The notes under the pieces: generated by a model
Databases searched by the model: none
Told to the model about the DNA's origin: nothing
Seen by the model: the letters and a program-made list of their open reading frames with translations, nothing else
Assembly: GCA_012517375.1 (NCBI GenBank)
Contig: JAAYVC010000018.1
Coordinates: 1 to 33,841, forward strand
Length of the DNA stretch: 33,841 nt
From: a bacterium
GTDB lineage: Bacteria > Hydrothermota > Tepidihabitantia > B3-TA06
Direction of reading: 5' to 3'
Shown: in pieces, positions 1-33,841 of the stretch
How positions within the stretch are numbered: the first letter of the stretch is position 1
Layout of the letters: the number at the start of each line of letters is the position of its first letter
Program-made: the position numbers and the translations under genes

Positions 1-1
1 G

Positions 2-208
2 ACTGAAGGACACGCGGATTTAGGCATCTTCGATGCAAGCGGCGCAAGGGTGCGCACGCTCCTATCAAAGCGGGTTCTTCCGGCCTATTTCACTCTTACC
101 TGGGACGGAAGGGACGAAAAGGGCATATCCCTGCCCGAAGGAGTTTACTTCGCCCGGCTTGAGGATGCTGCGGGCGCCCGGACTGCAAAGATTGTTTTGG
201 TTCGATGA
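2..208 (+). CDS. C-terminal tail of an exported protein with FlgD-like/type IX sorting domain (5' truncated)
   Basis: The frame is open from base 2 and stops with TGA at 206-208, so only the last 68 codons of a gene that starts outside the window are present. The translation contains GIFDASGARVRTL, then TWDGRDEKGISLPEGVYFARLE and ends AKIVLVR. This is the typical beta-sandwich ending (FlgD Ig-like fold, type A sorting domain) of proteins exported by type IX-like systems: a strand with an N-terminal turn, a W-DG-D-G loop, a PEGVYF strand and a basic last strand. What the missing part does is unknown. The next gene starts 27 bases later in the same direction and is also an exported protein, so the two are probably co-transcribed. 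Confidence 0.75.
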   Translation, partial: TEGHADLGIFDASGARVRTLLSKRVLPAYFTLTWDGRDEKGISLPEGVYFARLEDAAGARTAKIVLVR

Positions 209-235
209 AAGTTTATAATATATTTTGGAGGATTA

Positions 236-3200
236 GTGCGTAGAGCGTTTGTTTTGTTTACCCTCTTGCTCCCGTTGGTAGTATTCGGTCAGCAAGGAAG
301 CTGGACGGAGACATCGAGAAACGATTTCTCTGACGGCTGGTACGAGCGCGATATATACTGCTCGTACAGAGCGGTATCGTATGAGCCGGACTCAGGAGCC
401 TTGGAGTTCGTTCCCCGTTTCGACTTCACCAACGACGGCTGGATAGACGTTGTCGTTTCGAACAAGCCTACTTCGGCAGGCTGGGATCAGGCTAAAAGAG
501 ACTGGATTCTTGTATACACTGGAGGAGCCGACGGCTTCAACACGCAGCGTTTTTTGCAGTACCCGACCTACAACGGAGCGGAGGTTGACGGAGCCGATCT
601 TGACCTTGACGGCTACAACGACCTGGTCGTCTGTCATTATTATTCTCCTTCAGCCCCGAAGGTCGGAGCGCTGTGTATATACTGGGGCACCGCCGCAGGT
701 CCATCTCCCACTGATACGACCATGCTTCCCCAGAAGCAGCAGACTGAAACCGTATACATTGCGGATGTCAACAAGGACGGATGGCTCGACATCATCGGAG
801 GCGACTACGGCACCCAGCTAGACACGACTTTCAACGACTTTCAGGACTCAATAGCTATCTTCTGGGGAGGACCAAACAGGGCGTACTCGTCCTCAAATGC
901 AACCTTTCTGCCCGCATGGGTAGCTCGCCATAACTTCCAGGTTGCCGATATGAACAAGGACGGCTATTACGATATTGTCGTAGTCAACTATTACCCGACA
1001 TACGGCACGAAAAATTACATCTACTGGGGTTCAGGGACCGGTTTCAGCCCCAGCAACAGGGAAGAGCTGCCTATTCTGCCTTATTTCCCGCACGGCGCGA
1101 ACGTTGCCGACTTCAACAAGGACGGATGGCTCGATTTAGTATTTACGGGAACAGGTTCATCCAATCAGGCTTACGTTTACTATGCAGACCCTGCGAGACC
1201 GAAAAAATACGAAGATCCTTTGATTCTCAATGCGGGTTCTGTGTTCGGAGGCTCAGCTTCGTACGACTACAACGACGACGGCTGGCTCGACTTGGTCTTC
1301 TTCAGGGGTGATGCCCAGGATAGTTCAGGCTTAAGCAAGTTCAAGCCCTGGGTGTATCTGGGAGGACCTGAAGGCTTCTCGGATTCGAGCCGCCTTGAGT
1401 TCGGCGCGCGCAAGTACAACATGTCCGGCGGTTTTCTTACAGATTTGAACAGAGACGGCATAAAGGATCTTCTCGTTCACTCGTGGGTGCTGTTTGATTC
1501 ATCAGGTGTGCTCTGGGGTCCGGATTTTTACACCCATACTCAGCTCTATTGCAACGTTGACCATCACTCGCAGTGCAGGGACATGGGTCACGTTTACACG
1601 AGGGAACAGCGCGAACCCTACATATCGAATGTGTTCGACGCCGGCCAGGCCGTGAACTGGGATGCCTTTATTACTATTGATTCTACTCCCGGGACATCGA
1701 ACATAAACTTCCGAGTCCGCACAGGTCCGACTCCAACACCCGACGCATCATGGACGGACTGGTTTCAGGCGCGCTCCAACGGGTCGATACCCGACTCCGT
1801 AAACGGCAAGCTCGCAATAAACAGGTACTTCCAATACGATGCAGGTCTTCAGTGGAGCTATCTTGCCGATCTGCCCGTGCTCTTCGAAGTAACGACTTAC
1901 TGGGGACCATCCATAACGCTCGAACCCGATTACGACTCGACTACCTATCCCGCAGTCGAGATAACCTACCCAATGACGGTAACGAACGACGGTACGGTAT
2001 CTGACGTTATCGACGTCACGACCGAGGGCACACTTCCGGGATGGACTCTTACGCTTTACACTTCAACGGGTGATGGGATGGAAGACTCGAACTCGGATGG
2101 GATACCGGACGTGGACTCCGTTTCAGGCAGCGGCGGCCAGAGTGTTTTCAGGGTCGGACTTACGCCGCCTTCCGACGCAATGGTTGGCGATGTCGATACA
2201 ACTATTGTTTGGGTTCATTCAACGAACAATGAAACCGTTAGGGATTCGGCTTTTTTAATAACTCACGTGGAACCTATGCCCGCTTTGCTTCTCCTGCCCA
2301 ATCAGGATTCATCGGCGTACAGAGGCCAGACCGTTCGCTACGCCTTGACGCTCACAAACTCCGGCAACGGACCCGATGTTGTCGACATAACAACAGAAGG
2401 GACGCTTGCGGGATGGAATGTGGACAGACGCTCAGGGATTAGCGCTCCATTGACCGACTCGGATGCAGACGGCGTACCTGACCTGGGCTCTGTACCAGGG
2501 GGAGGTGGAATAGCTGGACTCTTAGTGGATGTTACCATTCCGTTCACCGCAACAGAGGGTGAACGCGACACAACATGGGTCGTTGCGCATTCGTCGGTCG
2601 ATACGGCGACAACATCCAGGGCAAGACTCGTCACGACCGTTCTTGTTCCGCCTGACACGGTGCCGGTTGTGGCATTAAGGATTGATCCTGATACGCTGGT
2701 GGAGACGGAGCCCGAAACTCCCGTCATGTGCACGCTGCGCGTTCAGAATCTTGGAAATAAGATAGACACTTTCGATATAGAGGTCGGATTCATTACTGCT
2801 AATGTATGGAATTACCGCCTGCTTGAAATATCCCTTGTCCCGCTGGGAGACCTGAATAGCAACTCGGTTCCGGATGTCGGAGCCCTGGTCCCTGGTTCGG
2901 GGAAAGAGTTCCTGTTTGAGGTTACGCCGCCTGCGGGAGTGGGAAACGATTTTACAGGCACTTCGGCTTTGGGCAATACGGCCATCGCAGTGTTGACTGC
3001 GCGCTCCTCGGTCAGGGACACGGTAACGGAGCGCTCGGAAGACACCATTCTTGTTATTCCGCTATTCAACGTGCATAACTTCCCCAATCCGTTTACCGGT
3101 CCTACGACCTTCTATTTCAGCCTGCCTGAGCCGGGGAAGGTGACTTTGAAGATTTACAACCGTGCCGGAGAATACCTGGCTACGGTTGTCGAGAATAAAC

Positions 3201-3370
3201 CTTATGATAACCCAGGCGTCTATTTCGAACCCTGGGACGGGCTGACGTCCGAGGGCAGAAGACCAGCACCAGGCGTCATGCTGTATCATTTCAATTTTGT
3301 TCCAGATAACGAAGCCCACAGGGCTAGAAATGTAGTTAAGAAAGCGCTCTCGAAAGGAGGGAGCCAATGA
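236..3370 (+). CDS. Large secreted FG-GAP/VCBS repeat protein with C-terminal sorting domain
   Basis: This 1044-residue protein starts with GTG at 236, six bases after a GGAGG at 226-230. Residues 1-19 form a signal peptide (RRAF, hydrophobic run, VFGQ). About residues 50-430 hold at least six FG-GAP/VCBS repeats with Ca-binding loops of the DxNxDGxxD kind (DVNKDGWLD, DMNKDGYYD, DFNKDGWLD, DYNDDGWLD, DLNRDGIKD), as in integrin-like propellers. Residues of about 560-960 hold three related beta-sandwich repeats (each with a VVDITTEGTLAGW-type strand and an SDxDGxPD loop) resembling CARDB/NEW3-type domains. The end (NFPNPF, then VTLKIYNRAGEYL and PAPGVMLY) is a type IX/FlgD-like sorting domain. 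It is likely cell-surface or secreted; ligand and role are unknown. Its stop overlaps the next gene's ATG (ATGA). Confidence 0.9.
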   Translation: MRRAFVLFTLLLPLVVFGQQGSWTETSRNDFSDGWYERDIYCSYRAVSYEPDSGALEFVPRFDFTNDGWIDVVVSNKPTSAGWDQAKRDWILVYTGGADGFNTQRFLQYPTYNGAEVDGADLDLDGYNDLVVCHYYSPSAPKVGALCIYWGTAAGPSPTDTTMLPQKQQTETVYIADVNKDGWLDIIGGDYGTQLDTTFNDFQDSIAIFWGGPNRAYSSSNATFLPAWVARHNFQVADMNKDGYYDIVVVNYYPTYGTKNYIYWGSGTGFSPSNREELPILPYFPHGANVADFNKDGWLDLVFTGTGSSNQAYVYYADPARPKKYEDPLILNAGSVFGGSASYDYNDDGWLDLVFFRGDAQDSSGLSKFKPWVYLGGPEGFSDSSRLEFGARKYNMSGGFLTDLNRDGIKDLLVHSWVLFDSSGVLWGPDFYTHTQLYCNVDHHSQCRDMGHVYTREQREPYISNVFDAGQAVNWDAFITIDSTPGTSNINFRVRTGPTPTPDASWTDWFQARSNGSIPDSVNGKLAINRYFQYDAGLQWSYLADLPVLFEVTTYWGPSITLEPDYDSTTYPAVEITYPMTVTNDGTVSDVIDVTTEGTLPGWTLTLYTSTGDGMEDSNSDGIPDVDSVSGSGGQSVFRVGLTPPSDAMVGDVDTTIVWVHSTNNETVRDSAFLITHVEPMPALLLLPNQDSSAYRGQTVRYALTLTNSGNGPDVVDITTEGTLAGWNVDRRSGISAPLTDSDADGVPDLGSVPGGGGIAGLLVDVTIPFTATEGERDTTWVVAHSSVDTATTSRARLVTTVLVPPDTVPVVALRIDPDTLVETEPETPVMCTLRVQNLGNKIDTFDIEVGFITANVWNYRLLEISLVPLGDLNSNSVPDVGALVPGSGKEFLFEVTPPAGVGNDFTGTSALGNTAIAVLTARSSVRDTVTERSEDTILVIPLFNVHNFPNPFTGPTTFYFSLPEPGKVTLKIYNRAGEYLATVVENKPYDNPGVYFEPWDGLTSEGRRPAPGVMLYHFNFVPDNEAHRARNVVKKALSKGGSQ

Positions 3371-5205
3371 AAAGAATACTCGTTATTCTTGCGATCGCTT
3401 CCGCAGCCTTCGCTCAATTCGGTGGCAACACAGGAACCACCGCTCATCCGCTTTTGAAGATTGGTTTCGGTCCGCGCGCCGCAGCAATGGGCAATGCCTA
3501 CATGGGCATCGCGACCGACATCACCGCCCTCTGGTGGAATCCTGCAGGTCTTAATCAGCTAAACACTTACGAAGCCATGCTCTCCCACCACGAGTGGCTC
3601 AAGGGAATCCGCGACGAGTATGCGGCAATCATCTGGCCGCAGTCGCCTAAAAACACCATAGGGTTTGCCCTTAACTTCTCGAGCGCTTCAGGCATCGAGC
3701 ACTGGGATGAGAACAACCTTCCTGTTTCTGGCGATTCTCTGATAGCGGCCTACGAGGCTTTATTCATGGCCTCCTACACGAGGCAGATTGGAAGCAACAT
3801 CGGCCTTAGCGCAAGCCTGAAGGGACTTTACGAGAACCTTTACGACGCATCAGGTTTCGGCGGAGCCGTAGATCTCTCCTTCCATTGGAAGCCTTCACCC
3901 ATATTCGGTTTGGGCGTCAGCCTTCAGAATCTTGGACCAGGCATGTTCTACGGCGGAGAAAGCTATATGCTTCCGATGCAGGCGCAGGTAGGAGCGGCTC
4001 TTACGTTTGACGATCTGCTTTACGGAGCCAACTTTCTGGCGGATGTCAGGGTCCCCATGGACAACAATATCAGCGTTCATGTTGGAGCGGAGGTCTGGCC
4101 GCTTGAGATTCTTGCCGCCCGCATAGGTTTTCAGTCCGGTCCCCAGACCATAGGCGAGTTGAATATACTTGCAGGTCTTACCGCAGGTGTAGGGCTTGTA
4201 TTAAGCAACTACAGAATCGATTACGCGCTAGCTCCATACGGCCAGCTCGGCCTCACTCACAGACTCGCATTCATAGCCGCCTTCGGCGAACGTCCAAGGT
4301 ACGGCGACGTTATCGTACGCGTAATAGACGCCGAGACGAAAGCGCCCATAGTAGCCCACTTGAATATCGAAGGCCTTGTTAAACTGGATAAGGATACGGA
4401 CGAAAAAGGCGTCTGGGAACGCAAGGGACTTAACCCCGGAAAGATAACGGCTAAGGCGAGCAAGGACGACTACTATCCCTCCACAGGAGAGACACAGGTT
4501 AAGGCAGGTCAGAAGGCGGAACTTGTTGTTGCCTTATCCAAGATTCCGCCCGGAGGCATAGCAGGAAAAGTGTTCGATGTAAAGACCAACGATCCGCTCA
4601 CCGGAACCATAACCTATAAGGGTCCGAACGACATCAAGGGCGAAGTCAAAACCGATGATCAGGGAAACTATACCTTGCCTGCGCTTTACCGCGGAGACTA
4701 TGAGCTTCATGTTCAGCCTGATCATTCGAAATACTTCCCTCAGGATGCATCGGTAACCGTGGAACCGGACAAAAAAGCGCAGAAGGACTTTGCCCTGCTT
4801 CGTGAAAAGGAACTCATCGTCTTCCACAACATTAACTTTGAGACTGGTGAAGCGCGTGTACTACCCGATTTCTATACCGTGCTCGATCAGATAGGCCAGA
4901 TACTAGCCGACAACCCTACTATTCAGGTTGAGTTGGGCGGTCATACCGATTCGAGACCCATAAAGACCCCTGATTTCAAAGATAACCTGGCTCTATCCCA
5001 GGGACGTGTTGACGCAGTGAGACAATATCTGATCGATAAGTTCAACATAGAACCCGCAAGACTCGTGGCAAAAGGATACGGCGATTCGCAGCCTGTTGCG
5101 TCGAATGAAACCGAAGAAGGCATGGCAAAGAACCGCCGTGTTGAGTTCAAGGTTCTGACAGGAATCGAGTACTACCACGAGATCAAAAACATCGAGGAGC
5201 GATAG
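3367..5205 (+). CDS. PorV/UPF0164-like outer-membrane barrel fused to peptidase-regulatory-like repeats and an OmpA domain
   Basis: A strong AGGAGGG lies just before the ATG at 3367, and the start overlaps the previous stop by four bases. The protein has 612 residues. Residues 1-16 are a signal peptide. Residues of about 18-310 match the PorV/PorQ (UPF0164) family, with FGPRAAAMGNAYMGIATD and WWNPAGL, normally an outer-membrane barrel that serves type IX secretion. Residues 315-395 and 395-470 are two carboxypeptidase-regulatory-like beta-sandwiches (VRVIDAETKAPI; GKVFDVKTNDPLTG). Residues of about 475-600 are an OmpA C-terminal domain with GHTDS, NLALSQGRVDAVRQYL and a late NRRVEF, the residues that bind diaminopimelate in peptidoglycan. 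The fusion would tie an outer-membrane barrel to the cell wall. The neighbour with a sorting signal may be its client; that link is inference. Confidence 0.88.
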   Translation: MKRILVILAIASAAFAQFGGNTGTTAHPLLKIGFGPRAAAMGNAYMGIATDITALWWNPAGLNQLNTYEAMLSHHEWLKGIRDEYAAIIWPQSPKNTIGFALNFSSASGIEHWDENNLPVSGDSLIAAYEALFMASYTRQIGSNIGLSASLKGLYENLYDASGFGGAVDLSFHWKPSPIFGLGVSLQNLGPGMFYGGESYMLPMQAQVGAALTFDDLLYGANFLADVRVPMDNNISVHVGAEVWPLEILAARIGFQSGPQTIGELNILAGLTAGVGLVLSNYRIDYALAPYGQLGLTHRLAFIAAFGERPRYGDVIVRVIDAETKAPIVAHLNIEGLVKLDKDTDEKGVWERKGLNPGKITAKASKDDYYPSTGETQVKAGQKAELVVALSKIPPGGIAGKVFDVKTNDPLTGTITYKGPNDIKGEVKTDDQGNYTLPALYRGDYELHVQPDHSKYFPQDASVTVEPDKKAQKDFALLREKELIVFHNINFETGEARVLPDFYTVLDQIGQILADNPTIQVELGGHTDSRPIKTPDFKDNLALSQGRVDAVRQYLIDKFNIEPARLVAKGYGDSQPVASNETEEGMAKNRRVEFKVLTGIEYYHEIKNIEER

Positions 5206-5265
5206 AGACATCCTGGATATCAGATAATTCCAAGCGCCGGATGCTTGCTATCCTATCAGGATTTT

Positions 5266-5300
5266 ATCCCCCGTGGTTTAGAACGCGGGGGATATTTTTT
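5266..5300 (+). terminator. Rho-independent terminator after the PorV-OmpA gene
   Basis: ATCCCCCG pairs with CGGGGGAT across a 12-base loop (stem arms 5266-5273 and 5286-5293) and is followed by ATTTTTT. It closes the exported-protein operon. A second GC-rich block and T run follow directly (CCCCGCGGGCTTTTTTT), which may act as a back-up. Confidence 0.8.
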
Positions 5301-5350
5301 CTCCCCGCGGGCTTTTTTTCGCACACTGTAGCCCTAAGGCTCTTGCCGTA

Positions 5351-5378
5351 TTGACAATATGTTTCTTGTATATATCCT
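5351..5378 (+). promoter_or_regulatory. Promoter of the VOC gene
   Basis: TTGACA (5351-5356), 16 bases, TATCCT (5373-5378). It lies about 58 bases before the TTG start of the VOC gene and has the same 16-base spacer as the other promoters of the window. Confidence 0.6.
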
Positions 5379-5436
5379 TGCTAAAACAGTCTGAAGGGAT
5401 TGTTCGATTACAGCAAACGGGATTAAAGGAGAGACA

Positions 5437-6495
5437 TTGATAAACGCAATTCAACATATAGGATTCGGGGTGAATGACAGGGACCGTTCATGGTCTTTCT
5501 ATCGAAAGCTCGGGTTCGACGTTCCCATGAGTCTTAATCAAAGCAGGGCGTCCCGAATGGAACCCCTGGTGGGAGGAGACTATGAGCGCAAGGTAGTGAT
5601 TGCCGCCAACCTTCTGGGCGGCGCAACCTTAGAGATTTTTCAGTACCTTTCTACAGAGCCAAAGCCCTACCCAGTTGACTGGAACTGGGGAAACCCCGGA
5701 ATGTCCGCCACGGCATTAAAAGTCCGTGACTTGAACAAAGCCCTTGATTTGTTCGGCGATATGCCGGAGTCGATTGTTTCACGACCGACGGATTGGCCGG
5801 CAAACCCTTCATGGAAAGCCGCACTCGTCAAGGATCCCGATAACCTTCTTATCTATTTAGTTGAGATACCGGGAATGCCTTATTCGCTTAAGCTCAACGG
5901 CAACTTCATCGGCGGTATTGTTTTTTCCACGGTGGCGGTAAGCGATATGGAGCGCTCTCTCGAGTTCTACCGCAACGTCCTCGATTATAAGGACATCGTA
6001 TACGACTGGCAGGGCTACGACCCCATGCTATCCTCCATCCCTGGAGGAAACCGCAGGATGCGCAGGGTCATGCTTAAGGATTCCAGGCCTTCGACATCAT
6101 TCTACAGCTTCTACCTCGACAGAGGTATGATTGAACTTGTGGAAGTCGAGGGCGACAAGGGCAAGCATATCTACAACGCAAGACGCTGGGGCGATGTGGG
6201 ACAGATGGAGATATGCTTCGACGTACACGATATAAAAGCCACGTTCGATGAGTTGAAAAAGCGCGGCGCCGAACCCCTGCTCGAGCCTAACACAGAGGAT
6301 TTCGATATGGGTCACGGATCGACCGCTTTCTTTGCCTACTTCAAGGATCCTGACGGCACCATGATTGAACTCGCTGAGGCGACAAAACTCAAAATAACGA
6401 ACTCTATAGGAATAGATTTGAAAAAGCGCAAGCCGGGGAAAGCCTTGCCCAAATGGCTTATGAAGATGTCGCGCCATAAGAGATACAAGGATTGA
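5437..6495 (+). CDS. Two-domain VOC (glyoxalase/dioxygenase superfamily) protein
   Basis: The start is TTG at 5437, preceded by AAAGGAGAG, and the protein has 352 residues. Two vicinal-oxygen-chelate modules can be seen. The first begins IQHIGFGVNDRDRSWSFYRKLGF (residues 4-26). The second begins VAVSDMERSLEFYRNVLDY (about 168-186) and ends in FKDPDGTMIELAEA (about 308-321), the usual last strand with the metal-binding Glu. H6, the E in the first-module LEIFQY strand, and E319 are plausible metal ligands. VOC proteins include glyoxalases, extradiol dioxygenases and methylmalonyl-CoA epimerases; the substrate cannot be told here. The gene stands alone between its own promoter and a terminator and faces the sulfonolipid-type operon, so a shared pathway is not shown. 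Confidence 0.8.
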   Translation: MINAIQHIGFGVNDRDRSWSFYRKLGFDVPMSLNQSRASRMEPLVGGDYERKVVIAANLLGGATLEIFQYLSTEPKPYPVDWNWGNPGMSATALKVRDLNKALDLFGDMPESIVSRPTDWPANPSWKAALVKDPDNLLIYLVEIPGMPYSLKLNGNFIGGIVFSTVAVSDMERSLEFYRNVLDYKDIVYDWQGYDPMLSSIPGGNRRMRRVMLKDSRPSTSFYSFYLDRGMIELVEVEGDKGKHIYNARRWGDVGQMEICFDVHDIKATFDELKKRGAEPLLEPNTEDFDMGHGSTAFFAYFKDPDGTMIELAEATKLKITNSIGIDLKKRKPGKALPKWLMKMSRHKRYKD

Positions 6496-6512
6496 ATCCT
6501 TATTAAGAACAG

Positions 6513-6540
6513 ACTGAAGCCGCCTTCAGGCGGCTTCAGT
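6513..6540. terminator. Bidirectional terminator between the VOC gene and the alpha-oxoamine synthase operon
   Basis: A perfect 12-base stem (ACTGAAGCCGCC / GGCGGCTTCAGT) with a TTCA loop is followed by TTTTATTT on the + strand. It lies between two convergent genes and so can stop both. Confidence 0.85.
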
Positions 6541-6569
6541 TTTATTTCGACTTATAAGGAAAACGAACT

Positions 6570-7778
6570 CTATAGTTCCAGCTTCATCTCATCACGTACC
6601 TCGCGAAAAGCCTTTATTGTCAGTGCTATGTCCTCGTCGGTATGTGCGGCTGTCGGAATCATCCTGCAAAGAACTACACCCTTGGGTACGACAGGGTACA
6701 TTACACCTGAGATGAAAACGCCCTTTTCGTCGCGCATCTTGTGTATGAAGCGCATACCGGTCTCCACATCGTTTGCGGGTACGTATACAGGCGTTACGGG
6801 AGACTGCGTGTTGCCGAGGTTGTAGCCAAGCTCCTTGAGACCGGACTGAAGCTTGCGTGTATTTTCCCAGAGCTTGTCGAACAAACCTGGTTCGGATTCG
6901 ATTATATCCAATGTTTTGATAAGCACTTCAACAACGACCATGGGAAGCGACTTCGCGAAAATCTGGGTCCGGGCGTTGTAGCGGATATATTCAATTACCT
7001 CATCGGTTGACGAACTGAACCCGCCTATGGCTGCAAACGACTTTGCGAACGTTCCGAAGTATATGTCGATATCGTCCTGTACGCCGAAGTGAGAGCCCGT
7101 TCCCCTGCCTTGCTTGCCCATTACGCCGAAGCCGTGAGCGTCATCCACGTAGAGCCTTGCCCCGTACTTATTCTTGAGCTTCACAACGCCGGGAAGGTCG
7201 GCAAGATCGCCCGTCATTCCGTACACTCCCTCGGTCATTACAAGGACCCCTCCCTCCCTGTTCCGGGTGGCCCTTTTCAATGCCCGCTCAAGACTCTCCA
7301 TGCTGTTATGCTGAAACGGGATAAACTGACGCGTTGAAAATGCCGCATCCATCATTGAAGCATGTGCGAGCTTGTCTATTACTATTACATCATCCTTACC
7401 TATCATCGATGTAACCGTCCCGAGAACGCCGAGGTAACCGTAGTTGAAAAGAATCGCACTCGGCTTTCCGGAATATCGGGCAAGACGCTCCTCGAGCGCT
7501 ATGTGGCGTTCGGTGTTTCCGGTCATGAATCTTGCACCCATGGGCGCGCCTACCCCCCATTTCGCTGCGGCTTCTTTAGCCGTCTCGATTAGTTCTGGCC
7601 TCTGGACAAGACCAAGGTAGTTGTTTATCGCCCACTGAATAACTGGCTTGCCGCTGAACGTCATTCTCGGTCCGGGCATCCCGTCAAGCACCGGTAGGGC
7701 GAAGTAGCGGTCTCGCTTTAGCCTGAAATACGAAAAATAACCGCCTTCCTCACCGCATTTGGAGAACAAATCTTTCAT
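6570..7778 (-). CDS. Alpha-oxoamine synthase, probable cysteate fatty-acyltransferase (3-ketocapnine synthase)
   Basis: A 402-residue PLP enzyme of the alpha-oxoamine synthase family (8-amino-7-oxononanoate synthase, KBL, serine palmitoyltransferase). The family condenses an amino acid with an acyl-CoA or acyl-ACP and releases CO2. Visible features: NNYLGL near 52-57, GAPMGARFMTGN (78-89), His139 that stacks on PLP, DDAHGFG (212-218) and the Schiff-base lysine K246 in TFAKSFAAIGG. The middle and end (VQDDIDIYFGTFAKS, RTQIFAKSLPM, QSPVTPVYV, IPTAAHT) agree, from memory, with the Bacteroidota subfamily that includes the Flavobacterium cysteate fatty-acyltransferase of capnine synthesis. The gene lies 20 bases after a cysteate synthase, which supplies the expected amino acid. 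That context is the main reason to prefer cysteate over serine or glycine. Specificity is inferred. GAAAGGA lies about 15 bases before the ATG, rather far. Confidence 0.75.
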   Translation of the reverse strand: MKDLFSKCGEEGGYFSYFRLKRDRYFALPVLDGMPGPRMTFSGKPVIQWAINNYLGLVQRPELIETAKEAAAKWGVGAPMGARFMTGNTERHIALEERLARYSGKPSAILFNYGYLGVLGTVTSMIGKDDVIVIDKLAHASMMDAAFSTRQFIPFQHNSMESLERALKRATRNREGGVLVMTEGVYGMTGDLADLPGVVKLKNKYGARLYVDDAHGFGVMGKQGRGTGSHFGVQDDIDIYFGTFAKSFAAIGGFSSSTDEVIEYIRYNARTQIFAKSLPMVVVEVLIKTLDIIESEPGLFDKLWENTRKLQSGLKELGYNLGNTQSPVTPVYVPANDVETGMRFIHKMRDEKGVFISGVMYPVVPKGVVLCRMIPTAAHTDEDIALTIKAFREVRDEMKLEL

Positions 7779-7798
7779 AGTTTTGTTATGGGTTCCTT

Positions 7799-9079
7799 TC
7801 AGAAAAGTCTTTCAATTGTTTCTTGCGTGATCTCATCGAGTCTCAGGGTAATGTGAGGCTCGAGCTTGTGTATTTTATAGTCTTCATAAAGCCTCTTCTT
7901 GCCGCCACCCGTGATGTTGAGAAGCACTACCTCTTTCTTGTCGATGGAGCCGGATTCGAACGCTTGTTTTAAAGCACCTAGAGCTACGGCTGCGGCAGGG
8001 TCCAGGTCTATGCCCTCCAGCTCTTCGAAGCGGCCGCCTGAAGCAGATGCTTCCTCGTTCGTTACGGAATACATAAGACCGTTTGTTGCCGTAAGGGCGT
8101 CGAATACGCCTCCGCGGATTCCGTATGGCGGCTTGCGGTTGGAGAGAACGTGTGCGGATATCTGCGAGACCTTCTCTTTGAGAGCTGATTCTTCAATCTC
8201 GGGAAGTATTCTTGAGCCTTTTTTCCATGATTCCGTCATCGGCGTAAAGGGGTAATTCTGAGCAAGATGAAGCTTCATTTTCGCACTGCCGTATCGACCG
8301 TCGCGTACGAGTCTTTCCGAAGCTTCCCAGGCCGCTATTCCGCCGGTTCCCGAGCCGACTGCCTGGAAATAGTGGTCGGGAATCCTGCCTATTTCGAGAG
8401 CCGCAGCAAGAAGTGCGGTTCCCATTCCATCCCTGCGCGCGACGTTCTTCGCCCCTCCTTCGGGTATATACCCCGGAAGTTTGGATATCATATCTGCAAC
8501 TTGAATCGCGTCGAGATAGTCGGCACCGCCCGTCACAGCAACTAGTCTTACGGAACTCGAAAAAGCCCTGGTGGACCAGATGCAGTCGAGTCCGGCTTCG
8601 TGAACAACGAGTAAGAGAGGGATTTCGTTCACGGAGCACAGCTCGGCGAACGCCCTTGCGGTATTACCTGCCGATGCGACAACCAGGGTCTGAGATGATT
8701 CCTCAAGCCGCGAACAAACAGGCGGGGCTTCAAGCTCCTTGAAAGTGCAGGTCTTCATGTTTGCACCGCGTTCGGGCCAGTAGCCGGAGAAAACTATCCA
8801 GAGATTCTCGAGTCCGACTTCAAGCGCTAACGCTTCGCTCTTGAAAACAACGGGGATGGAATCCGTTTTAATGTAGCGTCTGAGTGGCAGCCAGTCCTTG
8901 AATATGAACATTCCGTTCGAACTTCCTTTTATTGACAGCCGGACATTACGGTAATCAGCCCTGAGCAGGGACGGCGAATGCCCCTCATCGCAGGAAAGAA
9001 GGTGATTGTCCTTCTCGAATACCTTGCCGCACTCGAGGCATTCGAGTCTATACGATGTAGGCTTGAAATCCGCGTTCAT
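7799..9079 (-). CDS. Cysteate synthase (threonine-synthase-like PLP enzyme)
   Basis: The 426-residue protein is a fold-type II PLP enzyme. It agrees with the cysteate synthase family (described in Methanosarcina for coenzyme M synthesis), which makes L-cysteate from O-phosphoserine and sulfite. Seen: an N-terminal Cys motif LECLECG with a further Cys at 30, FKSEALALEVGLENL, GYWPERGANMKTCTFKELEA with the likely Schiff-base lysine K114, a phosphate loop VVASAGNTARAFA (133-145), GGAKNVARRDGMG, and AVGSGTGGIAAWEA. Ordinary threonine synthases lack the WPERGANMKTC and SGTGGIAAWEA signatures. The gene starts 6 bases after the YeiH-type transporter gene and leads into the alpha-oxoamine synthase, so cysteate is probably used for a sulfonolipid base. 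No coenzyme M genes are seen nearby. Confidence 0.85.
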   Translation of the reverse strand: MNADFKPTSYRLECLECGKVFEKDNHLLSCDEGHSPSLLRADYRNVRLSIKGSSNGMFIFKDWLPLRRYIKTDSIPVVFKSEALALEVGLENLWIVFSGYWPERGANMKTCTFKELEAPPVCSRLEESSQTLVVASAGNTARAFAELCSVNEIPLLLVVHEAGLDCIWSTRAFSSSVRLVAVTGGADYLDAIQVADMISKLPGYIPEGGAKNVARRDGMGTALLAAALEIGRIPDHYFQAVGSGTGGIAAWEASERLVRDGRYGSAKMKLHLAQNYPFTPMTESWKKGSRILPEIEESALKEKVSQISAHVLSNRKPPYGIRGGVFDALTATNGLMYSVTNEEASASGGRFEELEGIDLDPAAAVALGALKQAFESGSIDKKEVVLLNITGGGKKRLYEDYKIHKLEPHITLRLDEITQETIERLF

Positions 9080-9085
9080 TTTTTC

Positions 9086-10183
9086 TTATGTTTTAAGAGC
9101 AAGAAGCCCCCCGAGAAGGAGAACCATAACCAGCGTAACGAGAGCGACGCTCGTTTCGGCGGCTATCCCGACAACAAAAGGCTTCCAGCCCGTTTTAGCC
9201 ATATCCGAGAATCTCGTTCTAAGGCCTACGCCGGCGAACGTGAACAGAAAAGCCCAGCCCTCCAGCGATTTTATGGATGCAAGCATTGCAGACTTCTGTC
9301 CTCCGAACACCCCGACCGAAGCGAGCACGGCGAACAACACGAAACCGAGAACGAACTTGGGAAACTTCTGCCAGAGGAACTTGCCCTTGTGGTCTATCTG
9401 CTTGGCCATGCCCTTTGACGCATAGTAGATGGCGAATCCGAGGATAACGAAACCCATAAGCGCATTGCGGCACATCTTTGTTATGGTTGCCGCCTCTAGC
9501 GCGCCTGACGCGCTTTTTACCTGATCATAAAGCTGCCCGGTCGCTATCGCCTCTGCGGTGTTGTCGACGGCAAGACCTGCCCAGACCCCGAACAGGCTTT
9601 GATTCATGTGCAGGAGTGCGCCGATGAGAGGATAGACTATCATTGCGGCGGCGCCGAAGATGAGAATTACGGCAATCGCATAGTTTGCCTCTTCCCTCTT
9701 CGCATTTATTGCGCCTGTGGTCCCGATTATCGCAGATACGCCGCAGATGCCGACCCCGACGGACAGAAGAGAACCTATCCTTTCGTCAAGCTTGAACAGC
9801 CTCGCTATAAGGGTAACAAAGAAGATTGAGAAGAGTATCTCTACAACGACCATACCGAGACCGAGTCCGCCCAGTTTTAGCAAGTCCGATATGAGTATCC
9901 TCGCGCCAAGGAAAACTATGCCAAGCTTCAAAAGAAACTCGTAGGCCTCAAGACCGGGAGCAAGGAAATCCGCCAGGCCCTTGATTCGTTCTATCAGCAG
10001 GTTGTTGATAAGCATACCGATAACAATTGCAATGATTACGTTCGCTCCGAGAATAGCCTTAATCCATTCTACGTGTACGACTTTCTTGAAAAGCTCGGAG
10101 AGGTAAAGCGAAACAAGACCGATTACAATTAAAAGCAACAAACCGGATATGAAACCCCATACGCTTTTCTTTTTTTCGCCCAT
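9086..10183 (-). CDS. YeiH-family (UPF0324) putative sulfate/sulfite transporter
   Basis: The 365-residue protein is very hydrophobic, with about ten membrane segments and little soluble sequence. Typical of the YeiH/UPF0324 family are the internal GIVFLGARIL segment, GVGICGVSAIIG near the middle, VDNTAEAIATGQ, and TKMCRNALMG. Members near sulfonate-degradation genes have been proposed to export sulfate or sulfite. Here the gene is second in an operon with cysteate synthase, whose co-substrate is sulfite. A role in sulfite or sulfate supply, or in preventing sulfite build-up, fits; the direction of transport is not known. Its ATG lies one base after the stop of the small membrane protein. Confidence 0.8.
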   Translation of the reverse strand: MGEKKKSVWGFISGLLLLIVIGLVSLYLSELFKKVVHVEWIKAILGANVIIAIVIGMLINNLLIERIKGLADFLAPGLEAYEFLLKLGIVFLGARILISDLLKLGGLGLGMVVVEILFSIFFVTLIARLFKLDERIGSLLSVGVGICGVSAIIGTTGAINAKREEANYAIAVILIFGAAAMIVYPLIGALLHMNQSLFGVWAGLAVDNTAEAIATGQLYDQVKSASGALEAATITKMCRNALMGFVILGFAIYYASKGMAKQIDHKGKFLWQKFPKFVLGFVLFAVLASVGVFGGQKSAMLASIKSLEGWAFLFTFAGVGLRTRFSDMAKTGWKPFVVGIAAETSVALVTLVMVLLLGGLLALKT

Positions 10184-10184
10184 T

Positions 10185-10373
10185 TCAGCCCCCCGGGAGC
10201 ATGAATTTTAGAAGCGAGCTGAATGGTATCTCTGGTGTTCCGCCCAGCCATTGCCAGATAAGTAATCCCAGAGTCAGGACGCAAGCGACAATAAGAGCCC
10301 ACCAATCCAGATGCATCTTGACGGACTTTCTTTCATCCGCCGCCCTTTCGATTTCGTTGTTTTTAGAAGCCAT
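10185..10373 (-). CDS. Small single-pass membrane protein, first gene of the sulfonolipid-type operon
   Basis: I place the start at the ATG at 10373, since GGAGGA lies five bases before it; longer versions lack a site and read into the promoter. The product has 62 residues: a charged N-terminus rich in Glu, Arg and Lys, then one clear membrane helix (WWALIVACVLTLGLLIWQWLG) and a short C-terminal tail. No family is recognised. It sits one base before the transporter gene. It may be an extra helix or accessory subunit of that transporter, but this is inference from position. Confidence 0.65.
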   Translation of the reverse strand: MASKNNEIERAADERKSVKMHLDWWALIVACVLTLGLLIWQWLGGTPEIPFSSLLKFMLPGG

Positions 10374-10433
10374 GTATCCTCCGGTTTTGCGATTTTCAGC
10401 CGCATCAATTCGACTACAAGTCATTAAGTGCAA

Positions 10434-10461
10434 ATAGTACAATTTTTTTCCAGGATGTCAA
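10434..10461 (-). promoter_or_regulatory. Promoter of the sulfonolipid-type operon
   Basis: Read on the - strand: TTGACA (10461-10456), 16 bases, TACTAT (10439-10434). It lies about 60 bases before the small membrane protein and is the only good promoter seen for the four-gene operon. Confidence 0.65.
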
Positions 10462-10584
10462 GACTTTTCAAAAGGATGTTTAGTGAGCTTAATTGAATGT
10501 TAACTTAGTTTACTTTTAACTAGCTGATATATTTTCAAACCTCGAAGTCTGAACCCATTGCAAAGAGCGAAGCCAGAATTCAAT

Positions 10585-11208
10585 TCATTTCTGGATGCTT
10601 TTGACCATCCTGTAGACCCCGGCAAACCCGAACCGTCTTTTCAGCCACGGCGATTCCAGGACATCGGCAATGGAGTATCCCAGGCTCTTGTAGAGGCTTA
10701 TGGCAGGCCGGTTGTTCTTGCTTACGCCAAGGCTTATGCTTGCGTATTCTTTCATGTTGGCTACGTCTTCCGCCTCCTTCATGAGAAGCCTGCCTATGCC
10801 CTGTCCCCTGAACGAAGACACCACTGCGACCTGAGCTACGAACAGTTCGTTTTGAGACGGTTCGGGGTCCATCAATCCCTGGCGCAGATATAATGGAAGA
10901 CGATAGAATAAGAAAAGAGGCCCTGCAAGACGAACCAGTTCGGCGCCCGTTTGCGCATAAGCGTTGCGGATTATATCTCTGTCGTGCAGAACGAGAATGC
11001 CTGCAACCTTTCCTGATTTTTCTGCCATTCTTGCGTATTGAAAGCTCGAAATATTCCCCCGCCTTGCGAATAGTCTTGATATTAATGACGTAGCTCTTGC
11101 CTCTGAGCCGTAAGCAAGGTTGAATTGTATCGGACCGGTGGAATATATTAAGGGTGCAGCCGCTGCGGCGTCATCGGGCTTTGCCTTTCTGATTTTAACG
11201 CCATCCAT
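10585..11208 (-). CDS. GNAT-family N-acetyltransferase
   Basis: A 207-residue protein of the GCN5-related acetyltransferase fold, which moves an acetyl group from acetyl-CoA to an amine. Motif A is clear: FVAQVAVVSSFRGQGIGRLLM (the R-G-Q-G-I-G loop binds the CoA pyrophosphate), followed by ISLGVSKNNRPAISLYKSLGY, the classic motif B region. The N-terminus (VKIRKAKPDDAAAAAPLI) is the usual first strand and helix. The substrate cannot be told. The gene lies alone, with a hairpin between it and the lipoprotein gene before it, and no good promoter of its own was found. Confidence 0.85.
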   Translation of the reverse strand: MDGVKIRKAKPDDAAAAAPLIYSTGPIQFNLAYGSEARATSLISRLFARRGNISSFQYARMAEKSGKVAGILVLHDRDIIRNAYAQTGAELVRLAGPLFLFYRLPLYLRQGLMDPEPSQNELFVAQVAVVSSFRGQGIGRLLMKEAEDVANMKEYASISLGVSKNNRPAISLYKSLGYSIADVLESPWLKRRFGFAGVYRMVKSIQK

Positions 11209-11242
11209 AGGACAATATACATCCTTTTTGCTTTAATACAAG

Positions 11243-11266
11243 AGGGAGGGACTCGAGCCCCTCCCT
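11243..11266. terminator. Possible terminator hairpin between the DUF4097-like and GNAT genes
   Basis: AGGGAGGG pairs with CCCTCCCT around an inner CTCGAG. It lies 22 bases after the DUF4097-like stop on the - strand. The run of T that follows is weak (TTGTATTAAA), so termination may be partial. Confidence 0.45.
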
Positions 11267-11288
11267 GCAAATCTGCTAGGATACGCGG

Positions 11289-12116
11289 TTAAAGCTTCTT
11301 TAAGCTTACGTTCCCGTTCGAGCTTTCGAGCTCGATGTTTCCTGAGCCGTCGCCCATTGTTCCTTCAAAGAGATTGTCCTCCATCTTCGTGACCTGAACG
11401 TGAAGGTCGGAATCGACGCTCAAATCGCCGTTCGACGTCTGCATTCGAATAGCGGCGCCTACAGAATCGGGAATAAAAAGGGTAAGCTTGCCGTTGGATG
11501 TTTTGAGGTTGCAGGACCCGTCCGTCTTCGGCATCGTGACCCTGGCGTAGATCTCGCCGTTGGAAGTCACACCCTTTGCGTCTCCCTTATGATTATCTAT
11601 TGTTATTGGCCCGTTAGAAGTGCTAAGATCAGCTTTTCCTGACGTATTGTTCGTGTTTATCTCGCCGTTCGATGTGCTCAGAAGCAGACCATTCTGGTTG
11701 CCTTCGACCGTTATCTTGCCGTTGGAGGTTTCGTAATCGACATAGAGGGATTCGGGAAGACTGATGGTAGCATTGCAGCCGTAGCTCCGGCCGGTAATCT
11801 GGGGGATATCAACATAAATCCTTAGAATCTTTGCAGTGGTATCTTCCGTTACATGCACCACAACATCCGGAAGATGGTTTTTTGCATCGACGGACGTAAT
11901 GCCCGTAGCCCAGCGCTCAAGGGTTACTTTTATGACTGTATCGCCCTGGACAACCGTTGACTCTATCTCTCCGTTTTCCGTTTCTATCTGAAGCTGGCTG
12001 TAGTTTGATGCCTTATAAGACTCGGTATCCTTTTCGTATTCCTTAAAAGCGTAGTTCGGCAGGCATGAAAGGAAAAAAACGCCTGAAAAGACGGTCAGAA
12101 CCAATAATTTCTTCAA
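11289..12116 (-). CDS. DUF4097-like beta-repeat lipoprotein
   Basis: A 275-residue protein with a lipoprotein signal: KK, hydrophobic run and a lipobox FFLSC with the acylated Cys at about 18. From residue 45 on it is a chain of short beta strands in which the turn TSNG or a variant (TENGE, TSNGK, TSNGE, TSNGP, ESSNGN) recurs about every 20 residues, at least eight times. This is the pattern of DUF4097/DUF2807-type right-handed beta helices, often called putative adhesins or bactofilin-like scaffolds. It is likely anchored to the outer or inner membrane facing the periplasm. The function is unknown. It has its own strong promoter and a good AGGAGG site. Confidence 0.8.
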   Translation of the reverse strand: MKKLLVLTVFSGVFFLSCLPNYAFKEYEKDTESYKASNYSQLQIETENGEIESTVVQGDTVIKVTLERWATGITSVDAKNHLPDVVVHVTEDTTAKILRIYVDIPQITGRSYGCNATISLPESLYVDYETSNGKITVEGNQNGLLLSTSNGEINTNNTSGKADLSTSNGPITIDNHKGDAKGVTSNGEIYARVTMPKTDGSCNLKTSNGKLTLFIPDSVGAAIRMQTSNGDLSVDSDLHVQVTKMEDNLFEGTMGDGSGNIELESSNGNVSLKKL

Positions 12117-12138
12117 GATTCCTCCTTTATTATCGGAT

Positions 12139-12166
12139 AGTATAGCATTATCGATTGTCGTGTCAA
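12139..12166 (-). promoter_or_regulatory. Promoter of the DUF4097-like lipoprotein gene
   Basis: On the - strand: TTGACA (12166-12161), 16 bases, TATACT (12144-12139), near consensus and only about 22 bases before the ATG. Confidence 0.75.
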
Positions 12167-12196
12167 TAGACTAATCTAGAATCGCTTAAAGGATTC

Positions 12197-13504
12197 TTAC
12201 CGCGCTAAGACAAAATATCTGAGCCATATGTATATGCTTGAAAGGATGAGGGAAATGATAGTTGTAGGCATTCCCTTTTTAGCGAACGCCCAGAAGCTGA
12301 TTTTATGCCCCGATTTGTTCGATATGCCCGCGATAACCATGTTTGCGGCAGCGCCGATAAGGGTTCCGTTGCCTCCGAGGCAAGCGCCTAGCGCAAGCGC
12401 CCACCATAGGGGTTCTATGGGCTGCACCCCCTGCGATGCAAGCCCCCTTATGACGGGAAGCATGGCAATAACGAAAGGCACCGAGGATGTAACGAACGTT
12501 AAAAGAGCCGAGCCCCACAGGATTATCATGGAAAGGAGAAAAACCTTGCCCATGTTTGCCGCAATGATTATTCTCAGAAGCTCTTTGATTACTCCCGTCG
12601 ATTCCAGCCCCGAAATCATTATGAACATGCCGATAAAGAAGAAAAGCGTGTGCCAGTCGATCTCTGCCAGTATGGTTTCAATAGGGTCTGTTTTCTTTTC
12701 TCTCGGCGGCAGCTGCGATGCAAGGAGAAGAAGCCCGGCGCCTCCCAAAGCTATCGTCGCAGGCATCAAATGTAGCGCCTCGTGAAGAACGAACATGACG
12801 ATTACTATCCCCAATATTGCCAAGGACTTCCATACAAGGTACTTATCGCGTATCGCTTTACGGGCATTGAGATCGTTAAGGGCGGCTACGTTCGGGGTGC
12901 GTGAACGAAGCTCTTTTCCGAAGAGAAAAGTGGAACTCAACAAAAACACCACAAGCACGAGCATCACGATTGGCGTAAGATGGATTATGAAGTCGTTGAA
13001 GCCGAGTTTAGCGGCGCTTCCGATAATGATGTTGGGCGGATCGCCTATCAGCGTCGCCGTTCCTCCGATGTTTGAGGCAAGCGCCTCGGAGATCAAAAAG
13101 GGAAGGGGGTCGACGCGCAATGTCCCGGCAATAAGAAGCGTAATGGGCGCAATTAAAAGTACAGTCGTAACGTTGTCCAGAAATGCCGATATGACCGCGG
13201 TGAGAAGAGAAAGAACAATCAATAAAAGCAACGGCCGTCCCTTGGAAAGCTTTGCTGAGGAAATGGCGAGCCACTCAAAAAGGCCCGAACGCTTTATGAT
13301 GTTTACGATGATCATCATGCCTGCGAGGAGGAAGATGACGTTCAAGTCTATGTGAAGGAAGGCGTCGGCTTGATCGATGGACCCCACTATCAGCATTAAG
13401 GCTGCGCCCACAAGTGCTACGACGGTGCGGTCGATTTTTTCCGTGGCTATAGCTATATAGGACGCTACGAATATAGCAATGGCAACCCAGGCTTGCGTGG
13501 TCAT
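12197..13504 (-). CDS. ArsB/NhaD-type (ion transporter superfamily) permease
   Basis: A 435-residue integral membrane protein with about eleven to twelve helices. The two inverted halves each show a family re-entrant motif: first half FLDNVTTVLLIAP and ASNIGGTATLIGDPPN, second half VTSSVPFVIAMLPVI and GACLGGNGTLIGAAANM. These are the marks of the ArsB/NhaD and P-protein branch of the ion transporter superfamily, which carries Na+, arsenite or anions. No ars genes are near, so arsenite export is unlikely to be its main job; Na+/H+ exchange or anion transport is possible. It follows the EIIA-CBS gene by four bases, so it is likely controlled together with, and perhaps by, that protein. Confidence 0.8.
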   Translation of the reverse strand: MTTQAWVAIAIFVASYIAIATEKIDRTVVALVGAALMLIVGSIDQADAFLHIDLNVIFLLAGMMIIVNIIKRSGLFEWLAISSAKLSKGRPLLLLIVLSLLTAVISAFLDNVTTVLLIAPITLLIAGTLRVDPLPFLISEALASNIGGTATLIGDPPNIIIGSAAKLGFNDFIIHLTPIVMLVLVVFLLSSTFLFGKELRSRTPNVAALNDLNARKAIRDKYLVWKSLAILGIVIVMFVLHEALHLMPATIALGGAGLLLLASQLPPREKKTDPIETILAEIDWHTLFFFIGMFIMISGLESTGVIKELLRIIIAANMGKVFLLSMIILWGSALLTFVTSSVPFVIAMLPVIRGLASQGVQPIEPLWWALALGACLGGNGTLIGAAANMVIAGISNKSGHKISFWAFAKKGMPTTIISLILSSIYIWLRYFVLAR

Positions 13505-13508
13505 GATA

Positions 13509-14411
13509 TCAGGTACGCATCACCTTTGTTATGATGTCTCTCAGCGAAACCACGCCGAAATACTTTCCCTCTTTAGTCACGACGAGCGCGTTCTCCGAGC
13601 GGTGAAGGAGAACGCTCGTTATTTCTATTATCGATGCGCTGTCGTCTGCGGCGGCAAAATCCCGAACCATGACCGAGGAAACAGGCATCTTGTCCTCCTC
13701 CTGAAGAAACCTGTCGAAGGGTTCGAACTCAGAGATGAACCGAAGGTCGCCTATCATGCGGGCGTATTCGGGCATTGCTGCCTGAAGAAGATCGTAGCAT
13801 CGCAGGATTCCGACCACTTCGTTTTCGGCATCAAGCACGGGCAAAGTCAGGGTTTCGTTGCGGAAGAAGAGATCTGCAGCTTCCTTGAGATTCATATCCT
13901 CCCGCAGAGTCTCAACCCTGCGAGCGATGTCACCCGCGTAAAGACGTTCAGTAACCAGAAGGTTGGTTTTTTTAATAGCGTTCAGCACCTCGGAGGGACT
14001 CGAGGCCGAAGCAAGCTCAACGTGGATTTCCTCGCTTAAAGCGAGCCGCGCTAGAACTCCGAGGGTCTTTAGATACAGTTTGGATACCTTCTTCTGTTCA
14101 AGAAGCAGGAAGATAATCCTTAAAGGTTCACCGTCCGGTGTGTGATCGCCAAGACCGTCCGGAAAGATGCCTATGCCGACTACAAGTTCGGAGATTTCGT
14201 TCGAGCGGGCATGCGGCAGTGCAATCCCTCTCCCTGCAATGGTTGAAACGAGCTTCTCGCGCTCAAGAACCTCGTCGATTATGGCTTTCTGGCTCTGTTC
14301 GGATCTATCGGCCAGCACACGAGGAACCAAAAGCCTTATGGCTTCGGAGAGGTTTGTCGCTTTAAGCCCGCAGAAGACTCGCTCGGGTCTTATTAGATGT
14401 ATAAGTTTCAT
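13509..14411 (-). CDS. PTS EIIA (fructose/nitrogen type) - CBS pair regulatory protein
   Basis: The protein has 300 residues and two parts. Residues 1-150 are a PTS EIIA type 2 domain with the phospho-acceptor His67 in GIALPHAR. Residues of about 165-300 are a CBS pair (ETLTLPVLDAENEVVGIL; ENALVVTKEGKYFGVVSLRDI), which often binds adenine nucleotides. EIIA domains take phosphate from HPr-like carriers. Because the fused partner is a CBS pair and the next gene is a secondary permease, the likely role is to regulate that permease by energy or nitrogen state, not to import sugar. No EIIB, EIIC, HPr or EI gene is present in the window. The ATG is only about 8 bases from the expected transcription start. 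Confidence 0.82.
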   Translation of the reverse strand: MKLIHLIRPERVFCGLKATNLSEAIRLLVPRVLADRSEQSQKAIIDEVLEREKLVSTIAGRGIALPHARSNEISELVVGIGIFPDGLGDHTPDGEPLRIIFLLLEQKKVSKLYLKTLGVLARLALSEEIHVELASASSPSEVLNAIKKTNLLVTERLYAGDIARRVETLREDMNLKEAADLFFRNETLTLPVLDAENEVVGILRCYDLLQAAMPEYARMIGDLRFISEFEPFDRFLQEEDKMPVSSVMVRDFAAADDSASIIEITSVLLHRSENALVVTKEGKYFGVVSLRDIITKVMRT

Positions 14412-14425
14412 TTTTTATCTCGACA

Positions 14426-14453
14426 AGTTTAGGCGATTCCCGGTTTTTGTCAA
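14426..14453 (-). promoter_or_regulatory. Promoter of the EIIA-CBS/permease operon
   Basis: On the - strand: TTGACA (14453-14448), 16 bases, TAAACT (14431-14426). The predicted leader is very short. Confidence 0.65.
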
Positions 14454-14490
14454 CTTGAATACCCCCGCGCCTTTCCGAAACATGCTGAGA

Positions 14491-14518
14491 TTGACAAACG
14501 CTTAACGAGGCGTAAATT
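14491..14518 (+). promoter_or_regulatory. Promoter of the NUDIX-like gene
   Basis: TTGACA (14491-14496), 16 bases, TAAATT (14513-14518), 35 bases before the TTG start. It is divergent from the EIIA-CBS promoter. Confidence 0.6.
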
Positions 14519-14553
14519 GCCATTATGCTATTGGATTGCGGCAAGGATAAGAC

Positions 14554-15168
14554 TTGAATAAGAACCAGGAAAAGGTGCTTTGCTTTCCCCGCTCGGTTCT
14601 TGACGAGAAGGAGTGGTTCTCAGGCTTAAGACCGGACGACTCCTCGATGCTCGACCGGATACTTCAAAGCGGAAAGGCATGCTTCGTGGAGCGAGGAAGA
14701 GCCGAGGAGGACGAGTCCTTAAAGCAGCTTATCCCGTACGTTGTCATGAAGTGCAGGGAGAAGGTCCTTTACTATGTCAGGGGCGCTTTATCCGGGGAGG
14801 AGCGGCTGAAAGCGCTCGGTTCGATAGGCATAGGCGGTCACATATCGGTTACGGATTTCTCGTTGTTCGAGAGGGATATTGAGGATATTTTTTTTGCCGG
14901 TCTGAGGAGAGAGGTCGGGGAGGAGATTCGCGTGCAGACGTCCTTCAGCCAGAGAGTTGCGGGGTTCATCAATGACGACTCAAACGCAGTAGGCAGGGTT
15001 CACCTGGGCGTTCTCGTTCTCTGGGATCTTGTTCATGAGAAGGTTTCAAAAAGGGAACGCTCCATCACCTCGCTAGAGTTTGCATCCATGGAAGTTCTCA
15101 AAGCGCGAAGGGACCGTCTCGAGACGTGGTCGAGGATTGTCGTAGATAACTGGGAGAGGTTGAAGTAG
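14554..15168 (+). CDS. NUDIX-like phosphohydrolase
   Basis: A 204-residue protein starting at TTG 14554, with AAGGA seven bases before. The best match is the predicted phosphoesterase branch of the NUDIX (MutT) superfamily: GIGGHIS (about 91-97), then GLRREVGEEI (about 115-124), which fits the REUxEE core of the NUDIX box. The final Gly of the standard box is missing and an Asp stands where the first box Glu is expected, so activity may differ from that of typical nucleotide-cleaning enzymes. The substrate is unknown. It is a single-gene unit with its own promoter and a terminator. Confidence 0.7.
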   Translation: MNKNQEKVLCFPRSVLDEKEWFSGLRPDDSSMLDRILQSGKACFVERGRAEEDESLKQLIPYVVMKCREKVLYYVRGALSGEERLKALGSIGIGGHISVTDFSLFERDIEDIFFAGLRREVGEEIRVQTSFSQRVAGFINDDSNAVGRVHLGVLVLWDLVHEKVSKRERSITSLEFASMEVLKARRDRLETWSRIVVDNWERLK

Positions 15169-15185
15169 GATATTTCGATTAAAGG

Positions 15186-15216
15186 AACGGGGCCTTTCGG
15201 CCCCGTTAAATTTTTT
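15186..15216 (+). terminator. Terminator of the NUDIX-like gene
   Basis: A perfect nine-base stem, AACGGGGCC / GGCCCCGTT, with a TTTC loop (15186-15207), followed by AAATTTTTTG. It lies between convergent genes; on the - strand, after the hydrogenase operon, the T run is poor. Confidence 0.85.
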
Positions 15217-15234
15217 GAAAAGAGAAGGGATAGA

Positions 15235-16527
15235 TTACAAGCCGCGAACCTTCACCAGGTGAGTGGCGCAGGAGATGCAGGGATCGTAAGCGCGCGCTAT
15301 CATCTCGAGCTTGAGTTCTATATTCTTTGTATCCTTTTCCTTTACGAGATTATCGGCGCCGATGCGGATGTGCTCTTCGAGCATATCGAGGAACTGCGCT
15401 GTAGGAGTAATGATATCGGCGCGGACAACGCGACCTTCGGCAACCTCGTAGTGGTGGTAGAGCGTTCCGCGTGGCGCCTCGACTGCTCCTGAACCGGCGC
15501 CCTTGTCTCTTGCCGGCTTGACAATCGACGGATTCTCTTCTATGGCGATGAGCTTATCGATTATCTTTGGAACCTCTTCAAGAGCCCATACGGTCTCTAT
15601 TGCCTGCGCGACGTTGTTGTACATGGGGTTGCGTATCCACGAGAGATTGTAGCAGCGGCGGAAATGCTCGCCCGCTGCGCCGTCAAGACGCTCGCCAAGA
15701 AGATTGAAGCGCGCAAGGGCGCCCACGAAATAAGGCTTGTCGTTGTACAAAGAGCGCTTCGCCATCGAATGCGGAACAACACGCTCGTTCGTCAGCTTGC
15801 GGTAGTCCCATACGTTGAATTCGTGACCGTCGGAAATCATTATCTTGTCGCCCGCCCAGCCGTAGCGGTCGTGCTCGGGTTTCGTGCACATGAAGGTCAT
15901 TCCTTCCTCCATGTAAGTGGGCTGGCGCAGATTGCGGAGTATCTCGACGCCGCGTTCCGCATCAGGGATAAGGGATTCTGCTTCGTACTTGAAGCGCAGA
16001 AGGTCAGTCTTGGATGGGTACTTGCCGAATCCGCCGATTACTGGATTCTCTCCGTGAATGGAGCGCGCGGCAGTAAGCTCCATGAGCTTGACCCCGAACT
16101 TCTTGACGCGCAATCCTGCCTGAACGTCCTCTAGATAATCCGGAACCATGTGAACGGCTGAGGGGTATCCGAGGTAGTCGGGAAGCGCAAGAAGGAATAC
16201 GTGCAGGGCGTTGGATTCAATCATCTCGCCGCAGTGCATGAGATCTCTCAAGAGCTGCGCTTTCGGCGGTATCTCTATCTCGAGAGCCTTTTCCATCGCC
16301 CGCAGCGCGGCATAGCGGTGAGATAGCGTGCATATGGCGCAAGTGCGGCACGTGAGGCTGACAACCTCTGAGGGGATGCGTCCGACGGCTATGGTCTCAA
16401 GAAGTCTCGGGCCTTCGTGGACGTCAACGGTAACCGAGGAGAGCTTGCCCTCCTTGAAGTCGACCGTTATCCCTCCGTGGCCTTCAACCCTGGCGAGCGA
16501 TTCAATTTTGACTCTTTCAATGCTCAT
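15235..16527 (-). CDS. hydA: [NiFe] hydrogenase large subunit, group 3b-like (sulfhydrogenase alpha)
   Basis: A 430-residue catalytic subunit that splits or makes H2 at the NiFe(CN)2CO centre. The N-terminal ligand motif is CRTCAICTLSH, with Cys63 and Cys66 as the expected Ni ligands. The C-terminal motif is DPCISCATH with Cys417 and Cys420. A seven-residue tail (LVKVRGL) follows His423 and should be clipped by a maturation protease during Ni insertion; no protease gene is visible in the window. The order beta-gamma-delta-alpha and the diaphorase-type partners place it with group 3b cytosolic NADP-linked enzymes such as the Pyrococcus sulfhydrogenases, some of which also reduce sulfur. It is the last gene of its operon. 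AGGAGCGAAAT lies before the ATG. Confidence 0.9.
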   Translation of the reverse strand: MSIERVKIESLARVEGHGGITVDFKEGKLSSVTVDVHEGPRLLETIAVGRIPSEVVSLTCRTCAICTLSHRYAALRAMEKALEIEIPPKAQLLRDLMHCGEMIESNALHVFLLALPDYLGYPSAVHMVPDYLEDVQAGLRVKKFGVKLMELTAARSIHGENPVIGGFGKYPSKTDLLRFKYEAESLIPDAERGVEILRNLRQPTYMEEGMTFMCTKPEHDRYGWAGDKIMISDGHEFNVWDYRKLTNERVVPHSMAKRSLYNDKPYFVGALARFNLLGERLDGAAGEHFRRCYNLSWIRNPMYNNVAQAIETVWALEEVPKIIDKLIAIEENPSIVKPARDKGAGSGAVEAPRGTLYHHYEVAEGRVVRADIITPTAQFLDMLEEHIRIGADNLVKEKDTKNIELKLEMIARAYDPCISCATHLVKVRGL

Positions 16528-16536
16528 ATTTCGCTC

Positions 16537-17421
16537 CTACTTCTTGGCCTGCTTGGCCTGGACGGTCTTTGCCGGTTTCTTGGTTTCTGCTTCTTCAGCC
16601 GCCGAGTGCGCTTCCTGCGGCTTTTTCTTTTCCGGTTGAGGAGTCTTTATGCCTAAAAGGTCTCCGAATCTTCGAACCATCGAAGCTCCGCCGAACAGCC
16701 TGAGCTTGTTCAAAATATCGGCCTCGGAGAATTTCTTCTCCTTCAAGAGGTTGATTTCTGAAGCTACGTTGGCTTCGTCCGTCGGACCCCAGCAGCCGAT
16801 GCACGGCAGGTTGTGATTCGGGCAGCGCGAGTTGCATCCGCCAGCCGTTACTGGACCAAGGCAAAGCTCGCCCTTAAGAAGCAGGCACTCGTTCTCGTTC
16901 CACTTGCATTCGGCGCAAACGGGGAATTTTGTGAGCTCTATAGGCATTCCCTGCACGAGCCGCGTTACGGCGTAAAAGAACTGATATTTGTCAATGGGAC
17001 ATCCGGGAAGATAGTAGTCGACCTTGACGTATTCGTCCAAGGGATGAGCCTCGAATGGCTTGGCAACCGTATGCTTGACATCGCCGTAGACCTTCCTGAA
17101 GCGCTCGGACCAGTCGTCGCAGCCAAGCCGAGCTGCCTGGGGACCGCCGAAGCAGGCGCAGGAACCGAGTGCCACGATTATTTTGGCGCGCTTGCGGATG
17201 CCGGTAAGCATCTCGAGATGGTGATCGGTGGAGATGGAGCCTTCTATGAAAGCGACGTCTATCTCCTCGTCATCATGGGTTTCTCTTGAAGCCATAAGGA
17301 AGGAGCGAACGTCAACGGCGCCGAAGATATCCAGAAGCTCGTCCTCGCAATGTATTACCGCCAGCTGATCGCCGGCGCAACCTGTAAATCCGTAGAATGC
17401 AACTTTAGGTTTATTTGCCAT
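16537..17421 (-). CDS. hydD: [NiFe] hydrogenase small subunit, group 3b-like (sulfhydrogenase delta)
   Basis: The iron-sulfur subunit that passes electrons from the NiFe site to the flavin subunit. I use the ATG at 17421 (294 residues): AGGAG lies five bases before it, and the gamma stop is nearby; the ATG at 17424 is also possible. Cys residues for the proximal cluster are in FTGCAGDQ and GSCACFGG, and more clusters are bound by VCAECKWNENEC, ELCLGP and the CNSRCPNHNLPCIGCWGP stretch. No Tat signal is present, so the enzyme is cytoplasmic. The last 35 residues or so are rich in Lys, Ala and Glu (PEKKKPQEAHSAAEEAE and so on), an added low-complexity tail that is unusual for the family. Confidence 0.88.
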   Translation of the reverse strand: MANKPKVAFYGFTGCAGDQLAVIHCEDELLDIFGAVDVRSFLMASRETHDDEEIDVAFIEGSISTDHHLEMLTGIRKRAKIIVALGSCACFGGPQAARLGCDDWSERFRKVYGDVKHTVAKPFEAHPLDEYVKVDYYLPGCPIDKYQFFYAVTRLVQGMPIELTKFPVCAECKWNENECLLLKGELCLGPVTAGGCNSRCPNHNLPCIGCWGPTDEANVASEINLLKEKKFSEADILNKLRLFGGASMVRRFGDLLGIKTPQPEKKKPQEAHSAAEEAETKKPAKTVQAKQAKK

Positions 17422-17429
17422 CATCGCTC

Positions 17430-18302
17430 CTAGATCAAATCCTTCATGTGAAGCACGTCCCAGTAAGTAAATACCGGACCATCGAGACAGGTGTATATGG
17501 AACCAATAGCGCAGTGTCCGCATTTGCCGATGCCGCAGTGCATGCGGCGCTCAAGCGTCATGAGAATTTGGTGCTTGGGAATCCCGAGCTTTAAGAATTC
17601 GGCCACAACGAACTTGTACATGACAGGCGGGCCGCACACCGTTGCAAACGTGTTCACAGGGTCCAGTTCCTTAACCTTCTTGAAGAGGTCGGTGACAAGA
17701 CCTACGTTGAACGGCCATTTCCCGGCGGGGTCGCTGTCCACGGTCAGATAGCACTCAAGGTCGTCGCGCTCCTTAATCTCGAAGAACTCCTTGCGGAAGA
17801 GCATCTCATCGGGGTTCTTTGCGCCGTGCAGGAAGTAGAACTTGCCGAACTTGTCACGGTTATCGAGGATGTAGAGGAGGAGCGAACGCAAAGGCGCGGC
17901 GCCTAGCCCGCCAACGACTATGAGGATGTCCTTGCCGTGCATCTTCTCGAAGGGGAAGCCGTTTCCATAAGGGCCGCGAACGCCCACTATCGAGTTCTCT
18001 TTGTATTTGAAGAGCTGCTCGGTAAGACGTCCCACCTTGCGGATGCAGTATTCTATCATTCCGGGGCGCGAGGGGGTGGAAGAGATGGAGAAAGGCGCTT
18101 CGCCGACCCCGGGAAGAGAAACCATCATGAACTGACCCGGCTTGTATTCAAGAGAAAGTGCACGCTCCATATCGACAGGTCTCACCTGGAAGAAGCGCAC
18201 GTCTGACGTCAGGTCATAGCGCCGGACTATGCGCATAGCCTCCGGCATGAATGGATTCTGGAGCATCGAGGCGGGTGTGATAACGTGAGGTTTTTCCATC
18301 AT
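17430..18302 (-). CDS. hydG: Hydrogenase FAD/NAD(P)-binding subunit (sulfhydrogenase gamma)
   Basis: A 290-residue ferredoxin-NADP reductase-like subunit. The FAD domain is about residues 15-115 (FSISSTP, with RGPYGNGFPF), the NAD(P)-binding domain about 118-235 (IVVGGLGAAPLRSLL and FATVCGPPVMYKF), and the C-terminal [2Fe-2S] motif is MHCGIGKCGHCAIGS followed by a fourth Cys in YTCLDGPVF. It would pass electrons between the hydrogenase core and NAD(P)H. Its ATG overlaps the beta stop by four bases. The name hydG follows the Pyrococcus operon and is not the [FeFe]-hydrogenase maturase of the same name. Confidence 0.88.
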   Translation of the reverse strand: MMEKPHVITPASMLQNPFMPEAMRIVRRYDLTSDVRFFQVRPVDMERALSLEYKPGQFMMVSLPGVGEAPFSISSTPSRPGMIEYCIRKVGRLTEQLFKYKENSIVGVRGPYGNGFPFEKMHGKDILIVVGGLGAAPLRSLLLYILDNRDKFGKFYFLHGAKNPDEMLFRKEFFEIKERDDLECYLTVDSDPAGKWPFNVGLVTDLFKKVKELDPVNTFATVCGPPVMYKFVVAEFLKLGIPKHQILMTLERRMHCGIGKCGHCAIGSIYTCLDGPVFTYWDVLHMKDLI

Positions 18303-19324
18303 ACTTTCACCTCCTGTCCTTTAAGTCCGCGTATGACCTCGGCTACATTGATATTGACCGGACAGGTGTCTACGCAGCGGCCGCAGCCTATGCATGAAGG
18401 CCTTCCGTACTCGGTAATGAACGCCTTAAGCTTGTGGGTATACCATAACTTGAGGCGTTCGGCCCGTGATTCACGGAAGTTGTGTCCGCCTGCAACAAGG
18501 GCGTATTCTTTGTTCATGCAGCTGTCCCAGTGACGCTCGCGGTTGCCTTCGGCCAGCGAAAGCTCGCTTATATCGCGCACGTTGTAGCAGTTGCATGTCG
18601 GACATACCATTGAGCAGGAACCGCAGGCAAGACACTTTTCGGCAAGCTCCTGCCAGAGCGATGAATTCCAGGAAAGCTCCATGATGTCGGGCATCCCCGT
18701 CAGATCGAAGTTGAGCTTGTAGCGGGAATCGCGATTGCGTCTCCACTCCAGGTAGCGCTGAAGATCAGCCTGCTCTATATCTTCCGTGAAGAGATTGATG
18801 TTGAGCCGGGCGAGATCGTCGCCAAGCGATGAGCCGACCCACACCAGGTAATAATCGCCCAGTTCGTTGAACGCGAGGTCGAACCCGCCTTCAACCGAGT
18901 GGGTGTTCGTGGATCGAGCCATGCATTTGTCGTCGGGCACGCACGAAAGACCTATAACCGCAGTCAGCTCGCGGCGTTTGCGGTAGTAGGGATCCGGGAA
19001 ACGCTCAAGAAAGAGCTCATCTAGGATCCTAAGGCCATGAAGATCGCAGGGATGAAGACCAAAGAGCACTCGAGGCTTCACGTCCTCAAAGGTCTCGAAG
19101 TACTTATCCCCTGAGTAATGGAACATATTGAAGCGAGGAGGAACAAAGAATTTCTTCGGCGGGATTATCGTCCGCAGCGCACCTAGCGCAACGTCTCGAA
19201 CATTATCGAGCTTTGCGTAGACGAACTTATCTCCGCGCGGCACCGGTCCCCAGAGTTCCCCGTAGCTTTTAAGGGACTCAAGGTAGGTGTAGAGGTCCTC
19301 CTTCTTCAGTTTAAGTGCTTTCAT
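18299..19324 (-). CDS. hydB: Hydrogenase 4Fe-4S electron-transfer subunit (sulfhydrogenase beta)
   Basis: A 341-residue subunit with two ferredoxin-like motifs near its C-terminus: CLACGSCSMVCPTCNCYN (about 231-248) and CIGCGRCVDTCPVNIN (about 313-328), for two [4Fe-4S] clusters. The N-terminal part (FGLHPCDLHGLRILDELF; VIGLSCVPDDKC) is the same as in the anaerobic sulfite reductase A/HydB family. It opens the hydrogenase operon and overlaps gamma by four bases. GGAGGCAATTAG lies before the ATG. As in Pyrococcus, beta and gamma together form the half that exchanges electrons with NADP and, in some enzymes, with polysulfide. Confidence 0.88.
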   Translation of the reverse strand: MKALKLKKEDLYTYLESLKSYGELWGPVPRGDKFVYAKLDNVRDVALGALRTIIPPKKFFVPPRFNMFHYSGDKYFETFEDVKPRVLFGLHPCDLHGLRILDELFLERFPDPYYRKRRELTAVIGLSCVPDDKCMARSTNTHSVEGGFDLAFNELGDYYLVWVGSSLGDDLARLNINLFTEDIEQADLQRYLEWRRNRDSRYKLNFDLTGMPDIMELSWNSSLWQELAEKCLACGSCSMVCPTCNCYNVRDISELSLAEGNRERHWDSCMNKEYALVAGGHNFRESRAERLKLWYTHKLKAFITEYGRPSCIGCGRCVDTCPVNINVAEVIRGLKGQEVKV

Positions 19325-19372
19325 CTAATTGCCTCCAATTAGCGAAGTGAATTCTAAAGGAACCTCTGCTGA

Positions 19373-19400
19373 AGGATACTCAGCCGGAGCGTATTGTCAA
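19373..19400 (-). promoter_or_regulatory. Possible promoter of the hydrogenase operon
   Basis: On the - strand: TTGACA (19400-19395), 16 bases, TATCCT (19378-19373), about 50 bases before hydB. The same -10 sequence is seen in front of the VOC gene. No regulator site was recognised. Confidence 0.5.
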
Positions 19401-19527
19401 CCCCTGCATCATTTTATAAGCATGCTAAAACAAGAGTCTTATCAAATAAATTTCTTCGTTAAGCAGCGTCCGAAAGGGATTTCAGAACCGGCTTTGGTTT
19501 GCCTTATCTTGCTTTTTGTCAGACCTC

Positions 19528-19998
19528 TCAGGGCCTGGGCAGAAGAACCTTCCAGTGACCTTCAACATCCGGTGCAAGGTACAAAAGAAACTTCGATGAT
19601 TCGCGTTCGACGTTTCTGCCGCGCTCCTTCGTTCTCGCTTGCACCTGAAACACCTCAAGTTTTCCTTCAGCCGACATATCCGTCAGTCTTTCGATGCTCG
19701 TAACTTCGATGCGCGGAAGACCTTGCACTATTTTTTCGTAGGTAGCCTTGTCCGGACGCGCCATGAACATCATCTCTCCGCCCTTGGAGTTCTTGATCAA
19801 CAGCGCCCGGTCGGAGAGATAGTCGTAGGCCTTTGCCGCATCGCCCTTTTCAAGGGCGGCGAAGTATTGATTGGCCACCCATAAAGGGTCGGACGCCTTG
19901 TCCTTGCAGGAGGGAAGGCAGAAGAAGGCGAGGAGGGTGGCGAGGGCGAGGAAGCCGAGTGCGGTCTGCGCCGGTACGATTCGCAGGTGTTTTTTCAT
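19528..19998 (-). CDS. Small lipoprotein, NTF2-like fold possible
   Basis: A 156-residue protein with a lipoprotein signal: basic start, a long hydrophobic run and the lipobox LPSC at about residue 30. The mature part (NQYFAALEKGDAAKAYDYLSDRA, then strands such as KLEVFQVQARTKERG and KFLLYLAPDVEGHWKVL) resembles DUF4878/NTF2-like small periplasmic domains, in which one helix pair packs on a curved sheet. The function is unknown. It starts 10 bases after the LolA-like gene and is likely in its operon, so a role at the envelope is plausible. Confidence 0.65.
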   Translation of the reverse strand: MKKHLRIVPAQTALGFLALATLLAFFCLPSCKDKASDPLWVANQYFAALEKGDAAKAYDYLSDRALLIKNSKGGEMMFMARPDKATYEKIVQGLPRIEVTSIERLTDMSAEGKLEVFQVQARTKERGRNVERESSKFLLYLAPDVEGHWKVLLPRP

Positions 19999-20008
19999 AA
20001 GTATAACC

Positions 20009-20671
20009 TCACAGATTGAAATGATCCTCTGAAAGCTGGGGATTGAGCTTTAAATTTTTGTATAATGTCGAGTTAACCTTGACGCCGTTTGCATCGAAAG
20101 CCTCGGTTTTGCGCGGCAAGCTTGTCGCTTTATCGAGCCACCAGCGTTCGCGGGCAATCCCTTTGTTATCGCCTGCCGCGTTGGCTTTGAGGTCTATAAC
20201 CGCGCACGCAACGCCATCGAGCGTTTCCTCGCCTACCCACGAGATGGTCCCATGTGTCTTGTACCAGCCAGCGGTCTTGTAAATCGCAGGGAAAGTTCCG
20301 TCGTATATCTTCTGTCCGTACAGACCCTGGGTTGATTTCGAGTCGGGCGAGAGCATCACGGGAAGCGCTATGCCTGCCCAGCGGACCTTTATTTTATTCT
20401 GCCCGGGGTCGTAGACGGCAACCGCACCCTTGTTATCGCCGGCAACCACGACGGTCTTTATCCAGCCTGTGCGGTTCCAGCTGTAGTCTATGGTAATGTC
20501 CCTTGTCTGGGAGCCCTTGACTTCATGCGTGGCTATGGTTACGGTATAGCAGCGCAACGCGTCGCAGGCTGCGCCCATACCCGAGAGTGCCTCTTCAGCC
20601 TGTCCGCCGCGTATGGTAGTTGCCGAAAACACCACGGCGGCAACAATGAGCTTGAGTGCAAGTTTTTTCAT
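20009..20671 (-). CDS. LolA-like/outer-membrane-lipoprotein-sorting-fold periplasmic protein, copy 1
   Basis: A 220-residue exported protein (signal to about residue 25, QAEEA). The body has the LolA-like half-barrel pattern of about ten antiparallel strands: DITIDYSWNRTGWIKTVVV, VAVYDPGQNKIKVR, GTISWVGEETLDGVACAVIDL, ARERWWLDKATSLPRKTEAFD, and ends KNLKLNPQLSEDHFNL. The last two motifs are the DUF1571/LolA-type signature. Such proteins bind lipid or lipoprotein in the periplasm, but this branch lacks tested members known to me. It is about one-third identical by eye to the next gene upstream, so the two are paralogs. It has its own promoter and AGGAGG site. Confidence 0.7.
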   Translation of the reverse strand: MKKLALKLIVAAVVFSATTIRGGQAEEALSGMGAACDALRCYTVTIATHEVKGSQTRDITIDYSWNRTGWIKTVVVAGDNKGAVAVYDPGQNKIKVRWAGIALPVMLSPDSKSTQGLYGQKIYDGTFPAIYKTAGWYKTHGTISWVGEETLDGVACAVIDLKANAAGDNKGIARERWWLDKATSLPRKTEAFDANGVKVNSTLYKNLKLNPQLSEDHFNL

Positions 20672-20712
20672 AATTCCTCCTTGCAGTGTTTCCCGATATC
20701 AGCAAGCGTTAA

Positions 20713-20740
20713 ATCATATTCACGATACTCAAAACGTCAA
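20713..20740 (-). promoter_or_regulatory. Promoter of LolA-like copy 1
   Basis: On the - strand: TTGACG (20740-20735), 16 bases, TATGAT (20718-20713), about 41 bases before the ATG at 20671. Confidence 0.6.
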
Positions 20741-20761
20741 CAATCCCTGAGCGATTAGAGC

Positions 20762-21421
20762 CTAAAGCCTGAAAAGGTCATCCGGCATCGCCGGATTGAG
20801 CCTCAAATCCCTGAGTATTAGCCACTGCAATTCATTTCCGTTTTTGTCAAAGCTCACGAGCCTTCGGGGAAAAGAAGTTTTATTGTCAAGCCAGTAGCGC
20901 TCGCGAGCCACGCCTCCAAGGTTTTGCGGGGAGTTTGCTACAAACTCGATTACCGTGCATTCAGCTCCATCGAAGAACTCGACTTTGACGACCGCCGTCT
21001 TGCCGTTGGCAAGAAACCAATCAATGCGCTTGAACATATACGTAAAACTCACCTCGTACATCTTCTCTCCGCGCAGCGTGAGCACCCTTTCATCGGATGG
21101 GTCGTAACTGAGGAGGAGGGGAATAAGGGGATGCCTGGCAAGGATTACGTCTTTTTCAGGGTCGTAAACCGCCTTCGTGCCCTTGTTTTTGCCCTCAAGG
21201 ATGTCGTTGCGCACCCAGACCGGGCTTTTATATGAAAAGTCCACTGTGCGCTCCTCCGTTTTCTGCTCCTTCGCCTGACGGTACGACATCCGGACTGTGT
21301 ATGCCGTGACCTTCGCCCACTCCTCTCTCATGCGCTGGATAAGCGCACCTGCGTCCTCTGCCGCAAGCATGGAAACGCTCAGAGCTGCGGCCAGGAAGAG
21401 TCTCGATATAGTTAGATTCAT
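20762..21421 (-). CDS. LolA-like/outer-membrane-lipoprotein-sorting-fold periplasmic protein, copy 2
   Basis: A 219-residue paralog of the 20009-20671 gene. It has a signal peptide (residues 1-20) and the same order of strands: RTVDFSYKSPVWVRNDIL, KAVYDPEKDVILAR, KVEFFDGAECTVIEFVA, ARERYWLDNKTSFPRRLVSFD, and ends RDLRLNPAMPDDLFRL. Both copies keep the VARERYWLD..TS.PR and LR(D/N)L.LNP cores, which points to a shared ligand or partner. Its promoter is divergent from that of the metallo-beta-lactamase-fold gene and its -35 lies in a palindrome. Function is unknown beyond the likely lipid- or lipoprotein-binding fold. Confidence 0.7.
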   Translation of the reverse strand: MNLTISRLFLAAALSVSMLAAEDAGALIQRMREEWAKVTAYTVRMSYRQAKEQKTEERTVDFSYKSPVWVRNDILEGKNKGTKAVYDPEKDVILARHPLIPLLLSYDPSDERVLTLRGEKMYEVSFTYMFKRIDWFLANGKTAVVKVEFFDGAECTVIEFVANSPQNLGGVARERYWLDNKTSFPRRLVSFDKNGNELQWLILRDLRLNPAMPDDLFRL

Positions 21422-21445
21422 TCAACCTCGTTTATTTATTAACCG

Positions 21446-21473
21446 ATAATACCTACAATTCCTCTGCGGTCAA
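21446..21473 (-). promoter_or_regulatory. Promoter of LolA-like copy 2
   Basis: On the - strand: TTGACC (21473-21468), 16 bases, TATTAT (21451-21446), about 24 bases before the ATG. Confidence 0.6.
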
Positions 21474-21491
21474 GGAGCTTCTTCCTTGACC
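21468..21491. promoter_or_regulatory. Palindrome that holds both divergent -35 boxes
   Basis: GGTCAAGGA (21468-21476) and TCCTTGACC (21483-21491) form a perfect nine-base inverted repeat. Its ends are the -35 boxes of LolA-like copy 2 (-) and of the nuclease gene (+). It may be an operator, or just the result of two back-to-back promoters. Confidence 0.5.
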
Positions 21492-21513
21492 TAGGTGGGA
21501 TGCGGTGTAGAAT
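21486..21513 (+). promoter_or_regulatory. Promoter of the metallo-beta-lactamase-fold gene
   Basis: TTGACC (21486-21491), 16 bases, TAGAAT (21508-21513). The first ATG of the gene is only five bases after the -10, so the transcript would begin at or next to the start codon. Confidence 0.55.
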
Positions 21514-21518
21514 AATTA

Positions 21519-22523
21519 ATGCGCATCCGCGAAAACATGAGGATCGAGTTCGGGAGTCATGCCCTCGTTCTCGACCATCCCGGTCCGAACGGCGAACCTG
21601 TTTTCATATCACACGCGCACTCAGATCATGCGGTCCGCAAGGGCAGGATAATCGCAACCCCCGAGACCGCAAGATTGCTGGAAGTGCGTTACAACGCTAA
21701 TTCCGCCGAGGTGTTGCCCTGCAGGAAGAGAATCGAGATCGAAGGGATGAATGTAACGCTCTATCCTTCGGGACACATACTCGGCTCTGCCCAGATACTT
21801 GTTGAGACGAGCCAGACAAGCCTTTTGTACTCAGGCGACATCAAGCTGCGGCCCGGCTACTCGGCCGAACCGATAGAGGTCCCCCAGGCGGAGAATCTTA
21901 TCGTGGAGGCGACGTTCGGCAGCCACATGTTCCAGTGGCCCCGCAGGGAGACTATAGAGGAGCGGATTGCGGAGTTCGCGGAAGACGGCAAGCGATTCGG
22001 CTTCACTGCATGCTACATGGCGTATTCGCTCGGCAAGGCGCAGGAGCTTTTGATGGTACTGGCAAAGGCGGGCATTCGCGCGTACGTGTCGGAGAGCGTT
22101 TTCGAGATGTGCAAGGTGTACGAGGAGTTCGGTGTGAGGTTCGGAGACTACAGGCTTTACAAGGACGAAGCCGAGATCGACGGCGTGCTCGTGATACCGC
22201 CGCAAAAGGCGCACCATTTGAATCTGTCCGGGACGAAGCGGGGTCCCCATGAGAATGCGCAGTATTCTCATGGGGTAAAGTTTGCGTTGGTGTCTGGCTG
22301 GGCTTTGACCGAGAGACGGGGCGAGGTGCCGGGCATTCCCTTGAGCGACCATGCCGACTTCGGTGAATTGCTCCGATACGTGGACAAGGTGAAGCCCCAA
22401 AAGGTGTGGACCACGCACGGCTACGCGCGAGACCTTGCCTCCGCGCTCCGGCACCGCGGCTACAACGCCCAGGTTCTGCCCGAGCGCGATAAGGAAAGGC
22501 AGCTCGAACTTGTAGTGGGTTGA
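21519..22523 (+). CDS. Metallo-beta-lactamase-fold exonuclease-like protein (COG1236/YSH1 type)
   Basis: A 334-residue protein of the RNA/DNA-processing branch of the metallo-beta-lactamase superfamily. The metal motifs are visible: FISHAHSDHA (His32, His34, Asp36, His37), the His of SGHILGSAQ, the Asp of YSGDIKLRPG, and LSDHADF near 287-293. A late THGYA gives the last His. The beta-CASP part is short. Relatives process RNA 3' ends or act as DNA-ligase-associated exonucleases; no ligase gene is near. No Shine-Dalgarno site is seen before ATG 21519 or before the next ATG at 21537 (MRIEFGSH); I keep the first because it lies at the predicted transcription start. A 31-base inverted repeat lies inside the gene. 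Confidence 0.75.
   Translation: MRIRENMRIEFGSHALVLDHPGPNGEPVFISHAHSDHAVRKGRIIATPETARLLEVRYNANSAEVLPCRKRIEIEGMNVTLYPSGHILGSAQILVETSQTSLLYSGDIKLRPGYSAEPIEVPQAENLIVEATFGSHMFQWPRRETIEERIAEFAEDGKRFGFTACYMAYSLGKAQELLMVLAKAGIRAYVSESVFEMCKVYEEFGVRFGDYRLYKDEAEIDGVLVIPPQKAHHLNLSGTKRGPHENAQYSHGVKFALVSGWALTERRGEVPGIPLSDHADFGELLRYVDKVKPQKVWTTHGYARDLASALRHRGYNAQVLPERDKERQLELVVG
22245..22275. repeat. Perfect inverted repeat inside the metallo-beta-lactamase-fold gene
   Basis: CCCCATGAGAAT (22245-22256) and ATTCTCATGGGG (22264-22275) are perfect inverses with a seven-base loop. They encode a loop region (PHENAQYSHG) just before the conserved VSGWAL strand, so the protein stays in frame. Confidence 0.6.
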
Positions 22524-22597
22524 CAACGTGCACTATCCCTCCCCTTGTGAGAGGGAATAGAAGGAAGGGGGATCCTCCCTTTTCAACAATCATGTTA

Positions 22598-22628
22598 TTG
22601 CTTCGCAAGTCCCTGACTTGTGAAGCAA
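22598..22628. repeat. Hairpin after the nuclease gene
   Basis: TTGCTTCGCAAGT and ACTTGTGAAGCAA pair over 13 bases with one G-U type mismatch and a CCCTG loop. No T run follows, so it is not a standard terminator. Confidence 0.5.
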
Positions 22629-22801
22629 TCGCCTGAATCCAAGGGCAGGGCTCCGAAGGCAAACGCAGAGAACCATCGCGTCCATCGTTGCCGCTAACTC
22701 GCCTTTAACCATAACTAAGGATTGACAAAAAGACGTGGAAGAGTTAAGATTGGGTATGCCTCCTCTTTTGGGATTGACATTCACGATTCTAGGCGGTAGA
22801 A

Positions 22802-23014
22802 GTGTACATCCACATATCACATAGTCGGTATGCCCTAGACAGCTCTGCCGGAAGATGGTTTAGGGCGGATACACTTCCTTTCAACAAACCAGGGTCGGAG
22901 GTTGTATTTGCTGATGTCCAACCGGAACAATTGGCGGAAGGAAAATTCGGACTACACAAATATCCAGTTGCAGTGATAATTCCTCCTTACCCTTTTTACA
23001 AACAAGCCAAATGA
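22802..23014 (+). CDS. Doubtful small ORF or gene remnant
   Basis: A 70-residue frame from GTG 22802 with no clear ribosome site. A TTGACA at 22774-22779 lies upstream but has a poor -10. The C-terminal half (FNKPGSEVVFADVQPEQLAEGKF and then KYPVAVIIPPYPFYKQ) has an ordinary amino-acid mix, so it may be the end of an old gene. No family is recognised, and it may not be expressed. Confidence 0.3.
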   Translation: MYIHISHSRYALDSSAGRWFRADTLPFNKPGSEVVFADVQPEQLAEGKFGLHKYPVAVIIPPYPFYKQAK

Positions 23015-23041
23015 ACCCCTTCACATCGAGGAGGGGAACCC

Positions 23042-23169
23042 GTCATCGCGAGGTCGCAGCGGCGACCGTGGCGATCTCCCAGCACTTTTTCTGAGCATAT
23101 GGCACTCGCTCATGTATTCTGACTTTCTGCCAGGAGATTGCCACGCCTTCTTCGAAGGCTCGCAATGAC
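23042..23169. repeat. MITE-like palindromic element, copy 1
   Basis: The ends are imperfect inverted repeats of about 40 bases. The left end begins GTCATCGCGAG and reaches GTGGCGATCTCC; the right end, read in reverse, begins GTCATTGCGAG and reaches GTGGCAATCTCC. Repeats of this GTCATTGCGAG...GCAATCTC type are scattered in many bacterial genomes. The element has no coding capacity and ends 14 bases before the GIY-YIG start. Confidence 0.7.
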
Positions 23170-23182
23170 AAAGAAAAAGGCA

Positions 23183-23469
23183 ATGCAATACTACGTCTAC
23201 ATCATGACCAATAACTACCGCAATGTTCTCTATACGGAGGTGACAAATAACCTCATCCGTCGAGTTTACGAACACAAGGAGAAGCTCGTTGAAGGTTTTA
23301 TAAAAAGTACAAACTCGATAGACTCGTCTACTACGAAGTATTCTCAGACCCCCTGAGCGCGATTGAAAGGGAAAAGCAGATAAAGGCGGGAACGCGAAGG
23401 AGGAAGATAGGGCTTGTGGAATCCCTGAACCCTTCCTGGCGCGATTTGTGGGAGGAGATTTCGGCCTGA
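23183..23469 (+). pseudogene. GIY-YIG endonuclease family gene with a one-base frameshift
   Basis: From ATG 23183 the frame reads QYYVYIMTNNYRNVLYTEVTN and LIRRVYEHKEKLVEGFIK, the start of a YhbQ/URI-like GIY-YIG domain protein. After an A5 run at about 23301 the family sequence goes on in the next frame (KYKLDRLVYYEVFSDPLSAI, EREKQIKAGTRRRKIGLVES, LNPSWRDLWEEISA) and stops at 23467-23469. One more A would restore a full gene of about 96 residues. The usual YTGVTNN Gly is Glu here, which also suggests decay. The genes of this family are small, lone, and often found among repeats. A sequencing error in the A run cannot be ruled out. Confidence 0.8.
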
Positions 23470-23536
23470 AAATGCAACATCTGACCTTTCATCAGCTCCG
23501 CATATTTCCGGTGCCCCCGTGCGCTGACGCGTTTCA

Positions 23537-23620
23537 TTAACCCAGCCCGATCGCCCGGAGGATGGTTTGGAGTTTGTCCTTATCTTTTCGGTTCAAAGGA
23601 AAACTTCTCCCGACTTTCCC
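23537..23620 (-). pseudogene. Possible C-terminal remnant of an unknown gene
   Basis: On the - strand a short open piece reads SGKVGRSFPLNRKDKDKL and QTILRAIGLG, then TAA at 23539-23537, with a TGA just before it. The amphipathic charged ending resembles the last helix of DapA-like aldolases, but the piece is too short to assign. Confidence 0.22.
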
Positions 23621-23649
23621 TGAAAGTCATCGCCCGTAACACATTTCGC

Positions 23650-23752
23650 CCTCACCCCGCGCTCCCCTGGAGCTCCCCCCTCTCCCCTCCATCAAGGAGG
23701 GGGGAAATAATTATACCTCCCCCTTGACGGGGGAGGGTAGGGTGGGGGTGTA
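23650..23752. repeat. GC-rich element of opposed C and G runs
   Basis: The left end (CCTCACCCCGCGCTCCCC) and the right end (GGGAGGGTAGGGTGGGGGTG) are rough inverses. Inside are two hairpins, CCCCTCC-ATCAA-GGAGGGG and CCTCCCCC-TTGAC-GGGGGAGG. Blocks of this CCCCTTGACGGGGGAGGGTAG kind are common dispersed repeats in bacterial genomes. No coding sequence. Confidence 0.6.
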
Positions 23753-23846
23753 AATGAGAGTTTAGTTGATACTAATTCATCCTCCCCTTTATCCACTGGC
23801 CATGTTGGGGCCACTCTGTCCCATCAAGGTAAGGGGACCCCTATCC

Positions 23847-23994
23847 GTCATCGCGAAGGAGTAACCGTTAGGACGTGGCTCCTCAGGGCGAACGCAGTGA
23901 GCAATCTCATAGCAGAGACCTGAAAAATATGGCGCCGACTCAGTTTTTTAGCGCCGTGCTATGGGATCGCCACGGCCGACCCTCTGGGTCGGCC
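23847..23994. repeat. MITE-like palindromic element, worn copy 2
   Basis: It starts GTCATCGCGAAGGAG as copy 1 does, and has GAGCAATCTCATAGC facing GCTATGGGATCGCC in inverse. The right end has lost the CTCGCAATGAC part. It closes with a perfect nine-base hairpin (GGCCGACCC-TCT-GGGTCGGCC, 23974-23994). Confidence 0.5.
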
Positions 23995-24238
23995 GCCTCC
24001 CTTAATAAAGGAGGCAAGGCAATAGTGCTGATTTATTGAGTTAAAGCCCCCCATATGAAGGGTTGGTGGTTTTTTTACCCCTTTTATCGAAATAGCCCTG
24101 CCGAAGCTGTAGGCTTCGAGCCGAATGCATGCGCTTCCAGCGCTCGTCTGTGCTTCGAGCGCTCGTTCGGCCATGCCACCTCTGGTGGCTATTTGTCCAT
24201 CTTTTGACTAGCTTTTGACCAGCTTCCAGGCGCGGCGC

Positions 24239-24266
24239 TTGACCTTTCATTCAACTCGACTATAAT
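24239..24266 (+). promoter_or_regulatory. Promoter of hypCDE
   Basis: TTGACC (24239-24244), 16 bases, TATAAT (24261-24266). The ATG of hypC begins only seven bases after the -10, so the message is probably leaderless. No Shine-Dalgarno site is present. Confidence 0.7.
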
Positions 24267-24272
24267 TCTACC

Positions 24273-24506
24273 ATGTGCATAGGAATTCCTGCGAAAGTCA
24301 TTGAGTTAAGCGGAGATAAGGGCAAGGTGGACTATCAGGGAGTCGTGAGGGAGACCTCGTTCGTGATGCTTCCTGAGGCAAAGGTAGGCGATTATGTTAT
24401 TCTACATGCTGGATTTGCGATAAAACTACTATCCGAAGAGGACGCAAAAGAAACCCTTGAAATGATAGAAGAGCTTATCAAAACCGAAGCAACTCTCGAT
24501 GAGTGA
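24273..24506 (+). CDS. hypC: Hydrogenase maturation chaperone HypC
   Basis: A 77-residue protein of the HypC/HupF family. It starts MCIGIPAKVIEL: Cys2, the residue that binds the Fe(CN)2CO unit together with HypD and the large subunit, is present once the Met is removed. The rest (DYQGVVRETSFVMLPEAKVGDYVILHAGFAIKLL) is the normal small beta barrel, and the C-terminal helix is acidic. It overlaps hypD by eight bases. The client is expected to be the group 3b-like hydrogenase encoded about 5 kb away on the other strand. Confidence 0.93.
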   Translation: MCIGIPAKVIELSGDKGKVDYQGVVRETSFVMLPEAKVGDYVILHAGFAIKLLSEEDAKETLEMIEELIKTEATLDE

Positions 24507-25608
24507 ACAACTTACAGAGATACTGAAAAGACTGGGCAGCGATGCAGAACTTGCAAAAGGGTTGATTGAGCGCATCAGGGTGAAAGCTCATAAGTCCTTT
24601 ACTTTCATGGAGGTATGCGGCACTCATACCCACGCAATCTCGAAAACGGGCATAAGAAAAGCGCTTGCGGGCAAGATTAAACTACTTTCAGGACCCGGCT
24701 GCCCTGTTTGCGTTACGCCGGATGAGGAGATAGACGCCTTTATATCTCTAGCAAATATGAAAGATGTGGTCGTAGCAACCTTCGGCGACATGCTCCACGT
24801 ACCGGGAACAAAAGGGTCTCTTGCGGAGGAAAGGGATAGTGGTAGGGATATAAGGGTCGTATATTCAGCACTTGACATTCTCGATATGGCGGAGAGGGAA
24901 AAAGGGAAGGAATTTTGTTTCCTGGGCGTCGGTTTCGAGACCACTTCTCCGACCGTTCTGGCGACAGTAGCCGAGGCTAAGATACGGAAAATACGTAACT
25001 TCTCTATATACTCCTCGTTCAAATTGATACCTCCGGCATTGAGGATGATTGCCTCGCACCCTGAGCTCAATATCGATGGTTTCCTTCTTCCAGGTCACGT
25101 AAGTGCGATAATTGGAACCCAACCTTACCGGTTTCTCGTCGATGAGTTCAAGCGACCGTCGGTTGTTGCAGGTTTTGAGGCCCTGGATATACTCGAAGCG
25201 ATACTCATGATGTTAAACGAGATAAGTAACGGAAAGCCTGAGCTTGAAATCCAATACAAGAGGGTGGTCACTTCTGAAGGAAACCCCAATGCCCTGGGAT
25301 TGATTGAGGGTATGTGCGACGCTAAGGATTCGGTATGGCGCGGCTTAGGAGTGATTCCAGACACGGGTTTGAAGTTAAAGGATGAGTGGAAGAATTTCGA
25401 TGTCGAGTGCAAACTCGGGCTTGCTCCAGTAAGTTACAGGGATAGTGGAGCTTCCAAAGCTTGTCGCTGCGGGGACGTGCTCTTGGGAAGGATACTGCCT
25501 CTGGAATGCCCTTTGTTTGAAACAATTTGTACGCCTGAGAAAGCGGTTGGCCCATGCATGGTCTCTTCCGAGGGTGCATGCGCCGCATATTATAAATATG
25601 AAAGATAG
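24499..25608 (+). CDS. hypD: Hydrogenase maturation factor HypD
   Basis: A 369-residue iron-sulfur protein that works with HypC to assemble Fe(CN)2CO. Family motifs are all present: CGTHTHAISKTGIR (about 39-52), GPGCPVCVTP (about 65-74), GVGFETTSP (about 143-151), a LPGHVSAI segment, and the four-Cys C-terminal region (ACRCGDVLLG, LECPLFETICTPEKAVGPCMVSSEGACAAYY) that holds a [4Fe-4S] cluster. The ATG lies inside the end of hypC, and the gene's last 11 bases overlap hypE, so the three genes are translated as one unit. Confidence 0.95.
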   Translation: MSEQLTEILKRLGSDAELAKGLIERIRVKAHKSFTFMEVCGTHTHAISKTGIRKALAGKIKLLSGPGCPVCVTPDEEIDAFISLANMKDVVVATFGDMLHVPGTKGSLAEERDSGRDIRVVYSALDILDMAEREKGKEFCFLGVGFETTSPTVLATVAEAKIRKIRNFSIYSSFKLIPPALRMIASHPELNIDGFLLPGHVSAIIGTQPYRFLVDEFKRPSVVAGFEALDILEAILMMLNEISNGKPELEIQYKRVVTSEGNPNALGLIEGMCDAKDSVWRGLGVIPDTGLKLKDEWKNFDVECKLGLAPVSYRDSGASKACRCGDVLLGRILPLECPLFETICTPEKAVGPCMVSSEGACAAYYKYER

Positions 25609-26602
25609 TGTCATAGGACTCGGTCACGGCTCAGGCGGACGCAAAACGGCACGGTTGGTTAAGGAGCTATTTCTTAAATACTTAGGGAATCCGATTCTTG
25701 AAAGACTGGAAGACGCTGCAGAACTTCCCGTGGAGCGAGGCAGGATTGCCTTGACGACCGATGCGCACGTTGTTGAGCCTTTGTTTTTCCCAGGAGGGGA
25801 CATCGGAAAGCTAGCCGTATGCGGTACGGCTAACGACCTTGCTGTAAAAGGAGCAAAGCCAAGATTTATGACGGCAGGCTTCGTGCTGAGGGCTGGAATA
25901 AGCCTTGATGTGCTCGAACGGATTGTTGCTTCAATGGCTGAGGAGTTGGACAGGTTAGGAATGAAGTTAATTGCAGGAGATACGAAGGTTATAGAAAAGG
26001 GAGAGAAGGATGAGTGCTACATCACTACCACAGGGTTCGGTGTGCTCGAACACGAGCGTACTTTTGCGTCTGAACGGATTGAGCCGGGCGATGCCATTCT
26101 CGTATCCGGAGAAGTCGGGAATCACGAAGCGTCTGTCGTCCTTTCCAGGTCGAACTTCGGATTAAAGCAGAATATTCGTTCCGATGTCGCCCCCGTGTGG
26201 CCGCTCGTTCATGCGTTGATTCAGGCGGACGTGGACATTAAGGTCATGCGCGACCCTACCCGCGGCGGGCTTGCAACAACCCTTAACGAGTTATGCGATG
26301 CCTCAGGATTGGGAATGCTCATTCACGAACGAGACGCACCTTTCAATCCAGAGGTCAAAGGGGTAGCGGAAATGCTGGGACTCGACCCTTATTACCTTGC
26401 TTCCGAGGGCCGTCTGATTGCTATTGTAAACCCTGAAGATGCACATAAAGCCCTCGATATTATGAGAAAAAAAGGAAGCGATACAGCTGGCATTATTGGC
26501 GAGGTGCGGACCGCTCCCGCCGGCTTGTGGCTGGATACTATTCTGGGTTCAGAACGACCGCTCCTCATCTTAGAGGGCGAACAGCTACCACGCATCTGCT
26601 AA
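25598..26602 (+). CDS. hypE: Hydrogenase maturation factor HypE
   Basis: A 334-residue PurM-like enzyme that dehydrates the carbamoyl group on its C-terminal Cys to thiocyanate, the source of the CN ligands. I start at ATG 25598, which overlaps hypD by 11 bases, because family similarity begins directly (VIGLGHGSGGRKTARLVKEL); a longer frame from 25445 only reads hypD out of frame. Seen: TTDAHVVEPLFFPGGDIGKLAVCGTANDL, AGDTKVIEKG, MRDPTRGGLATTLNEL, and the exact C-terminus PRIC with the acceptor Cys. HypF, which supplies the carbamoyl group, and HypA/HypB for nickel are not in the window. It ends 36 bases from the convergent luxC-like gene. Confidence 0.95.
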   Translation: MKDSVIGLGHGSGGRKTARLVKELFLKYLGNPILERLEDAAELPVERGRIALTTDAHVVEPLFFPGGDIGKLAVCGTANDLAVKGAKPRFMTAGFVLRAGISLDVLERIVASMAEELDRLGMKLIAGDTKVIEKGEKDECYITTTGFGVLEHERTFASERIEPGDAILVSGEVGNHEASVVLSRSNFGLKQNIRSDVAPVWPLVHALIQADVDIKVMRDPTRGGLATTLNELCDASGLGMLIHERDAPFNPEVKGVAEMLGLDPYYLASEGRLIAIVNPEDAHKALDIMRKKGSDTAGIIGEVRTAPAGLWLDTILGSERPLLILEGEQLPRIC

Positions 26603-26638
26603 CCCTCAATATTTCAATAAGTTCTGTAATTCAGGCGC

Positions 26639-28066
26639 CTACTCTATGCCGGTCCATCTGACAAAATCCAGAAGATTAAATCTTCCATCGTGACGCCACA
26701 AAATCGATGGACCCGCCATTTCGCCCAGTTTCGGGATACGGTCCAGACCAAGCTTACCCATCTCCTCGGCAAGAGGCATTAAACGTTCCTCGGGCAGAGC
26801 GGCGCCCATCGTCTGAAGGTATTGTTTAATAGGCGTGACAAGGCGGACGACATCCATCACGTCCTTGACCGGTTTTACGCGGATTGTCCGGTTGAGGCAG
26901 GAGGGAACAAAAGTCGGATCCTGTTCGTAGATAACGGTCCACGATGTACCTTGAGAGCTCATGTGAAGGGCTACGCCGTCGTCGCCGAACGCGCGAAACT
27001 CGTAGGAGCCGCGAAGCTGGTTTATATGGGCGGACTCGTCGGGCGTTATTCGTCCGCGAGGGATGCGCTGATTGAACTGCTCCATCGCCTCTGCCAAGTA
27101 TCCTGAGAATTCCTTGGGAGTTATCTCTCCGCCTTCCTCTGTGTAGAAGACATGCGGAGAGACGCAGCCCTGCTGGTCGAGCATGGACACGTTGGCTGCC
27201 GCGTTCGCTGCAGTGTCTTTTACTCTTTCCGCCGAGAGGGCTTCGCGGCCTATTACGCCGAAGCTCAGCTTATGGCCGTAGGAGAGGAGTTTGACATCGG
27301 GAGGAACCCTTTTGCGTGCATCGTTGACCGAATGCTCAGAGCCGTAAACGACCACCGCATCGGATCTGCTGAACGCCAGCCGCTCTATCTCCTCGTTGCC
27401 GCCCTTCCATAAAACCATGGCTACGCAGCGCGCGAGCTGCGGGTCAACCTCGGCTATGGACCGGGCGAAGAGCGTAGCGAACAAGGGTTCTTCGGATGCG
27501 GACTTCCCAAGCACTGCCGATTTCAGTAGCAGGGAGTAGATGGTGTTCAACATAGACGCGCCGGGCGCGTTGCCTGCGAATACTATAGTGGTCAGGGAAG
27601 GGCCGTAAGCCCTTATGTATCCGCCTGATCTTTTGCGGGGCCGGAACTCATCAAGCACGAGGGGGTCTTCGAACTCGTCCTCAAGAAGGAGTTTGAGATT
27701 TTCAGTTGAAAACATCGCGCTGATTCCTCCAAGCGTGAGCTCAACCATCGGCGCGGAAAATCTTGTTATGACGGGCAAAAGTTTCACGGCAAGCCTGCGG
27801 AGAGGATATTCCGGATTCCTCCACAATTCGACAACCTTGCCTATGGTCTCGGCTATCTCCAACACTGGTTTTTTGACCAAATACTCTTCGCGCGCCGCAA
27901 GGAGCGAGTCGATGGTCTTCGTTAAGATATCCGGGGTAAGCACTGGCGCATTCATTTTAACCCTGATGCCGTCGTAGCCGAACTCGAGCGGAACGAACTC
28001 CTTAAAATCGGACTCTTCAAGTCCGGGAATATAAAAGGCAGGCAGTGTTGTTGTTTCTGGCATCAT
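26639..28066 (-). CDS. luxC: LuxC-like acyl reductase (fatty aldehyde-forming)
   Basis: A 475-residue member of the LuxC/acyl-CoA reductase family in the aldehyde dehydrogenase superfamily; it reduces an acyl thioester to an aldehyde with NADPH. The expected catalytic Cys is C301 in MLDQQGCVSPHVFY, which fits the acylated Cys region of LuxC. Other family parts are RAYGPSLTTIVFAGNAPGAS (152-171), LLLKSAVLGKSASEEPLFATLFA, and SYGHKLSFGVIGREAL. The gene begins six bases after the luxE stop (ATG at 28066, or 28063 with better spacing from AAGG). In luminous bacteria LuxC, LuxE and LuxD form one complex; luxD and luciferase are absent here, so the aldehyde must serve another end, such as alcohol, alkane or wax-ester formation, or sensing. 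Confidence 0.85.
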   Translation of the reverse strand: MMPETTTLPAFYIPGLEESDFKEFVPLEFGYDGIRVKMNAPVLTPDILTKTIDSLLAAREEYLVKKPVLEIAETIGKVVELWRNPEYPLRRLAVKLLPVITRFSAPMVELTLGGISAMFSTENLKLLLEDEFEDPLVLDEFRPRKRSGGYIRAYGPSLTTIVFAGNAPGASMLNTIYSLLLKSAVLGKSASEEPLFATLFARSIAEVDPQLARCVAMVLWKGGNEEIERLAFSRSDAVVVYGSEHSVNDARKRVPPDVKLLSYGHKLSFGVIGREALSAERVKDTAANAAANVSMLDQQGCVSPHVFYTEEGGEITPKEFSGYLAEAMEQFNQRIPRGRITPDESAHINQLRGSYEFRAFGDDGVALHMSSQGTSWTVIYEQDPTFVPSCLNRTIRVKPVKDVMDVVRLVTPIKQYLQTMGAALPEERLMPLAEEMGKLGLDRIPKLGEMAGPSILWRHDGRFNLLDFVRWTGIE

Positions 28067-28072
28067 AACCTT

Positions 28073-29224
28073 CTAAGCCCGCTGCGCCGATATGAGTTCG
28101 TCGTAGGCAATAGAGCAACCGCGCGTTTCTGAGCCGGCGGCACGTCCTACTATCTCGAAGCCGGAACCTGTCTCAAAGCCCATATCATCCGTCAGAACCG
28201 CTTGTACTGATGTCATATTTGCCACGCTGTGCTGGCGAAGCAATCCACGCTCACCCTTAGGTAAAGGCTTCAGGGTATCGGGATCAACCACCACAACCCT
28301 GGCAAAGTGAGGGATCATCTTGGCGCGCGGCTCGGAAATCCCTCTTACGTGGTTGTAGAAGACGTTGTCGACGTACGACGCTTCCATCTCTATCAAGCCG
28401 TAGTGATTGATCATGTGGCTTTCAGGTATGCCCAGCGTCTTTCCGGCCAGCTTCCTGTACTCTTCCTTGGAGAGTTCTCTTCCTTTTCCCTTGTTGCCGC
28501 CGCCGTCCATGGCGCGGCTTCCCGCGGGAAGCTTGAAGCTGATATTCTGCGCCTGGCAGAAATCAAAGAAGTGGACGTACGCGAAGGTGGCTCCTGCAAT
28601 AAACACAGGTTCGCCGGTTTTCTCCGCAAGCTTCAGTCTTTCCGCAAGCCCTGCAAAATCGAATCCCTTGGGATTTATGAAGAACTCAGGCTTCCCTATT
28701 GAATGCCCTTCTACAAGAATCTTTATCTGACTCATTCCTGCCGCCGCGCTGGGCATGAGCTCCGGATCGGGCGCCAGGAGCAAGGCATGGATCTTCTCGT
28801 CCCGGGATTTGTAATATCCTCGGTCTTTGAGATATTCGCCGTTCAGTTCGCGTATCTTGACTTGCGTTTCGTTAAGGCTTATTTTCGCGCGCTTCTCGGG
28901 ATTGGATGTTCCGCTGCTCGTCAACACCTGCACCGTCTCTTCATCCGAAATGGTCCTAAGTTCGACTTCCTTGAAAGCCACGGCAGGAACGGCAGGAACA
29001 TCCGTCCACGCTTTTATCATTCCGGGTTTTACACCCTTTTTTTCACAGTATTTATGATAAATTTGGTTCGCGTTGTACTGGTACTCAAAAAGCCTCATGG
29101 ACAGCTCGTTGAACTTCTTTTCGTTCTCGTCATTAGACTGTTCTGCTCCTTTTTTTATGAAATCAATTATATCATTTCCAAGGGATTGAACAAACTCTGA
29201 CTTCGAGGCGTATTTCTCGCTCAT
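28073..29224 (-). CDS. luxE: LuxE-like acyl-protein synthetase, copy 1
   Basis: A 383-residue protein of the LuxE (acyl-protein synthetase) branch of the PaaK/adenylate-forming superfamily, which activates a fatty acid with ATP and holds it on a Cys near the C-terminus before passing it to LuxC. Seen: VPAVPAVAFKEVELRT, the Ser/Thr-rich loop LTSSGTSNPEKRAKIS (ATP-binding), FIAGATFAYVHFFDF, GGGNKGKGRELSKEEY, INHYGLIEMEASY, HFARVVVVDPDTLKPLPKGERG, and C370 in ETRGCSIAYDEL as the likely acyl carrier Cys. AAGGAGGATTTAATG gives a strong start. It leads the luxE-luxC operon and is divergent from the first SpoIIAA-like gene. The chain length of the acid is unknown. Confidence 0.85.
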   Translation of the reverse strand: MSEKYASKSEFVQSLGNDIIDFIKKGAEQSNDENEKKFNELSMRLFEYQYNANQIYHKYCEKKGVKPGMIKAWTDVPAVPAVAFKEVELRTISDEETVQVLTSSGTSNPEKRAKISLNETQVKIRELNGEYLKDRGYYKSRDEKIHALLLAPDPELMPSAAAGMSQIKILVEGHSIGKPEFFINPKGFDFAGLAERLKLAEKTGEPVFIAGATFAYVHFFDFCQAQNISFKLPAGSRAMDGGGNKGKGRELSKEEYRKLAGKTLGIPESHMINHYGLIEMEASYVDNVFYNHVRGISEPRAKMIPHFARVVVVDPDTLKPLPKGERGLLRQHSVANMTSVQAVLTDDMGFETGSGFEIVGRAAGSETRGCSIAYDELISAQRA

Positions 29225-29270
29225 TAAATCCTCCTTGCATCAACGCATAAGACGTTAATTTCAGATCGTT

Positions 29271-29294
29271 TCAAGCGCCCAACCCCGCATACGA
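29271..29294 (-). promoter_or_regulatory. Conserved block in the luxE copy 1 leader
   Basis: 24 bases identical to 32509-32532. Read on the luxE strand it contains GTATGCGGGGTTGGGCGC. It lies in the predicted untranslated leader, about 50 to 70 bases before the ATG. It may bind a protein or form an RNA element. Confidence 0.55.
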
Positions 29295-29353
29295 GGCTGC
29301 TCCAGAAACACCAGCTGTCTTAGGAGATAGATTATCGTTTAGCCCTGCTGTTT

Positions 29354-29381
29354 ATTTTAGGTAATTTCTATTTCGTGTCAA
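29354..29381 (-). promoter_or_regulatory. Promoter of luxE copy 1-luxC
   Basis: On the - strand: TTGACA (29381-29376), 16 bases, TAAAAT (29359-29354). The same two boxes and spacing stand before luxE copy 2. The predicted leader is about 120 bases. Confidence 0.7.
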
Positions 29382-29419
29382 GTCTTTTTTAGAGTAGTCC
29401 TTAATTCGTAAAAAAACGC

Positions 29420-29447
29420 TTGACAATGACCTAAAAATTACTACTAT
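29420..29447 (+). promoter_or_regulatory. Promoter of SpoIIAA-like copy 1
   Basis: TTGACA (29420-29425), 16 bases, TACTAT (29442-29447). It repeats at 32655-32682 and, with a TAATAT -10, at 30657-30684. Confidence 0.7.
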
Positions 29448-29470
29448 AATGTACTTTGCGGCTATCTGGT

Positions 29471-29483
29471 ATGTGTGGGTAAT
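29471..29483 (+). promoter_or_regulatory. Leader motif ATGTGTGGGTAAT, copy 1
   Basis: This 13-base motif is identical in front of SpoIIAA-like copies 1, 3 and 4, each time 21 to 23 bases after the -10 box, so it is in the transcribed leader. Copy 2 lacks it. Its role is unknown; an operator or an RNA-level site are both possible. Confidence 0.6.
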
Positions 29484-29549
29484 GCTGAATATGGTAAATT
29501 GATTCTTAATAGAGGAGGATTAATAACATTAAACTCTCAGGAGGCTAGC

Positions 29550-29948
29550 ATGGCGAAAGAAAAGTTCAAGGTATGGTATGATGAAAAGGAGGGGGTGCTT
29601 CAGACAGAAATCTACGAAACCTTCGACGTAGAAACCCTCAATCAGTACTTTACGGAAGTTTCAAAGTACACACCCGAACAGCAGAGTTATTTTATCGGCT
29701 GGATGTACGATGACGCTCAGAAAATGCCCGACAAGGAAGCGCGCAGGATTGCGAAGGAGAAGATAAAGGATCTGCACTTCAAAAAAGTGGTTGCCATTGG
29801 CGCCAAACCCGTAATCCGCATGGTCTACACCATAGTAATCACAGCTATTGGACGGAAGAAAGACTTCTTCTTTTGCGATACCGTCGAAGAAGGCCTAACC
29901 TGGTTAAGAGAGCAGAAAAACCTAGCTAAAAAGGCTGCAAGCTTATAG
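29550..29948 (+). CDS. SpoIIAA-like (STAS/SEC14-type) small protein, copy 1
   Basis: A 132-residue soluble protein starting at ATG 29550 after CAGGAGG; an upstream in-frame GTG at 29475 lies in the leader. The four copies in the window align without gaps. The N-terminal half (KFKVWYDEKEGVL, then ETFDVETLNQYFTEVSKYTPEQQ) gives a strand, helix and strand. The C-terminal half (HFKKVVAIGAKPVIRMVYTIV, ... EEGLTWLREQK) has the pattern 'strand, G-x-K, helix, strand, EEAxxWL' of SpoIIAA-like proteins (PF11964), a STAS-related fold that also resembles SEC14/CRAL-TRIO lipid-binding domains. No phospho-Ser site as in true SpoIIAA is evident. It is divergent from luxE, so a link to acyl chemistry is plausible; function is inferred only. 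Confidence 0.72.
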   Translation: MAKEKFKVWYDEKEGVLQTEIYETFDVETLNQYFTEVSKYTPEQQSYFIGWMYDDAQKMPDKEARRIAKEKIKDLHFKKVVAIGAKPVIRMVYTIVITAIGRKKDFFFCDTVEEGLTWLREQKNLAKKAASL

Positions 29949-30140
29949 AACTAGGTTTCCCGGACCGTGTTTTATTTTGTTCGAAAAGTTTATTGTCAGT
30001 TGAGTTGAGAAAGATTGATTTTGCTCATAAAAATCTTAAGCCGGACTGAAAGATATTAGCATTTTATTCAGATGATTTTAGTCTTGTAAAACTAACTTAA
30101 GCACAGGAGAAATAAAAATTCAAAACTCCAGGAGGCAGCA

Positions 30141-30539
30141 ATGGCTTCACCGAAGTTCAAACACTGGTATGATGAAAAGGAAGGGGTGCTTCGTGGAGAA
30201 ATCTACGAAAGATTCAACGCAGAAACGCTAGAAGAGATCAGCGCCGACTTGTCAAAATACACGCCGGAACAGCAGAAATATATTGTCGGTCATATATTGG
30301 ACGACGCTCAACAAATGCCCGGCAAGGAAGAGCGCAGGATTGGCAAAGAGAAAGCCGGGCTTGTACGCTTCAAAAAGGCGGCTATATGGGGCGCCAAACC
30401 GGTAATCCGCATGGTCGCAAGTATCGTTTTAACCGCCCAGGGTCGAGGAAAGGACGTCAAGTTCTTCGTTAGCGAGGAAGAAGCAATTGCCTGGATTAGG
30501 GAACAGAAAGAATTGGAAAAGAAAACCGCGCTTAAGTGA
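30141..30539 (+). CDS. SpoIIAA-like (STAS/SEC14-type) small protein, copy 2
   Basis: A 132-residue paralog with the same start (KFKHWYDEKEGVLRGEIYE) and the same core (RFKKAAIWGAKPVIRMVASI, then SEEEAIAWIREQKE). The ATG follows CCAGGAGG by six bases. It lies 192 bases after copy 1, and no strong promoter or 13-base leader motif was found between them, so it is probably read through from copy 1. An AGGAG about 28 bases before the real ribosome site matches the double site seen in the other copies. It is close to copy 4 in the GEIYERF and AQGRGKD segments. Confidence 0.72.
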   Translation: MASPKFKHWYDEKEGVLRGEIYERFNAETLEEISADLSKYTPEQQKYIVGHILDDAQQMPGKEERRIGKEKAGLVRFKKAAIWGAKPVIRMVASIVLTAQGRGKDVKFFVSEEEAIAWIREQKELEKKTALK

Positions 30540-30656
30540 TGAATGGTCCCTGCCCTATAAAAGACACTCCGTTATTTGCAGCTTTTTGCCGATATCGTTC
30601 AGGACGTTTTTCCAGCACCAAGTCCAGTCAAAATTAATCTTAACATGCAAAAGCCC

Positions 30657-30684
30657 TTGACAAAAAACTAAAAAGGATTAATAT
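30657..30684 (+). promoter_or_regulatory. Promoter of SpoIIAA-like copy 3
   Basis: TTGACA (30657-30662), 16 bases, TAATAT (30679-30684). The spacer keeps the CTAAAAA stretch of the other two promoters. Confidence 0.65.
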
Positions 30685-30705
30685 AATGTACTTCTCGAAT
30701 CGGAC

Positions 30706-30718
30706 ATGTGTGGGTAAT
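30706..30718 (+). promoter_or_regulatory. Leader motif ATGTGTGGGTAAT, copy 2
   Basis: Identical to the motifs at 29471 and 32705; it lies 21 bases after the -10 of SpoIIAA-like copy 3. Confidence 0.6.
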
Positions 30719-30787
30719 ATAGAAACTACGAAATGATTCCCTGCACAGGAGGGTTAATAGGTATGAATTTCCAGGAGGTAATATATT

Positions 30788-31186
30788 ATGGAAGAAACAA
30801 AATTCAAACTTTGGTACGACGAGAAGGAGGGGGTTCTTCGATCAGAGATATACAAGAAATTTGATATAGAAACACTCGAAGAGTACTTTGCGGAAATCTC
30901 CAAGTTCACTCCTGAGCAGCAGCATTACATCATCGGCTGGGTATTCTGCGACGCACAGCAAATGCCCGACAAGGATGCGCGCATGCTTGCGAAGGAGAAA
31001 TTCAAAACTGCCCATTTCAAAAAAATAGCGAACCTTGGCGCTAAACCGATTGTGCGCATGGTTTCCAACATCATAATGATCGCCGTAGGAAAAGGGAAAG
31101 ACAACAAGTACTTCGAAAGTGAAGAAGACGCCTTAGCCTGGATTAGAGCGGAGAAAGAGAAGGATAAAAAGGCTCAAGCAAGCTAA
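30788..31186 (+). CDS. SpoIIAA-like (STAS/SEC14-type) small protein, copy 3
   Basis: A 132-residue paralog with the most changed ends (EETKFKLWYDEKEGVL; AWIRAEKEKDKKAQAS) but the same core (HFKKIANLGAKPIVRMVSNI). It has its own promoter and leader motif. The leader carries a short upstream frame from ATG 30763, which begins after AGGAGGG, uses the second ribosome site as codons (CAG GAG), and ends inside the gene, out of frame. It faces luxE copy 2, 127 bases away, with no clear terminator between. Confidence 0.72.
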   Translation: MEETKFKLWYDEKEGVLRSEIYKKFDIETLEEYFAEISKFTPEQQHYIIGWVFCDAQQMPDKDARMLAKEKFKTAHFKKIANLGAKPIVRMVSNIIMIAVGKGKDNKYFESEEDALAWIRAEKEKDKKAQAS

Positions 31187-31313
31187 TTCCTTCGTCTAAT
31201 TACTGGAACTAGGTTTCAGAACTCAATAACAATCCGATAATAGGTTTTATTCCCGAGTTTAATTTATCTGCAAGCAAAAAAGCGCTTAGGTGGCTCGCAA
31301 AGATCCTAGAATC

Positions 31314-32465
31314 CTATGCCCGCTGCGCCGATATGAGTTCGTCGTAGGCGATAGAGCAGCCGCGGGTTTCCGCATCCCTGGCGCGTCCTGTTACCTCGAA
31401 ACCGGAACCTATCTCAAAGCCCATATCATCGGTTTGAACGGCTTGTACGGTCACGAGATTAGCCACGCTGTGCTGGCGCAACAGGCCCCGCTCGCCTTTA
31501 GGTAAAGGCTTTAGGGTGTCGGGGTCAACGACAACAACCCGTGCAAAGTGAGGGATCATCTTGTAGCGCGGTTCGGAGATGCCTCTCACATGGTTGTAGA
31601 AAACATTGTCGAAATACGCCGCCTGCATCTCGGTCATGCCGTATAGATTAATCAGATGATCGGGGGGGATGCCAAGTATCTTTTCTCCAAGCCTCAAATA
31701 CTCCTCTTTCGATATCTCTCTTCCCTTTCCCTTGTTGCCTCCGCCATCCATAGCTCGACTCCCTTCTGGAAGCTTGAATGAGATACCCTGCGCCTCGCAG
31801 TAGTCGAAAAAGTGAACATACCCGAAAGTTGCACCCACCATCACGCAAGGTTCGCCTGAGCGCTCCACTTGCCTCAGTTTTTCCGCAAGCCCGGCAAAAT
31901 CGAATCCGGTAGGCTTGATGAAGAATTCAGGCTTTCCTTTCGAGTGCCTGTCCACACTTATCTTCAGTTGGCGCATTCCTATAGCCACACTGGGCATCTC
32001 GTCGGGATTAGGGCCGAGAACAATTGCATGAAGCTTCTCATCGGCAGATTTGTACAAACCCCTGTCGTTGATGCTTATGCCAACCTGGTCATATATCTTA
32101 AGCATAGGTTCGTTGAAACTGATCTTTGCACGCTTCTCCGGATTGGTTGTTCCGCTACTGGTCAAGAACAAAACCGTTTCTTCCGCTGGAAACGTGCGCA
32201 GCTCCACTTCCTTGAAGGCGGCAGCTGGTACCGCAGGGACATCCGTCCACTCGTTGATCATTTCGGGCCGTACCCCGCGTTTGTCGCAGTACTTTTGATA
32301 GACATGGTTAGCGTTGTACTGGTATTCAAAGAGCCTCATGGACAAATCGTTGAACACCTTCTCGCTCTCAGCGTCGGATTGTTCAGCTCCGTTTTTTATG
32401 AAATTTTCTATGTCTTTTGCAAGGGACTGGACGAATTCGGAGTTCGTTGTGTATTTCTCGCTCAT
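31314..32465 (-). CDS. luxE: LuxE-like acyl-protein synthetase, copy 2
   Basis: A second LuxE of exactly the same length as copy 1 (383 residues), starting at ATG 32465 after AAGGAGG; a longer frame to 32528 only reads the leader. All key segments are kept: LTSSGTTNPEKRAKIS, GGGNKGKGREISKEEY, INLYGMTEMQAAY, the HFARVVVVDPDTLKPLPKGERG block, and the C-terminal Cys in ETRGCSIAYDEL. The two copies are strongly alike along their length. Differences cluster in the substrate part (for example MVGATFGYVHFFDYCEAQ against IAGATFAYVHFFDFCQAQ), so chain-length preference may differ. No luxC gene follows; it may share the one at 26639 or serve another acceptor. Confidence 0.83.
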   Translation of the reverse strand: MSEKYTTNSEFVQSLAKDIENFIKNGAEQSDAESEKVFNDLSMRLFEYQYNANHVYQKYCDKRGVRPEMINEWTDVPAVPAAAFKEVELRTFPAEETVLFLTSSGTTNPEKRAKISFNEPMLKIYDQVGISINDRGLYKSADEKLHAIVLGPNPDEMPSVAIGMRQLKISVDRHSKGKPEFFIKPTGFDFAGLAEKLRQVERSGEPCVMVGATFGYVHFFDYCEAQGISFKLPEGSRAMDGGGNKGKGREISKEEYLRLGEKILGIPPDHLINLYGMTEMQAAYFDNVFYNHVRGISEPRYKMIPHFARVVVVDPDTLKPLPKGERGLLRQHSVANLVTVQAVQTDDMGFEIGSGFEVTGRARDAETRGCSIAYDELISAQRA

Positions 32466-32508
32466 TAAATCCTCCTTGATAACGCGTAAAACGTTATTAT
32501 TAATTTTA

Positions 32509-32532
32509 TCAAGCGCCCAACCCCGCATACGA
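32509..32532 (-). promoter_or_regulatory. Conserved block in the luxE copy 2 leader
   Basis: 24 bases identical to 29271-29294, while the sequence on both sides has changed; this points to selection on the block. Confidence 0.55.
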
Positions 32533-32589
32533 AGCTGTACTCAAAACACCAACTGATTTATGAAAATTATCTTTTAGCCCTATTTTTGT

Positions 32590-32617
32590 ATTTTAGAAGA
32601 TTTCTTTTACGTGTCAA
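32590..32617 (-). promoter_or_regulatory. Promoter of luxE copy 2
   Basis: On the - strand: TTGACA (32617-32612), 16 bases, TAAAAT (32595-32590). Confidence 0.7.
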
Positions 32618-32654
32618 GTCTTTTTTTCGATTATTGTTAACTCGTAAAAAACAC

Positions 32655-32682
32655 TTGACAAAGACCTAAAAAGTGTTACTAT
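32655..32682 (+). promoter_or_regulatory. Promoter of SpoIIAA-like copy 4
   Basis: TTGACA (32655-32660), 16 bases, TACTAT (32677-32682). Confidence 0.7.
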
Positions 32683-32704
32683 ATTGTGTTTTCTAAATTC
32701 AGGT

Positions 32705-32717
32705 ATGTGTGGGTAAT
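32705..32717 (+). promoter_or_regulatory. Leader motif ATGTGTGGGTAAT, copy 3
   Basis: Third identical copy, 22 bases after the -10 of SpoIIAA-like copy 4. Confidence 0.6.
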
Positions 32718-32785
32718 ACTGAGCGGATAAAACCAGTTCTAAAAATACAGGAGGGTTTATGAACATAAATCTTCAGGAGACTACT

Positions 32786-33190
32786 ATGGCGAAAGAAAAG
32801 TTCAAACTCTGGTACGATGAAAAGGAAGGTGTACTTCGTGGAGAAATCTACGAAAGATTCGACGTGGAGTCCCTCGAGCGGTTCTATAACGAGGCTACCA
32901 AGTATACACCAGAACAGCAGCACTACGTCGTCGGTTGGTTATACGACGAGGCACAGAAAATGGTTGGCAAGGAAGAGCGAAAGATTGCCAAGGAAAAGGG
33001 TGATCTGGTGCATTTCAAGAAAATGGCACTCCTTGGCGCAAAGCCGGTTATTCGAATGGTTGCCCAAATAGTCATGTCCGCTCAAGGACGGGGTAAAGAC
33101 TTCAAGTTCTTCGACAGCGAGGAAGAAGCCTTAGCCTGGATTAGAGAGCAAAAAGCGTTGGATAAGAAAGCTCTGGCAACACAAAGATAG
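32786..33190 (+). CDS. SpoIIAA-like (STAS/SEC14-type) small protein, copy 4
   Basis: A 134-residue paralog. I start at ATG 32786 (MAKEKFKLWYDEKEG), which matches the other copies and follows CAGGAG. An in-frame ATG at 32759, after AGGAGGG, could add nine residues (NINLQETT); this is the first of the two ribosome sites found in every leader of the family. The core is HFKKMALLGAKPVIRMVAQI with the end SEEEALAWIREQKALDKKA. It is divergent from luxE copy 2 in the same way as copy 1 is from luxE copy 1, and it is followed after 30 bases by an RsbR-like gene. Confidence 0.72.
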   Translation: MAKEKFKLWYDEKEGVLRGEIYERFDVESLERFYNEATKYTPEQQHYVVGWLYDEAQKMVGKEERKIAKEKGDLVHFKKMALLGAKPVIRMVAQIVMSAQGRGKDFKFFDSEEEALAWIREQKALDKKALATQR

Positions 33191-33220
33191 TATAATCCTT
33201 TGTCTCATGAGGAGCAAAAC

Positions 33221-33841
33221 ATGCCTAAAGCGATAAAAGACCTGGAGGAAAGGCTTGCAAGGATGGAAGAGATTCTCTCTCAGGCGGCCTGCGGCGGATT
33301 CGATGTTGAGTTCGACTTTAATGAGGAGAATATCGACGCGCTGACCGGCGTTGAGACAGGGGTAAAAGTGCTTATAGCCGATATGGGCGAGACGATCACC
33401 GAAAGCCGCAAGCGCGCAGAGGAACTCGAGGAGAAGCTTGACCTCATCGAACAGCAGCGCAAGGCTATAGAGGAGCTCTCCACCCCCATCATAAAGATAT
33501 GGGACCAGGTACTCGTACTGCCTCTGATTGGAACTTTGGACACAAGACGTTCGCAAAGGCTTACGGAATCTCTATTGACTGACATTGCGGCGACCCAGAC
33601 AAGGGTGGCGATTCTGGACATCACGGGCGTGCCTACAGTTGACTCGGCTGTTGCAAACCACATATTAAAGACGGTTTCTGCCGTAAAGCTTCTTGGAGCC
33701 GACTGTGTTATAACGGGCATAAGACCGGACGTTGCCCAGACAATCGTACATCTTGGGGTGGATTTATCGGATGTCGAGACCCTGTCAAACCTGTCGGAAG
33801 GGCTCAAGTGGGCGTTCGAATACCTGAATCTCGAAATTAAC
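33221..33841 (+). CDS. RsbR-like STAS-domain protein (3' truncated by window end)
   Basis: The frame opens at ATG 33221, with ATGAGGAGC seven bases before, and runs to the end of the window without a stop (207 codons). The N-terminal part is charged and likely coiled coil (KDLEERLARMEEIL, then SRKRAEELEEKLDLIEQQRKAIEEL, about 60-87). From about residue 88 there is a STAS domain of the RsbR type: STPIIKIWDQVLVLPLIG, LDTRRSQRLTESLL, VAILDITGVPTVDSAVANHI, and GADCVITGIRPDVAQTIVHLG. The T and S of GVPTVDSA are at the usual phosphorylation positions of stressosome proteins (RsbR co-antagonists). It may be co-transcribed with SpoIIAA-like copy 4. No RsbS, RsbT or sigma factor gene is seen before the window ends. 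Confidence 0.85.
   Translation, partial: MPKAIKDLEERLARMEEILSQAACGGFDVEFDFNEENIDALTGVETGVKVLIADMGETITESRKRAEELEEKLDLIEQQRKAIEELSTPIIKIWDQVLVLPLIGTLDTRRSQRLTESLLTDIAATQTRVAILDITGVPTVDSAVANHILKTVSAVKLLGADCVITGIRPDVAQTIVHLGVDLSDVETLSNLSEGLKWAFEYLNLEIN

Follow-up and report, generated by a model that had tools for sequence, protein, structure and literature searches.

The stretch of DNA analyzed here (the window; 33,841 nucleotides) belongs to a MAG of 2.54 Mb and 96.9% completeness that is assigned to candidate phylum WOR-3, for which Caldifarciminota is the current NCBI name. Four minus-strand open reading frames, confirmed where a preliminary description of the locus had placed them, follow one another with intergenic gaps of 1, 6 and 20 bases. 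In operon order, they encode a small one-helix membrane protein (10185–10442; 85 amino acids, hydrophobic stretch at residues 43–69), an accessory YeiH-like membrane transporter recognized by the PF03601 profile (9086–10183; 365 amino acids), an archaeal/Alistipes-type cysteate synthase (CysS; 7799–9079, 426 amino acids) and a cysteate fatty-acyltransferase (CFAT, also SulA or CapB; 6570–7778, 402 amino acids). The product of the first gene matched no family in NCBIfam/Pfam-type profile searches.

A promoter-like site on the same strand (10434–10461; TTGACA-16-TACTAT, 10 of 12 matches in a consensus scan) precedes the operon, and its first base, 10461, coincides with the upper limit that the preliminary description had set. 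The TTG start listed for the small gene (10442) lies inside the −10 box, so that translation probably begins further inside the frame, at an ATG near 10373. At the other end, a terminator stem of 12 pairs (6513–6540) separates the CFAT gene from a convergent plus-strand gene for a two-domain VOC (glyoxalase-fold) protein (5437–6495; PF00903, 85 bits). Promoter- and terminator-type matches occur at only about twice the shuffled expectation. Upstream of the operon, again on the minus strand, lies the gene for a GNAT acyltransferase (10585–11208; PF00583, 52 bits).

The remainder of the window harbors a four-gene NiFe hydrogenase locus (15235–19324; large subunit, small subunit, FAD/NAD subunit and 4Fe-4S subunit) resembling cytoplasmic sulfhydrogenases, and a 1,044-residue FG-GAP repeat protein followed by an end-overlapping OmpA-domain protein with CarboxypepD_reg repeats (236–5205). 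A set comprising a DUF4097 protein, a CitMHS/ArsB-type permease and a PTS-EIIA plus CBS protein (11289–14411) lies upstream of the GNAT gene and is kept in genera g1 and g2 of the family, not in g3. Mis-binning of the contig was rejected, as the other genomes of the family show the same gene order.

Identity of the two enzymes

The 7799–9079 protein, previously described as cysteate synthase-like, is a cysteate synthase by sequence: it scores 522.2 bits against the NCBIfam equivalog TIGR03844 (cut-off 324.9), covering profile positions 1–397 of 398, and threonine synthase models reach at most 71 bits. The motifs WPERGANMKTC and SGTGGIAAWEA are both present, and every aligned cysteate synthase has K114. 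Its sole strong relative of solved structure is the cysteate synthase 9k3c (433 bits, 49% identity), with threonine synthases at 39 bits or below. No grouping with true threonine synthases was seen; instead, 29 cysteate synthases are split from those of WOR-3 by a long branch with 100/100 support, and that identity was rejected for this protein. Within the WOR-3 set, the window CysS clusters with a sequence from a MAG named Aminicenantes (92/82), and this grouping suggests transfer of the gene between the two lineages.

For the 6570–7778 protein, the best PDB relatives are 28eh, named a cysteate-C-fatty acyltransferase (402 bits), and 7u7h, SulA of Alistipes (380 bits); serine palmitoyltransferase (SPT) trails at 275 bits. 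In a tree of 38 alpha-oxoamine synthases (AOS), it falls with both into a 19-member CFAT clade (100/100), as the preliminary description had expected of its subfamily, and not with SPT, KBL or BioF. The lysine cited there for this AOS, K246, is invariant in the alignment. A second lysine distinguishes the clade. In SulA, Lys281 replaces the alanine of SPT, and the K281A variant is inactive (PMC9304779); the equivalent residue, within FAKSL or YAKSL, occurs in 19 of 19 CFATs and in none of the 19 other AOS rows, SPT and KBL included. FAKSLPM of the window protein aligns to YAKSLPM of 7u7h, where SPT reads FSASM.

A KBL, BioF or SPT identity was rejected on the basis of the tree and because the window genome encodes, elsewhere, a KBL of its own (TIGR01822, 601 bits; cut-off 493) as well as an SPT-like protein, whose 544 bits against NF047600 fall short of the cut-off of 640. 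The gene for the latter overlaps that of a 370-residue GNAT-like protein (locus L177 on contig G000:C64, 1855–4148), and the two are possibly a sphingolipid pair alongside the sulfonolipid genes. Within Bacteroidota, sphingolipids and sulfonolipids have been thought possibly to be mutually exclusive (PMC10191378).

Routine annotation had been predicted to miss both enzymes. This holds for CFAT, which passes no curated NCBIfam cut-off and has no CFAT model among the matches from that library, and fails for CysS, which exceeds its equivalog threshold by almost 200 bits. Chance similarity is excluded by E values of 7e-157 (CysS) and 2.6e-119 (CFAT) to curated or solved members, and by the recurrence of the pair in family genomes and in Spirochaetota.

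Sulfonolipids are sphingolipid-like fats with a sulfonate head, and CysS and CFAT start their synthesis. By the reactions known from characterized relatives, CysS would convert O-phosphoserine and sulfite to L-cysteate, and CFAT would join cysteate to a fatty acyl thioester, giving 3-ketocapnine and CO2. The comparisons support the core of the earlier proposal, which placed a cysteate synthase and a CFAT together in an operon from an uncultivated lineage. Steps one and two are very likely carried out by this operon, and we are confident, as far as homology can tell, that it would make the base of a sulfonolipid.

Sulfite supply and conserved neighbors

The preliminary description had assigned all four genes to the feeding of sulfite into a sulfonolipid base. 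The CysS–CFAT pair supports this, whereas conservation does not extend to YeiH and the small membrane gene: only 2 of the 8 family genomes, namely that of the window and G058, have PF03601. The conserved neighbors are instead the VOC and GNAT genes, both outside the originally delimited span, and throughout the family the gene order is GNAT–(YeiH)–CysS–CFAT, with the VOC gene convergent to it.

The transporter scores 229.8 bits against PF03601 (cut-off 24.5) and stays below the cut-off of TIGR00698, the YeiH sulfate exporter model (123.1 versus 232.6 bits); possibly it transports sulfite or sulfate. That it does so, importing or exporting, and that the pathway includes it as a fixed component, is a serious possibility to which we nevertheless give somewhat less than even weight. 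It is gene 2 of the operon; in G058 (locus L123), it lies between GNAT and CysS and is overlapped by GNAT by 8 bases; and in a Spirochaetota locus (L222, 2478–5275), a PF03601 relative is convergent with cysteate synthase at a distance of 149 bases. On the other hand, YeiH is missing from six of the eight family genomes that keep CysS, and the surroundings of the other named cysteate synthase loci showed none.

Strong PF01507 proteins are present in six of the eight family genomes. The window genome holds no strong PAPS reductase (best PF01507 match 24 bits), which favors a part for YeiH in this organism, and PF01747 ATP sulfurylase was not found in it. The organism may thus depend on environmental sulfite, possibly taken up via YeiH. 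G058, however, has both YeiH and a PAPS reductase, so that there is no clean replacement of one by the other. For the pathway as we prefer to read it, sulfite would come from PAPS reductase in most family members and through YeiH-linked transport in the window genome. In the Spirochaetota locus L043, from a MAG named Spirochaetales, a PAPS reductase gene (1383–2090; NF002537 over cut-off) stands between VOC and CysS; its product is 70–72% identical to proteins of four family genomes, compared with 53–56% for the neighboring CysS, and this high identity suggests either recent transfer or strong constraint.

Full-length VOC homologs occur in exactly the 8 of 147 WOR-3 genomes that have cysteate synthase. 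Co-inheritance within one family is by itself weak evidence; the link gains from three Spirochaetota loci in which VOC adjoins CysS–CFAT (L043, L086 and L227). VOC is also encoded in another Spirochaetes genome (G151) and in two of five Bacteroidota genomes (Mariniphaga and Marinilabilia), where its neighbor is an SDR. It is absent from both Aminicenantes genomes and from Moorena, and is thus dispensable for the reactions of CysS and CFAT. A second copy, 66% identical to that of the window, lies outside the cluster in G057 and G058 (locus L174 on contig G058:C8, 5532–6629). Sequence searches with VOC gave only weak methylmalonyl-CoA epimerase matches, and its AlphaFold model is poor (pLDDT 42). 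By its gene context, VOC is a candidate for a sulfonolipid-associated enzyme; it could act in tailoring, or in a metal-dependent or regulatory role.

GNAT lies upstream in 6 of 6 family loci where that flank is intact. Around residues 88–112 it has a conserved insert, hydrophobic and basic, that would suit a lipid substrate; Foldseek searches with the model (pLDDT 71) returned general GNATs only, with no lipid acyltransferase signature. Its position, and the fact that the pathway is expected to include N-acylation, make GNAT a candidate capnine N-acyltransferase. The full proposal, in which the cluster fills gaps in sulfonolipid biology, with VOC as a previously unrecognized sulfonolipid enzyme common to WOR-3, Spirochaetota and some Bacteroidota and GNAT as the enzyme that N-acylates capnine in WOR-3, is put forward tentatively, and we would not expect it to hold in its entirety.

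An SDR, the class to which 3-ketocapnine reductases belong, would reduce 3-ketocapnine to capnine, its gene lying elsewhere in the genome. With the VOC-adjacent SDR of Mariniphaga as query, the window genome yielded many weak SDRs, none of them assignable as the 3-ketocapnine reductase; the best is 36% identical over part of the candidate. In an Aminicenantes MAG (G149; locus L158, 5161–7210), CFAT and an SDR gene (5161–5931) stand in tandem on one strand, the SDR downstream with 31 bases in between. Its product scores 146 bits for 3-ketodihydrosphingosine reductase, against a model cut-off of 400, and is a good candidate for the 3-ketocapnine reductase. At that locus, a plus-strand CFAT frame (5882–7240) was rejected as antisense; the real gene is 5963–7210 on the minus strand.

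The reductase and N-acyltransferase in the window genome are candidates at most, and the GNAT fold resembles small-molecule and protein acetyltransferases, all of which would fit a pathway that makes 3-ketocapnine and ends, without N-acylation, in free capnine or a secreted sulfonate signal. We consider such an end point unlikely, given the conserved GNAT neighbor and the N-acylated products already known from Bacteroidota (PMC10191378). Reduction followed by N-acylation, perhaps by the upstream GNAT, would lead instead to a sulfonolipid, the reading we favor.

Distribution across phyla

Cysteate synthase is present in all eight genomes of the window's family. In six it is in one piece over the TIGR03844 cut-off, and in two it is truncated by a contig end; the 139 other WOR-3 genomes contain no match over that cut-off. 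Close relatives turned up, in a genome scan, in three Spirochaetes, three Moorena records and two MAGs named Aminicenantes, as well as in many Bacteroidota; MAG names such as Aminicenantes and Spirochaetales are the depositors' own. In the phylum of one MAG named Spirochaetales (G150), 9 of 392 sampled genomes pass the cut-off. CFAT accompanies cysteate synthase in all 12 further genomes tested except that of the cyanobacterium Moorena, and in the tree, CFATs from WOR-3, Spirochaetota and Aminicenantes group together as the sister (91/89) of the Bacteroidota CFATs. The two genes are adjacent in the WOR-3 family and in three Spirochaetota loci. Other Spirochaetota loci carry CysS with no CFAT nearby (L223, L224 and L047), with an MscS channel gene upstream of CysS in the first two and a LysR regulator downstream in the last two.

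In three loci from Moorena MAGs (L044–L046), CysS lies near a PLP decarboxylase and a TauD–methyltransferase fusion, and CFAT was not found in the single Moorena genome searched (G153); this locus probably serves a taurine-type or other sulfonate pathway and not a lipid. Such a setting, and the one of 14 control genomes that passes the TIGR03844 cut-off, with a protein that we take to be the coenzyme M enzyme of Methanosarcina, are what could be said for CysS of the window feeding coenzyme M, taurine or free cysteate next to an unrelated serine palmitoyltransferase or KBL, an idea made highly improbable by the AOS gene 20 bases downstream, its place in the CFAT clade with the CFAT lysine, and the separate KBL and SPT-like proteins of the same genome.

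Relation to known pathways

The enzymes of the sulfonolipid pathway proposed here and their reactions are known; new are the phyla, the adjacency of CFAT to an archaeal-type CysS, and the VOC and GNAT genes that accompany the pair. Alistipes finegoldii (SulA, 7u7h) and other Bacteroidota share with the WOR-3 family a CFAT with the Lys281 equivalent and the archaeal-type cysteate synthase, whose use by Alistipes and Odoribacter has been reported (PMC10191378); the window CFAT is 45–49% identical to five Bacteroidota CFATs. By contrast, no CFAT was present in the CysS flanks (up to 8 kb) of the sampled Bacteroidota loci, and it is the WOR-3 pair, in a different phylum, that is adjacent and has GNAT and VOC as neighbors. 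The published reductase genes of Bacteroidota are likewise not near cys or cfat (PMC11211663).

The CapA–CapB–CapC system of Capnocytophaga and Ornithobacterium performs the same first two reactions as those assigned to the WOR-3 pair. The accessions of CapA and CapB are consecutive (ACU93374 and ACU93375; PMC12927429), so that adjacency as such has a probable precedent. CapA, however, has been described as no more than a distant relative of the archaeal-type cysteate synthase (PMC10191378), the type that WOR-3 uses. The bacterial sphingolipid pathway (SPT, ceramide reductase and bCerS) relies on the same AOS chemistry as CFAT; SPT differs in the alanine at the position of the CFAT lysine, and the WOR-3 genome encodes its SPT-like AOS, beside the GNAT-like protein, separately from CFAT.

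In 2023, a review described bacterial sulfonolipid synthesis as apparently limited to Bacteroidota (PMC10191378). A survey in 2024 then listed candidate genes in 13 phyla at loose cut-offs (E 1e-20; PMC11211663), and a wider spread was thus not wholly unsuspected. In view of this survey and of the CapA/CapB neighbors, the advance is moderate. The compact cluster nonetheless supplies candidates (VOC, GNAT and SDR) for steps whose genes, in Bacteroidota, lie scattered or have yet to be assigned. With the two committed enzymes, diagnostic lysine included, encoded in WOR-3, Spirochaetota and MAGs named Aminicenantes, sulfonolipids detected in sediments or microbiomes need not mean Bacteroidota, and lipids active on choanoflagellates or the immune system may have more sources than that phylum.

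Follow-up and report, generated by a model that had tools for sequence, protein, structure and literature searches.

A LuxE–LuxC acyl-reductase locus genetically coupled to SpoIIAA-like proteins of a stressosome-type operon in uncultured Stahlbacteria

Why would acyl-reduction enzymes share a locus with an amplified family of small SpoIIAA-like proteins? The question is raised by a 33,841-nt stretch of DNA (hereafter the window) from a 2.54-Mb genome belonging to a family of uncultured Stahlbacteria (WOR-3). An earlier inspection of the DNA without database searches (the sequence-only reading) had picked out one luxC, two luxE and four gap-free paralogs of a SpoIIAA-like protein (hereafter S1–S4) at positions 26639–33190, and profile matches and alignment agree with that gene set. 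An rsbR-type gene, which lies outside the stretch picked out earlier, starts 30 bp 3' of S4. The genes are as follows.

26639..28066, minus strand: luxC-type acyl reductase, 475 aa (PF05893, 6e-92)
28073..29224, minus strand: luxE1, ANL-type acyl-protein synthetase, 383 aa (PF04443, 3e-28)
29550..29948, plus strand: S1, SpoIIAA-like (STAS/SEC14-fold), 56–65% identical to S2–S4
30141..30539, plus strand: S2, SpoIIAA-like (PF11964, 26.3 bits; cut-off 25)
30788..31186, plus strand: S3, SpoIIAA-like (PF11964, 25.6 bits)
31314..32465, minus strand: luxE2, second acyl-protein synthetase (PF04443, 1e-25)
32786..33190, plus strand: S4, SpoIIAA-like (PF11964, 28.8 bits), structure predicted (pLDDT 95.7, pTM 0.86)
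33221..33841, plus strand: rsbR-type gene, cut by the contig end (PF01740, 5.6e-16)

The enzymes resemble the LuxC–LuxE fatty acid reductase, in which the two proteins form a complex (7xc6). LuxC has the LuxC of 7xc6 as its nearest solved structure (5.6e-27) with the cysteine aligned, and its nucleophile motif, DQQGC-301-SPH, shows no variation in an alignment across 7 relatives. LuxE1 matches the LuxE of the same complex (2.8e-30), with its C-terminal RGCS cysteine aligned to C364. The nucleophilic cysteine is invariant throughout our LuxC set, as is the acyl-cysteine in the LuxE set save for one solo copy (L046). Gene order is shared too, since luxE1 lies directly before luxC (6 bp upstream), whereas luxE2 has no luxC behind it. 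Unlike the known reductase, the locus carries an extra luxE copy, with variation mid-protein. luxE1 and luxE2 are 74% identical and are sisters in the tree (support 100/100); together with luxC they are the only LuxE/LuxC genes in the genome. Nor do the genes come close to the NCBIfam equivalog thresholds for the bioluminescent LuxC and LuxE (84 and 69 bits where 550 is required; 105 where the threshold is 750), and the luciferase family PF00296, the luxAB mark of bioluminescence, has zero matches genome-wide, which extends to the whole genome the absence of luciferase noted earlier.

S1–S4 are 132–134 residues long and 55–70% identical, and align without internal gaps. S2–S4 pass the Pfam SpoIIAA-like cut-off (25 bits); S1 falls below it, yet is plainly homologous, and 83 of 86 S homologs match PF11964 at E<=0.01. 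The AlphaFold model of S4 adopts the SpoIIAA-like fold that the sequence-only reading had proposed. Its best fold matches are anti-sigma-factor antagonists, and the matches also include 2q3l and alpha-TTP, in keeping with the described resemblance of the SpoIIAA-like fold to CRAL-TRIO (PMC2954212). A sequence search of the PDB gave 3bl4 as the sole meaningful match (0.016); another, to a formin-binding protein (0.0013), looks like a coiled-coil artefact. Lux-type S proteins thus share sequence and predicted fold with the family PF11964 / DUF7793 (2ook, 2q3l, 3bl4), but differ in having their own DEAQ loop signature, a linkage to an rsbR operon and a charged helix alpha2 without aromatics. This helix is 54% charged and averages 0.09 aromatics; it has none of the membrane-facing aromatic residues that alpha2 bears in the open-cavity SpoIIAA-like protein of Shewanella (PMC2954212). 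With SpoIIAA and RsfB, S shares top fold matches and stressosome-type partner genes, but identity is only ~15%, and the phospho-acceptor serine is missing from its canonical site: before alpha2, where the SpoIIAA phospho-switch has a conserved Ser/Thr, lux-type S proteins show D, S, G or E.

The gene behind S4 connects the locus to stressosomes. Its product combines a HAMP-like helix pair and coiled coil with a C-terminal STAS domain that matches Listeria and Vibrio RsbR structures (to 1e-38), and its best fold match is the stressosome 7b0u (3e-13). Thr112 and Ser146, 34 residues apart and invariant in 17 homologs, stand at the positions of the Listeria phospho-acceptors T175 and T209 (PMC9237128). 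In five relatives (G001, G002, G004, G005, G006) an S-RsbR-RsbS operon runs divergent from luxE-luxC, with RsbT also present in the four of five where it was called, which places S at the head of a signalling module of stressosome type. RsbS carries the DSF serine in these five relatives, as it does in two further modules, C87 and C95; RsbT, in relatives and in the same two modules, is a HATPase-domain protein with N and G boxes, clear by Pfam although phmmer against the PDB gave no match at 0.001. Both RsbR phospho-acceptor positions, the relatives' RsbS serine, RsbT kinase and operon order, and a SpoIIE-type phosphatase next in sister modules are shared with RsbR-RsbS-RsbT stressosomes of Bacillus, Listeria, Vibrio and Moorella. 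The differences are at least one SpoIIAA-like gene before rsbR, the divergent luxE-luxC, and an RsbR N-terminus predicted as helix, connector and long helix, HAMP-like rather than globin-like; the Pfam HAMP profile scores weakly, at 0.09 in a stand-alone homolog and at 0.003 in a related kinase.

The window copy appears to differ further, with no rsbS or rsbT adjacent. Its contig end overlaps contig C21 over 283 bp at 98.9% identity, and there rsbR stops against a convergent gene; if C21 is the true continuation, a convergent gene appears to follow rsbR in place of rsbS/rsbT. In that case its kinase would need to be supplied by module C87 or C95. The RsbR tree is mostly unresolved, so we make no clade claim for lux-linked RsbR.

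Is the association of S with luxE more than local? The divergent S/luxE arrangement is seen again in another five genomes of this family, arguing against chance, and the flanks of the lux/S/rsb locus differ among three genera. A search of 147 genomes of the phylum confined the arrangement to this one family, so common ancestry accounts for some of its conservation. In G003, an incomplete assembly, neither luxE nor lux-type S was seen, and six distant lux loci from other phyla had neither S nor RsbRST nearby. The wider S family behaves differently. The window's genome holds ~30 further S paralogs, none near luxE and mainly in arrays that lead into other RsbR(-RsbS-RsbT-phosphatase) genes; most of the family lies either in such arrays or beside response regulators and histidine kinases, at a distance from lux. 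Lux-linked S proteins form one clade (SH-aLRT 99) in which 11 of 11 lie beside luxE, against 0 of 134 other S. The sequence-only reading had staked its case on the small proteins not lying mostly away from luxE/luxC: the whole family does lie mostly away, but the lux-type subfamily never does, and for that clade the link to luxE holds and is conserved among relatives.

The regions between the divergent genes point to a shared history:

29225..29549: divergent promoter region between luxE1 and S1; 76% identity with its luxE2/S4 counterpart
32466..32785: duplicate of that promoter region, between the divergent luxE2 and S4
29354..29381, minus strand: sigma70-like promoter of luxE1-luxC (TTGACA-16-TAAAAT)
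29420..29450, plus strand: sigma70-like promoter of S1 (TTGACA-19-TATAAT)
30657..30687, plus strand: sigma70-like promoter of S3 (TTGACA-19-TATAAT)
32590..32617, minus strand: sigma70-like promoter of luxE2
32655..32685, plus strand: sigma70-like promoter of the S4-rsbR operon (19-bp spacer)

S and LuxE of the window multiplied jointly with this ~330-bp divergent promoter region, the S proteins expanding as one clade (98/97) and LuxE likewise (100/100). The S leaders have invariant motifs in common, including ATGTGTGGGTAAT 3' of the S1 promoter; neither in the window nor in a relative do they match a known RNA or riboswitch in Rfam. Variability among the relatives falls on S and LuxE, whereas the rest of the locus is conserved. 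Between G002 and G004, identity drops to 59% in LuxE and 65% in S; LuxC, RsbR, RsbS, RsbT and SDR retain 85–97%, and the intergenic DNA 97%. The variation sits in the middle of LuxE and the first half of S, and the S reading frames of the locus are intact. S and LuxE are thus genetically coupled, and their joint diversification suggests that S senses or partners with what LuxE handles.

We tentatively propose, at slightly less than even confidence, a lux-linked stressosome-type module in which S proteins are soluble STAS/SEC14-like inputs to RsbR, tuned to the neighbouring LuxE through either its substrate or its state. LuxE would activate a carboxylic, probably fatty, acid and hold it as an acyl-cysteine, which LuxC would reduce to the aldehyde. 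The same divergent promoter region would yield S together with RsbR as HAMP-like/STAS sensor; in relatives RsbS comes next, and in most of them RsbT. S would probably change state on binding acyl-LuxE itself or else the LuxE substrate or product; passed to RsbR, that state may gate phosphorylation of RsbR and RsbS by RsbT, and RsbT release.

Some features sit uneasily with S as a stressosome input. Its alpha2 is highly charged, unlike that of the open-cavity SpoIIAA-like protein; the RsbR N-terminus is HAMP-like; and the window rsbR appears to have no rsbS or rsbT beside it.

Other accounts fit parts of these data. The S proteins could be generic RsbR-module subunits unrelated to LuxE chemistry, with luxE-luxC a divergent output or simply a neighbour; most S genes do accompany RsbR and two-component genes without lux, LuxE-LuxC pairs of other phyla lack S, and STAS antagonists lead the fold matches. 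We consider this rather unlikely given the clade-exclusive linkage, the co-duplication with LuxE and the restriction of variability to these two genes. Less likely again, S may be an allosteric regulator or chaperone of LuxE, in the manner of MlaB or the YchM STAS domain, itself controlled by the stressosome through phosphorylation or sequestration. Every luxE has a neighbouring divergent S and the two proteins vary together, STAS proteins do regulate enzymes or transporters (PMC7367683), and a YchM STAS-ACP structure exists (3ny7); against this, the window has twice as many S genes as luxE genes (four to two), and lux-type S lack the canonical phospho-serine.

The carrier role raised in the sequence-only reading, in which S proteins of possibly differing chain preference hand the fatty acid, acyl group or aldehyde on between LuxE and LuxC, now looks distinctly improbable. 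It draws on the CRAL-TRIO resemblance, the 2q3l and alpha-TTP matches and the co-diversification with LuxE. However, S shares its operon with RsbR, RsbS and RsbT and not with luxE-luxC, most S genes lie far from lux, distant luxE-luxC pairs do without S, and LuxC does not co-diversify; the complex that LuxE makes with LuxC (7xc6) also removes the need for a carrier. The lead of anti-sigma-factor antagonists among fold matches and the alpha2 devoid of membrane-facing aromatics weaken a carrier-only role further. Least credible is that local amplification has left paralogs of no specific function beside the lux genes by chance. Amplification of the family does come easily in these genomes, but the locus is conserved across six genomes and three genera with differing neighbours, the S frames are intact and the linkage is clade-exclusive, all of which makes this highly improbable.

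We found no report in the literature of luxE/luxC with a stressosome, in line with the earlier view that no system of this make-up had been described. Stressosome inputs are mostly unknown, the exception described so far being heme/O2 in Vibrio (PMC4976288). Here, across six genomes, a stressosome operon is linked to a pair of enzymes that activate and reduce an acid, and candidate sensor and enzyme have diversified jointly; together these point towards a definite class of ligands and a testable enzyme-coupled input. A broader and more doubtful extension of the RsbR-input proposal is a combinatorial stressosome: HAMP-like/STAS RsbR hubs would be fed by tens of small, interchangeable STAS/SEC14-like subunits, and S-LuxE specificity cassettes exchanged among strains would sense particular carboxylic acids through their activating enzyme; if true, it would provide a stressosome with a defined metabolic ligand. 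The locus also supplies a cellular context for the SpoIIAA-like proteins, a family to which no ligand or function had been assigned, and the genomes document the family's expansion to dozens of copies each.

Gene calls, Pfam and alignment of the window recovered every gene that the sequence-only reading had placed at this locus, and the reported lack of luciferase was borne out, PF00296 having no match in the whole window genome. One neighbouring gene had been overlooked. It encodes a STAS-domain protein that matches the stressosome protein RsbR of Listeria and Vibrio, and extends past the contig end.

15238-26602: genes for a nickel hydrogenase, an iron-sulfur protein, HypD and a HypE-like relative of AIR synthase; all upstream of luxC
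26639-33190: acyl reductase gene luxC, acyl-protein synthetase genes luxE1 and luxE2 (the latter on the minus strand, between S3 and S4), and S1-S4, encoding four SpoIIAA-like proteins of 132-134 residues
33221 to contig end, plus strand: rsbR

luxE1 and luxC form a two-gene operon with a 6-bp gap, facing S1-S3. LuxE and LuxC are confined to this locus in the genome (2.54 Mb in 125 contigs, the window being one complete contig, C18). The genes listed at 15238-26602 are not part of the conserved lux neighbourhood in relatives, which are named Candidatus Stahlbacteria or candidate division WOR-3 MAGs.

The order luxC-luxE, divergent S, rsbR, rsbS, then rsbT recurs in the five same-family genomes compared with an unbroken locus (G001, G002, G004, G005 and G006; STAS and HATPase assigned by Pfam, rsbT not called in G005). 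Among the 147 genomes of the phylum that were searched, no other family showed this neighbourhood, and distant luxE-luxC pairs (Gemmatimonadota, Thermodesulfobacteriota and others) have neither S nor RsbRST nearby. The S/luxE cassette is present twice in G002, and the S-rsbR pair twice in G001; luxE of G007 is truncated by the contig end, and neither luxE nor lux-type S was found in G003 (81% complete). An SDR gene adjoins luxC in two genera (g2 and g3), its window-genome orthologs being a tandem pair on contig C89. G001 also has a solo luxE (L046:8350-9504) without luxC or S, whose product may be incapable of acyl-cysteine formation because REYS replaces the RGCS cysteine motif.

S proteins are far more numerous than this locus, with 34 matches in the window genome and at least 50 in G001. 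Most genes form head-to-tail arrays leading into rsbR, often continuing with rsbS, rsbT and genes for a HATPase-SpoIIE phosphatase and a further STAS-like protein; others adjoin NarL-type response regulators or, in other families of the phylum (L111, L112), share an operon with genes for receiver proteins and PAS histidine kinases. Judged by these contexts, S is a signalling family. About 24 tandem SpoIIAA-like genes close with rsbR at G000:C28:27253-37914 (L021), and G001 has even larger arrays (L052, L053, L054). Stand-alone proteins of ~78 residues, equivalent to the RsbR HAMP-like N-terminus, are dispersed through arrays (L052-L055).

In a tree of 145 S proteins, all 11 lux-linked members form one clade (SH-aLRT 99), each divergent to luxE, but none of the other 134 lies near a luxE, so that the small proteins keep to luxE in this clade and not across the family. 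A D/E-D/E-A-Q loop with an invariant Gln marks the lux-type S; at that position the remaining S have D-[LM]-[ST].

S and LuxE also vary together. The DNA between luxE1 and S1 is, along its full length, 76% identical to that between luxE2 and S4, LuxE1 and LuxE2 are sisters (support 100/100) and S1-S4 form a clade (98/97), which together indicate that the divergent cassette was duplicated within the window lineage. Between G002 and G004, identity is 85-97% for RsbS, RsbT, SDR, RsbR and LuxC and 97% for the intergenic DNA of the luxC-side cassette, against 59% for LuxE and 65% for S; the variable parts are the middle of LuxE and the first half of S, both with conserved ends. Between G005 and G006, LuxE (97%) and S (96%) exceed LuxC (91%), so the pattern resembles a set of distinct alleles more than fast change throughout. 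Such alleles may have been replaced by recombination. Genetic coupling of S to LuxE is therefore likely.

RsbR Thr112 and Ser146, invariant and 34 residues apart, align with Listeria Thr175 and Thr209; the DSF serine is retained in RsbS, and the motifs for ATP binding in RsbT. Unlike the usual globin-like sensor, the RsbR N-terminus is a predicted helix-connector-long helix, HAMP-like with weak Pfam support. Given the missing globin-like feature and the putative assembly into a complex, we file the luxE-linked locus with stressosomes as a variant, not a separate category. The window contig end shares 283 bp (98.9% identity) with the 4.4-kb contig C21, where rsbR terminates against a convergent gene; rsbS and rsbT thus probably do not adjoin it. 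Complete S-rsbR-rsbS-rsbT-phosphatase modules lie on C95 and C87. Besides rsbR, S genes accompany soluble kinases with N-termini matching the RsbR N-terminal model, which suggests that S may signal to HAMP-like modules of both kinds. A TPR-GAF-STAS protein on G000:C71 (L123:3070-5049), its STAS domain ~60% identical to RsbR, is a putative further input to this signalling family.

The small proteins had been proposed as carriers or sensors of LuxE/LuxC intermediates, from a SpoIIAA-like/SEC14 resemblance. An AlphaFold2 model of S4 (86 homologs; pLDDT 95.7; beta-beta-alpha-beta-alpha-beta-alpha-beta-alpha) bears out the SpoIIAA-like fold. In Foldseek it matched anti-sigma-factor antagonists best (RsfB 3e-4, SpoIIAA 5e-4), followed by SpoIIAA-like 2q3l, RsbS and alpha-TTP. 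For 2ook and 2q3l, a nonpolar cavity like that of CRAL-TRIO proteins has been proposed, together with insertion into membranes via aromatics in alpha2 and alpha3 (PMC2954212). This reading is weakened for lux-type S because their alpha2 is 54% charged and nearly devoid of aromatics. Best supported is that S proteins would serve an RsbR-type partner-switching module as input subunits, with specificity tied to the adjoining LuxE, sensing its substrate, product or acylated state; as the sensing step is one we infer, we hold the whole statement tentatively. A literature search covering few subscription journals found no report joining luxE, luxC and stressosome, nor SpoIIAA-like proteins described as stressosome inputs, in line with the earlier impression that no system of this make-up has been described.

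Sigma70-like promoters face both luxE and S, and all three S promoters have a 19-bp spacer. An Rfam search of the intergenic leaders gave no match despite common motifs: an invariant ATGTGTGGGTAAT in the leaders of S1, S3 and S4, and an invariant 28-base block in those of genus g3. The luxE/S intergenic regions at L044, L047, L048 and L049 (~520 bp) are 83-97% identical across genomes, exceeding the flanking luxE and S.
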